From assembly GCA_036768485.1 (NCBI GenBank), contig JAVLUZ010000511.1:1998411-2062410 (forward strand): DNA of 64,000 nt, given 5' to 3'. Positions 1-64,000 of the stretch are shown one piece after another (positions within the stretch are counted from its first letter, which is position 1; the number at the start of each line of letters is the position of its first letter). Position numbers and translations under genes: made by a program. Origin of the DNA: Mermis nigrescens (Eukaryota; Nematoda; Enoplea; Mermithida; Mermithidae). The notes under the pieces are model-generated. The model searched no databases. It was not told where the DNA came from and saw only the letters and a list, made by a program, of their open reading frames with translations.

Positions 1-2761
1 AGTATCAAAGTGCAAGCAATATTCAAATTACCAAAAAATTGTTTGAAAAAAGCAGCGAATTAGCAATGCAGTAGCTAAGCGAATCGAATGAAATAGTACA
101 TATCGATGCATTCAAGACAATCGATGATATTGTTGGTTCAAAGCAGTAGGAAACACGGAAGCTGACGTGCAACAGACCTTATGTAGATAATCTTTTACAC
201 ATGTCTACAGCAATTGTTTACTAAACTTTTACATTTTTAAAAGGCCGCAGAATATACTTCGATTTTTTGCATTGTTTAGAGAAAGTCTGATTTTTTACAT
301 ATTTTGCGATTCTTGGCATATAACATAGGGAGATTTTTCCTAGTCCCCTCCTTTTACATCCTCGATAATTCACAATCCCAAGTATATTCCCTTTTTTGTT
401 CCATCGGAGCATTTTTCTTTGCTAGTACCCCACTTTTAATTAGCAAGATTTGGAAAATACGATACTAGATTTCATTTACTGTGCGGTTCTTCTAATAATT
501 GAATGGTTTAAACTTTACAAAGCTACTAGTTGTAGAAGAAACAAACATTCTGATTAGTAATTCTTATGTTACGTAGAACATCCTGTAAAGAAATATGCTT
601 CCAAAATTTTCTAGAGCTCAACTTAATTTAAATTTTAAACTTTACACAAGAGTGTAAAGAGTTTTAGTTGGATTAACAATTTCGATATTGCTCTGATATA
701 ACGATCAGCATTTATTACGAAATGAAACCTCTATAATGTTCTAAGAACAAATTAACAATAGGTGTTAATCACTTTACACTACTCTTCATGCGCCCCTAGC
801 AGACGTATCACATCTTTTTCCATATATATTTTACGACTTTAGAGAAAAAATAAGTTACCGTGAGGCTCTAGAATGAAGCTTATTATATAGTGTAAACTTT
901 ACACTAGCAACGAGTGTAAAGAAGATTTTAGTCGGATTTGTAAATTCGATATTACTCGGATATTACGATCAACATTCATGAAAAAATTACGTCTCCATAA
1001 CGGTTTAATGACAAATAGACACGGATGTAAACCACTTTGCATCACTGTTGAGTGTAAACAAACGCGACCAGCTGACGTTCCTTATTTGATTCCATGTAAA
1101 TTTTCAGATTTCGGCAAAAAATTTAGGTTTTTGCAAAGCTCTAGAACGAAGATAAACCACTTTACATCATTGTTGAGTGTAAACAAACGCGCCCAGCTGA
1201 CGTCCCTTATTTGATACCATGTAAATTTTCAGATTTCGGCAGAAAATTCAGGTTTTCGCAAAGCTCTAGAACGAAGATTAATTAGCAGTGTAAACTTTAC
1301 ACAACCGCCTAGTGTAAAGAGGATTTTATTCCGATTTGTAAATCTGATATTACTCGGATATTATTATCAACATTTATGAAAAAATTGCATGTCTACAATG
1401 GTCTGAGGACAATTAAACAATGGGTGTAAACTACTTTACATCACTGTTGGATGTAAACAAACGCGCCTACGTGACGTCTCACATTTGATTCTTTGAAATG
1501 TAGTGTAAACTTTATGTAAACACCTAGTGTAAAGAAGATTTTGGTCAGATTCGTAATTTTGATATTGTTACGATTAATATTTATGAAAAAAATTAAGTCT
1601 CCATAATGTTCTATGGGCAAACTAACAATAGGTGTAAACCACTTTACAACACTATAGAGTGTAAACATATGCGCCAGACTGGCATATCAAATTTGGTTCC
1701 TGGTCCATTTCTAGACTTGATAATCGTGTCCATGACTCATAACCGGAGAAGCAGGCAGAAAAAACAAGACAAACGCATTTTAAACAACAAATTTTCGACT
1801 TTACACTCGCTAAATATTAATGTATAAACAATTTGCTTTGACATGCACCCGATATAAAGCACTTTATTTTTATTCTATTGGACTTATCCCGACTTCTGGA
1901 CGGAGAAAGTGGCGAACAAAAAACGCAACAAAAACGTATTTTCCATCATTTAGAACACTGTAAACTTTAAAATTCCGTACCGAACTCCCAATTGAGTTTA
2001 AAGAAATTCGGTTTGGTACAATTTGTAGCTTTTAAATCGTAGTACATTCCTGTGTGCCAAAATTCTCTTGCAAAAATTATTTGGTATGATTTATTAATCA
2101 AAATTCGGAAAAAAACGCGTTTTTTCGCCCATTTTTTACCTCTGATTTCGAACTTTACACCCCCATAAATAACTCAATATTGCGTTTTTTAAATGCAGTT
2201 TGCTGCGATGTGTAGCCCCTGAGAGGCACTTTATTACTGCTGTATTCAATTTACTCTGACTCATAAGCGAAAAAATTTGGCAGAGAAATCTCACTTGAAA
2301 TCACTTTTTTTTACACCATCCACTAGAGTGTAAACTTTAACCCCCAGGATCTAACTCACCATAGAGCGTAGAAGACTTTGCTTATATGCAGAATGTAGCC
2401 CTTGATCTGCTCTACATTTCTGTCAGAAAATATTTCAAAAAACTCATACCGGAGTTAGTATCAGACATAAGCAGGTTGAAAACTCGACCAAAAAGTGCTT
2501 TTTCACCCCCAGATTTTCGCACTCTTTACACTGCCATTCGATAACTAATGCGAATTTCAAAAAACAAAAAAAGTGCCATCTGTAGAATTTATCCCTCTAT
2601 TATCCTATGCTGTTCAATCCTTTGAGTCATCAATACTCAGTTGTCCACATGCCGCATTATAAATGTCCCAAAATTTGTCCCATGTTATAACGTTACACAA
2701 AAACTTTACACCTTCTTTACACAGTCAGTTTTGAGTTTCAAGAAAAAACAAAAAACACGGG
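1..2761 (-). repeat. Foldback-like repeat family X, copy A, inner part
   Basis: Non-coding, cut by the window start. It matches, as reverse complement, 34205-37870 (copy B) and parts of 54660-57540 (copy C). Positions 240-440 are one arm of the central palindrome, including GGCCGCAGAATATAC; positions 1-239 belong to the loop. From about 640 outward there are tandem diverged units marked by GTGTAAA/TTTACAC and by a GATATT...ATGAAAAAATTA block recurring near 679, 944, 1346 and 1558. From 1860 to 2761 the arm continues with single-copy blocks rich in TTTACAC. The Polinton interrupts X at 2761/2762 and X resumes at 27202. No convincing protein is encoded. The class is unresolved: Foldback, Helitron-like or a non-autonomous DNA transposon are all possible. 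Confidence 0.75.
2756..2761. repeat. Polinton target-site duplication, left copy
   Basis: CACGGG lies directly before the Polinton terminus and recurs at 27202-27207 directly after the other terminus. X copy B holds the undivided site once, as CGCTGCCCGTG near 34201 on the opposite strand. A 6-bp duplication is the known Polinton signature. Confidence 0.95.
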
Positions 2762-4166
2762 AGTAGTATACCGTGCCACCCTAGACTCATATCTTATAGC
2801 GTTGTAGTGTTATAAGATAGGCAGATCTGCGCCCAGGCCCAAAATCGAGGTTGTGCCAGGGCGCAAAGGAGGTGAGGCCTGCCCGGACCTGCCGGGGAAG
2901 GGCGGGCGCCAGCTTAGGGCCAAGGGCTCAGGGCCAGGGGAGGGGATGCAATAACCCTGGGGGTTATACCCAAGAGGTTATTATCCAGGGGTTATTTTTG
3001 AAGAGGCGTAAGTCAAGAACCAGCGTGTGGATCGGGCTCAAATTTTCAGAGTACGTTGAGTGTATGTTACGTATGCTATGTACAGAATTTCAGCGCGCAG
3101 CCTACAGTATACCAGCATCAGTTTACACTTTTGCGTAACTCAAGAAGCAACAATAGGATTAGGCTCAAATTTTCAGAGTATGGTAGGTGAAATATGATAT
3201 GCACAAAATTTTAGCGCGCAACCTACAGTATGCCGATCACACTGCTTTTTCAGTTGCCACCCTAGGACCTTATCTTATAGCGTGTGTAGTGTTATAACAT
3301 AGGAGTCCGGCCTGCTTGGACAAACCAGGGCCTGTGTTGTAGCATAGGATGCCGGGTGAAGCGGGGGCGGTGGACGAGGCGGATCTGCGCCCTGGCCCAA
3401 AATCGAGATCGCGCCAGGGCGCAAATGGCTTGGGGTCCTGAAAAAGGGGTTCCTCCGCATTTTATCGATTTTTTTACAGTAATAGCTGGTTCCGAAACAA
3501 CTTGTTCCGAAACAAAGGCAATATAAGTTGCCCAGTCCTAGGGAGTATCGTTGTATTTTGTGGGGAGATGCTAGTGTAAAGTGTAAAGCTGGTGTAAAGT
3601 GTAAAGTAGTGTAAAGCTAGCTTAGGGAAAAAGTTTTTTCCTAATTTTTAACCAATCTTTATGGATCAGCTTCAACAGCTTCATTTTTTCTTACAGTAAC
3701 AGTTGGTTCGAAAGAATTTGTTCCGAAACAATATTGTGTGTGTGTGTGTGTTGGGGGTAGCAGTCCCTGTGGGAGTCCACAAGCGCCACCTCCACAAGCG
3801 CCACCAAGGTCCACAAGCGCCACTTAGCGTTCACTATAGCCATTATAGCAATTTTAGTATGGGGTTCATTAAAGTTACGAAAGTAGTCAGCTATTTCGTC
3901 ATCAGAGTCATAGCAATTATTATCTACGCGCAAATTAATTATTTTGCCGGCCTTTGGCCCTTCATAAAACAAAATATTGTCCGAGTAAACTTTAATTTGG
4001 TAGTCAGGTACCAGAACGTTTTGAATTTTTTCAACAGCATCAAGACCGTATTTTTCTTTATCAGTGTTAAGATCAGCTTTGTGCATTAAGTCTAAAGCTA
4101 GCTGCTTTTGTAAACAATGTCGCCCTTTATCGCCTTTCCTAATAGACTCCCATTTAGGGCTCTTGT
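2762..4166 (+). repeat. Polinton left terminal inverted repeat
   Basis: This is the inverted match of 11466-11562 plus 25905-27201. The inner limit is where left and right sequences stop pairing, at ACAAGAGCCC. The inner third codes for the middle of the polB fragment. The outer part holds two diverged copies of a terminal module, each starting GCCACCCTAG (about 2776 and 3256) and followed by a TATCTTATA/TATAAGATA stem and a GCGCCCTGG/CCAGGGCGC stem. It also has GTGTAAAG repeats (3570-3615) and a (GT)n run near 3734. The two TIRs differ by substitutions and small indels, so they are older than the gypsy insertion. Confidence 0.93.
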
Positions 4167-4608
4167 CCAGCTTTGCTATTCCTGTAACAACAGCTCGAGG
4201 TAGTGATAAATTATCATTTGATGCAATTTTAATGTACGCTCCTCTACCCAATTGTGGTTTTTTATCTACTACGACTACCTTGAAGATCATATCTTCGTCA
4301 AAGCTAAACTCCTTATTGGACTGTGCTATATTTTCAATAATACTAAAAACTTTGTTGGCGTTCAAATACTGACGCTGAGTAAATGGAACTAATACAGGGA
4401 AGTCAAGGCATGAATGTTTGATTTCTAGACCTATTAGACTGTCTGCGGGGTAATGCTTGAGCATCTTTTGAATAGCTTGCTCAAACATCTCTTCAATATC
4501 AGGACAGTCATCAAGGTTTCGAAACTTTAGTCGAAACGTCCTTGCAGCTGACTTGAACCTACGAACAGAAGTGAATGAGTGTTCGCTTACTTCAAAAAAT
4601 TGATCCAT
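3691..4608 (-). pseudogene. Truncated Polinton DNA polymerase B, N-terminal region only
   Basis: The open frame has 305 codons. About residues 20-245 match, from my knowledge of the family, the N-terminal non-catalytic region of arthropod Polinton PolB: FRLKFRNLDD, PVLVPF, RAVVTGIAKLD, SPKWESIRKG, and DYQIKVYS with FYEGP. The match stops at NNCYDSDDE and the last about 60 residues are translated TIR sequence, including an HTHTH run from a microsatellite. The exonuclease motifs, the DxxSLYPS-type palm and the YxDTD motif are all absent here and elsewhere in the element. Transcription runs outward to the left end, with a TATAAATA box 36 nt before the ATG. The fragment's middle is repeated in the right TIR. 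Confident on family; whether a product is made is unknown. Confidence 0.82.
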
Positions 4609-4643
4609 CTTTGAGGAAAACTATAACATATACTGCTTGACCC

Positions 4644-4654
4644 TTATTTATAGA
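4644..4654 (-). promoter_or_regulatory. TATAAATA box before the polB fragment
   Basis: Minus-strand TCTATAAATAA, 36 nt before the ATG at 4608. It is one of nine similarly placed boxes in this Polinton. Confidence 0.6.
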
Positions 4655-4701
4655 CAAAATTATTGCATTAGATGGTAAGAATCCAAAAACTAGGAATGTT
4701 G

Positions 4702-4712
4702 TTTATAAATAG
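4702..4712 (+). promoter_or_regulatory. TATAAATA box before the integrase
   Basis: TTTATAAATAG lies 36 nt before the ATG at 4738. Its spacing argues for that ATG and against the earlier in-frame ATG at 4672, which lies upstream of the box. Confidence 0.6.
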
Positions 4713-4737
4713 ATGGAATGCTAAAAATTGTTCAAGA

Positions 4738-5799
4738 ATGGAGAAAATACTTAAGAAACTGTACTACGATCCACAAAGTGGATACACTGGCGTTAATCAA
4801 CTTTACACTCGCATCAAAAAGATTCGCCCGACTGTTAAATTAGAACAAGTACGTGCCTGGCTAGAAAAGCAACCCACCTATACTTTACACAAACCCGTCC
4901 TCAAGCATTATTCACGAAATAAAGTATTAGTAAGCAGCATTGATGAGCAATGGCAATGTGATATTGTAGATCTTGCAATCTTTAAGCGAAGCATAATGAT
5001 AATTTTAAGTATCTCTTGAATTGCATAGACATTTTTTCAAAATACGCATGGTCTCTTCCTCTAAAATCCAAAAGTTCAAAAGATGTTCTGACCGCTTTTC
5101 AAAGCATTTTAAATTCATCTAATCGAAAACCGTACAAGCTGCAAACGGACGCAGGGACCGAATTTACAAACAAGGAGTTCCAGAAATTTCTAAAATCTGA
5201 ATCTATCGATTTTTTCACGACCAGAAGCGAAACAAAAGCTAGCGTAGTTGAACGTTTTAATCGCACGCTTAAAGAACGTATGTGGCGGTACTTCACCAAG
5301 AGCAATTCGTATAAATATATTGACATATTACCCGACTTGATGAAAAATTATAATCACTCTAAGCATCGTACGATAGGTACAATCGCCAGCTAATGTGACC
5401 GTAAAAAATGAGACGGAAATTTTGAATAGAGCATTTAGGATTGATAAACAGAACGTTGTCTTTAAATTTAATATTGGCGATAAAGTCCGACTGAGTAAAG
5501 TTAAGCGCACTTTTGAAAAAGGATTTTGGCCTAACTGGACAGAGGAGTTTTTCGTAATTAAAGAAAGATATGCTCGAACCCCATCCGTTTATGTTCTAGA
5601 AGACCAAATGGGCGAAAGAGTCGAGGGTATTTTTTATGAGCCCGAACTGCAAAAAATTGAAACAAAAACTGACGATTTGTACGTAATTGAAAAGATTTTG
5701 AAAACGCGTAAGAAAGGCAATAAAACTAATTATTTAGTACGGTGGCGAGGGTACCCAGAAAAGTTTGATTCCTGGGTCTCGAACCTAATAAAGTTATAA
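4738..5799 (+). pseudogene. Polinton retroviral-type integrase with C-terminal chromodomain, two frameshifts
   Basis: This DDE integrase inserts the linear element. The start at 4738 gives the usual Polinton N-terminus (MEKILKKLYYDP, then GVNQLYTRIKK) and follows a TATA box. The first catalytic Asp is in QCDIVDL, the second in QTDAGTEF, and the Glu in VVERFNRTLK. The last about 45 residues form a chromodomain (YVIEKILKTR, YLVRWRGYP, DSW). Frame changes occur near 4985-5005, just after the first Asp, and near 5385-5395 after the catalytic Glu, so the reading frame is in three parts: up to 5019, 5016-5393 and 5395-5799. The stop codon overlaps the TATA box of the next gene. The family is certain; this copy is probably dead unless the frameshifts are assembly errors. 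Confidence 0.92.
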
Positions 5800-5803
5800 A
5801 TAG
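5794..5803 (+). promoter_or_regulatory. TATAAATA box before the 105-codon gene
   Basis: TTATAAATAG overlaps the integrase stop codon and lies 43 nt before the ATG at 5837. Confidence 0.55.
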
Positions 5804-5836
5804 TAAGTAATTCTGTATTTCCAATTAAAGGCAAAA

Positions 5837-6154
5837 ATGGAGATCAGCCGATGTTTTTTCAATCATATGTTGCATCGTTTGTCACAATACACTTACTTGT
5901 CTGATGATGCAATTGGAGATTATTTTTGGCCAAAAATGAGCGAGCAATATAAGCAAACATTGCTGGAATTTGATGAGAATGCCATGTTGAGCTTCTCAAA
6001 GTATATCAGAAAACGATTAAAAAAGGGCGATATTTACACATTATTTAAATTATGGGAATTTCTAAGTCCCGAGGCCAAATTTTATTTTGCAAACCTTTAC
6101 ACCACACACATAGACGAGCACCTAATCTCATCCATGTCTAAGGTTTTAATATAA
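5837..6154 (+). CDS. Unrecognised 105-residue Polinton protein
   Basis: I do not recognise this protein. It is an intact frame following a TATA box and directly downstream of the integrase, in a position where Polintons carry variable small genes. It looks wholly helical, with aromatic-rich N-terminal and C-terminal segments (FFNHMLHRL, YFANLY) and a basic patch KYIRKRLKKGD near residues 56-66. No signal peptide, zinc ligands or catalytic motif is visible. It converges on the TBP gene across an array of short tandem repeats. The intact frame beside frameshifted neighbours gives mild support that it is real. Confidence 0.55.
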   Translation: MEISRCFFNHMLHRLSQYTYLSDDAIGDYFWPKMSEQYKQTLLEFDENAMLSFSKYIRKRLKKGDIYTLFKLWEFLSPEAKFYFANLYTTHIDEHLISSMSKVLI

Positions 6155-6388
6155 AGTTTTGCGGAGTTTGGAAAATTTTTTGTAAAGTTTGGAAATTTTT
6201 TTGTAAAGTTTGGAAATTTTTTTGTAAAGTTTGGAAAATTTTTTGCAGAGTTTGGAATTAATTTTGTGTGCTTAAGCATAGGAATTTTGCAGAGTTTGGA
6301 AAATTTTTTGTAAAGTTCGGAAATTTTTTTGTAAAGTTTGGAAAATTTTTTGTAAAGTTTGGAAAATTTCTTGTAAAGTTTGGAAAAT
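6155..6388. repeat. Tandem array of about 21-23 bp repeats between convergent genes
   Basis: About ten imperfect units resembling GTAAAGTTTGGAAAATTTTT (some GCAGAGTTTGG) fill the whole gap between the stop of the 105-codon gene and the stop of the TBP gene. One break near 6260-6290 contains TGTGTGCTTAAGCATAGG. As the shared 3' region of two convergent genes it could hold transcript ends for both strands; this is inference. Confidence 0.8.
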
Positions 6389-6390
6389 TA

Positions 6391-6906
6391 TCATTTAATT
6401 TGGCATCGTTCAAGCATTGTTGAGACTATTTTATATGCTATATGCAACTCATGCTTGTGTTTTGCACCTGTGAGAATCATTTTTCCGCTTGTAAAGAGCA
6501 AAAATGTTACATTTCGAAATTTGTATACTAAACCAGGAAACAATTCTACTTCGTACATGCATTTCCCATTTACCATCTCATAAAATTTACAAAGATCAAT
6601 GCGAAATCCCAAGTTAGCCGAGCCAACAAAAAGCTCAGGCTTTATTTTCAACATTGAATTCTCCATCTTTAGTATTTGGATGAATGCCTTTATCGTATTT
6701 TCGCCTTCTTGTATAGTTTTAGCTCCAACGCATACAATTTTACCCGATCTGAAAATCAGTAATGTTGCCTGAGGTAATCGAAATACAATACCTGGAAATC
6801 TTTGGTGATTGTATTGCGCTGTATTTGGCAATTTCAGATAGACATCATCTAGATTTAGCGTATTCGGCAGTGCTGTAGTTAGCACAATGTTCTGTATTGT
6901 GACCAT
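6391..6906 (-). CDS. TATA-binding protein homologue encoded by the Polinton
   Basis: The intact 171-codon frame matches the two-repeat saddle core of eukaryotic TBP, about 180 residues, with no extra N-terminal domain. Repeat 1 begins IQNIV (residues 4-8) and has QRFPGIVFRL (35-44), LLIFRSGK (49-56) and VGAK. Repeat 2 has FVGSANLGF (93-101), ELFPGLVYKF (121-130) and FLLFTSGKMILTGAK (135-149). The four phenylalanines that insert into the bent TATA box in known TBPs align with F37, F52, F123 and F138. The first minor-groove Asn (N6) is kept, while the equivalent in repeat 2 appears to be Leu92. It diverges from the ATPase gene across a 45-bp promoter and has no introns. Predicted role: binding the element's own TATA promoters. 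TBPs occur in some giant DNA viruses; I know of no Polinton example. Confidence 0.9.
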   Translation of the reverse strand: MVTIQNIVLTTALPNTLNLDDVYLKLPNTAQYNHQRFPGIVFRLPQATLLIFRSGKIVCVGAKTIQEGENTIKAFIQILKMENSMLKIKPELFVGSANLGFRIDLCKFYEMVNGKCMYEVELFPGLVYKFRNVTFLLFTSGKMILTGAKHKHELHIAYKIVSTMLERCQIK

Positions 6907-6951
6907 TTTCTATAAATACCTGTATATATAAATCATTATTTATAAACAAAA
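6907..6951. promoter_or_regulatory. Compact divergent promoter between TBP and ATPase genes
   Basis: In 45 bp there are two interleaved boxes facing opposite ways: CTATAAATAC at 6910-6919 for the ATPase (42 nt before ATG 6952), and TATAAATA on the minus strand at 6937-6944 for TBP (about 38 nt before ATG 6906). A further TATATATAAAT lies between them. Each box is nearer the wrong gene, as expected if transcription starts about 25-30 nt past each box. Confidence 0.65.
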
Positions 6952-7599
6952 ATGATTTTTCAACATCCTTTCACCTGCCTTGTCTCAGGGCCAACAAAAT
7001 CGGGCAAAACAACGTTTGTTAGGCGACTGATTGAGAACAGAGAATATTTGATTGATACTAAAATTAAAAAGATTTGGTGGTGCTTCGCAGAAAACCAACC
7101 GCTTTATAAGAAAATCGATCATGTGTCATTTATAGAGGGGCTTCCTGATTTTAGTTACTTTAAGCAGTTCAGCCCTACACCACAACTTTTGATACTCGAT
7201 GATTTAATGCAAGAGAGTAAAGGTAATGCTCAAATTGTACAACTATTCACAAGGAGTTGTCATCATTGGAATATTAGCATCATTCACATTGTACAAAACG
7301 CTTTCTTCGAAGGTCTCAGAACATCGCGTATAAACTCGGATTATATTGTTTTATTTAAAAATCCTGCTGATCAGCTACAAGCACAAATGCTGTCTAGGCA
7401 GCTTTACCCTACCAATCCAAAATATTTTCTAGAAGCCTATTCCGATGCTACTTCTCTTCCGCATGACTATCTTCTGATTGATCTCACTCAAAATTCTAGA
7501 GATGAGCTTAGGCTAAAAACAAATATTTTCAGTGATAGTCCCACTGTTTATATACAAAAATCTATAAATACTAAGAAAAACACTAATGAAATAATGTAA
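6952..7599 (+). CDS. Polinton genome-packaging ATPase (A32/FtsK-HerA type)
   Basis: The 215-codon intact frame is predicted to drive DNA into capsids by ATP hydrolysis. Walker A is GPTKSGKTT (residues 13-21) and Walker B is LLILDD (79-84). The following TRSCHHWNISIIHIVQN fits the sensor region of the poxvirus A32-like packaging ATPases found in Polintons, virophages and large DNA viruses. The length is normal for the family. It is the first gene of a rightward series ending with capsid and protease genes. The start at 6952 follows ACAAAA and the divergent promoter. The next gene's TATA box lies in the last codons. Confidence 0.93.
   Translation: MIFQHPFTCLVSGPTKSGKTTFVRRLIENREYLIDTKIKKIWWCFAENQPLYKKIDHVSFIEGLPDFSYFKQFSPTPQLLILDDLMQESKGNAQIVQLFTRSCHHWNISIIHIVQNAFFEGLRTSRINSDYIVLFKNPADQLQAQMLSRQLYPTNPKYFLEAYSDATSLPHDYLLIDLTQNSRDELRLKTNIFSDSPTVYIQKSINTKKNTNEIM
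7561..7572 (+). promoter_or_regulatory. TATAAATACT box before the 116-codon gene
   Basis: TCTATAAATACT lies inside the end of the ATPase frame, 41 nt before the ATG at 7602. It is identical to the boxes at 8509 and 8920. Confidence 0.6.
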
Positions 7600-7601
7600 A
7601 A

Positions 7602-7952
7602 ATGGGTAAAGAACGATTAAAACGCAATATTGTATGTCTACATCTCTTATGTAAAACAAAAAAACCTCAAAGAGACGCTATTATAAATACTGCAACTAAA
7701 GATCAGATCCTTTGTCTCTGCGACTGTGCAAACAATTTCCTGAACAGTAATATTCATTTTTCTGAGAAAGATATCAACAAACTTCGAAGATACCAGAATC
7801 AAATAAGATACTTGGCAAACAATAAACAGGCAAGTACGAAAGAAAGAAAAAATATCATAATACAAGACGGTGGTTTTCTTCCACTTCTACTTACTCCTAT
7901 ACTTACAATTGCAGGCAGTTTACTAGCAGACGCAATTACAGGTAAAAAATGA
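7602..7952 (+). CDS. Small conserved Polinton virion-type protein with hydrophobic tail
   Basis: The 116-codon frame belongs to a family I recognise from arthropod Polintons: basic N-terminus, a KDQILCLCDCANNFL segment (residues 33-47) and a C-terminal stretch after an (R)QDGGFLP-like junction, here DGGFLPLLLTPILTIAGS (residues 89-106), that is glycine-rich and hydrophobic. The function is not established; such tails suggest membrane interaction or capsid lining. The stop overlaps the next start as ATGA (7949-7952), so the two are probably on one transcript. Confidence 0.72.
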   Translation: MGKERLKRNIVCLHLLCKTKKPQRDAIINTATKDQILCLCDCANNFLNSNIHFSEKDINKLRRYQNQIRYLANNKQASTKERKNIIIQDGGFLPLLLTPILTIAGSLLADAITGKK

Positions 7953-8515
7953 AACACACTGAAAAAATGATTTTAATACCCGCTGAAATAAGCGAACGTT
8001 ATAAGCCAGTGGATATTCTACTCGATTCTTTGGATAATGAGATGCAGAAAATCTTGAATAACAAAAATGTACCACCTGATGCAAAGCTCATAAAATATAA
8101 TCAGATACTTGTCAAATTTAAGCGATTGCAAGAGCAGAAACAGCAACCATATAAAGCTGGCATTGTTGAAGATGTAAGTAATGCAATTAGCGATGAAGAA
8201 ATACTCTCTGGTATGCCAAAAACTCAAATTCCAAAGGCAAAGCTGCTTCTTCACCATATACGTACTAATCCATTTCTTGAAATTGAGCCAGGTGGTGAAC
8301 TTGTAATAGATGGTCAAAAAATTGAAGACTCAAATGTTATAGATTTAGTTAATGATCTGGCACGCGAGCGCAAAAAAATCAGCAGATATCCTGGCACAAA
8401 GGAACTGCTGAAAGTGTTCAATCGCACGAATGTTCCACTTGAAAGTGTGGGTAATAGGCAAGCTAGGGAGATTTTCGCTGCAGGCGATGAATTTGACTGG
8501 GATGAAAGTCTATAA
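7949..8515 (+). CDS. Conserved Polinton protein of unknown function
   Basis: The 188-codon intact frame belongs to a recurrent Polinton family that begins with a basic, hydrophobic N-terminus (KMILIPAEI), then a segment with LDNEMQKILN (residues 28-37), a PKTQIPKAKLLLHHI block (about 90-104), ELVIDGQKI (116-124) and a short helical C-terminus. No enzymatic motif is visible. It starts within the stop of the preceding gene (ATGA). It lacks its own close TATA box, and its stop codon falls inside the box of the next gene. Probably a virion or assembly protein, inferred from its neighbours. Confidence 0.72.
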   Translation: MKHTEKMILIPAEISERYKPVDILLDSLDNEMQKILNNKNVPPDAKLIKYNQILVKFKRLQEQKQQPYKAGIVEDVSNAISDEEILSGMPKTQIPKAKLLLHHIRTNPFLEIEPGGELVIDGQKIEDSNVIDLVNDLARERKKISRYPGTKELLKVFNRTNVPLESVGNRQAREIFAAGDEFDWDESL

Positions 8516-8520
8516 ATACT
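8509..8520 (+). promoter_or_regulatory. TATAAATACT box before the pX-like gene
   Basis: TCTATAAATACT overlaps the stop codon of the upstream gene and sits 47 nt before the ATG at 8556. Confidence 0.6.
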
Positions 8521-8555
8521 TACTGTATTTAATTTAATCAAATAAAATTACAAAA

Positions 8556-8997
8556 ATGCACGTACAATTTACTCCTGACGATTTAAGCATTTGGTTAGAA
8601 TACTACACTGGGCAGGCAGCCCAAACTGGCTATGGGTTGGAGGGGTTCAAAGGCATTCCATATCAGCGTGGTGTTGGCCTTGGCAGCTTTTTTCGTTCCC
8701 TTTTCAGAATGGCCGTCCCTGTTTTGCAATCTATTGGTAAGCGAGTTGGAAAGCATGCTCTAGTTGCAGGTTCAAACATAGCGTCTGATTTGGCTCGGGG
8801 AAAACCGACTTTTTGAGTCTACTAAGGAACATTCAAAGCGAGAAGCTGCTCAATTGTTTGATGAGGCCTCTAAATCTCTACAGCAGCAGCAAGGAGAGGG
8901 TCTTGGTAGCCGCCCAAAGTCTATAAATACTAGCGTGATAGATGCTTTTTCTAAAAACAATGGCGCTCATAGACGTAAAATCTATCCCAAGTACTAA
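8556..8997 (+). pseudogene. Small Polinton capsid-associated protein (pX-like), one frameshift, overlaps major capsid gene
   Basis: The first 86 codons (to 8816) carry the family's features: YYTGQA, YQRGVGLGSFFRSLFR, a small amphipathic region VGKHAL and NIASDLARGK. A T-run at 8810-8814 shifts the frame. The other frame continues from about 8815 with the expected lysine/alanine/glutamine-rich helix (STKEHSKREAAQLF) to a stop at 8995-8997. The ending runs over the TATA box of the major capsid gene and overlaps its first 38 bases in another frame. Homologues are small and thought to be virion components. One base in a homopolymer could also be a sequencing error. Confidence 0.7.
8920..8931 (+). 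promoter_or_regulatory. TATAAATACT box before the major capsid gene
   Basis: TCTATAAATACT lies 40 nt before the ATG at 8960 and only 22 nt before the alternative ATG at 8942. This supports the 8960 start. Confidence 0.6.
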
Positions 8998-10253
8998 AAC
9001 TGAATTGGACCTTTTCACGGTCCCTCCTACCCAGGTTGTTATAAAGCAAGGCTTTTGGCATGAAATCCAGCCTACCCATCCGATTACCAATGAGGGGCCT
9101 TATGAATTCAGAATACCCCCAGACCCCCATTATCTACAGCTGAATAGAAATTATATTTATATGTTACTACGAATAAAAAAACCAACTGTTGCTGCTGGAG
9201 CAGCAGTACCCGACTATGCACCTATAAACCTTATTGGTAAAACTTTCTTCAAGCAGGTAAAATGCTTTTTAGGAGGCAAATTAGTTTTTGACAGCTCTGA
9301 TAAATATGCATACAGAGCATACTTTGAAACTGAACTGAATTATGGGTATGATGCTAAGCATTCACACTTGCAAGCAGCGTTATATTTTCATGACGGTGGC
9401 ACTAATGTTGACACAAAAGATAGTGAATCATTCAAAAAGCGAGCTGCTATGTTTAAAGATGAAAATGTTGTAGAAGTTGCGGCTCCACTACATATTGACA
9501 TGTTCTTGCAAGACAGGTATCTGATTAATTTCACCGATTTTCGCTTAGAATTACATAGAAATAGCGATGCGTTTTTATTGCAGTGCTTTAAGGATGTTGT
9601 GCTTAGACTTGAAAGTCTCGCAAATGAAATTTTTCATTCGAAAAGTTGATGTATTAGACACTGTAAATTTAGCACTCGAGCAAACAATGCTTTCATACAC
9701 GGCAAAATATCCTATTAGACGCGTAGCTATGACTAATTTACACATCTCAAATCCTGCTAGAGAAACGCCCAATTATACATTGTTTACTGGTCAGCTGCCT
9801 AGGCGTATACTATTTGCTTGTGTTGAAGGCAGTGCTTATCGAGGCAATCTAGCGAAATCACCATTTAATTTCAAACCGTTCAGCATACACGATGTAAAAG
9901 TAACAAGCGGTGGCATAACGTATCCTGCTTACCCACTCAGCATTTCATTTAAACACGACAGGTACTTGCAAGCCTATACTCAAATGTTTGATGCATTAGA
10001 TATTGGGCATGAAGGTAATTTCATTAGCAGAGAAGATTTTAAAACAAGTCACTGCTTCTTTGTGTTCGATTTGACACCTGATGCAGATGATGGAGGGCAT
10101 TGGGATCTTGTGCGCGAAGGAACAACAAGCATATCTGTAAGATTTGCCGATAATTTGCCTGATTCTGGTGTAGAAATTATTATATATGCTGAATTTGATA
10201 ATTTAATAATGATTGATAAAGACCGAAACACGTTTCATGACTATGACGCATAA
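8960..10253 (+). pseudogene. Polinton major capsid protein (double jelly-roll), one frameshift
   Basis: This is the major capsid protein family often annotated in animal genomes as F54H12.2-like. The start at 8960 gives MALIDVKSIP and then TELDLFTVPPTQ, the conserved opening; YLQLNRNYIYMLLRI and a KTFFKQVKCFLGGKLVFDSS segment follow. The frame changes between about 9570 and 9625: the first frame ends at 9649 and the second carries KFFIRKVDV, TAKYPIRRV, SPFNFKPFS and CFFVFDLTPD to the stop at 10253. About 430 codons in all is normal for arthropod copies. The stop is two bases before the protease ATG. The family is certain; this copy is broken unless the shift is a sequencing error. Confidence 0.9.
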
Positions 10254-10255
10254 AC

Positions 10256-10681
10256 ATGAACACTATTGAAATATTCAAAATTCTTAAACATAATATTAAA
10301 AATGACACATTTTTAGGAGTTTTTCCTTTAGATCGTCTGCCACCTATAAGAGCATACCCCGCAGCGCTAGTGGTAAACTTTGACACAAGCAGCAAACCTG
10401 GCTCTCACTGGGTAGCCATATATTTCCAGAGCAAGAAGAATTGTGACTATTTTGACAGCTATGGGCGAAAACCACTCAAACAGTTAAGGAATTACATTTC
10501 AAATAATACACTTGCATATACATACAATAATGCACAAGTACAAGGACTTTTCTCAATAAGCTGTGGCCATATGTGTGTCTATTTCATTGTTTGTAGGAGT
10601 AGAGGTATTCCATTCGAAAACATTGTTCTATCTATGTTCAGTGATAAAATTTATAAATACTTTGATGACTTAGAATTATAA
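10256..10681 (+). CDS. Polinton adenain-like cysteine protease
   Basis: The intact 141-codon frame is predicted to mature capsid proteins. The triad is visible: His51 in GSHWVAIYF, an acidic residue in DYFDSYG (Asp64 or Asp67) and Cys103 in SISCGHMC, with Gln96 seven residues before the Cys as in adenovirus protease. It is shorter than adenain (about 200) but normal for Polintons. It starts two bases after the capsid stop and ends two bases before the next ATG. It has no TATAAATA box of its own, so it is probably expressed with its neighbour. Confidence 0.9.
   Translation: MNTIEIFKILKHNIKNDTFLGVFPLDRLPPIRAYPAALVVNFDTSSKPGSHWVAIYFQSKKNCDYFDSYGRKPLKQLRNYISNNTLAYTYNNAQVQGLFSISCGHMCVYFIVCRSRGIPFENIVLSMFSDKIYKYFDDLEL
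10651..10661 (+). promoter_or_regulatory. TATAAATACT box before the minor capsid gene
   Basis: TTATAAATACT lies inside the end of the protease frame, 33 nt before the ATG at 10684. Confidence 0.55.
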
Positions 10682-10683
10682 AC

Positions 10684-11463
10684 ATGGATTCTAAACAGTT
10701 TTACATAACACTTCCAAGCAATTCACAGGAAACCAATACTGCGGCCATATTTGTAACTAGCCTACCTAGGCAAATCGTATTAACCGGCGACTGGGAGGTT
10801 GGTTTGGTTGAAATAATTTATGCAAATACATGGCACAATGTTGCCGAGGATCAGAATATGATACAGTTTTATGACATCAAAAACAATGTGCGACAAAAAT
10901 TGCTTATTCCTCGAGCAAGGTATTTAAATATAGATGACTTGATTAAGACAATCACTAATGGGATAAAAACGATTAGCGTTAAAGAAAAATTTGAATACTT
11001 GCAATACTTTGGCATAAGGTATGATGATAATAAGAAATTCTGTCACCTAAAAATTAATACAGAATACATTCGAAGTGTAAAGTTAACAAAGCATTTACTA
11101 TATATGCTTGGATTTCTGGAAAGCCAGCTTAGCAATATAAATTATTCTGTGGCGCAAGATTTGACCATAGTAGCACACCATTCTCCCGATATACTAGGTG
11201 GAATGCACAATTTTTACGTTTATTGTGATATAGTCGAGCCTCAAATTGTTGGAAATATTTTTGCGCCACTCTTGCAAGTCGTAAATATCGAAGGAAAGTA
11301 TATGGATATCATTAATCATTCATATATTAGTCCACATTACATACCTGTACTCAAAAAAGCATTCAACACTGTTGAAATAAATATTAAAAGCGACCAAGAT
11401 CAACCTGTACCCTTTGAATTTGGCAAAACTATCGTAAAATTGCATTTTAGACGGCAAAATTAA
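10684..11463 (+). CDS. Polinton minor capsid (penton) protein
   Basis: The intact 259-codon frame belongs to the single jelly-roll vertex protein family of Polintons. The N-terminus FYITLPSNS and the segment IVLTGDWEVGLVEIIYANTW (residues 31-50) are the family's most conserved parts. The later VQPQI-like middle and the basic C-terminus (KLHFRRQN) also fit. It is the last gene of the rightward series. The stop at 11461-11463 is followed within three bases by the inner end of the right TIR, so the polB fragment abuts it. That junction presumably marks the rearrangement that removed the rest of polB. Confidence 0.88.
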   Translation: MDSKQFYITLPSNSQETNTAAIFVTSLPRQIVLTGDWEVGLVEIIYANTWHNVAEDQNMIQFYDIKNNVRQKLLIPRARYLNIDDLIKTITNGIKTISVKEKFEYLQYFGIRYDDNKKFCHLKINTEYIRSVKLTKHLLYMLGFLESQLSNINYSVAQDLTIVAHHSPDILGGMHNFYVYCDIVEPQIVGNIFAPLLQVVNIEGKYMDIINHSYISPHYIPVLKKAFNTVEINIKSDQDQPVPFEFGKTIVKLHFRRQN

Positions 11464-11465
11464 AA

Positions 11466-11562
11466 ACAAGAGCCCTAAATGGGAGTCTATTAGGAAAGGC
11501 GATAAAGGGCGACATTGTTTACAAAAGCAGCTAGCTTTAGACTTAATGCACAAAGCTGATCT
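11466..11562 (-). repeat. Polinton right terminal inverted repeat, inner fragment
   Basis: Inverted copy of 4070-4166, encoding the polB segment from about SPKWESIRKG to HKADL on the + strand. It is cut by the gypsy insertion and resumes at 25905. Confidence 0.92.
11559..11562. repeat. Gypsy target-site duplication, left copy
   Basis: ATCT precedes the LTR and recurs at 25901-25904. The left Polinton TIR has the unbroken site GATCTTAAC (reverse strand near 4070), confirming the junctions. Four base pairs is usual for Ty3/gypsy. Confidence 0.93.
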
Positions 11563-12615
11563 TGTAACTGCGAGAGTTACACGTTTAGGCGAACATGCTT
11601 TAGCAGTTCGCAATAGCCATTACATAGCCAATACTAGTAGCTGTCTATGACGGTGCACTGTGGGCTATGCCTTCGGTCTTCCCATTATTTTCCCAAATTT
11701 TCAATAATAAAAAACATTTAGATACTTGTCCGGTATCGTAGAGTTAAGTGTATGATAATAGTAATTGTTTAATGCATACCGCTCGTGTAATCGATAACAT
11801 TCGATCTGAGATAAAAGTTTATCAGTATTACGTTAATTTGATTGTTATTTTTATTGTACTGTAATGGTCCTTGAGGCCAGTGTAGAAGAGGTCGAGTTGG
11901 TTTTTTGGCTTGTTTGGTTTTCTCGTTGGTCGGTGATTTTCGACTGTACATAGTCATTTTTCTTTTACGTATTTGTTTTCCCGGCTACAGGCCGTGTGTT
12001 ATTCGTTGAATAAAAATATAGAAAACCAACCCAGTGGTTTCGGATATACCGAGGGTTAGGCCGGCCTCCATCCTTTCGTCGAGGACTTCCACCCTTCCAG
12101 TGGACTGATAGGTAAATTCCGTATGATAGTTTTCTTCATTCGAAAATCATAATTTATTTCTCAAGCCCAAAAATTGATCAAAAATATTATTTAATCTTTT
12201 GGGATGATTGATCAGCGTAGAGCTCGTTGTTGTTGTTTTCATTGTTCAGCGTGCTACACAAATTAGGAACCAAAAACATTTCTGATCAGGTACTGATTGA
12301 AAACAAGGTAAATAACAACTTGAGCTTGAGATAGGTCAACTGACCTCCGCGGCAAATTCCGAGACTAGGTAGGTAGCCTTAGGTCTTAGGGCGTAGCTGC
12401 TGAGATCACCCGACGAAAAGCAGCCAGCAATATTAGGGCTGAGGGGATCAAAGCCGTAAGGTCTGTAAGGGTCCAAAGATCGAAAGCCTTAGAGCCGCGC
12501 GATCGGGGCCAGCACTAAGCGCAGGCTTAAGTACCTACGTACCTAGGTAAATCTCGAAGGCAAATGTTAGCCTCGCCCGTATCGCTATTGTAGATACAGG
12601 GCAGCTACATTTACA
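11563..12615 (+). repeat. Gypsy 5' LTR
   Basis: It runs from TGTAACTGCGAGAGTTACA, a 7-bp-arm palindrome, to ...CTACATTTACA. It contains an AATAAA polyadenylation signal at 12009-12014. It differs from the 3' LTR at two places noticed: GTAGAAGAGG against GTAGAGGAGG, and GCGCAGGCTT against GCGCAGACTT. Confidence 0.96.
12009..12014 (+). promoter_or_regulatory. Polyadenylation signal in gypsy 5' LTR
   Basis: AATAAA occurs mid-LTR, in TTGAATAAAAATATAG. The equivalent in the 3' LTR is at about 25294-25299. It would place the R/U5 boundary shortly downstream. Confidence 0.5.
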
Positions 12616-12635
12616 TTGGATGTTCCCTCCTTTAG
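12616..12635 (+). other. Candidate primer binding site
   Basis: TTGGATGTTCCCTCCTTTAG follows the LTR. The second gypsy relative has CTGGAGTTTCCCCCTTAAGG at the matching place (62682), so the site is conserved. TGG fits a tRNA 3' CCA, but I could not assign the primer tRNA. Confidence 0.45.
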
Positions 12636-13200
12636 GCTGCTAGCTACAGCCGAGCTGATCAATCATCGTAAAATTATTTTTCGATCCAAAAATTTATCAT
12701 TTTGGCCATCTAAGAATGTGTAACATTTCGTTCACCTTTGTTGTTGTATCGACCGCGATCGTGGCAGTGCGCAATTTAAGTAAGCGTCCGTGGTAAAGAT
12801 TTTGTGTATCGTGGTAAAGTCATCGTTATTTTTCTATTTCCGTCGAAATTTTCATCGACGAAGGCAGCTCTCACGCTCGCATTTTTCTATAAACGTCGAC
12901 CCACAGGCGACGACTCATCATTTTTCTCTCTTGACGACGAAATTCCGTCATTTAGGTGTTTACCTACCTGTTTTCTTAACCACGTACACGTTTTTGCGCG
13001 TTAGGCTTAGTCCTACCTGTTTTCGATCATTTCACGTCTGGTATATCTTACTTCACGTAAGGAAGTACTATTTACGTGAAAAAACCTGTTTTTCGGATCG
13101 ACAAAGCCCAAATTCGAAACATTTATTTTGGAAAAAATTTCGACGTACTGAAATTTATTTTACCCACGGTCACATTTTTCGACATTTTTGATATCTAGAA
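12636..13200 (+). other. Untranslated leader of the gypsy element
   Basis: This 565-bp stretch before the Gag start has short frames only. It carries a conserved block (ATCGACCGCGATCGTGGCAG near 12749) shared with the relative at 62828, which may be a packaging or structural signal. Possible 5' splice donors include GTGGTAAAG near 12790 and CACGTAAGG near 13055. Confidence 0.5.
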
Positions 13201-16200
13201 ATGGCAGGAAAAAAGGTTTTGCGGACACCGCCCGCTAAATTGAAAAAACCTTCTACGCCACCTGTTTCAGCTCGCCAATTACCTACTGCGCCTGTTGACT
13301 CTAATAGCGCGTGTAATTCTGCGAGTAATGACACAATTACGAGAGACGTAACGACTAAGGCGAATAATGATAAATTACCCGCGTCACTACATGTCGCGAG
13401 TAATACACAGTCCGAAGACGAATTATCATTGAGTACCATGCGATCTCGCATTAATCAATTTTCGCTAACTAGATCGGATCCTAATATTGACAATTCATCA
13501 AGTCACACAATGATCGATAATACGACTACCATTAACACGGCAAATAATCCTGAAACCAGTTCGGAACGCGAAAATCACGATTCTGACGTAGAGAGTACTC
13601 ATAGTCGCTGCAGGAATGCCGACCAAGAGCGTGTTAATGCTAATGCGACTAATGATCTCCTTTTGAAAGCTCTACAAGCTATTCATTTACAATTTTCGGA
13701 TCTTTCTACGCGCTTTGAACAAGATAAAAAGGCAAATGCAGATGAAATGCGTAAACTGCGTTTGGAGCTAAGCACTATGCTTAAACCCCAACCAGTTCTG
13801 AATCGCATAGAAACTAATGTAGCTGAGCGCGTTAACCACTCAATCGATAGCGCAAATTCTTCTGAATTCAATGCGCAAAGTGCAAATCGTGCGCAAAGTA
13901 CGCATAGGGCATCTTCACTGTTGTCTACTAGCAACAGAGCATCGAATTCACGCTCACCTTCAGAAACTATTCCTGAAAATACCTCTCAAAGTTGTACAAA
14001 TCGCGCGCCGGAAATCTGTAATTTGTCACAGAATCCTGTAAACACGGGTTTGCAAACAGTGCAAAACTCGGGTTTTTCGGAGAATATACCTACGATTTTG
14101 CAGCCGTCGGTATCGATTTCGCAGACGTCGCGATCTCGGCCGTCGCTGCCATTAAATCGTAATGCGCCTTCCTTCGTACCTAATCCTTCTATTGCGACTT
14201 CGCAGCAGCAACTTAATCCACCACCGCTGCAGTATTTTCCACCTCAAGGAGAAATCTTACCCAATAATTATGTACCTAACCCTATAAACGTGGAAATACC
14301 ACCTAATAATCCTATCTTGCATTCTTCTAATATCGAAATGCAACCGGTTGAGATAAATCTATCTGGCATTAACACCGAATCTGCACCTCCACCTGAATCG
14401 TCTAGTAGCAAAAAGCATGTTAAATTCTCTGACGACAGCTCATCTAACAGCTATGATCGCCCACGCAGCCGTCGCTCGCGTCGCAAATCTCGATCGCGCA
14501 GACGACGTCATCGGCATAGTTCAGGTTCTTCATCTGAAAGCTCTCGTGGTGATTCGCGTCTCGCTGATTCCTTGAATCGCGGACCATTTTTGCAGCAAAT
14601 GCAATTTGCAATTGCTAATAAGAAATTTTTTGATGGCGATAAATCGGATATGAAAGCATATTTTGCGGAATTTGAATCGCTTGCCAATACCTATGATATT
14701 GACAAAGCTGATCGTTTAAAATTCGCTACTGGATTTCTTGATCCTTATGCTTTGCGTTTATACCGTTCGTTACCTGCTGACATACAACAATCGTATTCAA
14801 AAACGAAACAAGCGCTAATAACCGAATTTTGTCCTATGGACACCGGTGCGCTCTTTAATCGTTTTTTGTCACACAAACAGCAGCCTAACGAATCGGTTAA
14901 AGCTTATTATCTCTCGCTTCGCGAAGAGTTAATTAAATCGGATCCCTATCTTGAAGTTGACTCGCCACATTTCAATAATCTAATGCGACATCAACTAAAA
15001 CAAGGTTTATTACCACACATTTCGAAAGAGGCATATCACAAAAAACCTAGAGCATCATTAGCTGAATTTTTGGACAATGCGCTTAGCGCTGAATTTGCTA
15101 ATAAAGAATTTGAGGATAAAAAGGCAGTAACGCCTTACGTATCGGTAACAGCTGCTCCAGTAGGCAGCGTAGTACCTAAAGATACTCCTCGCGCATCTAA
15201 TCAAAATGATCCAAATCGTTCACGTCATAAAACGTTTCATCGCTCATCGCGTGCTGAGAAACCAGAAAGTTCTTCTCGTAAATATTGCACCTTTTGCAAA
15301 CGCATAGGTCACATTTATGAGGAATGTTTCACACGTCAAAGGCAAGAAACGTCTAATAATGCTAATTTTAATAATCAAGCTGATCGGAATACTAATTCTA
15401 TGGCTCGCAATCGCAGCCAATCGCGTTCTTTTTCGCGACGAAATCATTCGCCATCGCGTTCGAATTCGCAGAATAGGCATCGTTCTCAATCACGTTATCG
15501 TAATTCTAGTCAACATCGCTCATTTAACTATGCGAATAATGATAATCGCTTTGAATCAAAGCAATCACGATCGAATTTTCGGCAAAATCGTAATGATTAT
15601 TACCAAAATTCGCGCGCCAATTATCAAAATTCGCGTTATGATAATCGTTATAATAATCAATCGCGCCAAAATACACCTTTCGTGCAATTTCCAAACGAAC
15701 AACGTGGAACATACTATAACTCGAACTATCGCAACGATAATAATTTCAATCGCCCGTATGTCACATACACTGCAGATAACCAGCCCACCATGAATGCGCC
15801 CCCACCGCAGCCAACCCCTACATCTCCTCATGATGTAAACACGGTTACTGCGAAAGGGCCAGAATCTAGCGCGCGTCCTAATTTATTCGCGTCGCAAGAA
15901 TTTCTCGAAGAGTACGAACGTCTACAACGTCGTCTTGCAACTTACGAGAAAATAAATCTACCTCCGTCTAACATCTTAGATCCTAATATTCCTATTGTAA
16001 GTCACGCTGGAACAAATTTACCCACTATTCTCGTTAAAGTTCATGGCGTTGAGGTACCTGCTCTCATAGATACAGGTTCACAGGTCACCATGATGACCAC
16101 ATCTGCATTCTTGCGTCTTGGTTTTAATTTACCACCTAAACAAGTTTCGCAAGTTGTGCATGGTGTAGGCGAAATTACTGCAGTCGTCCGCTATAAAGTA

Positions 16201-19200
16201 AATATGACCTTAACAATCGCGGAACAATCTATTACTACCTCAGTAGCTATAATTGATCAATTGCCGGAAGACATGCTCTTAGGATATGATTTTTGTGAAT
16301 CCGCACTCATGTGGGTTAATCCTATTGAGCGTTGTGCTTTTATAAACGGCATAAAGGTTAACTTACTCTCATCTCATGAAAAATTGCAATTTCGCGCGAA
16401 ACCCAACACAACTACCTCTGGTGTTGTGTGTGTGCATGTTTCGTTACCCGAGCCTGTTATCATACAACCTAGGCATGAATTAATTACACCTGGCTACATA
16501 AGTCATGGTTCTTGCAATTTTGATTTCGCATTATTCGAACCAAATCCCGATTTTATGGAAAAAACATCACTTTTTGTTGCTCCGTCTATAGTCGATGCTT
16601 CACAACCTTTAATACCTGTTCGCGTCTGTAACATCTCTAAGGCGCCAATTCGCATTGACTCTGGTGACATAATTGGTTCTTTAACCTCTGATGCAGAAGT
16701 TGTGTCACATGTTTCATCCTTGGATGATAGGACACCAGAACTTTTCGCATCAATAAATAAGGCTTTAAACGGCTCCGCCGTTGATTCTAGACAGCAGCAA
16801 CAAATTCGTGAACTTTGTCTAAAATACGACTCAATTTTTGCATTAAAAAACGAACCTCTCGGTCGTACCCCCTTGATGAAACATCATATTGATACAGGGG
16901 ATAATCCACCCGTTGTGGGAAAAACTTATCGTGTCGAACATTCTAGAAGGGAATCTATGCAGAAAATTATAAATGAAATGCTTGCGGATAAAATTATTCG
17001 ACCTACAACTAGCCCATGGGCAAGTCCATTATTTCTCATTGGAAAAAAGGACGGTTCCCTAAGGCCAGTCGTCGATTATCGACGGTTAAATGACATCACT
17101 AAAACGCAAGTTTATCCTCTTCCGCAACTAGATGATTATTTTGATACTTTAGGCAGTGCTGCATATTTTAGCACACTAGATTTGAAATCTGGATACTGGC
17201 AAATTCCACTCGATAATAAATCTCGCGAAAAAACAGCATTTATATGTCCTGTTGGTCATTACGAATTTGAAGTTTTACCTTTTGGTTTAAAGAATGCGCC
17301 CGCAGATTTTCAAAGACTAATGGAGCTTGTGCTCGCAGGTCTAAATTGGAAATCTTGTCTCGTTTACATCGATGACATAATTATTTTTTCACGAACTTTC
17401 GAAGAACATTTAAAAGATCTCGAAAATGTTTTCATCGCTCTTAAAAAGGCAAACTTACGTGTAAAGCCTGATAAGTGCCATCTTGCGCATGCAGAGGTAA
17501 AATTTCTTGGCCACAGCATCAGTGCAATGGGCATCGCTCCCGATATGTCTAAAGTCGCAGATTTAATCTCGTTTCCCGTACCAAAAACCGTAAAATCCTT
17601 GCAGAAATTCCTTGGTTTAGTCCAATGGTTTAAGAAATTCGTTAAAGACCTCGCTAAAATTGCTAAACCGCTATTTCATCTTCTTCGTAAAGATGTCGAA
17701 TTTTGCTGGAAGGCTGAACACCAAACCGCTTTTGAGCTTCTGAAGAAAGCATTTACATCTCCACCTATTTTACAATTACCGAAATTCGATGATGAGCACC
17801 AATTTATCTTAACTACTGACGCAAGTAACTATGCGTTAGGTGCTATTTTGACACAAAAACACTTACCATCGAAAAATCGCTTTATTCTTAGCTACGCTAG
17901 TCGCGTACTAAATTCTGCCAAATGTAATTATGCTACTTCGGAAAAAGAAGCGTTAGCGGTAGTATGGGCCATCAAGCATTATCGACACTATCTTTACGGT
18001 AAAAAATTCATTGTCGAAACTGATCATCAAGCATTAACCTGGCTAGTAAATGTTAAAGACCCATCGAGTCGATTACGCCGTTGGGGTCTGAAATTACAGG
18101 AGTACGAATATGATATCGTTTACGTTCCTGGTGCATATAACTGCGCAGCTGATCTTCTTTCGCGTCATCCTAAATATGATCATGCAGAACGAAAATACAA
18201 AGTCGAGCGCAAAAATATCGTTAACATCGCAAATTTAGAATCCGAAGATTCTGAGTCAGATGATGAATCGGTTCCACCTGACCGATCGCGCGATAATGCG
18301 CCTAATGCATCAATTAATCATCCAAATGCGCAAAATAATATTCCTACTGCGCAAACTGATCCTACTAATTCTAAACCACCTACATTTCGTGAACGCTTAT
18401 TACTTACCGATGCCGAAAAAGCTGAAATGCTAACACCTGCGCGTTTACTCGCTGAGCAACGTGCAGATGACGAATTACATAAAATTCGCATCGCATTGAA
18501 CGATTTAACAACGAAAAAATATCGTGACGAATTTTTTCTCGTAAACGATGTACTTTTTCGTCGTTTCCAACCTAAGCGCTCACCAACAGTCGTTCATCAA
18601 ATAGTCATACCCAAATCTTTGCGTCGTTTCATATTAACGGAATTTCATGACTCTATTTTCGGAGCTCATTTTTCATCGCGCAAAATATTGCCCGCCATTC
18701 AAATGCGTTATTGGTGGCCGCGCATGGAAAATGATGTGATCGCGTGGTGTCGGAATTGTGATGTGTGCTTACAACGTAAGGTCGCATTAAATTCCACATC
18801 TGTTCCGATGCAACCAATCGAAGTATCCGCACCCTTTGAACTCATTGCGTGCGATTGTTTGCATATGCCGCGATCCCCCTCCGGAAATGACCAAATTGTA
18901 GTTTTTATGGATTATTTCACAAAATACGTGGAAGCTTTTGCTGTTTCTGATATCAAAGCAACAACTATCGCAAATTTATTATTACGAGAAATTATACCAC
19001 GTTATGGAGTCCCTAAGAAATTTTTAACAGATCAGGGGTCAAATTTTACATCTACCCTTATTTCGGAAGTCTGTAAATTATTAAACGTTCAAAAAATATT
19101 TACAACCCCATATCACCCCCAGTGTGATGGGTTGGTGGAACGTTATAATCGAACTTTGATTGATGGTTTGTCGAAGCTGAGTGCGCGTTCCCAGTATGAT

Positions 19201-19998
19201 TGGGAGCAATTTTTACCCTTCGCATTATTTGCATACCGCGCGACTCCACAATCATCAACTAATATATCTCCTTTTGAAATGCTTTATGGTCGTGAACCAG
19301 CATTTCCTCTTGACACTTTACTCATAAACGACTTCGTGATAAATCCGAATTTACCTTCCGTTGCGGAAAAATATGTCATTGATTTAAAGCTGACTTTGCA
19401 GGATCTGCATGAAATCGCGTCTCAAAATTTATCTCAAGCGCGTAAGCAGCAAAAATCGCAATATGACAAAGCCGTAACGCACACAAATTTTAATCTGTCG
19501 GATATAGTCTATCTCAATAATACTTCAGTCATTCAACCTGAAATCGGTAAACTATCACCCAAGCGTGTTGGTCCCTACCGGATTATTGACTTACCTACGC
19601 CTGAAACTGCGAAAATCGCATATGTCTATAACCCTCTCATTATTCATCACGTTCACAGGAATAGACTTTTGCCTGAACCTAAATTACCTTATTCTGACTT
19701 AATTGTGGAAAAACACGCGTATGTCCCTGGCGATTTTGTGTTGGTAAAGTTACCACATCGCCCTCTTGCCCCGGCAGTAGTCATAAGTTTTGAGGATTTA
19801 CCGGGCAGGGAACAAAAAGCTAAGGACAGCGCGCCTGTACGTTTATTAAATGGTTCTAAAACAGCACATGCCGTACCATTATCTAATGTTTTTCCTTTTG
19901 CAGACCCATGGCTGCTCAAGGTACCCCCAGCAAGGAGGCATTGTTGGAGGCAGCTGGTCGCCGATGCAAATTCGAGGGACGTGTGCCCGCGTCCCTAG
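13201..19998 (+). CDS. Gag-Pol polyprotein of Ty3/gypsy element
   Basis: One open frame of 2265 codons encodes the particle protein and all copying enzymes. Residues 1-420 are low-complexity and Asn/Ser-rich with an Arg/Ser cluster. A capsid-like region follows at about 455-620, then one zinc knuckle at 696 (CTFCKRIGHIYEEC, CX2CX4HX4C) and an N/R/S-rich stretch. Protease: DTGS at 957. RT: LDLKSGYWQIPL and YIDD at 1389-1392. RNase H: TDAS near 1539 and TDHQAL. Integrase: HHCC zinc finger about 1815-1860 and D1885, D1944, E1980 (35 residues between the last two), then a GPY/F-type GPYRI near 2124. There is no chromodomain. No frameshift separates Gag from Pol. The last 91 bases overlap the next frame. 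Confidence 0.96.
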   Translation: MAGKKVLRTPPAKLKKPSTPPVSARQLPTAPVDSNSACNSASNDTITRDVTTKANNDKLPASLHVASNTQSEDELSLSTMRSRINQFSLTRSDPNIDNSSSHTMIDNTTTINTANNPETSSERENHDSDVESTHSRCRNADQERVNANATNDLLLKALQAIHLQFSDLSTRFEQDKKANADEMRKLRLELSTMLKPQPVLNRIETNVAERVNHSIDSANSSEFNAQSANRAQSTHRASSLLSTSNRASNSRSPSETIPENTSQSCTNRAPEICNLSQNPVNTGLQTVQNSGFSENIPTILQPSVSISQTSRSRPSLPLNRNAPSFVPNPSIATSQQQLNPPPLQYFPPQGEILPNNYVPNPINVEIPPNNPILHSSNIEMQPVEINLSGINTESAPPPESSSSKKHVKFSDDSSSNSYDRPRSRRSRRKSRSRRRRHRHSSGSSSESSRGDSRLADSLNRGPFLQQMQFAIANKKFFDGDKSDMKAYFAEFESLANTYDIDKADRLKFATGFLDPYALRLYRSLPADIQQSYSKTKQALITEFCPMDTGALFNRFLSHKQQPNESVKAYYLSLREELIKSDPYLEVDSPHFNNLMRHQLKQGLLPHISKEAYHKKPRASLAEFLDNALSAEFANKEFEDKKAVTPYVSVTAAPVGSVVPKDTPRASNQNDPNRSRHKTFHRSSRAEKPESSSRKYCTFCKRIGHIYEECFTRQRQETSNNANFNNQADRNTNSMARNRSQSRSFSRRNHSPSRSNSQNRHRSQSRYRNSSQHRSFNYANNDNRFESKQSRSNFRQNRNDYYQNSRANYQNSRYDNRYNNQSRQNTPFVQFPNEQRGTYYNSNYRNDNNFNRPYVTYTADNQPTMNAPPPQPTPTSPHDVNTVTAKGPESSARPNLFASQEFLEEYERLQRRLATYEKINLPPSNILDPNIPIVSHAGTNLPTILVKVHGVEVPALIDTGSQVTMMTTSAFLRLGFNLPPKQVSQVVHGVGEITAVVRYKVNMTLTIAEQSITTSVAIIDQLPEDMLLGYDFCESALMWVNPIERCAFINGIKVNLLSSHEKLQFRAKPNTTTSGVVCVHVSLPEPVIIQPRHELITPGYISHGSCNFDFALFEPNPDFMEKTSLFVAPSIVDASQPLIPVRVCNISKAPIRIDSGDIIGSLTSDAEVVSHVSSLDDRTPELFASINKALNGSAVDSRQQQQIRELCLKYDSIFALKNEPLGRTPLMKHHIDTGDNPPVVGKTYRVEHSRRESMQKIINEMLADKIIRPTTSPWASPLFLIGKKDGSLRPVVDYRRLNDITKTQVYPLPQLDDYFDTLGSAAYFSTLDLKSGYWQIPLDNKSREKTAFICPVGHYEFEVLPFGLKNAPADFQRLMELVLAGLNWKSCLVYIDDIIIFSRTFEEHLKDLENVFIALKKANLRVKPDKCHLAHAEVKFLGHSISAMGIAPDMSKVADLISFPVPKTVKSLQKFLGLVQWFKKFVKDLAKIAKPLFHLLRKDVEFCWKAEHQTAFELLKKAFTSPPILQLPKFDDEHQFILTTDASNYALGAILTQKHLPSKNRFILSYASRVLNSAKCNYATSEKEALAVVWAIKHYRHYLYGKKFIVETDHQALTWLVNVKDPSSRLRRWGLKLQEYEYDIVYVPGAYNCAADLLSRHPKYDHAERKYKVERKNIVNIANLESEDSESDDESVPPDRSRDNAPNASINHPNAQNNIPTAQTDPTNSKPPTFRERLLLTDAEKAEMLTPARLLAEQRADDELHKIRIALNDLTTKKYRDEFFLVNDVLFRRFQPKRSPTVVHQIVIPKSLRRFILTEFHDSIFGAHFSSRKILPAIQMRYWWPRMENDVIAWCRNCDVCLQRKVALNSTSVPMQPIEVSAPFELIACDCLHMPRSPSGNDQIVVFMDYFTKYVEAFAVSDIKATTIANLLLREIIPRYGVPKKFLTDQGSNFTSTLISEVCKLLNVQKIFTTPYHPQCDGLVERYNRTLIDGLSKLSARSQYDWEQFLPFALFAYRATPQSSTNISPFEMLYGREPAFPLDTLLINDFVINPNLPSVAEKYVIDLKLTLQDLHEIASQNLSQARKQQKSQYDKAVTHTNFNLSDIVYLNNTSVIQPEIGKLSPKRVGPYRIIDLPTPETAKIAYVYNPLIIHHVHRNRLLPEPKLPYSDLIVEKHAYVPGDFVLVKLPHRPLAPAVVISFEDLPGREQKAKDSAPVRLLNGSKTAHAVPLSNVFPFADPWLLKVPPARRHCWRQLVADANSRDVCPRP
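19889..19903 (+). promoter_or_regulatory. Predicted 3' splice site at the start of the second ORF
   Basis: A pyrimidine run ending CCTTTTGCAG precedes ACCC and the ATG at 19908. Its position matches how insect retroviruses make spliced envelope mRNA. This is sequence-based inference. Confidence 0.55.
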
Positions 19999-22900
19999 AT
20001 GAGTTTCGTTCGGCGTTGACCAGTATGGCTTTAGAGCGGGGATTGGTCGTACCCAACCCGCTGCCGCAACACGATACTTGCCGTGTTGGCGGTCTCGAGT
20101 CTCTTTCCGCAAAATGGATAAAGTATAAGGCAGCACATAAAATCGCAAATCACAGAAAGCGCATAAATGATCAACAACTCTGGTGGGAGAATCGGCTTGG
20201 TAGAAGTCCTTTGGTAACCCCTCGCGTACCAAAGAATAGGCTTTTACCCACCGTCTTAGTCTCCGACGACCAGAAGTCATTTGGCGCCATTTTGGCATTA
20301 ATTCAGCCATCGAATATGACGAATGGCACTCTATTCTTAGGCTATGACTCCGAATTTGTGAATGATAGAAAAGGCAGGCATTATAAGACCTGGGACCTGC
20401 GTTTCCAGCAACTCTGTCCCACTTACCAGGACCTCCATGGCCCATTCGTACGCTACGTCCAAGTGGCGAGCGCGACTGGCCATGTGTTCTGTTGGGATTT
20501 AGCGAAGTTTCCGCAACCTCCGTTCGGGCTTCACCAGTTGCTAGAAACACGCTTACCTAACGTGTATATGGTGTGTTATGACCCGACGCAAGATCGACTT
20601 GCGTATTTCCATGTCTACGGGCCTACATTCGAGGAAATTGTTGCAATTCCCGATGCAGAAATTCGCAATAAACTGCACTGGAAAGATCCATTTATTGCAA
20701 ACTTCATCGATATTCAGCCGCTGGCGAGAACATTTACTCGTCGTTTACGCATTAAAGCGCAATCGCATTCGTTAAAGCGTTTGGCAGAGTTCTTTTTCGA
20801 CATGTATATTGATCCGAACGCGCCTGACAACTTCGGACAGGCGTGGAGCTTACCCTTAACTCGGGACATGCAGCATTATCTCGCGATGGACGCCCTCATA
20901 ACTATCGATGTTTTTATCTTGATAGAAGGGTGCTCGCAAGATAATCGCATTACTGACGATAGAAAGCCCATTTCGGTTTCTTTCGTAGGCGATGAGTTGT
21001 ACATTAAGGCTAGTGGCCCGAAAGCCAGAGTGCGTATACCCCTGTCGACTAGCAAACCACCGCAAGGGCAGTCGACCAGCACAGCCGTTGAACCTGAAGT
21101 TGACTCAAATGGCGAAGAATTAATTCTAGCTGAGGATTTTTATTGCCCGGCTCCGCAACCACAAGTAGCGATAGCGGCAGCCACCACCGTTGCCTCAGTA
21201 ACGGAAGCGTTGGCTCACGCTAACGTGTTTGACAACCCTGACTTACAAGTGCAGGCTTCGCAAACCGTTGCCGACACAGTTTCGGGTCCGGTAAATGCGC
21301 CTGACACGGAACTTAAGTCGAAACCAACCAGTACGAGTACACCAGCTTCGGTATTTTCTTCGCAAACCGATATTCCATATGATTCGCCTATGCTGGGTGC
21401 AGAACCATCGATCTCCACTGAAGACGATGATTTATCTCCCAAACGTTTAATCATGGCGTTATCTGACACCGAGGCGGCAACACAGGCTAACGTGACGCCA
21501 CCGCGCATAACACGCGGAGCAATGGCTCGAAAAGGGAATGTTACCGTTTCGCAACCGATTGTTTCGCAATCGCTTGCGGCGGTTCAACAAGCTCCCCTGG
21601 GTATCAGTGCACTCGGACCTTTGCCGACTCTTCAGCCGGTCAGGGCAGAGCAGCAGGCTGACCCAGATGTCATCATGACGGAAATTATCGGTTTTCCGCC
21701 ACAACCGCAACGTACATTAGCCGCACACGAAGTACCGCATGTAGCATTATACACGCAAGTAACGACTATACCCCTGTCACAAGGTATGACGGCACCGGAG
21801 ACTCGTTTCACGGCTCCTATGGCCATGACGGGTGTGTCTAGTACCGTGGCAAATTTACATTCACAGGCTACGCAAAGCCAACCATCGAATTTGGAAGTCG
21901 CAATACCTGCGCACATGCAAGCTATTCGCGATCAAATGGCCGCGAATGATAATGCGAGAATTCAAAATCGCTCGCGTTACGTGCAGCATTTTTTCACAAT
22001 GATGGAAAATATGACGCGCGAACCACCGTGCACCATCGCGCCAATCGTTTTGCACAATTTACGCTCCTATTTGGGCGAAGTCGAAGGATCCCGTTTGTAC
22101 GATCAATTGATCGAAGCTGCTCAAGTGTACTTCGATCGAGTGTACGCAATTCATTTGCAGCATGCGAATTCGACGGATTCGCCTTCGCGCCCTTTAGTGT
22201 GGTCTACGCTCGCACAGCCTTTAGCTGATGCCGATCTTGAGCCCGCACCTCGTTTCATCAGCGATATGAGCGTTTTTAATCGATTATTCTATCCCGACCA
22301 ATACTTCGTGCGTATTCGGTTTTTTATCACAACCGGTATGATGTTGTACGAAGTTCCGCTCGAGTATTTGGTCGTACACCCACATCTCGACGCGCCAAGC
22401 GAAGTGATCGACGGCGTGACACATCAAATTTCTCCGGATTTATATCCGCATCGAATGTCACCTGCGCCGGATCATCTAGCGCCAATTCTAATACCGACAC
22501 GCCAGATGGTCGATATTTTCGATACTTTCCGAGAATTTCAGTCGTTATACGAATCGGAGTATCGACACATGACGGTCTTTTCTTCGATAGACGTCATGCG
22601 CGCTACAGCGCTTTTGGAATTTCTGGATAGAAAATTCCACTATTTCGCATACGCCTATGGCAATGCCGGAATAGGTTGGCGTATGACGGAACAGCTACGT
22701 CGCATGTTACGCGTAGCGTTCCTTGGCGAATCTTACACGCCATTTCCACGTGAGGCTTTTCCGGAATTCCCGGATCTAACAGCACGCATTGAAAGTCCTC
22801 ATGTTTTGCATAACATGATTAGGCAAATTCGGCTAGCAACCGATCCGCCACTCGAAGTCCCGGCTCAGTTCGATCGTTTTCGAGGTCGTCAAAAATCCGT

Positions 22901-24053
22901 ATTTTACCTCAAACATCGACTTCAAGACGAATTGGAAAAAATTTGTAAAGAAAGACGACAGGCATCCTCGCAGGACCCAAGCGGATCCGTGGCGAGCCTT
23001 GATATGCCCGAAGTCGATCTTTCCTTGGAAGCACAGATTGCAATGCGTCGAACACGCATGACTATCGAGCAGCGTGATCGTGAGAATTTGGCTACGGAAA
23101 TGCCACGGCGTGCGACGAAGTTACGCGCCGCCGGTTCTCTTGCTGAGACTTCAGAAGTTCGTCATATGCCAGAAGACGAACACAAGGCAAAGTTGAATCG
23201 TTTTTACGATACTAAATCCGAGCACACTTTGCGTCGGTTGAAAAATTTGGAAAAACAACGAGTGAGAAGACTCGTTCAAGCAGAAGTTGCAGCTAAATTG
23301 AAAGCGCGTTTAGGCCCAAAGGGATCGAGGCGACAAGACCCGCAGTCATCCCGGCAGCGCTATGCGCAAACGCACCATCGTTCGCAATCACAAGCACAGC
23401 AACAGACACATGTAAAACCGCATGTACAGCAATACACAAGACCGCAGACCCAACCGCGGCAACAGCAGCAATTTACGGAATCGCGTGAGCGTTCCGAGGC
23501 GTATTCTCAGGCCGATGCTGGTCATCTGTCGCGCTCGCGTCAGCAGCAGCCTTATGAATACCGCCGTCCGCCACAGTCGAACCGCGGAACTCATCGGGGC
23601 CGGTCGCATTCCCGTCAACGTCAATGGGACCAGTATCAATCACCGTTGGAGCAAAGTCAACCAGCCACCGGGGGTTATCAGCCACAACCTCGACCGGGTC
23701 CACTTTTGCAGAAACCGTGGCCTGTTACGCAACAACAACAGCGTCCACGCGAACCTTCTCGTCAACGCACTTACGGTTTTACGCCGGAACAATTATTTAC
23801 TCCGACGCCACCCATACCGCGTCGTTACGCAGACGATTACGAGGACGACGACGATTTTGAGGACGACGATCGACCCGTCGATCCGCATCACCGTCTACGC
23901 CAACATCTGTACGGGCGTAGGCAATCGCCATATCAGTATCGCGAGCGTTCGAATACGCGTCGCGAACCGGAATCGGATCAAGAATATTTTCAACGACACC
24001 GACGTCGCGGAAAATCTTATGGCTCGAAGGCCAAATACCGCGACGATTATTAA
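19908..24053 (+). CDS. Second ORF: DEDDy 3'-5' exonuclease domain plus novel C-terminal regions, in env position
   Basis: The intact frame of 1381 codons overlaps Gag-Pol by 91 bp in another frame. Residues about 135-350 have the RNase D/WRN exonuclease pattern: FLGYDSEF (D147, E149), YDPTQD (D229) followed by FIDIQPLARTF, then SLKRLAEFFF and YLAMDA (Y324, D328). All five catalytic positions are present. In known families this domain trims 3' ends of RNA or DNA. Residues about 360-690 are a Pro/Thr/Gln-rich linker; about 690-1010 look globular and are unrecognised; about 1020-1120 are charged and helical; the end is Gln/Arg-rich with an acidic run DDYEDDDDFEDDD. I see no signal peptide, transmembrane segment or furin site, so it is not a recognisable envelope. 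Expression may be by splicing or frameshifting. Confidence 0.85.
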   Translation: MAAQGTPSKEALLEAAGRRCKFEGRVPASLDEFRSALTSMALERGLVVPNPLPQHDTCRVGGLESLSAKWIKYKAAHKIANHRKRINDQQLWWENRLGRSPLVTPRVPKNRLLPTVLVSDDQKSFGAILALIQPSNMTNGTLFLGYDSEFVNDRKGRHYKTWDLRFQQLCPTYQDLHGPFVRYVQVASATGHVFCWDLAKFPQPPFGLHQLLETRLPNVYMVCYDPTQDRLAYFHVYGPTFEEIVAIPDAEIRNKLHWKDPFIANFIDIQPLARTFTRRLRIKAQSHSLKRLAEFFFDMYIDPNAPDNFGQAWSLPLTRDMQHYLAMDALITIDVFILIEGCSQDNRITDDRKPISVSFVGDELYIKASGPKARVRIPLSTSKPPQGQSTSTAVEPEVDSNGEELILAEDFYCPAPQPQVAIAAATTVASVTEALAHANVFDNPDLQVQASQTVADTVSGPVNAPDTELKSKPTSTSTPASVFSSQTDIPYDSPMLGAEPSISTEDDDLSPKRLIMALSDTEAATQANVTPPRITRGAMARKGNVTVSQPIVSQSLAAVQQAPLGISALGPLPTLQPVRAEQQADPDVIMTEIIGFPPQPQRTLAAHEVPHVALYTQVTTIPLSQGMTAPETRFTAPMAMTGVSSTVANLHSQATQSQPSNLEVAIPAHMQAIRDQMAANDNARIQNRSRYVQHFFTMMENMTREPPCTIAPIVLHNLRSYLGEVEGSRLYDQLIEAAQVYFDRVYAIHLQHANSTDSPSRPLVWSTLAQPLADADLEPAPRFISDMSVFNRLFYPDQYFVRIRFFITTGMMLYEVPLEYLVVHPHLDAPSEVIDGVTHQISPDLYPHRMSPAPDHLAPILIPTRQMVDIFDTFREFQSLYESEYRHMTVFSSIDVMRATALLEFLDRKFHYFAYAYGNAGIGWRMTEQLRRMLRVAFLGESYTPFPREAFPEFPDLTARIESPHVLHNMIRQIRLATDPPLEVPAQFDRFRGRQKSVFYLKHRLQDELEKICKERRQASSQDPSGSVASLDMPEVDLSLEAQIAMRRTRMTIEQRDRENLATEMPRRATKLRAAGSLAETSEVRHMPEDEHKAKLNRFYDTKSEHTLRRLKNLEKQRVRRLVQAEVAAKLKARLGPKGSRRQDPQSSRQRYAQTHHRSQSQAQQQTHVKPHVQQYTRPQTQPRQQQQFTESRERSEAYSQADAGHLSRSRQQQPYEYRRPPQSNRGTHRGRSHSRQRQWDQYQSPLEQSQPATGGYQPQPRPGPLLQKPWPVTQQQQRPREPSRQRTYGFTPEQLFTPTPPIPRRYADDYEDDDDFEDDDRPVDPHHRLRQHLYGRRQSPYQYRERSNTRREPESDQEYFQRHRRRGKSYGSKAKYRDDY

Positions 24054-24837
<784 letters not shown>

Positions 24838-24840
24838 CGT

Positions 24841-24847
24841 GGGGGAG
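24841..24847 (+). other. Polypurine tract
   Basis: GGGGGAG lies directly before the 3' LTR, the normal primer site for plus-strand synthesis. Confidence 0.7.
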
Positions 24848-25900
24848 TGTAACTGCGAGAGTTACACGTTTAGGCGAACATGCTTTAGCAGTTCGCAATA
24901 GCCATTACATAGCCAATACTAGTAGCTGTCTATGACGGTGCACTGTGGGCTATGCCTTCGGTCTTCCCATTATTTTCCCAAATTTTCAATAATAAAAAAC
25001 ATTTAGATACTTGTCCGGTATCGTAGAGTTAAGTGTATGATAATAGTAATTGTTTAATGCATACCGCTCGTGTAATCGATAACATTCGATCTGAGATAAA
25101 AGTTTATCAGTATTACGTTAATTTGATTGTTATTTTTATTGTACTGTAATGGTCCTTGAGGCCAGTGTAGAGGAGGTCGAGTTGGTTTTTTGGCTTGTTT
25201 GGTTTTCTCGTTGGTCGGTGATTTTCGACTGTACATAGTCATTTTTCTTTTACGTATTTGTTTTCCCGGCTACAGGCCGTGTGTTATTCGTTGAATAAAA
25301 ATATAGAAAACCAACCCAGTGGTTTCGGATATACCGAGGGTTAGGCCGGCCTCCATCCTTTCGTCGAGGACTTCCACCCTTCCAGTGGACTGATAGGTAA
25401 ATTCCGTATGATAGTTTTCTTCATTCGAAAATCATAATTTATTTCTCAAGCCCAAAAATTGATCAAAAATATTATTTAATCTTTTGGGATGATTGATCAG
25501 CGTAGAGCTCGTTGTTGTTGTTTTCATTGTTCAGCGTGCTACACAAATTAGGAACCAAAAACATTTCTGATCAGGTACTGATTGAAAACAAGGTAAATAA
25601 CAACTTGAGCTTGAGATAGGTCAACTGACCTCCGCGGCAAATTCCGAGACTAGGTAGGTAGCCTTAGGTCTTAGGGCGTAGCTGCTGAGATCACCCGACG
25701 AAAAGCAGCCAGCAATATTAGGGCTGAGGGGATCAAAGCCGTAAGGTCTGTAAGGGTCCAAAGATCGAAAGCCTTAGAGCCGCGCGATCGGGGCCAGCAC
25801 TAAGCGCAGACTTAAGTACCTACGTACCTAGGTAAATCTCGAAGGCAAATGTTAGCCTCGCCCGTATCGCTATTGTAGATACAGGGCAGCTACATTTACA
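24848..25900 (+). repeat. Gypsy 3' LTR
   Basis: The 1053-bp LTR is the same length as the 5' LTR and almost identical, ending CTACATTTACA and followed by the target duplication ATCT. Confidence 0.96.
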
Positions 25901-25904
25901 ATCT
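25901..25904. repeat. Gypsy target-site duplication, right copy
   Basis: ATCT, the partner of 11559-11562. The Polinton polB fragment continues immediately as ATCTTAACACTG. Confidence 0.93.
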
Positions 25905-27201
25905 TAACACTGATAAAGAAAAATACGGTCTTGATGCTGTTGAAAAAATTCAAAACGTTCTGGTACCTGACTACCAAATTAAAGTTTACTCGGACAATAT
26001 TTTGTTTTATGAAGGGCCAAAGGCCGGCAAAATAATTAATTTGCAGTAGACAATAATCGCTACGATCTGATGACGAAATAGCTGACTACTTTCGTACAAC
26101 TCAACTATAAATGGCTATAGTGAACGCAGTAGCGCTTGTGGACCTTGGTGGCGCTTGTGGGAGGTGGCGCTTGTGGACTCCCACAGGGACTGCTACCCCC
26201 CAACACACACACACACACGCACACACTGACAATGTTGTTTCGGAACAAGTTGTTTCGGAACCAACTGTTACTGTAAAAAATGAAGCTGTTGAAGCTGATC
26301 CATAAAGATTGGTTAAAAATTAGGAAAAATCTTTTTCCTCAAGCTTGCTTTACACTACTTTACACTTTACACCAGCCTTACACTTTACACTAGCATCTCC
26401 CCACAAAATACAACAATACTCCCTAGCACTGGGCAACTTATATTGCCTTTGTTTCGGAACAAGTTGTTTCGGAACCAGCTATTACTGTAAAAATCGATAA
26501 AATGCGGAGGAACCCCTTTTCAGGACCCCAAGCCATTTGCGCCCTGGCGCGATCTCGATTTTGGGCCAGGGCGCAGATCCGCCTCGTCCACCGCCCGCTT
26601 CACCCGGCATCCTATGCTACAACACAGGCCCTGGTTTGTCCAGGCAGGCCAGACTCCTATGTTATAACACTACACACGCTATAAGATAAGGTCCTAGGGT
26701 GGCAACTGAAAAAGCAGTGTGATCGGCATACTGTAGGTTGCGCGCTAAAATTCTTGTACATATCATATTTCACCTACCATACTCTGAAAATTTGAGCCTA
26801 ATCCTATTGTTGCTTCTTGAGTTACGCAAAAGTGTAAACTGATGCTAGTATACTGTAGGCTGCGCGCTGAAATTCTGTACATAGCATACGTAACATACAC
26901 TCAACATACTCTGAAAATTTGAGCCCGATCCACCCGCTGGTTCTTGACTTACGCCTCTTCAAAAATAACCCCCTGGATAATAACCTCTTGGGTAATAACC
27001 CCCGGGGTTATTGCATCCCCTCCCCCGGCCCCGGAGCCCTTGGCCCTAAGCTGGCGCCCGCCCTTCCCCGGCAGGTCCGGGCAGCCCCCAACCCTTTTGC
27101 GCCCTGGCACAACCTCGATTTTGGGCCTGGGCGCAGATCTGCCTATCTTATAACACTACAACGCTATAAGATATGAGTCTAGGGTGGCACGGTATACTAC
27201 T
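25905..27201 (-). repeat. Polinton right terminal inverted repeat, outer part
   Basis: Inverted match of 2762-4069. The first about 140 bp continue the polB fragment, which has small deletions near 26040-26105 that break its frame relative to the left copy. It then mirrors the left TIR, including a (CA)n run near 26203, TTTACAC clusters (26340-26400), both terminal modules and the final CTAGGGTGGCACGG...ACT end. Confidence 0.93.
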
Positions 27202-27344
27202 CACGGGCAGCGAATTTTTTCATTATCTTTCTTTTAAAAAAACCGCACCTTCCAGAAGTGTCCCGTTATAGCTGTAGAGGGGGTGCACAGGTGTTAGGGG
27301 TACCCAAGTATATTATAGGTACGCGCTAACGCGCTACCTATGAT
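27202..27344 (-). repeat. Family X copy A, outer terminus, beginning with the right Polinton duplication
   Basis: CACGGG (27202-27207) is the right target duplication. The rest matches 34074-34205 in reverse, up to the X end, a near-palindrome of the form GGTACGCGCTAACGCGCTACC. It joins functionally with 1-2761. Confidence 0.88.
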
Positions 27345-28227
27345 AACTGCACGTTCTGCACCTGCGAACCTGTACCCGCTGTTCACAGTTTTTTGGGAAC
27401 TGCATATAATGCATTAATAACGGGTACCATCATAGGAAAAACTCCTAGTCTTTATTAAGCTACACCTCCCTTAAATACTTTAAAAGTTATTACTTTATAC
27501 TACTAATACTTTATTCGAAAAAAACAAGGATAAAACAAAGTCGCAAGGAAAATAGCATAGTGTAAAATGCGAAATGTCCTGGACTCACAGGCAAATAAAT
27601 TGCATTTAGTGCAATTTTTTATACTCTTTCTAAATATATGTTACTTTTTATGAAAATTATTTTTGAAAGAGATACAACTAAAAAACTATCACAATGCATA
27701 AGAATAGGCTCCTGGTGGACATCCACGCAATAACAAGAAAAAATAGATTTCTGTCGTGTTAAACACAACCAGGGGATGCATTTGAAAAGTTGAAAAGGAA
27801 TAAATCACGAAATTTTTTATTAGAACCTTATTTTCATTTCTTGAATTTTTGTGATATTACTGTGAATAGGCCAAAAAATGCTTATTTCTTACTGCTGTTT
27901 AAGTTCTCATCGAGCTAAAGCATTAAAAACGATGTAACTGGAGCCAAAACGAGGTTAGACAAAGTTCTAGACACAGGGATAAGGAAGAACTGAAAAATGC
28001 TAATAAAATGATTTACTATAACTCCGATCTAGGGACACGGTAAACTGAGGTTCAAGCCTACTTATATCGATTTCCAAATTTGCGAGTTAAGCCGGGCTTA
28101 GATCTACCTCCAACATAAAAACATACGCGACAAATGTATTTATCATTTTCGGGTTTGAGCCTGGCTTGAGCCAGAGATAGAAATCGAAGCCAATTGTTTA
28201 CCTTGTGTTATAAACGGTCTTTTTAAG
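27345..28227. other. Non-coding flank or intron before kinase exons
   Basis: AT-rich, with no exon, repeat copy or RNA gene that I can support. It is either an intron of the kinase gene or sequence upstream of a 5'-truncated gene. Confidence 0.5.
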
Positions 28228-31121
28228 ACTTTATCCACGGCAGCGGAATAATCTATCGCGACTTAAAGATGGAAGTACGTTCGTGAACTTACTTATAAGC
28301 GCTTTGTTGGCTTTTTTTTCATGCCTGTTTTTATTTTGTAGAACATACTATTGGATGACAATGGTAGCGTGATCGTTAATGCACCCGATTTCCAAATTTG
28401 CATGATAGATGATTTTTTAAGGTCACGTCCAACTGATTGATTTCGGTTTGGCTAAATGGCTCAATTACGGTGAAAGGACGAACACGATTTGTGGTACCCT
28501 GCAGTACATGGGTAAAACGATAAGCTTTATTTTTATGTTAGAATAGCTCTTTCACGAATGAATATTAATAATTCTTACATATCTTGGGCAAAAAACCGAT
28601 TTTATCAAGGCGTATGATTTTTTAGCGGTAAATCTCAAAAAGTTTGGGCGCTTTGTGCTGAGTCATTTAATTACTCATTTGCTTGAAGAGTATGAGGAGC
28701 TTAAGCTGCATTTTAGCCATACTCCAGTTTGGGTTTCTCTAATTTGTATAAATGGTACACTAGTGATTTAGCAGAAATTCTGAAGATCTTTGAAGAATCA
28801 ACCTCTGAACCATCATGGTAATGACAACGGCGAAAAGCGTTGTTTTACACATAAATGACAGATTTTCGGGACTATTTTTTACTCTCTCTTAGAGAAAAAC
28901 GAAAACAGGTTTTGCAAGGCGTTGGAATGAGAATTTAAGATTTTCGCTAATGAAATTTGAAATCCAATTGCAATTTACATAGTATTGAAAACGAGGCATA
29001 AGAATTGTAGACGCTTGCCTAGGCACAAAAACTCAAAATCAAGAAATTCTTATTTTACTCTAAAACATTTCGGTCAACAACAATTACTAAATGGCAGCAA
29101 TAAAATCTAGGGTGGTCTAGTTGGGTGAAATGGCCAAAAATGTTATTAAAAATAGAATTCTGCGGGGTCTATAGTGGGGGTTTTCAACTTCTGCGGGGTG
29201 TAAACCCCCGCTTGCCCATGTGTGATGGTAAGCAAACACGATCTTGAGAGTTGGGGGTTCGGTCACCCACAGAAAAGTTTTAACCCCCACCAGAAATTTT
29301 TTCTCAGCCTACGCTCAGAATTCACGATTTCTCGAGAGTTTTTAAAAGTTTTCGAAAAATTCGTAGAATAGGTGCTGTTTAAAGATTTGCTCAAAAGTCA
29401 AAAAATTGTACTCATTTTTTAACTGCTCTGGAACGATAGAGCATCGTCAAGCCGAAAAACTGTTTTTGACGCGTATTTACCATTTTTGGGTCCAAAAACG
29501 CACCTTAAAATCTCATCTCTCCCCTCAGAATTCCCAAGCTGTGCATGTTTAATGGTTATTATAGGAGAGGACGCATATGGTGCGGAAAGGATTTTGCAGA
29601 GTACGGCAGTCAACTCGAGTTCTCACGGAATTATATTAGTCATTACTCAGCCAATCTAAAAGCTTCTGACCCGATATGTACATATGTACTTTTCGCAAGT
29701 TTCCATAATGAAATAATTTTGAAGATTGTGTAGCACATCTACAATGCTATGTAAAATATGTTCAAAGGCGCTATGTTCTTGAAATGTATACTTATATTCG
29801 ATTATTAAAAATGTTTCCTGATCCATCCGGAAATTTGTTACAGTTTTATAAATAATGCAACAACGGAAAAATAATTAAAAAATGCTCATTTTTTTGCATT
29901 GCATCAAATTCGATAATCTGTGCTGTTTTTTTATTGCTTTCAGCTCCAGAAATTTTGCAAGGCGACGACTATGGTCACGGAGCTGACTGGTGGTCATTAG
30001 GTGTTCTGATTCACGCTCTGCTTACAGGATTTTATCCATTCGATGTGTCTGACAGTCATACTAGCATGAATATAACGGCTTATGAACCTGATCAGTCTTT
30101 GACGCAGCCCGCCATTAGCTTACTGTCAAAGGTAAAAATTCACGGTCTTACGTAAGTGACCACAAATTTAGTCTATAAATGATGCAAACAGGAATGAATT
30201 GAACGCGCAATAATCGCATCTAAGAGTATAAGAACCCAGAGTAAATTTGTTTTCAATTGTTGGAATAAGTGATAATTTGCATATATTAAGGAAATTACCT
30301 AATCGTTTATAACTTGTAACAATTTGTTTTAAAATTTAACATACCTAATGTGAATATGAGCTTTCTAAATTTTGAATGTCACTTTAGGCGTGCTTGTTTA
30401 GGAGGAACATTCGTGTAAATTCAGTTCTGCCCTCCTTTCACAAATCATTTTCAGCTGCTGTAAAACAAATAATTTTCCGTAAATTCGTTGAATTGATCAA
30501 AATTCAGCGGTGGACCTAAGGCTCTTTCAGCTGAACCTACCTTTTTAAGGAACTGATTAACAGATTGAATGTCATCAGTGGCTGGTCACATGATAGTGCA
30601 ATCACTGGGAATTTTTTTCACGCAAAATCAAACAATGTTTCATGAAAGGATTGTAAGCACACGTTGGCGTGGGGGAATCACATCTCAAGAAATTTTAAAA
30701 TTCCCCACATATTACGGTAGACCCCCTAGAATTCTATTTTTATTAACTTTTTTGGCGATTTTGACGATTTCATCCAACCAGACCCCCAGAATTTATTTGC
30801 TGCCCATGTATGATAGTGGTGTTTTGGATTTACAGTGCCTTTCGTTCTATTCCATTATTTATGTTACGCTTTGTGCTTTCCAGCTTCTGAGGAGAGATCC
30901 GAGATGGCGTTTGCGGAGCTTTACGCTCATAAAGCGCGAAAAATTTTTTTCAGACATAAGCTTTGACGATATAAACAGGAAAAAGGTAATAAGTGATACG
31001 TTGTACAAACTGCTTGCAAAGTCGAACATAGAATATAGTTACTTTAGCTTCATCCGTTTGATTTAATTCCCAGAATGAAACATTGCTTATCTTGTAATAT
31101 AGACGACGGAAGCATTCCAAG
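28228..31121 (+). CDS. Host protein kinase fragment, S6-kinase-related (RSKR/SgK494-like), multi-exon
   Basis: Six exons join with matching codon phases and GT/AG borders: 28228-28274, 28342-28363, 28422-28511, 29944-30131, 30884-30985 and a less certain 31103-31121. In order they encode the catalytic loop ([11 protein letters not shown]), NILLDDNG, the metal-binding LIDFGLA, activation segment [29 protein letters not shown], and the C-lobe end [12 protein letters not shown] with FFSD. YRD, DFG and APE are intact, so this part looks active. The closest family I know is AGC-group RSKR/SgK494, from CGTLQYM and ADWWSLG. The N-lobe with the glycine loop and catalytic Lys is not found in 27345-28227; it lies beyond the nested insertions, outside the window, or is lost. 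A possible later exon is 31220-31265. Confidence 0.8.
28512..29943. other. Kinase intron with R1/R2 repeat remnants
   Basis: A 1.4-kb intron. About 29110-29240 resembles repeat R1 (GAATTCTGCGGGG..., CCCATGTGTGATGG) and about 29240-29555 resembles R2 (GAGCATCGTC, GCTGTGCATG). The rest shows nothing recognisable. Confidence 0.55.
30132..30883. other. Kinase intron containing an inverted R1 remnant
   Basis: About 30658-30818 reads on the minus strand as CATACATGGGCAGC, TTCTGGGGGTCT and the GATGAAAT-type core of family R1. Long open frames here run through intron and exon and are not genes. Confidence 0.5.
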
Positions 31122-31265
31122 GTAAATTTTGTTTAGAAAGCTATATAAAAATCAATTGCAAAACCAATGCTTAATACTTTTGCTGTGTCGTTCGCTAAAT
31201 ATAGTATTTTTATTTGAAGCCTTGAGGAGTGTGCATCGAATATATTCAACGAAGATTATTCTGAC

Positions 31266-33451
31266 GTAAGTGCACCGCACTTATAATTTGTATAACATAA
31301 CAAACATTACAAACAAGACCGGAATCTCAAGGGACCCATGAATTTTCAGAAGTCAAAAAGAGCCAAAAATTTTAGTAAATGGCAAAAACATTCTTGTTGT
31401 TTTCCACCAGGCACTGTCGTATGTCTACCGGCATCAAAAGTCACAAGAAAACAAAGAACAAATCTTAAAATATTAATTTCCCAGCCAATTTTGCTTGGTT
31501 TGAGAAAAATATTAAATTTGTTGTGAATGCATGTTTATCAATTTCTCAATATCACTTGAAATTCGGTACCTCATTTTCGGGTTTAAAAGTAAGCGCATTA
31601 TTCCCTCTAAAATGGAATAGGCATTGCTGGCAACTGTTGTCTTTTGTGGCGAAGCAAGCATCTATGATTTTCGTAAGGGGGCGGTATCCCAACTTTTCCC
31701 TTCTCAACATTTTCGATAATTTTGTGCGAAACAGTGATTAAATTTCTTTTGAAATCTAGTGCCGGAGAAATCTAGTGCCGGAAAATTTGAGAAATGAATC
31801 AACTTGCTGCGCCCTTCTATTTGTGCACCTGGCTTAATATACCTGTGCCCTTAACCCTTAAAGCATCTGACGCCGTGCGCCAGAAATTTTAGAGTGCTAT
31901 AAAAAGAAAAAATGATGCTGAATAGCTGTTTATGCTCCACAAAGCGTTTCGAGAGTCAGTAAAATCTTCTTTACTTCAAAAACCTATTCCTGGCGCAGAA
32001 ATATTGGCTTCCAGGCTGCCAAGAAAGTAAAAAAATGCTATTGATATAACGATCAACAATAGTTAAAAATAATTGCGAAATTTAATTGTGAGGTAGGGGC
32101 GGCCCGGCCACCCTCCCCTCTCGCGTCCCCATAATCCGTCCCTGAGTACAATAGTCTGTTTTTATTTGTATTACTTTTCATTCTAATTTTTTGCACTTTA
32201 TTTTATTTTCTCTTATCCTTTTTCCATTTACAGCTAAAATTTTAAAATTTTTACCGAATGATTGATCAAAATTTGATTTTTACGCAATTCGTTTATTTAA
32301 ATATAGCCATTAAGGCTTAGATTTTGAAAATCGCTTGGTTGGGTGCCAGTCAGAGATCTTTATTTAGGTAAAAAGCTTATGATAAAATATTTTTTCGTGC
32401 ATTTTCGATTTGACTTTTATTTTATGTCATCTTCCTTCAGAATACTTTCATTTTATGCTTGCGAGTTTATACTGTGAAGCCCTAAATGTACGAGGATCAC
32501 AGACAATTCCCTGAGAGGAATGATGACACGTTGAATAAAGTGTATGTGACTGCGGATTCATAATTTCAGTTTCAGGAATTCGAGTATTTCAATGAAGATA
32601 TGCAATGCGAGTAAAGATTCTATTCTTTTATGTTTCGTGCGACTCAGATTAGTCTGTATGTATGTTCTACGAACAGTAAATATTGCCAGCCCACGCGCTA
32701 CTTACGGTGAAGATCCATTTATATTTTTTATGCCCTGAAGCGATAGGTACCTTTACCTTGAAAATTCGCATGATTTTCAGGATTATTAGACAAACACTCA
32801 GATGAGAAAATAGCGCATTGGCCAGTAATTAGCACGAATTTGATGGTTTTTTATTTCTCGATTTCCTTGTACTAATATACGGTTTTCGCCATACATTGGC
32901 AGCAGCCAAATTCAGGGGCCCAATGAAGTAAAATTGCCAAAAATAGCATCAAAAACTTAATTATGGGGGCTCGCCGGATTCTTGTGGGATGGAAGTCCCC
33001 CCACGCCCATATGTGGTCCTCAACTCACCAATCATCGACGTGGTGAAGAGGGGTTAGAAAGAGGGTTAGACCCTCTCGAGAATCTAGGAAGGAGACCCCA
33101 AAATTCGATAGACCCCACAGAATAGAATTTTCAGGCTTTTTGTCAGTTTTACGCGCAGAATGCTCAAGCATGTAACATGGTCCTCAGCCTCACTTCTCTA
33201 ATTCTAAGTGGAACCTACTATTTATAACTATTGCAAGCATGTTCACCTCATGACTGGTGCTTATACAGTTGGTAGGTACCTGACAGTTATTCTATCAAAA
33301 CATCTCAAAAAATCATTTTAAATAATGTGAGCATATTTGAAAGAGTAGAATTGAATTTTTGGCATGTTTTCGCGATTTTCGCCCCATTCAGACCTCCCCC
33401 GAAATTCATTTGTTGCTCATGTAATGGCAGGTATGTACATAGGTGAAGAAG
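31266..33451. other. Non-coding DNA with R1 fragments
   Basis: No supportable exon or RNA gene. R1-like pieces are present at about 32920-33180 (AAAATTGCCAAAAA, CCCCCACGCCCATATGTGG) and, inverted, at about 33360-33430. A GTGCCGGAGAAATCTA-type short duplication is present near 31760. Confidence 0.45.
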
Positions 33452-34068
33452 TGTAACTGCGAGAGTTACACGGTAGGCGAACCTGCCTTAGCAGTTCGCG
33501 ATAGCCATACATAGCCAATACTAGTAGCTATCTATGATAGTGCACTGTGGGCTATGCCTTCGGTCTTCCCATTATTTCCCCAAATTTTCAATGATAAAAA
33601 ACATTTAGATACTTGTCCGGTAGCATAGAGTTAAGTGTATGATAATAGTAATTGTTTAATGCATACCGCTTACGTGAATCGAGAACTTTCGATCTGAGAT
33701 AAAAGTGATTCAGTATTACGTTAAATTGATCTTTCTTTAATTTACTGTAATGGTCCTTGAGGCCAGTGTACGTAACGTTGTAGTTTAGTCTGGCTTTTGG
33801 TTTTTTTCGTTGGCCGGTTGTTCGACAGTATATTATCGTTTTTCTTTTGCGTATTTTGTTGTCCGGCTATAGGCCGTGAATTCTGCGTCGAATTAAAATA
33901 TAGAAAACCTACCCAGTGGTTTTGGTTATACCGAGGGTTAGGTCGGCCATCATCCCTACGTCGAGGATTTCCACCCATCTAGTGGACTGATAGGTAAATT
34001 TCGTATGATAGTCTATTCTATTCGAAAATCCTAATTTATCTCTCAAGCCAAAAATTGATCAAAATTAT
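33452..34068 (+). repeat. Solo gypsy LTR, first part
   Basis: Clearly homologous to the 1053-bp LTR from TGTAACTGCGAGAG onward, but diverged. It is preceded by GAAG (33448-33451). It is interrupted by X copy B after ...AAAATTAT and continues at 37869. No internal retrotransposon sequence remains, so recombination between two LTRs has probably removed it. Confidence 0.88.
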
Positions 34069-37000
34069 CATAGGTAGCGCGTTAGCGCGTACCTATAATA
34101 TACTTGGGTACCCCCAACACCTGGGCACCCCCTCTACAGCTATAACGGGACACTTCTGGAAGGTGCAGTTTTTTTTAAAAGGAAGATAATAAAAAAATTC
34201 GCTGCCCGTGTTTTTTTGTTTTTCTTGAAACTCAAAATTGACTGTGTAAAGAAGGTGTAAAGTTTTTGTGTAACGTTATAACATAGGACAAATTTTGGGA
34301 CCTTTTTACTGCAGCATGTGGACAACTGAGTATTGATGACTCGAAGGATTGAACAGAATAGGATAATAGAGGGATGAATTCTACAGATGACACTTTTTTG
34401 TTTTTTGAAATTCGCATTATTTATCGAACGGCAGTGTAAAGAGTGCGAAAATCTGGGGGTGAAAAAGCACTTTTTGGTCGAGTTTTCAACCTTCCTATGT
34501 CCGATACTAACTCCGGTTATGAGGTTTTTAAAATGTTTTCTGACAGAAATGTAGAGCGGATCAAGGGCTACATTCTGCATATAAGCAAAGTCTTCTATGC
34601 TCTATGGTGAGTTAGATCCTGGGGTTTAAAGTTTACACTCTAGTGGATGGTGTAAAAAAACGGATTTTAACTAAGATTTCTCTGCCAAATTTTTCCGCTT
34701 ATGAGTCAGTGCAAATCGAAGACAGCATTAATAAAGTGCCTCACAGGGGCTAAACATCGCAGCAAACTGCATTTAAAAAAACGCAATATTGAGTTATTTA
34801 TGGGGGTGTAAAGTTCGAAATCAGAGGTAAAAAATGGGCTAAAAAACACGTTTTTTCCGAAGTTTGATTGATAAATCATGCCAAATAATTTTTGCAACAG
34901 AATTTTGGCACACAGGAATGTACTACGATTTAAAAGCTACAAATTGTACCAAACCGAATTTCTTTAAACTCAATGGGGAGTTCGGTACGGAATTTTAAAG
35001 TTTACAGTGTTCTAAATGATGGAAAATACGTTTTTGTTGCGTTTTTTGTTCGCCACTTTCTCCGTCCAGAAGTCGGGATAAGTCTAATAGAATAAAAATA
35101 AAGTGCTTTATATCGGGTGCATGTCAAAGCAAATTGTCTATACATTAATATTTAGCGAGTGTAAAGTCAAAAATTTGGAGTTTTAAATGCGTTTCTGTCT
35201 TGTTTTTTCTGCCTGCTTCTCCGGTTACGAGTCAGGGACACGTTTATCAAGTCTAGAAATGGACCAGGAATCAAATTTGATATGCCAGTCTGGCGCATAT
35301 GTTTACACTCTACGGTGTTGTAAAGTAGTTTACACCAATTGTTAGTTTGCCCATAGAACATTATGTAGACTTAATTTTTTCATAAATATTAATCGTAATA
35401 TCGGAACAATATCAAAATTACGAATCTGACTAAAATCTTCTTTACACTAGGTGTTTACATGAAGTTTACACTACATATATATTTATCTTCGTTTTTGAGC
35501 ATTCCTGAAACCTAATTTTTTCTTGGAGCCTAGAAGTTTTCAAAGGATCAAATGTGAGACGTCACATAGGCGCGTTTGTTTACATCCAACAGTGATGTAA
35601 AGTAGTTTACATTCATTGTTTATATGTCCTCAGACCATTGTAGAGACATAATTTTTTCATGAATGTTGATCATAATATCCGAGTAATTTTTTACACTGCA
35701 TGTTAGCCTTTGTTCTAGAGCATTGCAAAAATCGAAATTTTTTCCTGAGATATAAAAATTTACAGGGAATGAAATATATACGTCAATTGGGCGCGCTTGC
35801 TTACACTCAGCAGTATTGCAAAGTGGTTTAAACCTAATGTTTATTGTCTTTAAAACATTATGGAGACTCATTTTTCCATAAATGTTGAAAGAAATATCGG
35901 AGCAATATCAAAATTACGAATCCGACTAAAATATTCTTTACGCTATGTGTTTGTGTAAAGTTTACGTTACGTGTTAACCCTAATTCGATAGACTTGCAGA
36001 GACTTTGTAACTGAAGTCAAGAAATTTTCAAGGATTCATATGTGAGACATCAATTAAGTGAGTTTGTTTACCCTCAAAAGTAATCTAAAGTGATTTAAAA
36101 ATTATGTTCAAGTGTCCTTAGATCATTGAAGAGATGTAATTTTGTCTTAAATGGGTTGCATTAAAGTTAAATCTTTCTTAGCCGTGTTTATAATATGTTT
36201 CACAAAATCTTGCACATGGAGAGCTATCGTTTAATTGATGTAAATTGCCTGCAAAAGTGGTTTAAAATGAACCAGCAATCACACTACTGTGCACAGAAGT
36301 CGACAAAGATATACAGCTTTATTGTAATCATGTACATTAATAAGCCGTAAACTGTTAGTATTCTCTACACCTAGTAGTTGTGTAAAGTTTGCACTATTCA
36401 TTTGTTGTTAATATGTAGTCTATACTACAAATTTATTTTACTACCAAATCAAAGCGTTAGTGTTCCTTACATTTGATATTTGCGTGAAGTTTTTGAATTT
36501 TTGCCGAAAATCTTTGCCTTCTAATTTACCAACATCCCGCCTTTTCCATTTTCTTGAAGTTTAAAATCTTTTATAATTCTCTCATAATTTAATGGTAGGT
36601 TTTAACTTTAAGTTTCTCTTGGTTTACAACTCTCGCTTAGCAAGCTCATTTTTCAAAACTTTTTCATAGTGATCAGATTAGTTGCGTTTAGTTTGGAATT
36701 GGTGGACGGTCGTTATTTTATTACTCGGCTTAAATAAACCAAGTGACTATCTTTTGATTATTTTCTTCATCGCAAATTCAAACACCCAATTTTCAATTTG
36801 AAAATTGACCCAATTTTCAATTTGAAAATTGATCCAATTTTCAATTTGAAAATTGAAAATTGGGTGTTTTCAATTTCAAAAGTCACAACACATTGTGCTT
36901 GTGTATTGATTGAGTGAGGATTTGCAATGTGAATTCGTTGGTTAAATTTTTGTGCTTGATTATAAGTGAACTGCACATTAAGAAGAAATAACTTAATGCA

Positions 37001-37868
37001 GTTTTAATTTGAAAATGGATGGTGTCAATAAGGTTGTCTTGTTTAAAAAGGATAATGCTGATGTTAAGAACAATATTGTTTTCCGCGTTCTTGGACTGTT
37101 GTCATTATTGTGGCATGTTACTGATTGTGTTTACTGACTGATGTACTGAAATTACGCTAATTAAAAGTAGTGTACTAGCAAAGAAAAATGCTCCGATGGA
37201 ACAAAAAAGATGAATATACTTGGAATTGTGGATTATTATGGATGTAAAAGGAGGGGACTAGGAAAAATCTACCTAAAGTCGGAAAATCTGCTAAAAATCA
37301 CACTTTCTCTAAGCAACGCAAAAAATCGATGTATATTCTGCGGCCTCTAAAAAAGTGTCTTTTTTAAATAATGTTCGAAGTTTCAGATAAGAGTGTATAA
37401 ACGAAATCTATCAAGGTTACTTTTTTAAATTGCTGGCACCTGATTGATAGAAAACTAAGAGGTATTGTATTTAAAGTTGTTTTGTTTTATGAGCATTATA
37501 GCAAGCAAAGCAGGAGCCGATTGATTAGTGCACACAATCGTTTCGGGCATGCTAGTGTATCTACATTAAGTCTGTTTCAAGTCAACTTACGTGTTTCCTA
37601 CTGTTTTTAACCAACCATGTCTTAAATTGTCTTCGATGTTTGCTATTTCATTCAATTGGCTTGGAAGACTGTTAGTTTACTTAATATCATTTCCCATAGC
37701 TACTGCATAGCTAACGTGCTGCTGTTTCAATCATTGTTATGGTTGAATATTTATTTTAATCTGTTGGCCGCAGAATATACATCGATTTTTTGCGTTGCTT
37801 AGAGAAAGTGTGATTTTTAGCAGATTTTCCGACTTTAGGTAGATTTTTCCTAGTCCCCTCCTTTTACA
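34069..37868 (+). repeat. Family X copy B, inserted in the solo LTR
   Basis: It begins CATAGGTAGCGCG at the outer palindrome, then carries the block that includes the intact Polinton target (GCTGCCCGTG near 34203), then the GTGTAAA-type arm (34205-36500). It ends in the hub, where 37197-37350 and 37769-37866 are inverted copies separated by a loop of about 420 bp. It stops at the hub instead of continuing into a second long arm, so it is half of the structure suggested by copy C. TAT occurs at both junctions with the LTR and may be a short target duplication. No convincing coding frame. Confidence 0.75.
36781..36867. repeat. Array of three perfect AT-rich palindromes
   Basis: A 21-bp palindrome (CAATTTTCAA-T-TTGAAAATTG) occurs three times with 24-bp spacing from 36787. 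The whole array is itself enclosed by AACACCCAATTTT and AAAATTGGGTGTT. It is inside X copy B and I do not see it in copy A. Confidence 0.85.
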
Positions 37869-38296
37869 TATCTAATCTTTAAGGATGATTGATCAGCATA
37901 GAGCTCGTTGTTGTTGTTTTTCATAGTTCAGCGTGCTACACATATTAGGAACCAAAACATTTCGAATCAGGCACTGATTGAAAATAAGTTAATTAACAAC
38001 TTGAGCTTGAGATAGGTCAACTGACCTCCGCGGCAAATTCCGAGACTAGGTAGGTAGCCTTAGGTCTTAGGGCGTAGCTGCTGAGATCACCCGACATAAA
38101 AGCGGCCAGCAATATTAGGGCTGAGGGGATCGAAGCCGTAAGGTCTGTAAGGGTCCAAAGATCGAAAGCCATCAGAGCCGCGCGATCGGGGCCAGCACTA
38201 AGCGTAGACTTAAGTACCTACGTACCTAGGTAAATCTCGAAGGTAATGCTAGGCCAGTCTGTGTCGCTCTTGTAGATACAGGCCCCTACATTTACA
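37869..38296 (+). repeat. Solo gypsy LTR, second part
   Basis: It resumes at TAATCTTT...GATGATTGATCAGC and ends ...CTACATTTACA, followed by GAAG (38297-38300). That matches the GAAG before 33452 and so is a 4-bp target duplication for the original element. Confidence 0.88.
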
Positions 38297-38388
38297 GAAG
38301 GCAGTAGCAAATATGTATAATCGACCTAATAAATCGCACACGATACTTATTTTTATAAAAATGGATAAAACTAATCGTATTGAAACTC

Positions 38389-38640
38389 GATAGGGATGGT
38401 ATCCATAGTTGGGCAGCACCAAAAATCTGGGAAAAGGGTGCAAGATTTTTCAAAGGTAAAACGATGGTCTTAAAAATGATGGTATGACGAAAAAAACACC
38501 ATTTTTCAACGTTTCTCATTGAGCAATATCCATTGGCATCAAAAAATTTCAAAAATTGAATTTGGGGGGAGGTGAGTATTTTGGTTTCTGGGGGGTGCAT
38601 ACCCTCAATCCCCCCTCACGCGCACGTGTGATGGTATCCT
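38389..38640 (+). repeat. R1 short repeat copy
   Basis: GGGCAGCACCAAAA, then TTTTTCAAAGGTAAA, ATGGTATGACGAAAAA, TATCCATTGGCATC, a run of Gs and a CGCACGTGTG end. Family R1 has ends resembling CCAYACGTGGGC and its inverse, which suggests a MITE. Confidence 0.65.
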
Positions 38641-39214
38641 GGCACGGTAACCTTCGACTTGAAAAGATCAGCAAAAAATAAAAATAAATTAAACCTAATA
38701 AAAAATAAGCGGTTACGCGAGGTTGATGCACTGAGAATGGCCAATCAACAGAAACGCAACACAATTTCCACCTTTTATAAGCAACAACATGGTTGTCCTT
38801 GGGGGCCAGCCGGAGTAGCCTTTTTGAGCCAAAATGGCCTAAAAAGCTGGTATAAATGTTAAAAAACTCGGTCGTTTATTCGTTAATTGTCATGAAATAC
38901 ATTTTCCCATGATAATCTGTTATTGCTACATTCTTGAGGGTCTAAACCGTGTGGTCTTAGGGAGGGATTGACTTCTAGTCTGATTCATTTAACTTTGCGG
39001 TTTTCTTTAAAATTTTTCCACAAAAATCGGGCTACAAAAGTGGTTTAAACTTTTGGTGCAGTAATGCGACTTATCACTGGCATATGTCTCCAAGTGACTC
39101 GACATACTGTAGAATATCTTATTTATCGTATCAGTTTAAAACACTTTATGTAGTCACTTTCAATTTTTTCAAAAACTTCAAAGTTCAATGAAACAGACGA
39201 AAACCACTGATTAA

Positions 39215-39375
39215 TTGGGTGGGACCATACATGGGCAGCAAGAAAATTTTGGGAGGGGCGGGGTCTTTGGATGAAATTTTTAAAAATATTACTAAAAATA
39301 GAATTCTGGGGGTCTACAGTAATCTGCGGGGTTTTCCAACTTCTGGGAAGCGTAAATCCCCCACGTGTGGCTGGG
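39215..39375 (+). repeat. R1 short repeat copy, diverged subtype
   Basis: CCATACATGGGCAGC, GAATTCTGGGGGTCT and CCCCCACGTGTGG in order; shorter than the 38389 copy. Confidence 0.6.
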
Positions 39376-39659
39376 GAACCCCAGAATTTCCAATTTTTCA
39401 GAAAACCTGAAAAGTGTGATGTTTTGATTTGACCAACTTTCTGACTCGAAAGTGCAATTTCCGAATATTCGTTTTTGTTAATTTACGACCCATTTCTGAA
39501 AAATTAGTTTTTTGAATAAGGTTGCTAGTTTTTGAAAATTAAGCGGCTATTATACACTGATCTGATATAGAACGAAAGGCAGCGTTTTCCCATATTTTTA
39601 ATTTCAGCAAAGGTCAGTAGAAAAAATGTTTTGCCATGCTGTACATATACGAGTTTATA

Positions 39660-39815
39660 TGGTACAACCATACGTGGGCAGCAAAAAAATTCTGGGGGTC
39701 AGGATGAGTAAAATTGCCGAAAAATGTTACTAAAGATTGAATTCTGGTAGAGGGTTCTACAGTAATCTGGGGAGGGAGTACAAACCCCCACGTCTATGTG
39801 TGGGGACAACTACCT
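39660..39815 (+). repeat. R1 short repeat copy, diverged subtype
   Basis: CCATACGTGGGCAGC, TTCTGGGGGTC, AAAATTGCCGAAAA and ACCCCCACGTCTATGTGTGG, so both ends are visible. Confidence 0.6.
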
Positions 39816-40232
39816 ACTCACCGACCTGATTATGTGGAATGAAGTACATACATGCATGTACAAAATGCATCTGCTATCTGAATCTTTTTGAACCATTAGC
39901 CTCATTTTATTTATCATAAACAGACAAAGCTATTAAAAAAACCGACTGGGAAATAATAAATAATGCGACCAACACAGCCAATACCTACTGGTAAACAAAT
40001 GTTTAATGATTATATTACAATATTATTGCATTTATTCTTTCCATATCGAACAAGCAAGGCAGCGATTGACCTGAAAAAAATTACTTTTAATTTTGAGGAG
40101 ACAGGGCGGATTGGAGGCACTTATGTAATGATAAAAACCATACAACGCCACGCCAGTTACGGATCCAGCATTTTCGTAAGGGAGAAGGCACTACATCGAC
40201 TTTTTTGGAAAGTAATAAAAATATGTTTATAA

Positions 40233-41620
40233 ATTCGCTATTCGCGTAATCACAGAATGGTTTCCGCCGTTTTACATTGGTTATCTTTATTCAAGGCGAT
40301 TTTAGTGCAAAGATTTTTCATTTTTTGCGTGAAGTTTTTGCTGAAAATTCGTTATATCGGCGAAACCAATAAAAAAACTTGGGGTTCATTGAATTACTTT
40401 CTGAATATAGGTAGGTACCTATATGATATACGTACAAAAATTGTTGCTTTTATAGAACTTTCAGAAGGCTATTGAGCTATTACAAAGAGGTGTTGTAGAA
40501 CAAGACAGCGCCATGCAGTTTAAAATATACTTCAATGCTACGACGTACGTCTTAAAACTGCTCTATTGGTCAAAAGTCGGGCAGTCGAGAAAGATGTCGT
40601 AGGGACCATCATTGCTCCCAATTCACGTCTGATTTCATTTTGCCGTCCCCAACATTGCCTTTAAGAGAAGAAATGTACAGACATGTATAAATGCAATCGG
40701 TTGAATGACTCAATGAGGCCTGTATTCAGGATAACGTTCAGGAGTACCGAAATTTCGAAGTCAGATATCTTGGGAATCGTTAGGAGGAGGCATATAAATA
40801 CGTAGGTATAAAAGACGTTTCTGAGCAGATATGTACGTTTGAGGGAAGGGGTTGGGGGTCTAGAGACCCCCAGAATGGAAAAATGAAAAATTTTGTGGGG
40901 AAAATGAGGCAAAATGAAAGCCCGGTCATGCTGTGCACCTATTATCTAGACTTCTAGAATGGAAAATTTTCTGAGGAAAATGTAGCCAAAAATGGATGAA
41001 AATTGCAAATTTTTTTTGAAAGCTTTAAATTGACTAGAAACTGTGCAATAATGTAGTTTTTATACTATTTTAGCGCTTACACCAGTTTTTGAGGTCATTT
41101 TGGCCCAAAACAGAACAACTTTTGACTTCGGAAACCGTCTGACCCCCAGATTGGCCATGCTGTGCATTTATGTTTCCGAGCATTTCTCAGAAATCTGAAA
41201 AAATTCTCACAAAATCTATAGCTTAAACTATTTTATGACTGATCGATTACTCAAACACGCTATTCTCATTTTCTGAAAATTTCGAAATGTACGAGGACAA
41301 GCAGCAACAGAAAATTAGTTATTCGATGCAAAATTCTGACATATTAATCATGTCATATTTATAAATTCTAAAAACTGCGTCTAACGTTCAGAAGCGTGTC
41401 AAAAACCTGTTTTGACGTTATTTGTAACACATTTTGGGAATTTACTAATAAATTTTAAGGCGACCCTATCGAAAAAATATGCTAGCATCGTCCTTCTGTT
41501 CACGGCCATGAACGCAAAAATATCTAAGTCATTCAATTATGCATGTAACACGTATCACAGGAATCAAGAACAATGTGAGAACATTAGGTAGATTTTTAAC
41601 CTTCAGCCGAACAATAATAA
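40233..41620. other. Non-coding DNA
   Basis: AT-rich with G-run fragments resembling R1/R2 ends near 40850-40880 and 41150 (CCATGCTGTGCAT). No gene supported. Confidence 0.4.
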
Positions 41621-41624
41621 TGAT

Positions 41625-41890
41625 GAGCATATGTGGGCAGCAACAAATGCTGAAGGGGGTGTGCAAGATTTTTCAAAGGTAAAAAATGGTCTTAAGAATG
41701 GTGGTATGGCGAAAAAACACCATTTTTTAACGTTTCTCATCGAGCACTATCCATTGGCATCAAAAAATTGCGTAAAAAACAAAAAAGTTTCAAAAATTGA
41801 ATTCTGGGGGATATTTTGGTTTCTGGGGGGTATCCGGCCTTCTAGAGGGATGTATAACCCCGAACACACCCCCCACGCCCACGTGTGCTG
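41625..41890 (+). repeat. R1 short repeat copy
   Basis: It runs from ATATGTGGGCAGC to CACGCCCACGTGTG with the full internal order of the 38389 copy. It gives one of the best views of the inverted ends. Confidence 0.68.
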
Positions 41891-41899
41891 ATTAGTCAT

Positions 41900-44800
41900 C
41901 ATCCTTCTTTGAAATAATGCTGGAGAATAATCATGTTTTGCTTAAAAGAAAGCGAGCTTACTATACATGCTGCGAGAACACTGCATCCTTAAAACATCAC
42001 TCAAATAAGACACAACAAAGGCAACAAACAAATGGCATGTTTAAATAAACCAGCGAAGATGAGACATCAAAACAGTGTTTTTTTGTACTATCTTCATTTC
42101 CGCATGTAGAAAGATGTTACTCAAAGACCTATGTTCATTTTGCATACAGTAAATTTTAGTAACAAAACATTTACGTATTAAGCCTGGGCTTCATTGGCGA
42201 ATGGAAAAATTCCACAACATGTCCACCAAAACATTGATCATTACAATCTGGAAAAAAAATGTAAAATTTGGCTGAAAGCAATGCACAATTGATATTAAAA
42301 TACGACATAGAAACCTTGTTAGTAAATGAATGAAAGATACGATAGAAGGACAGTAAATAACAAAGAGTTGCATAAAACCGGATAACTATCCTGGATCCGG
42401 CTAAGGGAGGGGGGGCGGACCCAAAGTTAATTAGCTAATATCTCGGAATTTTTCCGGCCAAGGGGAGGGGGGCGGCTGCCCCGCCACCCTCCTTAAATAC
42501 GGCCCTGCATATAACTAAAGTTGCTAACATTAGTATGCAAAGATTAAATTGATAGTGCAGCATTTTTGTACGTACAGATATGTACAAATTTACATATACA
42601 TTAAATATTTATTAGTCCTTTTCCGAAACATGCTTTATATACACCGTTCCTTTCATATACATATAAATTTTATTTTATCTCGAATACATGTACACATATA
42701 TTCAACGAGTTTAACGTTTTGCGAATTTTTCTGCAAAATTTTTAATTAAACTCGTACATACAATTCTCGCCACAAAATTTGAACACTTAATAGTCTTCAA
42801 CTTTTGCTAACGAATGTTTTTCCTATGTTAAAACATGGGACGTCATTTTTTAACACAGTAATGTAAAATATAAGACGACGTCCTGTGTCATAAAACTGGC
42901 CGAAAAATCGTTAAGGAATGTTAAGCGTTCAAAACTCGTGGCTAGTACTTGAAAAGCTTGTATTGCATACTACGCAGAATGAAAAGTGCTTGTAAGCTTT
43001 CCCAACTGAATATACTTGTAAACGTTAAAACCTGAATCGTCAAATGTTTAAGTTGCATCAAGATCATTGAATACATTTAAAAGGGTGGTTGCTGGAACTA
43101 CAAGTGCCGAGGCTGTACAAAAGCAAAAGTGCTGTTACAATGTCATTTAGAGATTTTTGGCTCGAGAGCGTCAATTTTTGACTAATTTTAAACATTTACA
43201 TTTATGCAGGACAGACGAAAAAGACTACTCTTATTGTTACACGTCATAATATAGGCTAAAATGATCATAGAATTTTGAGATTAGTAACATTTACAAGATA
43301 AAAATATTGTTGCGTGAATCCCGCCAAATATTTTAGTTGTCTGCTTGCGGTTTCAGCGTTAGGACGGTTTGTTACCATGCTATCGGACTATCAACTCCGA
43401 CAAACTATACCAATAGCACATAAACCCCTGTCAGCAGGCCAATTTTTTTTGCGCTATCTAAAGAACATTTTTATCTACCTAATGCAATGTTCTAAAATGT
43501 TGTGTGCCAAAGTTATTTTGTGTCCATATTAGCCTTTATTGGACCACCCTATATTTCATTTAGTGTCACTAAATTTTTTCGATTTCTAAAATGTTTTTAT
43601 GTGTAAGGATCGACAGAAATGTCGATAAATGAGGTTTTGAGCTTGAATCCGACGTTTTTAAGCATGAAAAACGTAAGAAAAATTTGTGAGGGATGATCTC
43701 CAGAATTCTCATACAGTAGTGAGTGACTGAAAAGGTCTGTTAGCGGCACGAGATCAAAAGGTTTATCATAATAACGGATCAGTCAACGGCGCAAAACATA
43801 CGGTTACGGAAAAAATATAGATGTTATTTATTCAAATCATAACGTTGTAAACAAAACAAAGTAAAAAGTGCAATGCTGTCTAACTATTGAAAAAGAAATA
43901 ATATATTTTCTTTTGGCAAACATTCACTTCAATGAGTAACAGCTGCGCACACTTTTCGCAATACCGTTTTTCTGGCATAGTCTAATCGTAACAACGAACG
44001 ACATTTCCCAAAATGGATTCGTGTCATCGGAAAGTTCAATCAGGACAGAAAATAATATATCCAGCTCGCTCCGGGTTTTCATGTCCTACGAAGTAAATAA
44101 GCTGATGAAAAAGCGAAGAAGAAAACGAAACAAAAACGATTTTAAATGCACAGATGTACTAGTGTCCACATTATACACAAATAATGAAGAGGAGACAATG
44201 CTTGAATCGAAGCACACGTATTTTGGGTATAGATGCACGAAACTGGGGTAGTCAGGGAGAAGTAAAATCGAAAATCTGCCGTCAGGGAGGGGTGCGAAGG
44301 GAACGACCGAAACTGCAAAATTTTGCTTCGGCCAAAGGCCCTATCTGTATATATACTATTGGTCTTATTCTAGTAAGTATGAAATATGACATTGCGATCT
44401 GAGTCATAAATATGAAAGTTAAGCTGAACTAAACTAAAATAATTTATTGCTGAAAACACGACAATTACGATGGATGCAAGAGAGTATGATCACGTCTCAG
44501 GAGTTATTTTAAATAGGATAGTGTCATTCATTGTAAACGTTTTATTCGAATTCGCCAAGTTCTCTTACTTAGCATTAATTTTATTGTTAGTTGTTTTATC
44601 TATATCAGCGGCTAACACGTATGGAGATTCAAAATATCTTCTTTTGCATAACTTTTTCAAGTATCTAATGCATCTATCACTTTATAAGACATATTTTTTG
44701 AAAACAATCAAAATAAAAATGGATTTTTTAATTTTTTTAGAATATTTTCTTCTCCAATTTTTGAGTTCGCTAAGAAACGCTTTAAAACACCATATTTTTG

Positions 44801-45100
44801 TCTATCTACCTACGAGTGTTTGCTGAGATATCTGATTAAAATTTTAGTCCCCAATTCAGGTCAGCTACGTGACTGTTTTTTATTCGCTCAGTTAACTTGA
44901 AAAATTTCGTTTTTACTGCATGAAAAATCTGCAGTTAGTAAACAAATTAATGATAGCATGCTTCTGCACATGAACGCGTTGAGGGACAGGGGTTTCAGAA
45001 ACTGAGAATCTGTCAGACCCCCAGAATCACAGGCTAAATCGGTTTCCCCTGCGGGGTTGCAGGGTCGACCAGCCGCCAGGATCGAGTCACTCGACCCTGA
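41900..45100. other. Long non-coding stretch
   Basis: AT-rich. Short frames at 44021-44251 and 44470-44826 lack homology or splice evidence. A fragment near 42405-42490 (CTCGGAATTTTTCCGGCC) resembles repeat R3. Nothing else supported. Confidence 0.4.
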
Positions 45101-45109
45101 ATCGACCCT

Positions 45110-45400
45110 ATGTCCACACGTGGGCGTTGGGGGGACTTGGGGGTATGCACTCCTCCCAGAAGGCCGAATACCACCCCAAGAAATCAAAATACCCCATCCC
45201 CAGAATTCAATTTTTGAAATTTTTTCTCTCGTTTTTTCGCAATTTTTTGATGCCAATGGATAGTAATCGATGAGAAAAGTTGAAAAAATGGTGTTCTTTC
45301 GCCATACCACCATTTTTAAGACCATTTTTTTGCCCTTTTAAAAATCTTGCATACTTCCCCACACAATTACGGTGCTGCCCATCTATGCCTAGGACCACGT
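45110..45400 (-). repeat. R1 short repeat copy, inverted
   Basis: On the minus strand it shows TGGGCAGCACCG, AAAAAATGGTCTTAAA, CACCATTTTTTCAAC, TCCATTGGCATCAAA and CCCCCACGCCCACGTGTG-type ends. Confidence 0.65.
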
Positions 45401-47295
45401 ATGATTCGGTTACTGCCCATGTGTGCATGATTCTATTCGATTAATTATCGTGAGCACACAATTTTTGGAAACTTTCGATTTACTGAAAAACGGCGAACGC
45501 TGTAATGTAAGTCAATTCTTCATATTAGAATTATTCTTGGTGCTTCACTCACAGCTGATCACCAAAATTTTAGGTTGCTAATATATGCTAATGCTAGCTC
45601 TCCTCAGTGATTTCTTCCAATACGCGCTGTAAGACGAATCAACGTTTATCACTAAAACATGATTGCTTGCTAAGTATAAGCTTATAATTACTGCGTATAA
45701 TGTTAAAATTACTGTGGTGAGCATATTCTCAACAAACCTTAAGATAATAAGACGATAATTAAGAAGAATTAGGTCGTTTGAGGTTAGTTGAATTGCACAT
45801 TGTCTAAATTTTAACGCGAATAAAAAGCCATGATCGTTAAAAAAGCTTCGCCCGTCGGCCTTTTTCTTCGCCTTGCTTCGACCGGCCGAAGCAAGAAAAC
45901 ACCCCAGCTTTGACCGAAGCCGAAGCTTCGCTCTTTCCCTGCGACCCAGGATTTTTAACACAGTAAACCACGTTTATGAGGAATATAATAACTAACTTGA
46001 CTAAAAATGCACAAGTTCGGACCTAAATCGCTCGACAATGCTCAACTTCTGTGCCCTTCAGCGAGGGTAAGGCCTCTTCTCATCCATCCTTATGTACATG
46101 ATGATTTTGGGCCATACTTGCGCGCCTTTCAACGCGTTAGGTTTATATTGAAATCAATCCAATTGTTTTAGTATCAAAGATAAATCCTACAGCCCGTTTG
46201 CGTTTAAAAAATATTGAACAGACGATAGGTAACTCAAAGACAGAACCCCGCTTGCTATTTATTAATCCCGCCAGCATTTTTTCGTTGTAGTAAAGAGAAT
46301 AGATATTAAAAATCACAGATGGTTTAGAAAACAGGATTTAAGAAAGACGCCCTGATTAAGATGCATTGTCAGCAGATAGATATTTACCGTACTTTTACCG
46401 TTGATCGCATAGACATTGTGTCACCTTTTCATTATTTAGATCATCATAGAAAAATATTTTTAAAAGTATGAAATTTTCGTTTAAAGCGAACTATGACTTA
46501 TAAAATGGGTGACTGTCGTAAAAAACTTCACGACGATACAAGAAAAGATTTTATTTTTCCTTTTTTAGGATGGAGAATTATATAAAATTTCAAAAATTAT
46601 CCGAAGTTTTATATGAAAAACGAGCAAAATTAGTGCAAAAATCAATACAAAGCGCCGAAACTCGATAAATCATTGCAAGAAGTATAAGAATTTTGTTCTG
46701 TGCAAAAAACACTCTTCCGATATAGAAATAAGGTTTTTAGAGCGCAAAAACGTCAGTAAATGTCATTAATGAGTTACTATTTTGGTGCGAAGCGCCGGAA
46801 AAAAATTAAAAAATCGTTTCAAAAACAATTAAAATACTCGAAAAAATCCACATAACAATATAAATTTCGCAGTTATGTTTTAGGATTGCTCTAGACAAAA
46901 TTTTCGGAAGAAATCTGCAAGCAAGTATATACATACGTGAAATAGTCAAAAATTATAAACTAAAGCACATAGCCAGACAATTAGAAATCCAGTCTCAACG
47001 ATCATTCAGAAAAAACAAAGCCTCGTCCGAATACCTACATATATACGCTATTGCGTTTGCATTTTGACAAAGTCACTAGAAATGCTGTCAGAAACCGAAA
47101 ATCTACAAAAACCACAAGTCAATAATCTAATTTGAATACATTATTTTTACTGAATGATATAAATGGATGCCATTTGCAATTCACGTCAGAAAAATAAGCA
47201 TAGCTTAGAGTGAGTAGCAGCACGCAATTTAATATCTTTGCCATATTCCCTTCAAAAACAAAGAAACAGGCTAAACAAATAATGATATAACTTAC
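45401..47295. other. Non-coding DNA downstream of or within the DCAF15-like gene
   Basis: No supportable exon. A small GC-rich patch near 45840-45950 carries inverted GCTTCGGCC motifs, resembling text near 44320-44345. Confidence 0.4.
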
Positions 47296-48139
47296 CAAAA
47301 TGCAAGCTTCGTAATCAGAAAACCCGACGTACGTCAAACCAAGTACTTTACATGATTGTTCGCACAGGCCTTGTATTAGCAACTCGACGTCAAGTACCGA
47401 TGAAACAGTTGTACTATAATCAGGAACGCTCTGTAAAGTCAAAAAAAGAATAATCACCAAAGTTGCCAACCTAAGAAGAGTTTTTCCTCAAAGTTGAGGA
47501 TTTTCAGCTTCGATAATTTTTTAAAGTTATTATCATACATGATCTTGGGAGAGGTGTTTGGGAGCGGGTTTCACGAATAGGTGCGCAAGGTCAAATATTC
47601 AGGGAGAGGTGAAAATAAAAAATTTGAAGATAGCTATGTTTGTAAAAAACCATAGTACCGGTTAAAAACCATCGTTTTTGATTATTTAGGACCACACATT
47701 CCCATAGGGGGGGGTGAGGGGGTATTACCCCCACCTCAGGGTCCGAGACTTGAATCACTGTCAGACGATTTTGAGCTATCAAAAGTTTTCTGCAATGATT
47801 TTTGGGTACAAAAGCAGCAGAGATGTTAAAAATTTTTCCCGACTAGTACATTTCTGTTTCATTTACCCATAAAATACCTAGGATGAAGTTAAAATGATCT
47901 GAAAAGTCAAAATTTTCGATGAATTCTTATATTTTGTACTTACAAGAGTGACGAAAGTAGTCAAAATGGGACAAAAAGTAGTTAAAAAAGCAGTTTTTCA
48001 CATTAAAACATGCTATATAGGATGTTTTAAGCGTTTCGCTTATTTGACCTGCAAAAAAGGCTATAAATCTAAATTAAGTGGTCTCAAATTTTGGGATTTC
48101 ACCCCCCTCTGAACTTTCGACCTTGGGAAACTATGTTTA

Positions 48140-48215
<76 letters not shown>

Positions 48216-51200
48216 CGCTTTTGAATTACAACTATTCAGGTTACTAAAAATAGCTCTCCAGCCCTTTTTGAAATCAGAGACTCGGAAAAAACGACTTTAT
48301 AAAATTCTGCACTCATACGGTATGTTTCTGAGTTCAAAAAAGGCTATATAGCTAGTTTTATGAGCCCATCAAAGGCTTAATAGTAAACTTTCTTCAGCCA
48401 AAATGACCATATAGTTATTAGTTTTTTAAAGCTCAGGGGGAGTAATAGCCCCTCTCACCCCTCCCTATGCCGTTGTAATGGTTTCGCCCCCCAGACAAAT
48501 TTTCACGCCTCCCAGAAATGTTTTCACCCCTCCCCAGAATTCACAATTTTTCGGAAGTTTCCAAAATCTCCATAAAATTAGTAGAAAAGGTGCTTTTTAA
48601 GCGTTTTTAGCGATCTATTTGCTCGAAAGTGTCAAATTTTCGGCGCTACGCGCCATATACTCATGTTTTGACTACATTTTGTTCAATTTGTTTGACGTAC
48701 TTCAAGATTTTTTAAAATTTTTTACGTTTTTTTGCTCTATAAACAGGCACGTAGCTGGTCGTCCTATTTGGGGGGGCAACACCAATTTTAGGGTGTCCGG
48801 GGTCAAAATGGCAAAAAATAGCCCAAAATAACGTTTAAAAGGTCATATTTTTCCGGTTTTTTTCTGAATTCTGGGAGGTCCGGACCCCCATTCCCCCAGA
48901 GCTACATACGTGCCTATCTATAAAGACAGAGCATCGTCAGAAACGCGGAGAAACGATATTTTTAACGCGTACCCACAATTTTTGGGCTTAAAAAGGCACT
49001 TTAAAATTTCACCTTCCCAGATTTCCCATGCTGTGCATGTCTGGTTATTATTCGTGAGGTTTTCGGGGTTTCTTCCTGAAACAAGAGGTTTTCTTCAAAT
49101 ACGCTTTTTTACTTTTGACCATTTTTGACATTTTACCTGTTTGTTACTATTTTGATAGCTTTTAAGAAGCTAAGATTTGTACAGAATATTATTACTTCTG
49201 CTGAGTCACAACTTTCTGCGATTCGCATTGTTTGAATAGGTTACTTCGTCTAAAGATCTTTGATTTTGAGCTGCAGGGAGTGAAAATCCTCAAGTATTCA
49301 TTAGATACTTAAATTTCGACATTTTAGGCTGAAAACTAACCTTGATTATGTACCTAACAAGGAAAAAACAATACAATTTATTTTGACACTCTTATCATAA
49401 TTTCAGCTCATTAAAATAAAGAGAATGTGATCAATGTGAAGCGCAAGTATAATTTCTTTAGGGGGACAAAATTTGAGTAGAAGAGGTAAAGTGAAAAATG
49501 TCAATAATTTGCTGCTTTGCGCTGAATTCAATAATGATTTGTTTTATTGTTTATTAAAATATAAGAAAACATAAAACTATCAAATTTGAATTTAGAATTT
49601 GTACATCGTTTACTTTTAGAATGGTGAAATTTACATATGTCCGAAAATACTTTCACATGTCAATTTTTTTGGCGCGATGAAGATCAGAGAATAATTGAAT
49701 ATTGTTAATTAATTTTGAAAAAGTTGTTAGTTGAACACATACATGCACAGCATAGGAATTCGGGGAGGGGTGAAATTACAAAGTGCCTTTTTTGGGTCCC
49801 AAAATGGTAGATACGCTTCAAAAACATCATTTTCAGCGTTTCTGACAATGCTTTGTCTTTCTAGAGCATAAAAACATAAAAAAGAGTAAAAATTCTTGAA
49901 CAAATTGAACAAAATATAGTCAAAACCTGATATAATGGCGCGAAACGCCGAAAATTTGGAACAGCTAAAAACGCTTTAAAAAGCAACTCTTCCACTAATT
50001 TTTAGAAGATTTTTGGGAACTTTCAAAAAATCTTCAATTCTGAGGGGTAGGAAAATTTTCGCGGGGAATGAAAATTTTTCAAGGGGAGAAAACCCCTCCC
50101 CCAAGATCATATATGGTTAAAGTGCATAATTAAAGTTCACGCAATAAAATTTGAACCTTCAAACAACCTCGGAATTCTCAGGTTGGAAAACAACGCGCCA
50201 ATATTAAAATATACGACAGAATTCTGCAACGTTCTGGCTAAGAAAAATTTGACAAAATTAAAACATTACAAGGAATATTCAAATTTTGTTACAAACTGTA
50301 TATACATTATCTGCTAACGCCAAAAAATAAAAAAATCAATTTCCTGCATGAATACATACGCAGCTAAGCTAGTCCTAGAGATAGAACGGGTCCATGGATC
50401 CAGACCCGAAATTTTAATTATCTAAGACCTAAAAGCCAAATTTTAAAAATTTTGGAATTGGTCCATCCCACTGTGTCAAGAATGAATCTTAATTTATAAA
50501 GGCATAACGAAATGAGTTTGAAAAAGAAACAGTGAATGAGAAACAACGAACCCTTTTACACGTCGAACAAATGATCGACGAATCAAGCAAATATTTATCT
50601 GAAATACGAAACAATACACTTCGATATACACAGCATGCATATATAAATATTGATAAATATGAACAAACAAATAAACAAATAGATAGATACGAAGTACGTT
50701 AAATGTTGATTAAAAAACAGTTTGGAAGAAGTTTATTTCACATATGCAGCGAACACAGTGGGGGAGGGTGTCGTTCGCTAAAAAGTCAGTCAAGCAGGCA
50801 ATGCCAGCACACTTTGGCAGAGAACAAATTCTGGGGGGCCTGGGTCGGGTAAAAGGGTACATAAGGTATATATACCCGAAGTTCCCGAAATTCGATCAAA
50901 AAAAAGTTAAAAGGCCGAAATTTTGCAGGTTCTGTCATTCGGATAGCTAAAAAACAAGGACGCTATGCTGGATGCTAATTCTGGGATTCTCCTATGCAGA
51001 CCCCGACACTGTTCATTTGTCGTTTACTTCTACAATTAGAGTTCAAGTCAATTCTAATTGTCAAAGGCAGGCCCGTAACCAGGATGTAGTGAATGGAGGC
51101 GGAACCAACATAAATTGGTCTATATCTCGGAAAATTCGTTGGGATAGATCGCCTAAACAGCATTTTTCGACGTTTTTAAACACACTCGATTAAGATCATA

Positions 51201-53188
51201 AAAGTCGAGCTTGACGAGTAAAAATTTTTTCAGTCTTAAAATATCGTTTTTTGGTAGCGCATGAGCCAGAATAATAGAAAATACTTCACATCTGGCGTGA
51301 AGCGCCGAAAATTTGAAGATTTCGTGTCGAGGATATGCAATTTTCCCATCTTTTCGTGCATTATCATACCTTTCAAAACTTTTTTCGGCCAAGGGGCAAA
51401 GAAGCAAAAAATGCTGTATTTTAAAAGCTGAGCTCTTAAATCGAGACTTTTACGGAACATATAAATATTACGTCAAATTAGGGAAACGTGCAAAGACGAC
51501 CAGAAAGTTTTACTTAGGGACTTACTTTTCGTATTATCCTGACCAGCGTCGAATAAGCGGTCATTCAGATCAATGACGTATAAATGCGTTCCAGAGTTTA
51601 ATATGCAAACTGGCGACTCCAGAGTAGTGAAATAGTAAAAAAGAGGAGTGAAGTGAGAAACCGTGCAAATGACAGAATAATTTAAGACGAAGGAACAAAG
51701 TTTATTATCTATCTCGCAAGGGTGATTGGAATATCGATTCAGCGTCAGCGGCACAATCGATAAATAGCTGACACTAGATGACCAACACTGGCTGTTAGTC
51801 GGAGATAATGAATCGACAAATTTTCTGCAATGAGACATAGAAAATATCGCAGGAGATAAAGTGGGTAAACATCTAGGGGGCGTTTAATCCACTTTACAAA
51901 ATGTTGGGATAAAATATGTCGGACTTAGGAAGGTGTGCCCACAAGGGCAAAGGGAGGGTGAAAAGGGGGTTGTTAAAGATAATAAAATAGCGAAATTCGA
52001 ATGTTCAGCTCATTAGATTTTCTCAGTCGAGATTTCTGAACAGCAACAATTACAATATACCATTAGCACATGTAAAAACGCAAAGTCGACCGACACTATG
52101 CCTAATGAAATATATAATTCATTTAAACCATAAATGTAACGGCTCGAAATTCTGGGTGGGGTCCACGCCCCGGCCATTTAAAAAAATGGTAAAAATAAGC
52201 AAGTTTTTGCTAAAAATGGATTAGGGAACAAATGGGCAATATTCTGTTTCCGCCCGTCCACTGGACAAGGAGAACCAAAAGTTGGACGACGAGAAGGGGT
52301 CGGTTAAACTAATATGTTTTGCGCAGTAAAGCCTTAAAATCCCATGTTTGGACCTGGACAACGACCTTTTAAACTGGACAACCATTTTTTAGACCATGCG
52401 AATCCATTTTTAGACCCGAACAACCACTTTCTGGGCAAAACCAATCAAATTTAAAAGCTAGTTGTTTTGTGAACTATAAAAGACAAGTTTCAAGCTAGTG
52501 CTTGGACAACCACTTTTTGAATAGAACAACCGATTTTTATTCAAAAGATTGGACGGAGATAACCATTGACCATTGCCCAGCATTATGGAGGTCACAAATT
52601 TTCTGACTTTTGGAGGAATGGAGAGATGAACAACTCTGGGAGGAATGAGGGACCCCCATCTATCTGTTACATGTATGATTGAAACTATCAAGATGAAGGC
52701 CGAATAAAGCCGTTTTAGGTCATTTCAAAATTTAATCGCAATCCCATATTTTATATTTTAATAATCCGCCTATCCACTTTTGCACCATGCAAATGAAAGA
52801 CTTATTGTGCAAGCCATTCACTGTGTAAAAATACGAGCAGTGCAAACATACTCAGCTTCGTGGCCCAAAACAAGTAATCTTGATTGATCGCACGGAAATT
52901 GAGCGAGTTCAAGAAACAGCTCCGACCGTATCGCAGCACCAGAAAAGAGTGGTATAGAACAACACTTAATTAAGACACAGATACGATATAAGATTGTGAT
53001 ATATATCGAATTCGCTTTAGGCGACATATAAGCGTACTTTCTTCAGTTTTTCGTTAGGATTAAATTTCCAGACTTGTAGCTTGTACTTGTAGACCGACGA
53101 TACTGCGATATCGGTTACATTGCAAGTCATTTTGAACGAGTACGAAAATATGTAATTTCCATCAATCGAAAATCCCAAGAATATTTTC
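47296..53188 (-). CDS. Host DCAF15-like gene fragment (CRL4 substrate receptor), multi-exon
   Basis: Four minus-strand exons: 53038-53188, 52822-52964, 51526-51824 and 47296-47430. The first three have matching phases (0, then 2+1) and GT/AG borders. They encode KIFLGFSIDGNYIFSYS and YKYKLQVWKFNPNEKL; SGAAIRSELFLEL and RLLVLGHE; then a block with CEIDNKLC, LNYSV and FTPLF. This follows the order of the DCAF15 N-terminal WD40-like domain. The 47-kb exon (DVELLIQGLCEQ, VGFSDYEACIL) matches the DCAF15 C-terminal domain, and the frame continues past its GTAAG into EGNMAKILN. In known biology DCAF15 presents substrates to the CUL4-DDB1 ubiquitin ligase. First, middle and last exons are not found. 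Introns hold R2/R3 repeats. The splice phase after 47296 does not work cleanly. Confidence 0.72.
48146..48213. repeat. (AT)n microsatellite
   Basis: A perfect dinucleotide run of 68 bp, in the DCAF15-like gene intron. The Tyr-Ile open frame across it is an artefact. Confidence 0.95.
48440..49045 (+). repeat. R2 repeat copy
   Basis: Landmarks of family R2: CCCCTCCC near the start, CGGCGCTACGCGCC (48641-48654), GAGCATCGTCAGAAACGC, a TTTTTGGG(C)TTAAAAAGGCACTTTAAAAT core and CATGCTGTGCATG at the end. A foreign insert with GGTGTCCGGGGTC may lie near 48750-48900. Confidence 0.6.
49735..50115 (-). repeat. R2 repeat copy, inverted
   Basis: CATGCACAGCAT, GGGGAGGGGTGAAAT, AAAGTGCCTTTTTTGGG, TTTCTGACAATGC and GGCGCGAAACGCCG in order on the plus strand, ending near CATATATGG. 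Confidence 0.62.
50385..50470. repeat. GACCCGGACC-type repeat remnant
   Basis: GGGTCCATGGATCCAGACCCG and a GGTCCATCCC end match the fuller copy at 59378-59505. Confidence 0.5.
51066..51420 (+). repeat. R3 repeat copy
   Basis: GCCCGTAACCAGGATGTAG, CCAACATAAATTG, CGGAAAATTCGTTGGGATAG, TTTTTCGACGTTTTT and GCGTGAAGCGCCG. The first half recurs at 58256-58375. Confidence 0.5.
52229..52570. repeat. Degenerate GGACAACCA-type tandem repeat
   Basis: TGGACAACGACC, TGGACAACCATTTTT, GAACAACCACTTT and TGGACAACCACTTTTT recur at irregular spacing. Non-coding; origin unknown. Confidence 0.4.
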
Positions 53189-53559
53189 CTGTGAAATAAA
53201 AAATTGAGTGCCATTAAGTTCTGAAGATACAACACAGAAAGGACTAAACATTAAAGTAACCGATCAATACTTAAAATAAATAAACGTTTCGAACTACCCT
53301 TCAGGAAATTCGGACGTCGCGCAACGAGCGCAAGTATAATTAGAAAATATGTCAGAAAACCAAAGTCACTCACTCTTTATAATCCTTAAAATCACGTCCA
53401 CTTCAAATTGACTTTCGCTCCGTGAGACTTCGAAAGTTGCCGAAGAAATTTGTGAATTAAATTAAAGCGAAACAATTCAAGTGTCTTGCGAAAATTAGTA
53501 AGACCCTACCCAAATAACAGTAATTCTATATAAGTGTTGTCCTGGGTACCGTTACCAAT

Positions 53560-53985
53560 ACCAAGACATGCGCAGCATGGGAATTCTGGGGAGGGGTGAA
53601 ATTTTAAAGTGCCTTTTTTGGGTCCAAAAATGGTGGGTACGCGTCAAAAACGTCGTTTTTCGGCGTTTCTGACGATGATCTATCTCTCTGGAGCATAAAA
53701 CATAAAAATTTCAACAACAAAAAACAAAAAAAGTCGAACAAGTTGAACAAATTATAGTCAAAATATGAGTATATGGCGCGAAGCGCCAAAAATTTTGACA
53801 CTTTTGAGCGAATACATGGCTAAAAACGCTCAAAAAAGCACCTTCCTACGAATTTTCGGAAAACTTTTGGAGAATCGCGAATTGGGGGGAGGGTGTGAAA
53901 AACTTTCCGCGCGGTGGGGGGTGAAAGTTTTTATGGGCGAAGGTGAAACCTTAACCCCCCTAGATCAAGTATGGGTATCACACTG
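53560..53985 (-). repeat. R2 repeat copy, inverted
   Basis: ATGCGCAGCATGGGAATTC, GGGGAGGGGTGAAAT, AAAGTGCCTTTTTTGGG, GACGATGATC and GGCGCGAAGCGCC, closely parallel to 49735-50115. Confidence 0.65.
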
Positions 53986-54654
53986 GACAACTTAATTAAT
54001 TTTGTTTCCCAACTTTGAAGAAGAAGCATGCTACAGTGCAGACTACACTAGTTTTCTGGGTAAAACATGGCAAAAATTAACGCTAGAAACAAACAAGTAT
54101 AGATTTTTTTATTGCAAAAGTGCATAAAATCGATCAGAATCTGTAAATTAAAGTAAAGGTTTTACGCCGTCTTGACTTTTCACCAATTTTTAAGACTATT
54201 AAAATCTAGTAGTTCTTCGGCTGGTCCTCCAATTTAAGTCTTTTCACCCGAAGCAATGAAATTTTTAGCTTTTCGCATGCGCCATGAATTTAATCGATTT
54301 AAGGTCCATTCTATATAAAATTTCTCACCAAAGAAATATTTCCCATTCCTTTATCTGCACAAAGGTGCAAAATAAGACTTAAAAGAATTACAATGACGAA
54401 ATTTCCTGGCACTCAGCGTAAGATTTAATGTTATGCCTTAATTTTCATCAAAAACGTTTTAAAATTAAGTTTAGAAGTAAAAATGCAAGACTGAACTCTT
54501 ATTTCTCATATTATCTTGAGGTGCTTAAATGATCCAAAAATGCAAAACAGACCGAAAATGTTGCTTTAATGCGTAAAATTGGTTCAAAACGCGTTATAAA
54601 CATTTTCGAAATTTGGCGATTCCAAAAATAAAATCCTGCATATGTGGCCTTTTA
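53986..54654. other. Non-coding DNA
   Basis: AT-rich, with no recognised repeat, exon or RNA gene. Confidence 0.4.
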
Positions 54655-57541
54655 TGTTATCTTTACACCCAGCAGTTGTGTAAAGTTTACACCAATAATA
54701 AACTTCACTTTTAGAGCGTTGCAGAAGTTTAATTTTATTTCAAATTGTTCCATGCAACGTCAGGATAACGAATCTGAGTTTAAGTGTTCTTTACACCCAG
54801 TAGTTGCGTAAAGTTTATGCTGAAAACATTTGATCTGTTTAAATAAGGTAAGGTTGTCTTGTTTAAAAAAGATAATGCTGATGTTCAAAACAACATTGTT
54901 TTCCGCGTTCTTGAACTGCTGTCATTATTGTGGCATGTTGCCGTATGTGTCTACTGACTGATTTACTCAAATCATGCTAATTAAAAGTAGGGTGCTAGCA
55001 AAGAAAAATGCTCCGATAAGACACAACAGACTAATATGCTTAAGATTGTGGATTATTAAGGATGTAAAAGGAGGGGACTAGGAAACAGCTACCTACGTAT
55101 ATGCCTAAAGTCGCAGAATCTCTTAAAAATCAGACTTTCTCTGAGCAACGCAAAAAATCGAAGTATATTCTGCGGCCTGCAGATTGAAAAAATTGAACCA
55201 AACAAACGTCTAAAAAAGCAGCAAGTCAGCTATGCCGTAGCTATGGTAAAGTAGATTGAGTAAACTAGGAGCGACTTTGCAAGCCAATTGAATGAAATAG
55301 CTAACATCGATGCACTCATGACAATCAAAGAAATTATTGGTTTAAAGCAGTAGGAAACGCGTAAGCTTATGTGAAAAAGACTGCATGCTTGTAACGACTG
55401 TTTGCACTAACCAATTGAGGCCAGGTTAGCTTGCTATAATGCTCATTATAACAAAGTAAAACACCTTGAAATACAATCGCAATTAGTTTTCTATCAATCA
55501 CGATACGAAGCAAGCCAGCATTGAAACTTGCAAGCAATTTACAAAAAGTATACATTTTAGATTATGTTTATACACTCTTATGTGAAACATTGAAAATTCT
55601 TTAAAGCAGGTTACACTTTTTCAGAGGCCGCAGAATATACTTCGATTTTTTGTGTTGCTTAGAGAAAGTTTTTTCCGTTGCTTAAAGAAAGTCTGATTTT
55701 TAACAGATTTTGCGACTTTAGGCATGTATATAGGTAGCTTTTTCCAAGTCCCCTCCTTTTAAATCCTTAATCATCCACAATCCCAAGTATATTCGTCTTT
55801 TTTGTTCCATCGCAGCATTTTTCTTTGCTAGTACCCTACTTTTAATTAGCATGTTTCGAGTAAATCAGTCAGTATACACATATGGCAACATGCCACAATA
55901 ATGACAGCAGTTCAAGAACGCGGAAAACAATATTATTCTAAACAGCATTATCCTTTTTAAACAAGACGACCTTACTTTATTTAAACGGATTAAATGTTTT
56001 CAGCATAAACTTTACGCAACTACTGGATGTAAAGAACACTTACACTCAGATTCGTAATCCTGAGGTTAGATGGAACGCTTTTTAAGCATCATTTTCTCAG
56101 AAATAGTTTGAAAAATATCGGCGCTTTGCGTCGGACTTTCCTGAAAAATGTCTACATTCTGGCATCCGCTCTATGCTTCATAACATTGCTGCTGCATTAG
56201 TGCAATATTTAGGGATTCTGAACTTTTTTACGCATATTTCATCAAAAATTCTTCAAAACTTTCGCATTTTATGAAAACTGACTGCTTAGTCATAGCCGCA
56301 CACTCTAAGCACTATGAAACGGTTGTTGCATTACTCTGCCTTGTGCTATAATAAACATTTGTCTCATCAAATTAGTTAAAATACTGCATTCTGTTATGCT
56401 GAATACCCTAACATAGTGGGAAATTCATCAGTCATTATTCCTATAGTAAGCAGAGCTTTTTCCATCTCTAAACATATATAGATCACTGATTTCTTAGTAA
56501 ATTTACATAATTTACTAGTCCATTTTTCTTGTATATAACATAATATAAAAATGTGGTTTAGCCCCCCCCAAAAATTTCTGGGACCGGCCCTGCAATGACA
56601 TGATAGCTCGTTTTGCTCTGTTCTTAAGAAGGTATAACATCAAGTTATAATCTCATACGCTAATAAGCTCAGTGTAGAAGATTGCACGCACATATTTCAC
56701 ACTTAAGTTCAACAGCCTCAGTATTCATAAGGATCGTGTCCGAACTCATATTCAGTGCAGTTGACCGAAAAATACTGATTTTTTGCTCAGTCGATAGCAC
56801 TTTATACCGCCAGGAATAACTCCATATTGGGTGTAAAGAAACGCGACCAAGTGCGTTGGGTAACCACTGACACATGCTTCTTTTTTAGAGTATCTAGCAC
56901 GACTCGGTTCATAACCGGAGAAGCTAGCACACAAAAAACGGTCAAGAAACATGTTTTTTTACCTCAGAGTTTGAACTTCTATAATTTTTCAAGCGCGACT
57001 TATTACCAGCGAAGAGGGTAGTCAAAAAACCGGCAAAACGTGTTTTTCAACCCAGTTCTATACACTTAGCGTACTGTGGCTCAAGAATCATTGCGAATTT
57101 CGAAAAACAAAAGAAAACTAATCTCGAGGAATGGATGCTCTACATTATAAATGCATTAGATTATTTCAATAGTTTGAACTGAGTTATTTACAGGCAGCGG
57201 TTTATAAAAATTTTAAATTCGACATTTGTCTCACTGTAAGACTAGAAACAGCCCATGTAAAAAAACAAAGTACAGATTCGTGACCTAGAGACCATAGGGA
57301 GCATTTAAAAAATGGTCCTCCGCAAGCAATAGCCAGAGATATGAATTTTTGGTGTAAACTTTACACTCTCATTACAAGCAGGCCATTGAGTGAAAAGATA
57401 AACAAAAACATCCGCAGCTAATTTTTTTATTATGTATCTTTTAAAAAAACCGCACCTTCCAATATGTCCCGTTATAGCAGTAGGGGCTCATATGTTGGGG
57501 TACCCAAGTATATCATAGGTACGCGCTAGCGCGCTACCTAT
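54655..57541 (-). repeat. Family X copy C with complete central palindrome
   Basis: The hub is complete here: 54846-55180 and 55622-55985 are inverted copies of one another, including AAAAGGAGGGGACTAGG and its inverse and a shared CGTTCTTGAACTGCTGTCATTATTGTGGCATG segment, around a loop of about 440 bp. To the left only a short remnant of the TTTACAC arm survives (54655-54845). To the right the arm continues to the outer GGTACGCGCTAGCGCGCTACC terminus at 57541, next to an extra copy of that terminus (to about 57571). Without protein-coding capacity; size suggests a full X has two arms of 2.5-3.5 kb. Confidence 0.7.
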
Positions 57542-57575
57542 GATAGGTACGCGCTAACGCGCTAACTATGATTTA

Positions 57576-58159
57576 CAGGGTGGCCCATAAAAAAGGCTAC
57601 ATTCTGATTTGAAAGGTCATAACTTCAGCTGACGTGAACATAAAACTTTCAGACTAGCTGCATTAGATAGATAAAAGTCTCTCCGTCCGAAATGTGCAAA
57701 AAATTTAGGCCAGATGTCAGTGGTTAGGGCGCTACGGTAATTTGTTTACACCCTACTCCAATATTGTTGAACGCCAATAGCGTCATTGGTCCTGCTATTA
57801 ATTTGCACCCTCTTTTGACGATATCCGGAAATTTTTGGAATAACTAGGACGCGACTCTATTCTGGGGGTTTGAAGAACGTGCTAATCAATTTGACCGAAT
57901 ATATTGCCAAAAATGTCAAAAAGAAATATTTACGTACGCAGTAATGTGATACAAGGCAGAAACTCTGGGGTTTAATTAATGTCCGAGTGAGGTGTAAACA
58001 AATTGCCGTAAGGCATGAACCAATGGCAGCTGGCCAAAGTTTCTACCACGGTTTAAACAAAGACATATTTGTCTATCTAAAGCAGCTGGTCCTAAAGTTG
58101 TATGTTAGCCGAACTTATGATCTGTTAAATTGAAATGTAGCATTTTATGGGCCACCCTG
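57576..58159. mobile_element. Non-autonomous inverted-repeat element (MITE-like), 584 bp
   Basis: It starts CAGGGTGGCCCATAAAA and ends with its exact complement. Imperfect inverted similarity continues for about 120 bp (GCTACATT, TCATAAC/GTTCGGCT, AGCTGC.TTAGATAGA). No transposase frame and no clear target duplication. It lies a few bases beyond the X copy C terminus. Confidence 0.75.
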
Positions 58160-58255
58160 AATATATTTTCAATTAAAAAAGATAGGCATTTCCCAGAGCC
58201 CTTTTGCAGGAAGCAGCAGAAAATATGCACAGAAGTACTAGTACTATCTATCCAT

Positions 58256-58375
58256 GCCCGTATCAAGGATTCGGTCACGGGAGTGGGTGGACCCAACATA
58301 AATTGCTTCATATATTGGAAAATTTGTCGGGATAGCTCGCAAGAACCGCATTTTTTGACGTCTTTCGACATGCTC
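58256..58375 (+). repeat. R3 repeat copy, short
   Basis: GCCCGTATCAAGGATTCGG, CCAACATAAATTGC, GGAAAATTTGTCGGGATAG and TTTTTTGACGTCTTT parallel the first part of 51066-51420. Confidence 0.5.
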
Positions 58376-58387
58376 CATCCATCCGTC

Positions 58388-58570
58388 ACAGGTGGGCAGC
58401 ACTAAAATTCTGGGGGTGCAGCATTTTTCAAAGGTCAAAAAATGGTGGTATGGCTAAAAACACTATTTTTCAATGTTTCTCATCGATCACTATCCATTGG
58501 CATCAAAACATTGCGAAAAAATTTAAAAATTGAATTCTGGGGGTGCATACCCCTACGCCCACGTGTGGCG
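58388..58570 (+). repeat. R1 short repeat copy
   Basis: It runs from CAGGTGGGCAGCAC to CCTACGCCCACGTGTGG with the internal TCCATTGGCATCAAA landmark. Confidence 0.62.
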
Positions 58571-60250
58571 GCCGCCCCAAGCCCCCTAAATACGACCCTG
58601 TAACTATCTATACACAAATAACATAATCTACCTATATCTACTTCATTTAATTTTCGTTCCTACTTCTTAACGCACAATTATCCTTATGTAAAAAACTTCA
58701 ATGCAATTCATGAAGTTCTTTTAAATTTGTATCATCGTAACCAAGCAACTATCAAGCACATTTATTGATAATCTAAAACATTGTAATCTAAACATTTAGA
58801 CAGCTTCTTAATACCCTTGAAGGTCAAGATATTTTTAAAGTCAGAAAACTATATACTGGGCTCAAAAATACTGTGATTTTTGCTATATCTACACAAAAAT
58901 AATAAAAAGAAAGAGACCGGGTAATTTGGTAATGTCTATAAACTAATTAAATTTTATCTTTTTTATTTGAAAATTAATTATGCACGGTCAAACTGATTAA
59001 AATGCTGAAACAAAACAATGCAGTGTAATTGTCAAGCATTGAAGTAACTGCTTGCCATAATGACATTGGGTAAAAAATGGCACACGGCCAATCACAAGTT
59101 TTCGTGAGTCAAAAGATTTACTCCTATTTCAATAACATCAAGCGTATTGTACAACAGTAAATAAAGCACTTTGAATGCACACAACCAATAAAAAATTATA
59201 CAAATCGCACGCTACGTTCTTTTGCTTTAACTCTTCTGTAGTTGTCCTTGTCTTATCCGCGCATTTTGCTCACATAGTCGATCAGCTACAACTTGATCTA
59301 AATTATGTGTTTATTTAAATTGCCGAAAATTTTGTATCAGTGCATTGTGGTTTTGGAAATGTGCACTTCTACAAGATGTGTTGGACCCGGACCCGAAAAT
59401 TGAAAAGCTGCAGACCCGGACCTGGACCCGAAGTTTTAAAATGTTGAGACCCGGACCTGGATCCAGACCCGAAAAATCCAAAATTTTGGACCCGGTCCAT
59501 CCCTAATCTCAACCCAACTCAAGTTGATTAATTAACTTCTTTTCTGAGGCCCGGGTAAAACGAAAATGTTTTGGTTCTTAATTCTTGAAGCACTTTGAAA
59601 TTTGAAAACAGCAACAACAAGCTCTCAACTGGTCAGTCATCGTAAAATATTAAATATATTTTTAGCTATTTTCGGGTTGAGAAAAGATAAGAGAATTTTG
59701 ATGAAAGATAAGATCAAAAGTTATTTACCCTTTTAAACTCTGCTAAAATCCAAAGTGAAATCGTTGTCGTAGCCACCCTACCAACCCTCGATATATATTA
59801 TCCTTGGGTGGTTATTTTCCATGTTTATTAACAGAATGTACAAGCACGGCAGTAGCCGGCACAAAACAAAATACACTAAAGCTAAAACGCCACAAATGGT
59901 AAGAGGTCAGAGCTCAGACTGACTATACCAGTAGGGGATGACTACAGTAACACAATGTCAACTAAAATAAATTATCAGTGATTAAAGTTACTTTTTACCA
60001 AATAGAACATTCTAGAATCTTACAAGCGGTAACATAGATTAAACAACTACTATTAGCATTTACGTAATGCTACTTTACCAGACAAGCACCTAATTGAATT
60101 TTGTATTGAAAAATGGGGATTAATTGGGAACTGAAGGCATAACCTCGAACTAACATATTGCAAGGATAGCTGCTCGAAAAGGTATATAAATCTGGTACAG
60201 TAATACAATGTCATTGGCTGGCTTCGCGAACTGATGTTAAAATGTTTGTA
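58571..60250. other. Non-coding DNA
   Basis: AT-rich. The only structured part I see is 59378-59505, a cluster of diverged GACCCGGACCTGG units ending GGTCCATCCC, similar to 50385-50470. Confidence 0.4.
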
Positions 60251-60285
60251 TAAATGTAAGTAGAACACTTACACTTTCGAAATTG

Positions 60286-60358
60286 TCTGCGATAGCTCAG
60301 TTGGCAAGAGCAGCGGTCCGGTCAACCGTGGTCCCGGGTTCGAGTCCCGGTCGCAGCT
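60286..60358 (+). tRNA. tRNA-like sequence in the first TRIM LTR (anticodon position reads GGT)
   Basis: The 73-nt sequence folds as a full cloverleaf: six-pair acceptor (CTGCGA with TCGCAG; the outermost T-C does not pair), D stem GCTC/GAGC, anticodon stem GCGGT/ACCGT around CCGGTCA, 4-nt variable loop, T stem CCGGG/CCCGG around TTCGAGT. Pol III A and B boxes (TAGCTCAGTTGG, GGTTCGAGTCC) are intact. The anticodon would be GGT (Thr), but position 33 is C where T is almost universal and position 37 is C, so it may not decode. Confidence 0.7.
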
Positions 60359-60472
60359 ACTATTTTTACACTGGAAGTCTCAAGTAGAAACGGCTCGGTT
60401 GCTATTGATTCAAAGTCCATTTCATTCAAAAGGGGGAGGAGTGTAAGTAGAACACTTACACTTTCGAAATCG

Positions 60473-60545
60473 TCTGCGATAGCTCAGTTGGCAAGAGCAG
60501 CAGTCCGGTCAACCGTGGTCCCGGGTTCGAGTCCCGGTCGCAGCT
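60473..60545 (+). tRNA. tRNA-like sequence in the second TRIM LTR
   Basis: Same as 60286-60358 except for a G-to-A change that breaks one anticodon-stem pair (GCAGT against ACCGT). The A and B boxes are unchanged. Confidence 0.65.
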
Positions 60546-60561
60546 ACTATTTTTACATAAA

Positions 60562-61055
60562 GTTCATAATGTTTAACTGTCGTAGTTACAAAAGCATCAA
60601 TTTCAAATTGTGTAGTAGCACCTCTGCTACACTTGTCTCCCTCTAAGAGTAGCGTTAGCGCAGACAACTCCAGAGTTCGAACTCGGAGACCTCCAACTGC
60701 AATAGGCGGCGCCGCATACCATCCGTTACGTGAGCAAAATCTTACCCACACCAGTTTCCCCAATCTTCCACTCTGTCTCACGTGTGTAGTACTAAATGAC
60801 TACTCGGGCTCTTGCTCACTTTTCTGCGCTAATTTTTGATATAGTTGAGAAACAATATAACATTAACCTCAAGGGTTTAGCTGCAAAGTGTAGATAGTGT
60901 ATCTACATGCGCCGTTACTTGTGCGGCCTTTGCGCACATTAGTGCGCCAATTCCGACCATCCAGTCATTTGGTTCCACTTTGGCAATCCAGCCATATTTT
61001 TAGATCAATGATATGACATGTGGAGGCATTCCAACCACGCAGTGTCAATTGGTTG
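60562..61055. other. Non-coding DNA
   Basis: About 500 bp with no recognised gene or repeat. Short frames on both strands lack support. Confidence 0.4.
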
Positions 61056-62681
61056 TGTAAGGTAGTACGCGCGCAAATTCCGCGTTACACCTTACACGAC
61101 CTAAAGCTACGTAAGTTGTAAAGCGCATCACATGCGAAACACCTACATAAGCTTTGAGTGTTCGTTTCAAGACCACTAAGCTGAGTTACATGATATTAGG
61201 CTTTATGCTAACGCGAAAATATGCACTGTAGTAATTGCCTATATAAGATGTATGTCAGTGTGAAAAAGAGAGTCGAGTCCGATCGAGCATCGTGAGCCAT
61301 TTTGGTTCGAATTTTATTGAGCTCCGAAAGTCGTTGCTAAATTTAGAGTAGCCGATTTATTTTATAAAATGGCGAATGTTGTTTCTTAGTTCATGCTTAC
61401 GATCGGTACTTATAATTGTTGTGTTGGGACGATTGGCTTTTAAACCGAGTAAAAGTAGAAAATACTATGAATGCATTTACGGAGATCAAGGGACGAACTA
61501 GGTTAGTGGATTCAGAACAGAGTGAGTAAATCTGTAAACTTTATCTTAAGCTGAAAATTGTAAGAATAATTGCGAGGGTGCTTTGAGCAAGAGGTCGGTT
61601 TCTCTTTGCCACACCACAGCAATTACAGTTGGACTCTTGTCGCTAGGTGTCGCGAGAGATACTATGATGCGACCTTTTACTGTGGAACCCCCTACAAGTC
61701 CCCTATCATTTTTTACATTTAAAACATAGGCGACATGACCGCTATTCACGTTGAGCCTGTGAGACCCAAAAAATCTATGTGCAAGAAGCACACAATTTTT
61801 TTTCATAAACACATTATACAATATTTTCTTCTTATATTACTGTAGGCCAATCCCCTTAGGATTATTAGTTGATTTGTGGCAGTTTGGCCTTTTGCGTTTT
61901 TGGTGTGTCGCTTCCGACTTCATCAGCGCCATTTCTTGTACATTGTTTTTGATTTGGTAAAAGCACAAAAATCAACTGTCTAGGGGTGCAATATATTGCA
62001 GGCAGTTAGGAATTGGGACTAGGCCGGCCATAACTTTATTTCTTGCCGGATTTCGTTGGGTAAAGTCTTTATTTATTATTTTGTGCAAAATTCATAATTC
62101 CTTTTCTGAACCAAAAATCTATAAAAATTATTACATAATTTTTATAGTGGATGACAGCCCAGAGTAGAGCTCTTTGTTGTTGTGTTTTAAGTACAGAGTG
62201 CTATAGGAACCAGAAATTATAAGTAGTTTCGCCATAGGTAATCTGGTGCGAAACCTTTTCAATTCTTTTCGCGAAAATTATTCTTTTGGTCTAAAAAGGT
62301 CCAAGGACCTAGGGCGAATTCCAGGTTTATCTAATTACTCCTGGTTAAGATCTGCGGTCGGCATCTCCATCCCTTAGTCTCCATAAGTACCGGACAGTTT
62401 ACGTCCGTGGAGATTTTAGGTAGTAGGTATTCAGGGTCATTTTGGAAGAGTGCAGGTTTTTACCGCAGCTTCTTGACCAGCGCTAGTTGTAGCATAGGTA
62501 CTTAGGTAAGCCCCGAAGGTACTCACTGGGGTTCGTTGCTTTGGTAGTTGTTGTGTGTTGGGTACCTCCCCAACGGCGAGCTGTCGGTTTAGTTATCCGT
62601 ACATACTTCAAGTACTTAATCAGCCAACTCGTTTGCGCGCGCTAAGACAACTCCAAAGTGTAAACGCCCCTCTAAGTTACA
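61056..62681 (+). repeat. Probable 5' LTR of a second, diverged gypsy element
   Basis: The end (..AAGTTACA at 62681) is set by the following conserved primer-site block and by its distance to the Gag start. GTAGAGCTCTTTGTTGTTG...AGTGCTATAGGAACCAG near 62163 matches the first element's LTR near 12214. The proposed start is TGTAAGG...CCTTACACG, a palindrome of the kind used by the other LTRs, but the start is uncertain because the 3' LTR is outside the window. Confidence 0.6.
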
Positions 62682-63150
62682 CTGGAGTTTCCCCCTTAAG
62701 GTTGCTCGCCACAACCGATCCAGTGTCTGTCATCATTTAAATTAATACATAATATTTTCTTTACCCAAAAATATTTATTTTGGCATTCTAAAAATGTGTA
62801 TTGTTTCACCCGTATATTTTTATCGTATCGTCCGCGCCGCGGCAGTGCGCAGATAAGTTAAGCGTTCGCGGCAAAGAAATTCTGTATTTGTAGTAAAGTC
62901 GCTGGTATTTTTTCTATATACCTATTCAACTAAGCGAAATATTTTCGCCCTTCGCCATGCTCATAAACTCTTTTGTGCCTCTCTTTCGTACTTGTTGCTA
63001 TTTTGGCATATAGAGGTACGTTTTTAGGAAAAACCCATACCTAGAGGGGTCCAGTTCAAAAAAATTTTTTCAGATTTTAAGATAGCCGATTTTTTGGAGA
63101 AAAAATTTTCTTTTACCTAACGTTTATATTTCAAACGTTCCATTTTCATA
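62682..63150 (+). other. Leader of the second gypsy element with primer-site block
   Basis: CTGGAGTTTCCCCCTTAAGG and the GCGGCAGTGCGCA block near 62836 match the first element's leader in order and spacing. Confidence 0.6.
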
Positions 63151-64000
63151 ATGGGTGGTAAGAAAATTTTACGTACCCCTCCGGCTGAAAAGGTGCCACC
63201 TCAAGCTCATCCTGTGCGCCAATTACAGCCTGATCAAACCAGTTCTTTGGCGATTGATAACACTACTTTACCCCCTTTGGCAAATAATACCGCTGTTATC
63301 CCTTCTGATAATGAATCTACTCCGGAACCGGTAATTCTGCTGATACACAAATTGAAGTAAATTCTGACACAAGGATCGTTAATAATGATCTTAACTTGCG
63401 CGCGAATAACGACGATAACCAGACGGAAAACGAAGCCGTTTTACCTGGTCAAACTTTTGATGTGGAAAGTAATGCATCTGAAAAGCAAAATGAGGATGAA
63501 ATTCGTCCTAATTCGTCAAATTCTGACCGAATTCTTTCGACTATTCTTGAGGGTATTCAGAAAATGCAGTTTCAGCATGCGCAAGAATTGCGCTAAATAC
63601 GTGAGGAACTTAATAACCAGTCCACGGCTATGTTTTCTGCTTGCCCTGAGGCTAATCAGTCTTCGCGAGTACATAACGACGAAAACATAATTAATCATGT
63701 ACCTATTGAATTACCAAAACGGCGTGTCGAACAGACGGTAAATAACGAGACCAAGTTTGATAATTCATCACCTGTCATTCGGCCTCCAATTAATAATCCT
63801 AAGCCTAAGGTTATACTCGCGTCCGAAAGGACATCTGTGCCTATTTTATCTATGAGTGATCGTACGCCTGTTGATTTTAGATCGTCGCGTATGCGTGAGC
63901 AGCATGTGCAAAACCCTCTTTTTGCGGATAATTTACCTAATTCCGCGCATCCTATGCAGCACGCGATTAATCAGCAAAGTGTTGAAAACGCGCCTACTTT
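63151..64000 (+). pseudogene. 5' part of a decayed gypsy Gag gene
   Basis: It opens MGGKKILRTPPA, close to the first element's MAGKKVLRTPPA, followed by a similar RQL motif. The frame shifts near 63330, and an in-frame TAA occurs at 63594-63596, after an ILEGIQKMQFQHAQELR segment that parallels LLKALQAIHLQF in the intact copy. The same frame then stays open and Asn/Pro-rich to the window end. It is an old relative, not the source of the recent 11.5-kb insertion. The rest lies beyond the window. Confidence 0.8.

Follow-up and report, generated by a model that had tools for sequence, protein, structure and literature searches.

A Polinton (Maverick) in the genome of the nematode Mermis nigrescens carries a gene for the TATA-binding protein (TBP), and this gene is common to several Polinton lineages of the genome rather than the trait of one Polinton. 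TBP is normally encoded by one essential, very conserved host gene. In this one animal genome, at least 298 further TBP loci were found, which belong to several diverged lineages, and clear Polinton neighbors lie beside TBP at 29 of the 38 loci whose surroundings were read. The copy that served as query lies in a 64,000-nucleotide stretch of contig JAVLUZ010000511.1, here called the window, whose features are collected in Table 1. We hold with moderate confidence that the element encodes a working TBP, which would start transcription on the element’s own TATA promoters together with host TFIIB and RNA polymerase II (Pol II).

The window TBP gene is a single open reading frame (ORF) of 171 codons that starts with ATG; it is free of introns, as a preliminary description of this DNA had stated. 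Its product matches the Pfam TBP family (PF00352) strongly (E, 1.4e-41; 140.6 bits against a cutoff of 22.9) and with two repeats, which confirms the ORF as a genuine TBP by the Pfam definition; a chance ORF is ruled out by the same match. The best sequence match among solved structures was 1mp9 (E, 3.3e-29). The AlphaFold (AF2) model of the protein has a mean pLDDT of 94.3 and a predicted saddle fold, and a Foldseek search with this model placed the Sulfolobus TBP (1mp9) at the top (E, 1.2e-16), with a TM score of 0.92 for human TBP. Residues F37, F52, F123, and F138 align with the columns of the four intercalating phenylalanines, and the complete two-repeat core that the preliminary description had recognized is borne out. 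The first minor-groove Asn is kept (N6) and the second is replaced by Leu92, which had also been noted correctly; the presence of both is a frequent detail of TBPs that lies outside the requirements of the Pfam definition.

The Polinton itself has exact termini, which read AGTAGTATACC... at both ends, and the earlier claim of exact ends was upheld by the direct CACGGG duplication on both sides and by an inverted paralogue of the host flanks that represents the empty site (95.6% identity to the joined flanks over 160 columns). The terminal inverted repeats (TIRs) are 94.1% identical over 1327 columns, and the right one contains a Gypsy-type retrotransposon, whose LTRs (11563-12615 and 24848-25900) are 99.8% identical. 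The second ORF of this retrotransposon after gag-pol (19908-24053; 1381 codons) had no Pfam match, and a 267-aa part of it had no match in PDB. The window Polinton is decayed: the integrase (INT) and probable major capsid (MCP) genes are frameshifted, and a PolB-like gene is reduced to its N-terminal piece; neither this decay nor the retrotransposon had been noted in the preliminary description. An intact INT frame of 353 codons is present in another copy, L022, where the rve match reaches 1e-13, and the window rve match falls in one of the broken frames; MCP is open as one 438-codon frame in copy L023. We presume the remnant to be PolB-like from its position and from the general features of Polinton PolB; a Pfam search with it returned no match.

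Table 1. Features of the window (coordinates count from its first nucleotide; E values are given for profile matches)
Feature	Position	Strand	Basis or remark
Polinton (Maverick) copy with an LTR retrotransposon inserted later	2762..27201	+	TIRs, 6-bp target-site duplication (TSD), empty-site paralogue
Target-site duplication CACGGG, left	2756..2761	.	6-bp TSD
Target-site duplication CACGGG, right	27202..27207	.	6-bp TSD
Left TIR, extending into the PolB-like remnant	2762..4168	+	
Right TIR, split by the LTR element (11466-11562 and 25901-27201)	11466..27201	-	
Empty site: inverted paralogue of the flanks, lacking the element	34065..35965	-	
N-terminal PolB-like remnant (presumed)	3691..4608	-	~240 aa conserved among copies
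Integrase (INT), rve and chromodomain, broken into three frames	4738..5799	+	rve 1.9e-9, Chromo 5.7e-9
ORF105, function unassigned	5837..6154	+	Beside TBP in most copies read
21-bp tandem repeats, 3′ side of TBP, between ORF105 and the TBP 3′ end	6115..6427	+	
TBP gene, 171 aa	6391..6906	-	Pfam PF00352, 1mp9 match, AF2 model, genome copies
Divergent 45-bp TBP/ATPase promoter region	6907..6951	.	One TATAAATA facing each way (6911-6918 +, 6937-6944 -)
Packaging ATPase (A32-like)	6952..7599	+	Pox_A32 1.4e-4, 21.8 bits against a cutoff of 22.8
ORF116	7602..7952	+	
ORF188	7949..8515	+	Without TATA box in three lineages read
ORF86	8556..8816	+	
Probable major capsid gene (MCP), frameshifted	8942..10253	+	Weak DJR-like match, E 0.091
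Adenovirus-type cysteine protease (PRO)	10256..10681	+	Peptidase_C5 3.2e-4, 20.9 bits against a cutoff of 21.3
ORF259	10684..11463	+	Homologue directly precedes TBP in another clade
Gypsy-type LTR retrotransposon in the Polinton	11563..25900	+	14.3 kb; TSD ATCT; RVT 5.6e-36
Gene-start TATAAATA boxes	4645(-), 4704(+), 5795(+), 6911(+), 6937(-), 7563(+), 8511(+), 8922(+), 10652(+)		Region 4645..10659
TATAAATA boxes without a downstream gene start	5310(+), 7682(+), 9154(-)		

The window element shares with the known Polintons/Mavericks (Polintoviricetes, adintovirus-like) TIRs with a 6-bp TSD and an rve integrase with a chromodomain, and it has candidate genes for an A32-like ATPase, an adenovirus-type protease, and a DJR capsid, these three labels being assigned from scores below the Pfam cutoffs. 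It differs from them in its TBP gene and its frequent TATAAATA promoters. Homologues of the ATPase are numerous in public sequence sets (320 at E ≤ 0.001, the best 79% identical), and many of them carry PF04665.

The genome (523,963,438 bases in 860 contigs) was searched for further copies of TBP. With the window TBP as the query, the best 150 of 2178 first-look candidates were scored; they are 75 to 100% identical to the query, the window’s own gene included. In-frame stops are absent in 135 of the 150, a proportion that favors intact copies because the best candidates were the ones scored. A human TBP query yielded 148 further loci of other TBP families, 33 to 44% identical to human TBP, and the two lists share no place when contigs and coordinates are compared by eye. 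All 10 of the other-family ORFs that were tested have the Pfam TBP domain. The host has its own TBP gene on contig C73, which is split and of which two exons were matched (87% and 76% identity with the human protein). Its product is 36% identical to the window TBP and shares its fold, and it differs in its exon structure, in the FAA motif of repeat 1, and in a full basic H2 helix. When this genome was searched for TFIIB, 10 candidates yielded no more than 3 matches, all partial. Thus, TFIIB is not amplified the way TBP is, as expected if host TFIIB serves the element TBP.

Stretches of at most 10 kb around 20 of the 150 window-family loci, picked to span the range of identity, were read for Polinton genes, and TBP adjoins the ATPase gene in 16 of them. 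A different integrase lies between TBP and the ATPase in L024 and L025, the INT/ORF105 side alone is visible beside TBP in L021, and L026 shows no match to the window proteins other than TBP; an INT-like frame of the L024 type is visible there. Among 18 of the 148 other-family loci, a clear Polinton neighbor (MCP, protease, ORF259, or INT) was found in 10 and weak or ambiguous Polinton genes in 3 (L041, L049, and L051). No Polinton gene was recognized near TBP in the other 5 (L037, L045, L047, L048, and L050), and continuing the search for 3.5 kb at L047 and 3.0 kb at L050 revealed none; likewise, the 6 kb beyond the L017 locus held no match to the window proteins. The TBP of one clade comes directly after ORF259, so that TBP occupies two different positions among Polintons. 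The preliminary description had treated TBP in one Polinton and had proposed looking for it in other copies: its place in a Polinton is confirmed, and it extends to several lineages and two positions. Neither of the outcomes named there as refuting was observed, since the TBP profile matches strongly and many other copies of the family have the gene. A single stray capture is ruled out by the 150 scored window-family copies.

Gene order bears on the idea that TBP guides integration by steering the integrase to promoter-like DNA, for which the tethering of Ty3-type elements offers a parallel. TBP is near INT in many copies and, in the L024 type, has the PolB-like ORFs on one side and INT on the other, as such a role would have it, but the INT of the window lineage already has a chromodomain, the single target site examined (CACGGG) is not TATA-like, and another clade has TBP directly after ORF259. 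By this analogy TBP could act in integration, which we judge very unlikely.

Several loci are of note in their own right. L024 combines, within 328-4565, two long candidate PolB-like ORFs of 962 and 401 codons, neither of which matches a Pfam polymerase family, with a different integrase and TBP. The TBP frame of L028 extends into an array that resembles the 21-bp tandem repeats of the window. Head-to-head palindromic partial Polintons are present at L017 (1650-4500), with TBP on both arms, and at L012 (3001-8996). L010 (5926-9875) has a second, diverged Polinton gene set beside the first copy, with ORF259 46%, ORF116 41%, and MCP pieces 45 to 79% identical to those of the window. F-box genes are located near TBP in four TBP families, represented by L038, L045 with its near-copy L049, L047 via L052, and L050 via L053; Pfam F-box-like matches range from E 1.2e-3 to 3.2e-11 in L038, L045, L052, and L053 (contigs C667, C51, C264, and C132), the match in L052 being below the cutoff. 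The F-box-associated TBP loci may be a second kind of element.

The 7.3-kb core of the window Polinton contains 12 TATAAATA boxes, compared with a mean of 1.14 and a maximum of 6 in 300 first-order simulations and with 1.19 per equal length in the remainder of the window (27210-64000). A box is located at -32 to -45 of 9 of the 11 window genes when the starts of INT and MCP are set to the ATGs of other copies; with mechanical ORF starts, the range holds a box for 7 of the 11, the MCP box being at -20 and INT having none. The earlier observation of TATA boxes before the genes is confirmed. In 43 upstream regions from 8 loci, TATAAATA is the commonest 8-mer (28/43), and no 8-mer exceeded 8 in 200 shuffles; the copies sampled are related, so that the regions lack independence, and 6 of the 43 start positions are off the ATG. 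The box is also found upstream of TBP in five members of the ORF259-TBP clade (L039, L040, L043, L044, and L046).

Boxes are missing at particular places. ORF188 and PRO have no TATAAATA in range in any lineage read, and in-range boxes were not found for INT of L023, L024, and L027, for the ATPase of L024, or before ORF259 of L023, L034, L039, and L044, some of these starts being off the ATG; TBP of L038, L042, and L048 also lacks an upstream box. Such gaps could mean that TBP acts as a phase switch, for instance between early and late gene sets, and is not used for general initiation. This would accommodate the 2 of 11 window genes without a box, the variation among lineages at INT, ATPase, and ORF259, and the divergent TBP/ATPase promoter with boxes facing both ways. 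Since capsid, packaging, integrase, and PolB-like genes in the window all have the box upstream, we regard a phase switch as quite unlikely. If TBP instead serves general initiation on the element, the box-less ORF188 and PRO would be expressed from the transcript of the preceding gene. A TATA box at -30 suits the host TBP too, so the boxes do not show that they are read by the element’s own TBP. The preliminary description proposed a self-supplied promoter-recognition factor, a role that we also infer and that both the conserved TATAAATA boxes and purifying selection on TBP would fit.

Selection was estimated from the ratio dN/dS (Nei-Gojobori), which is 0.12 to 0.42 in the 45 pairs among 10 window-clade TBPs, pairs with the eleventh, L017_3, being saturated. 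Of the 10 ATPase pairs, 8 have a ratio of 0.08 to 0.13 and the remaining two have 0.18 and 0.32; an in-frame stop interrupts one of the five ATPase genes compared. The lower ATPase values indicate looser constraint on TBP than on the packaging gene. A captured but idle gene, retained solely by recent amplification, would suit the many nearly identical copies, as amplification alone can carry such a gene along. The TBP ratio stays well below 1 even between lineages at dS values of 0.4 to 0.9, though, and TBP is found in separate lineages and does not group with the host TBP; we consider an idle gene highly improbable, the least credible of the readings weighed here. The histories of TBP and ATPase also differ among L022, L027, and the window: the TBP of L022 is closer to that of the window (dS, 0.39) than to that of L027 (0.78), while its ATPase is closer to that of L027 (0.14) than to that of the window (1.00). 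Because of this discordance, the sequences point to an exchange of TBP between Polinton lineages.

Residues with presumed roles in DNA and partner binding were compared across 21 element TBPs. The four intercalating phenylalanines are kept in 21, 21, 21, and 18 of the 21, and the first minor-groove Asn in 20. The second is Asn in 15, Leu in 4, Met in 1, and Thr in 1, its loss being limited to the window’s clade. On the presumed TFIIB-facing side, E284 is present in 20 and E286 in all 21 (human numbering). The TBP of L026, which is outside the set of 21, has Ile at the second Phe position. In repeat 1, the eukaryotic FAA motif occurs in none of the 21, the middle residue being Pro in 14 and Asn in 7. 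In the H2 helix, where regulators of the host TBP are presumed to bind, most element TBPs have substitutions at R235 and R239, and a basic residue (Lys or Arg) persists at position 231 in 13 of the 21.

TBP might be a weapon that competes with host TBP/TFIID or titrates TFIIB/TFIIA and so silences genes of the host or of rival elements. Several diverged TBP lineages in one genome would suit such competition, as would the substitutions at R235 and R239; against it, the DNA-bending phenylalanines and the TFIIB-facing EXEL motif are mostly retained, and a shutdown would also hit the element, most of whose genes in the window carry TATA boxes. A weapon is in our view unlikely. With TBP as an initiation factor for its own element, the reading that we prefer, a Polinton that is activated or enters a cell would have its TBP bind the TATAAATA boxes, recruit host TFIIB via the retained TFIIB-facing surface, and with it nucleate host Pol II complexes on the element genes. 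The element would thereby depend less on scarce or regulated host TBP/TFIID. The H2 changes may help the element TBP evade host control, which is no more than a possibility given that position 231 is basic in 13 of 21.

The origin of the element TBPs was addressed with trees, in the largest of which (43 rows) they branch outside those of eukaryotes and of the IMG/VR type (90/93). A clade uniting the full set of 21 with the host TBP was rejected (AU P, 0.00137), as was grouping 6 window-clade TBPs with human TBP (0.00688), both tests sharing any long-branch pull of the model. The preliminary description had allowed for capture from a host or from a large DNA virus; the trees speak against a recent capture from the host. 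Kinship with IMG/VR-type viral TBPs was likewise rejected, in a tree without named mirusvirus TBPs among its rows (6 window-clade TBPs with L030, L031, P0004, P0007, and P0009; AU P, 0.0113), and the two IMG/VR TBPs found group with eukaryotic TBPs, apart from those of the elements. Animal TLF/TRF proteins are, like the element TBPs, diverged relatives of TBP; a provisional human TLF sequence is placed elsewhere in the tree and is 30% identical to the window TBP.

The closest known sequences are archaeal TBPs (1mp9; 40% identical in one comparison and 45% in another), which have an FPG motif in both repeats, as does the window TBP; the window gene differs from them in residing in a mobile element of an animal genome. 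Smaller trees place the window clade on the archaeal side of eukaryotic TBPs (96/84; 96/98), whereas it is not sister to archaea in the 43-row tree, and the archaeal placement may be long-branch attraction. A single origin of the 21 element TBPs has low support (73/50) and is not rejected (AU P, 0.172), so that there may have been one capture or several. Long branches make these placements unsure, and an ancestry of the element TBP in a stem lineage beyond the eukaryotic TBPs of today is a tentative idea. P0011, a short metagenomic TBP, falls within one of the element clades (98/54), but its branch is very long; at most it hints that TBP in such elements is not confined to the Mermis genome. 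Two related short TBPs from ENA, P0003 and P0013 (165 and 172 aa), were also seen; their grouping with window-clade TBPs was not rejected (AU P, 0.217).

TBP genes are known in the genomes of other double-stranded DNA viruses. TBP is reported in 59% of mirusvirus genomes (PMC10132985), in mirusvirus-like elements of an alga (PMC10675990), and in a giant virus (PMC11464507), and BFVD holds several giant-virus TBPs. Those of Nucleocytoviricota and mirusviruses belong to large viruses, and none among the 50 viral structures listed is more than 22% identical to the window TBP. No report of a Polinton-borne TBP was found in the literature searched, which covers nematode Polintons incompletely; the available portions of PMC11071308 and PMC11071296 contain no mention of TATA or TFIID, and those of PMC12220804 contain no TBP in a Polinton. 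Searches of viral contigs with TBP, ATPase, and alignments of each, and of PHROGs with five window proteins, returned no match. The TBP loci of the Mermis genome suggest that small integrating DNA viruses, and not giant viruses alone, can encode a general transcription factor; this matters for Polinton expression and for the origin of viral transcription systems. The element TBPs are natural variants that lend themselves to direct tests of promoter specificity and of the partners used. A broader picture, which we offer as tentative, is that one branch of animal Polintons has long had TBP among its standard genes, perhaps derived from a stem lineage, and that each lineage has its own TBP-promoter pair, which would give element-specific initiation in an animal nucleus beside host TFIID and perhaps keep rival Polintons apart.

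Two further observations concern the surroundings of the window element. The Polinton sits in one arm of another large inverted repeat (880-2761 and 34065-35965), in which TTTACAC-type repeats are abundant. Toward the end of the window (60285-60547), two tRNA-Thr(GGT) genes lie in a 116-bp duplication whose copies are 98% identical.
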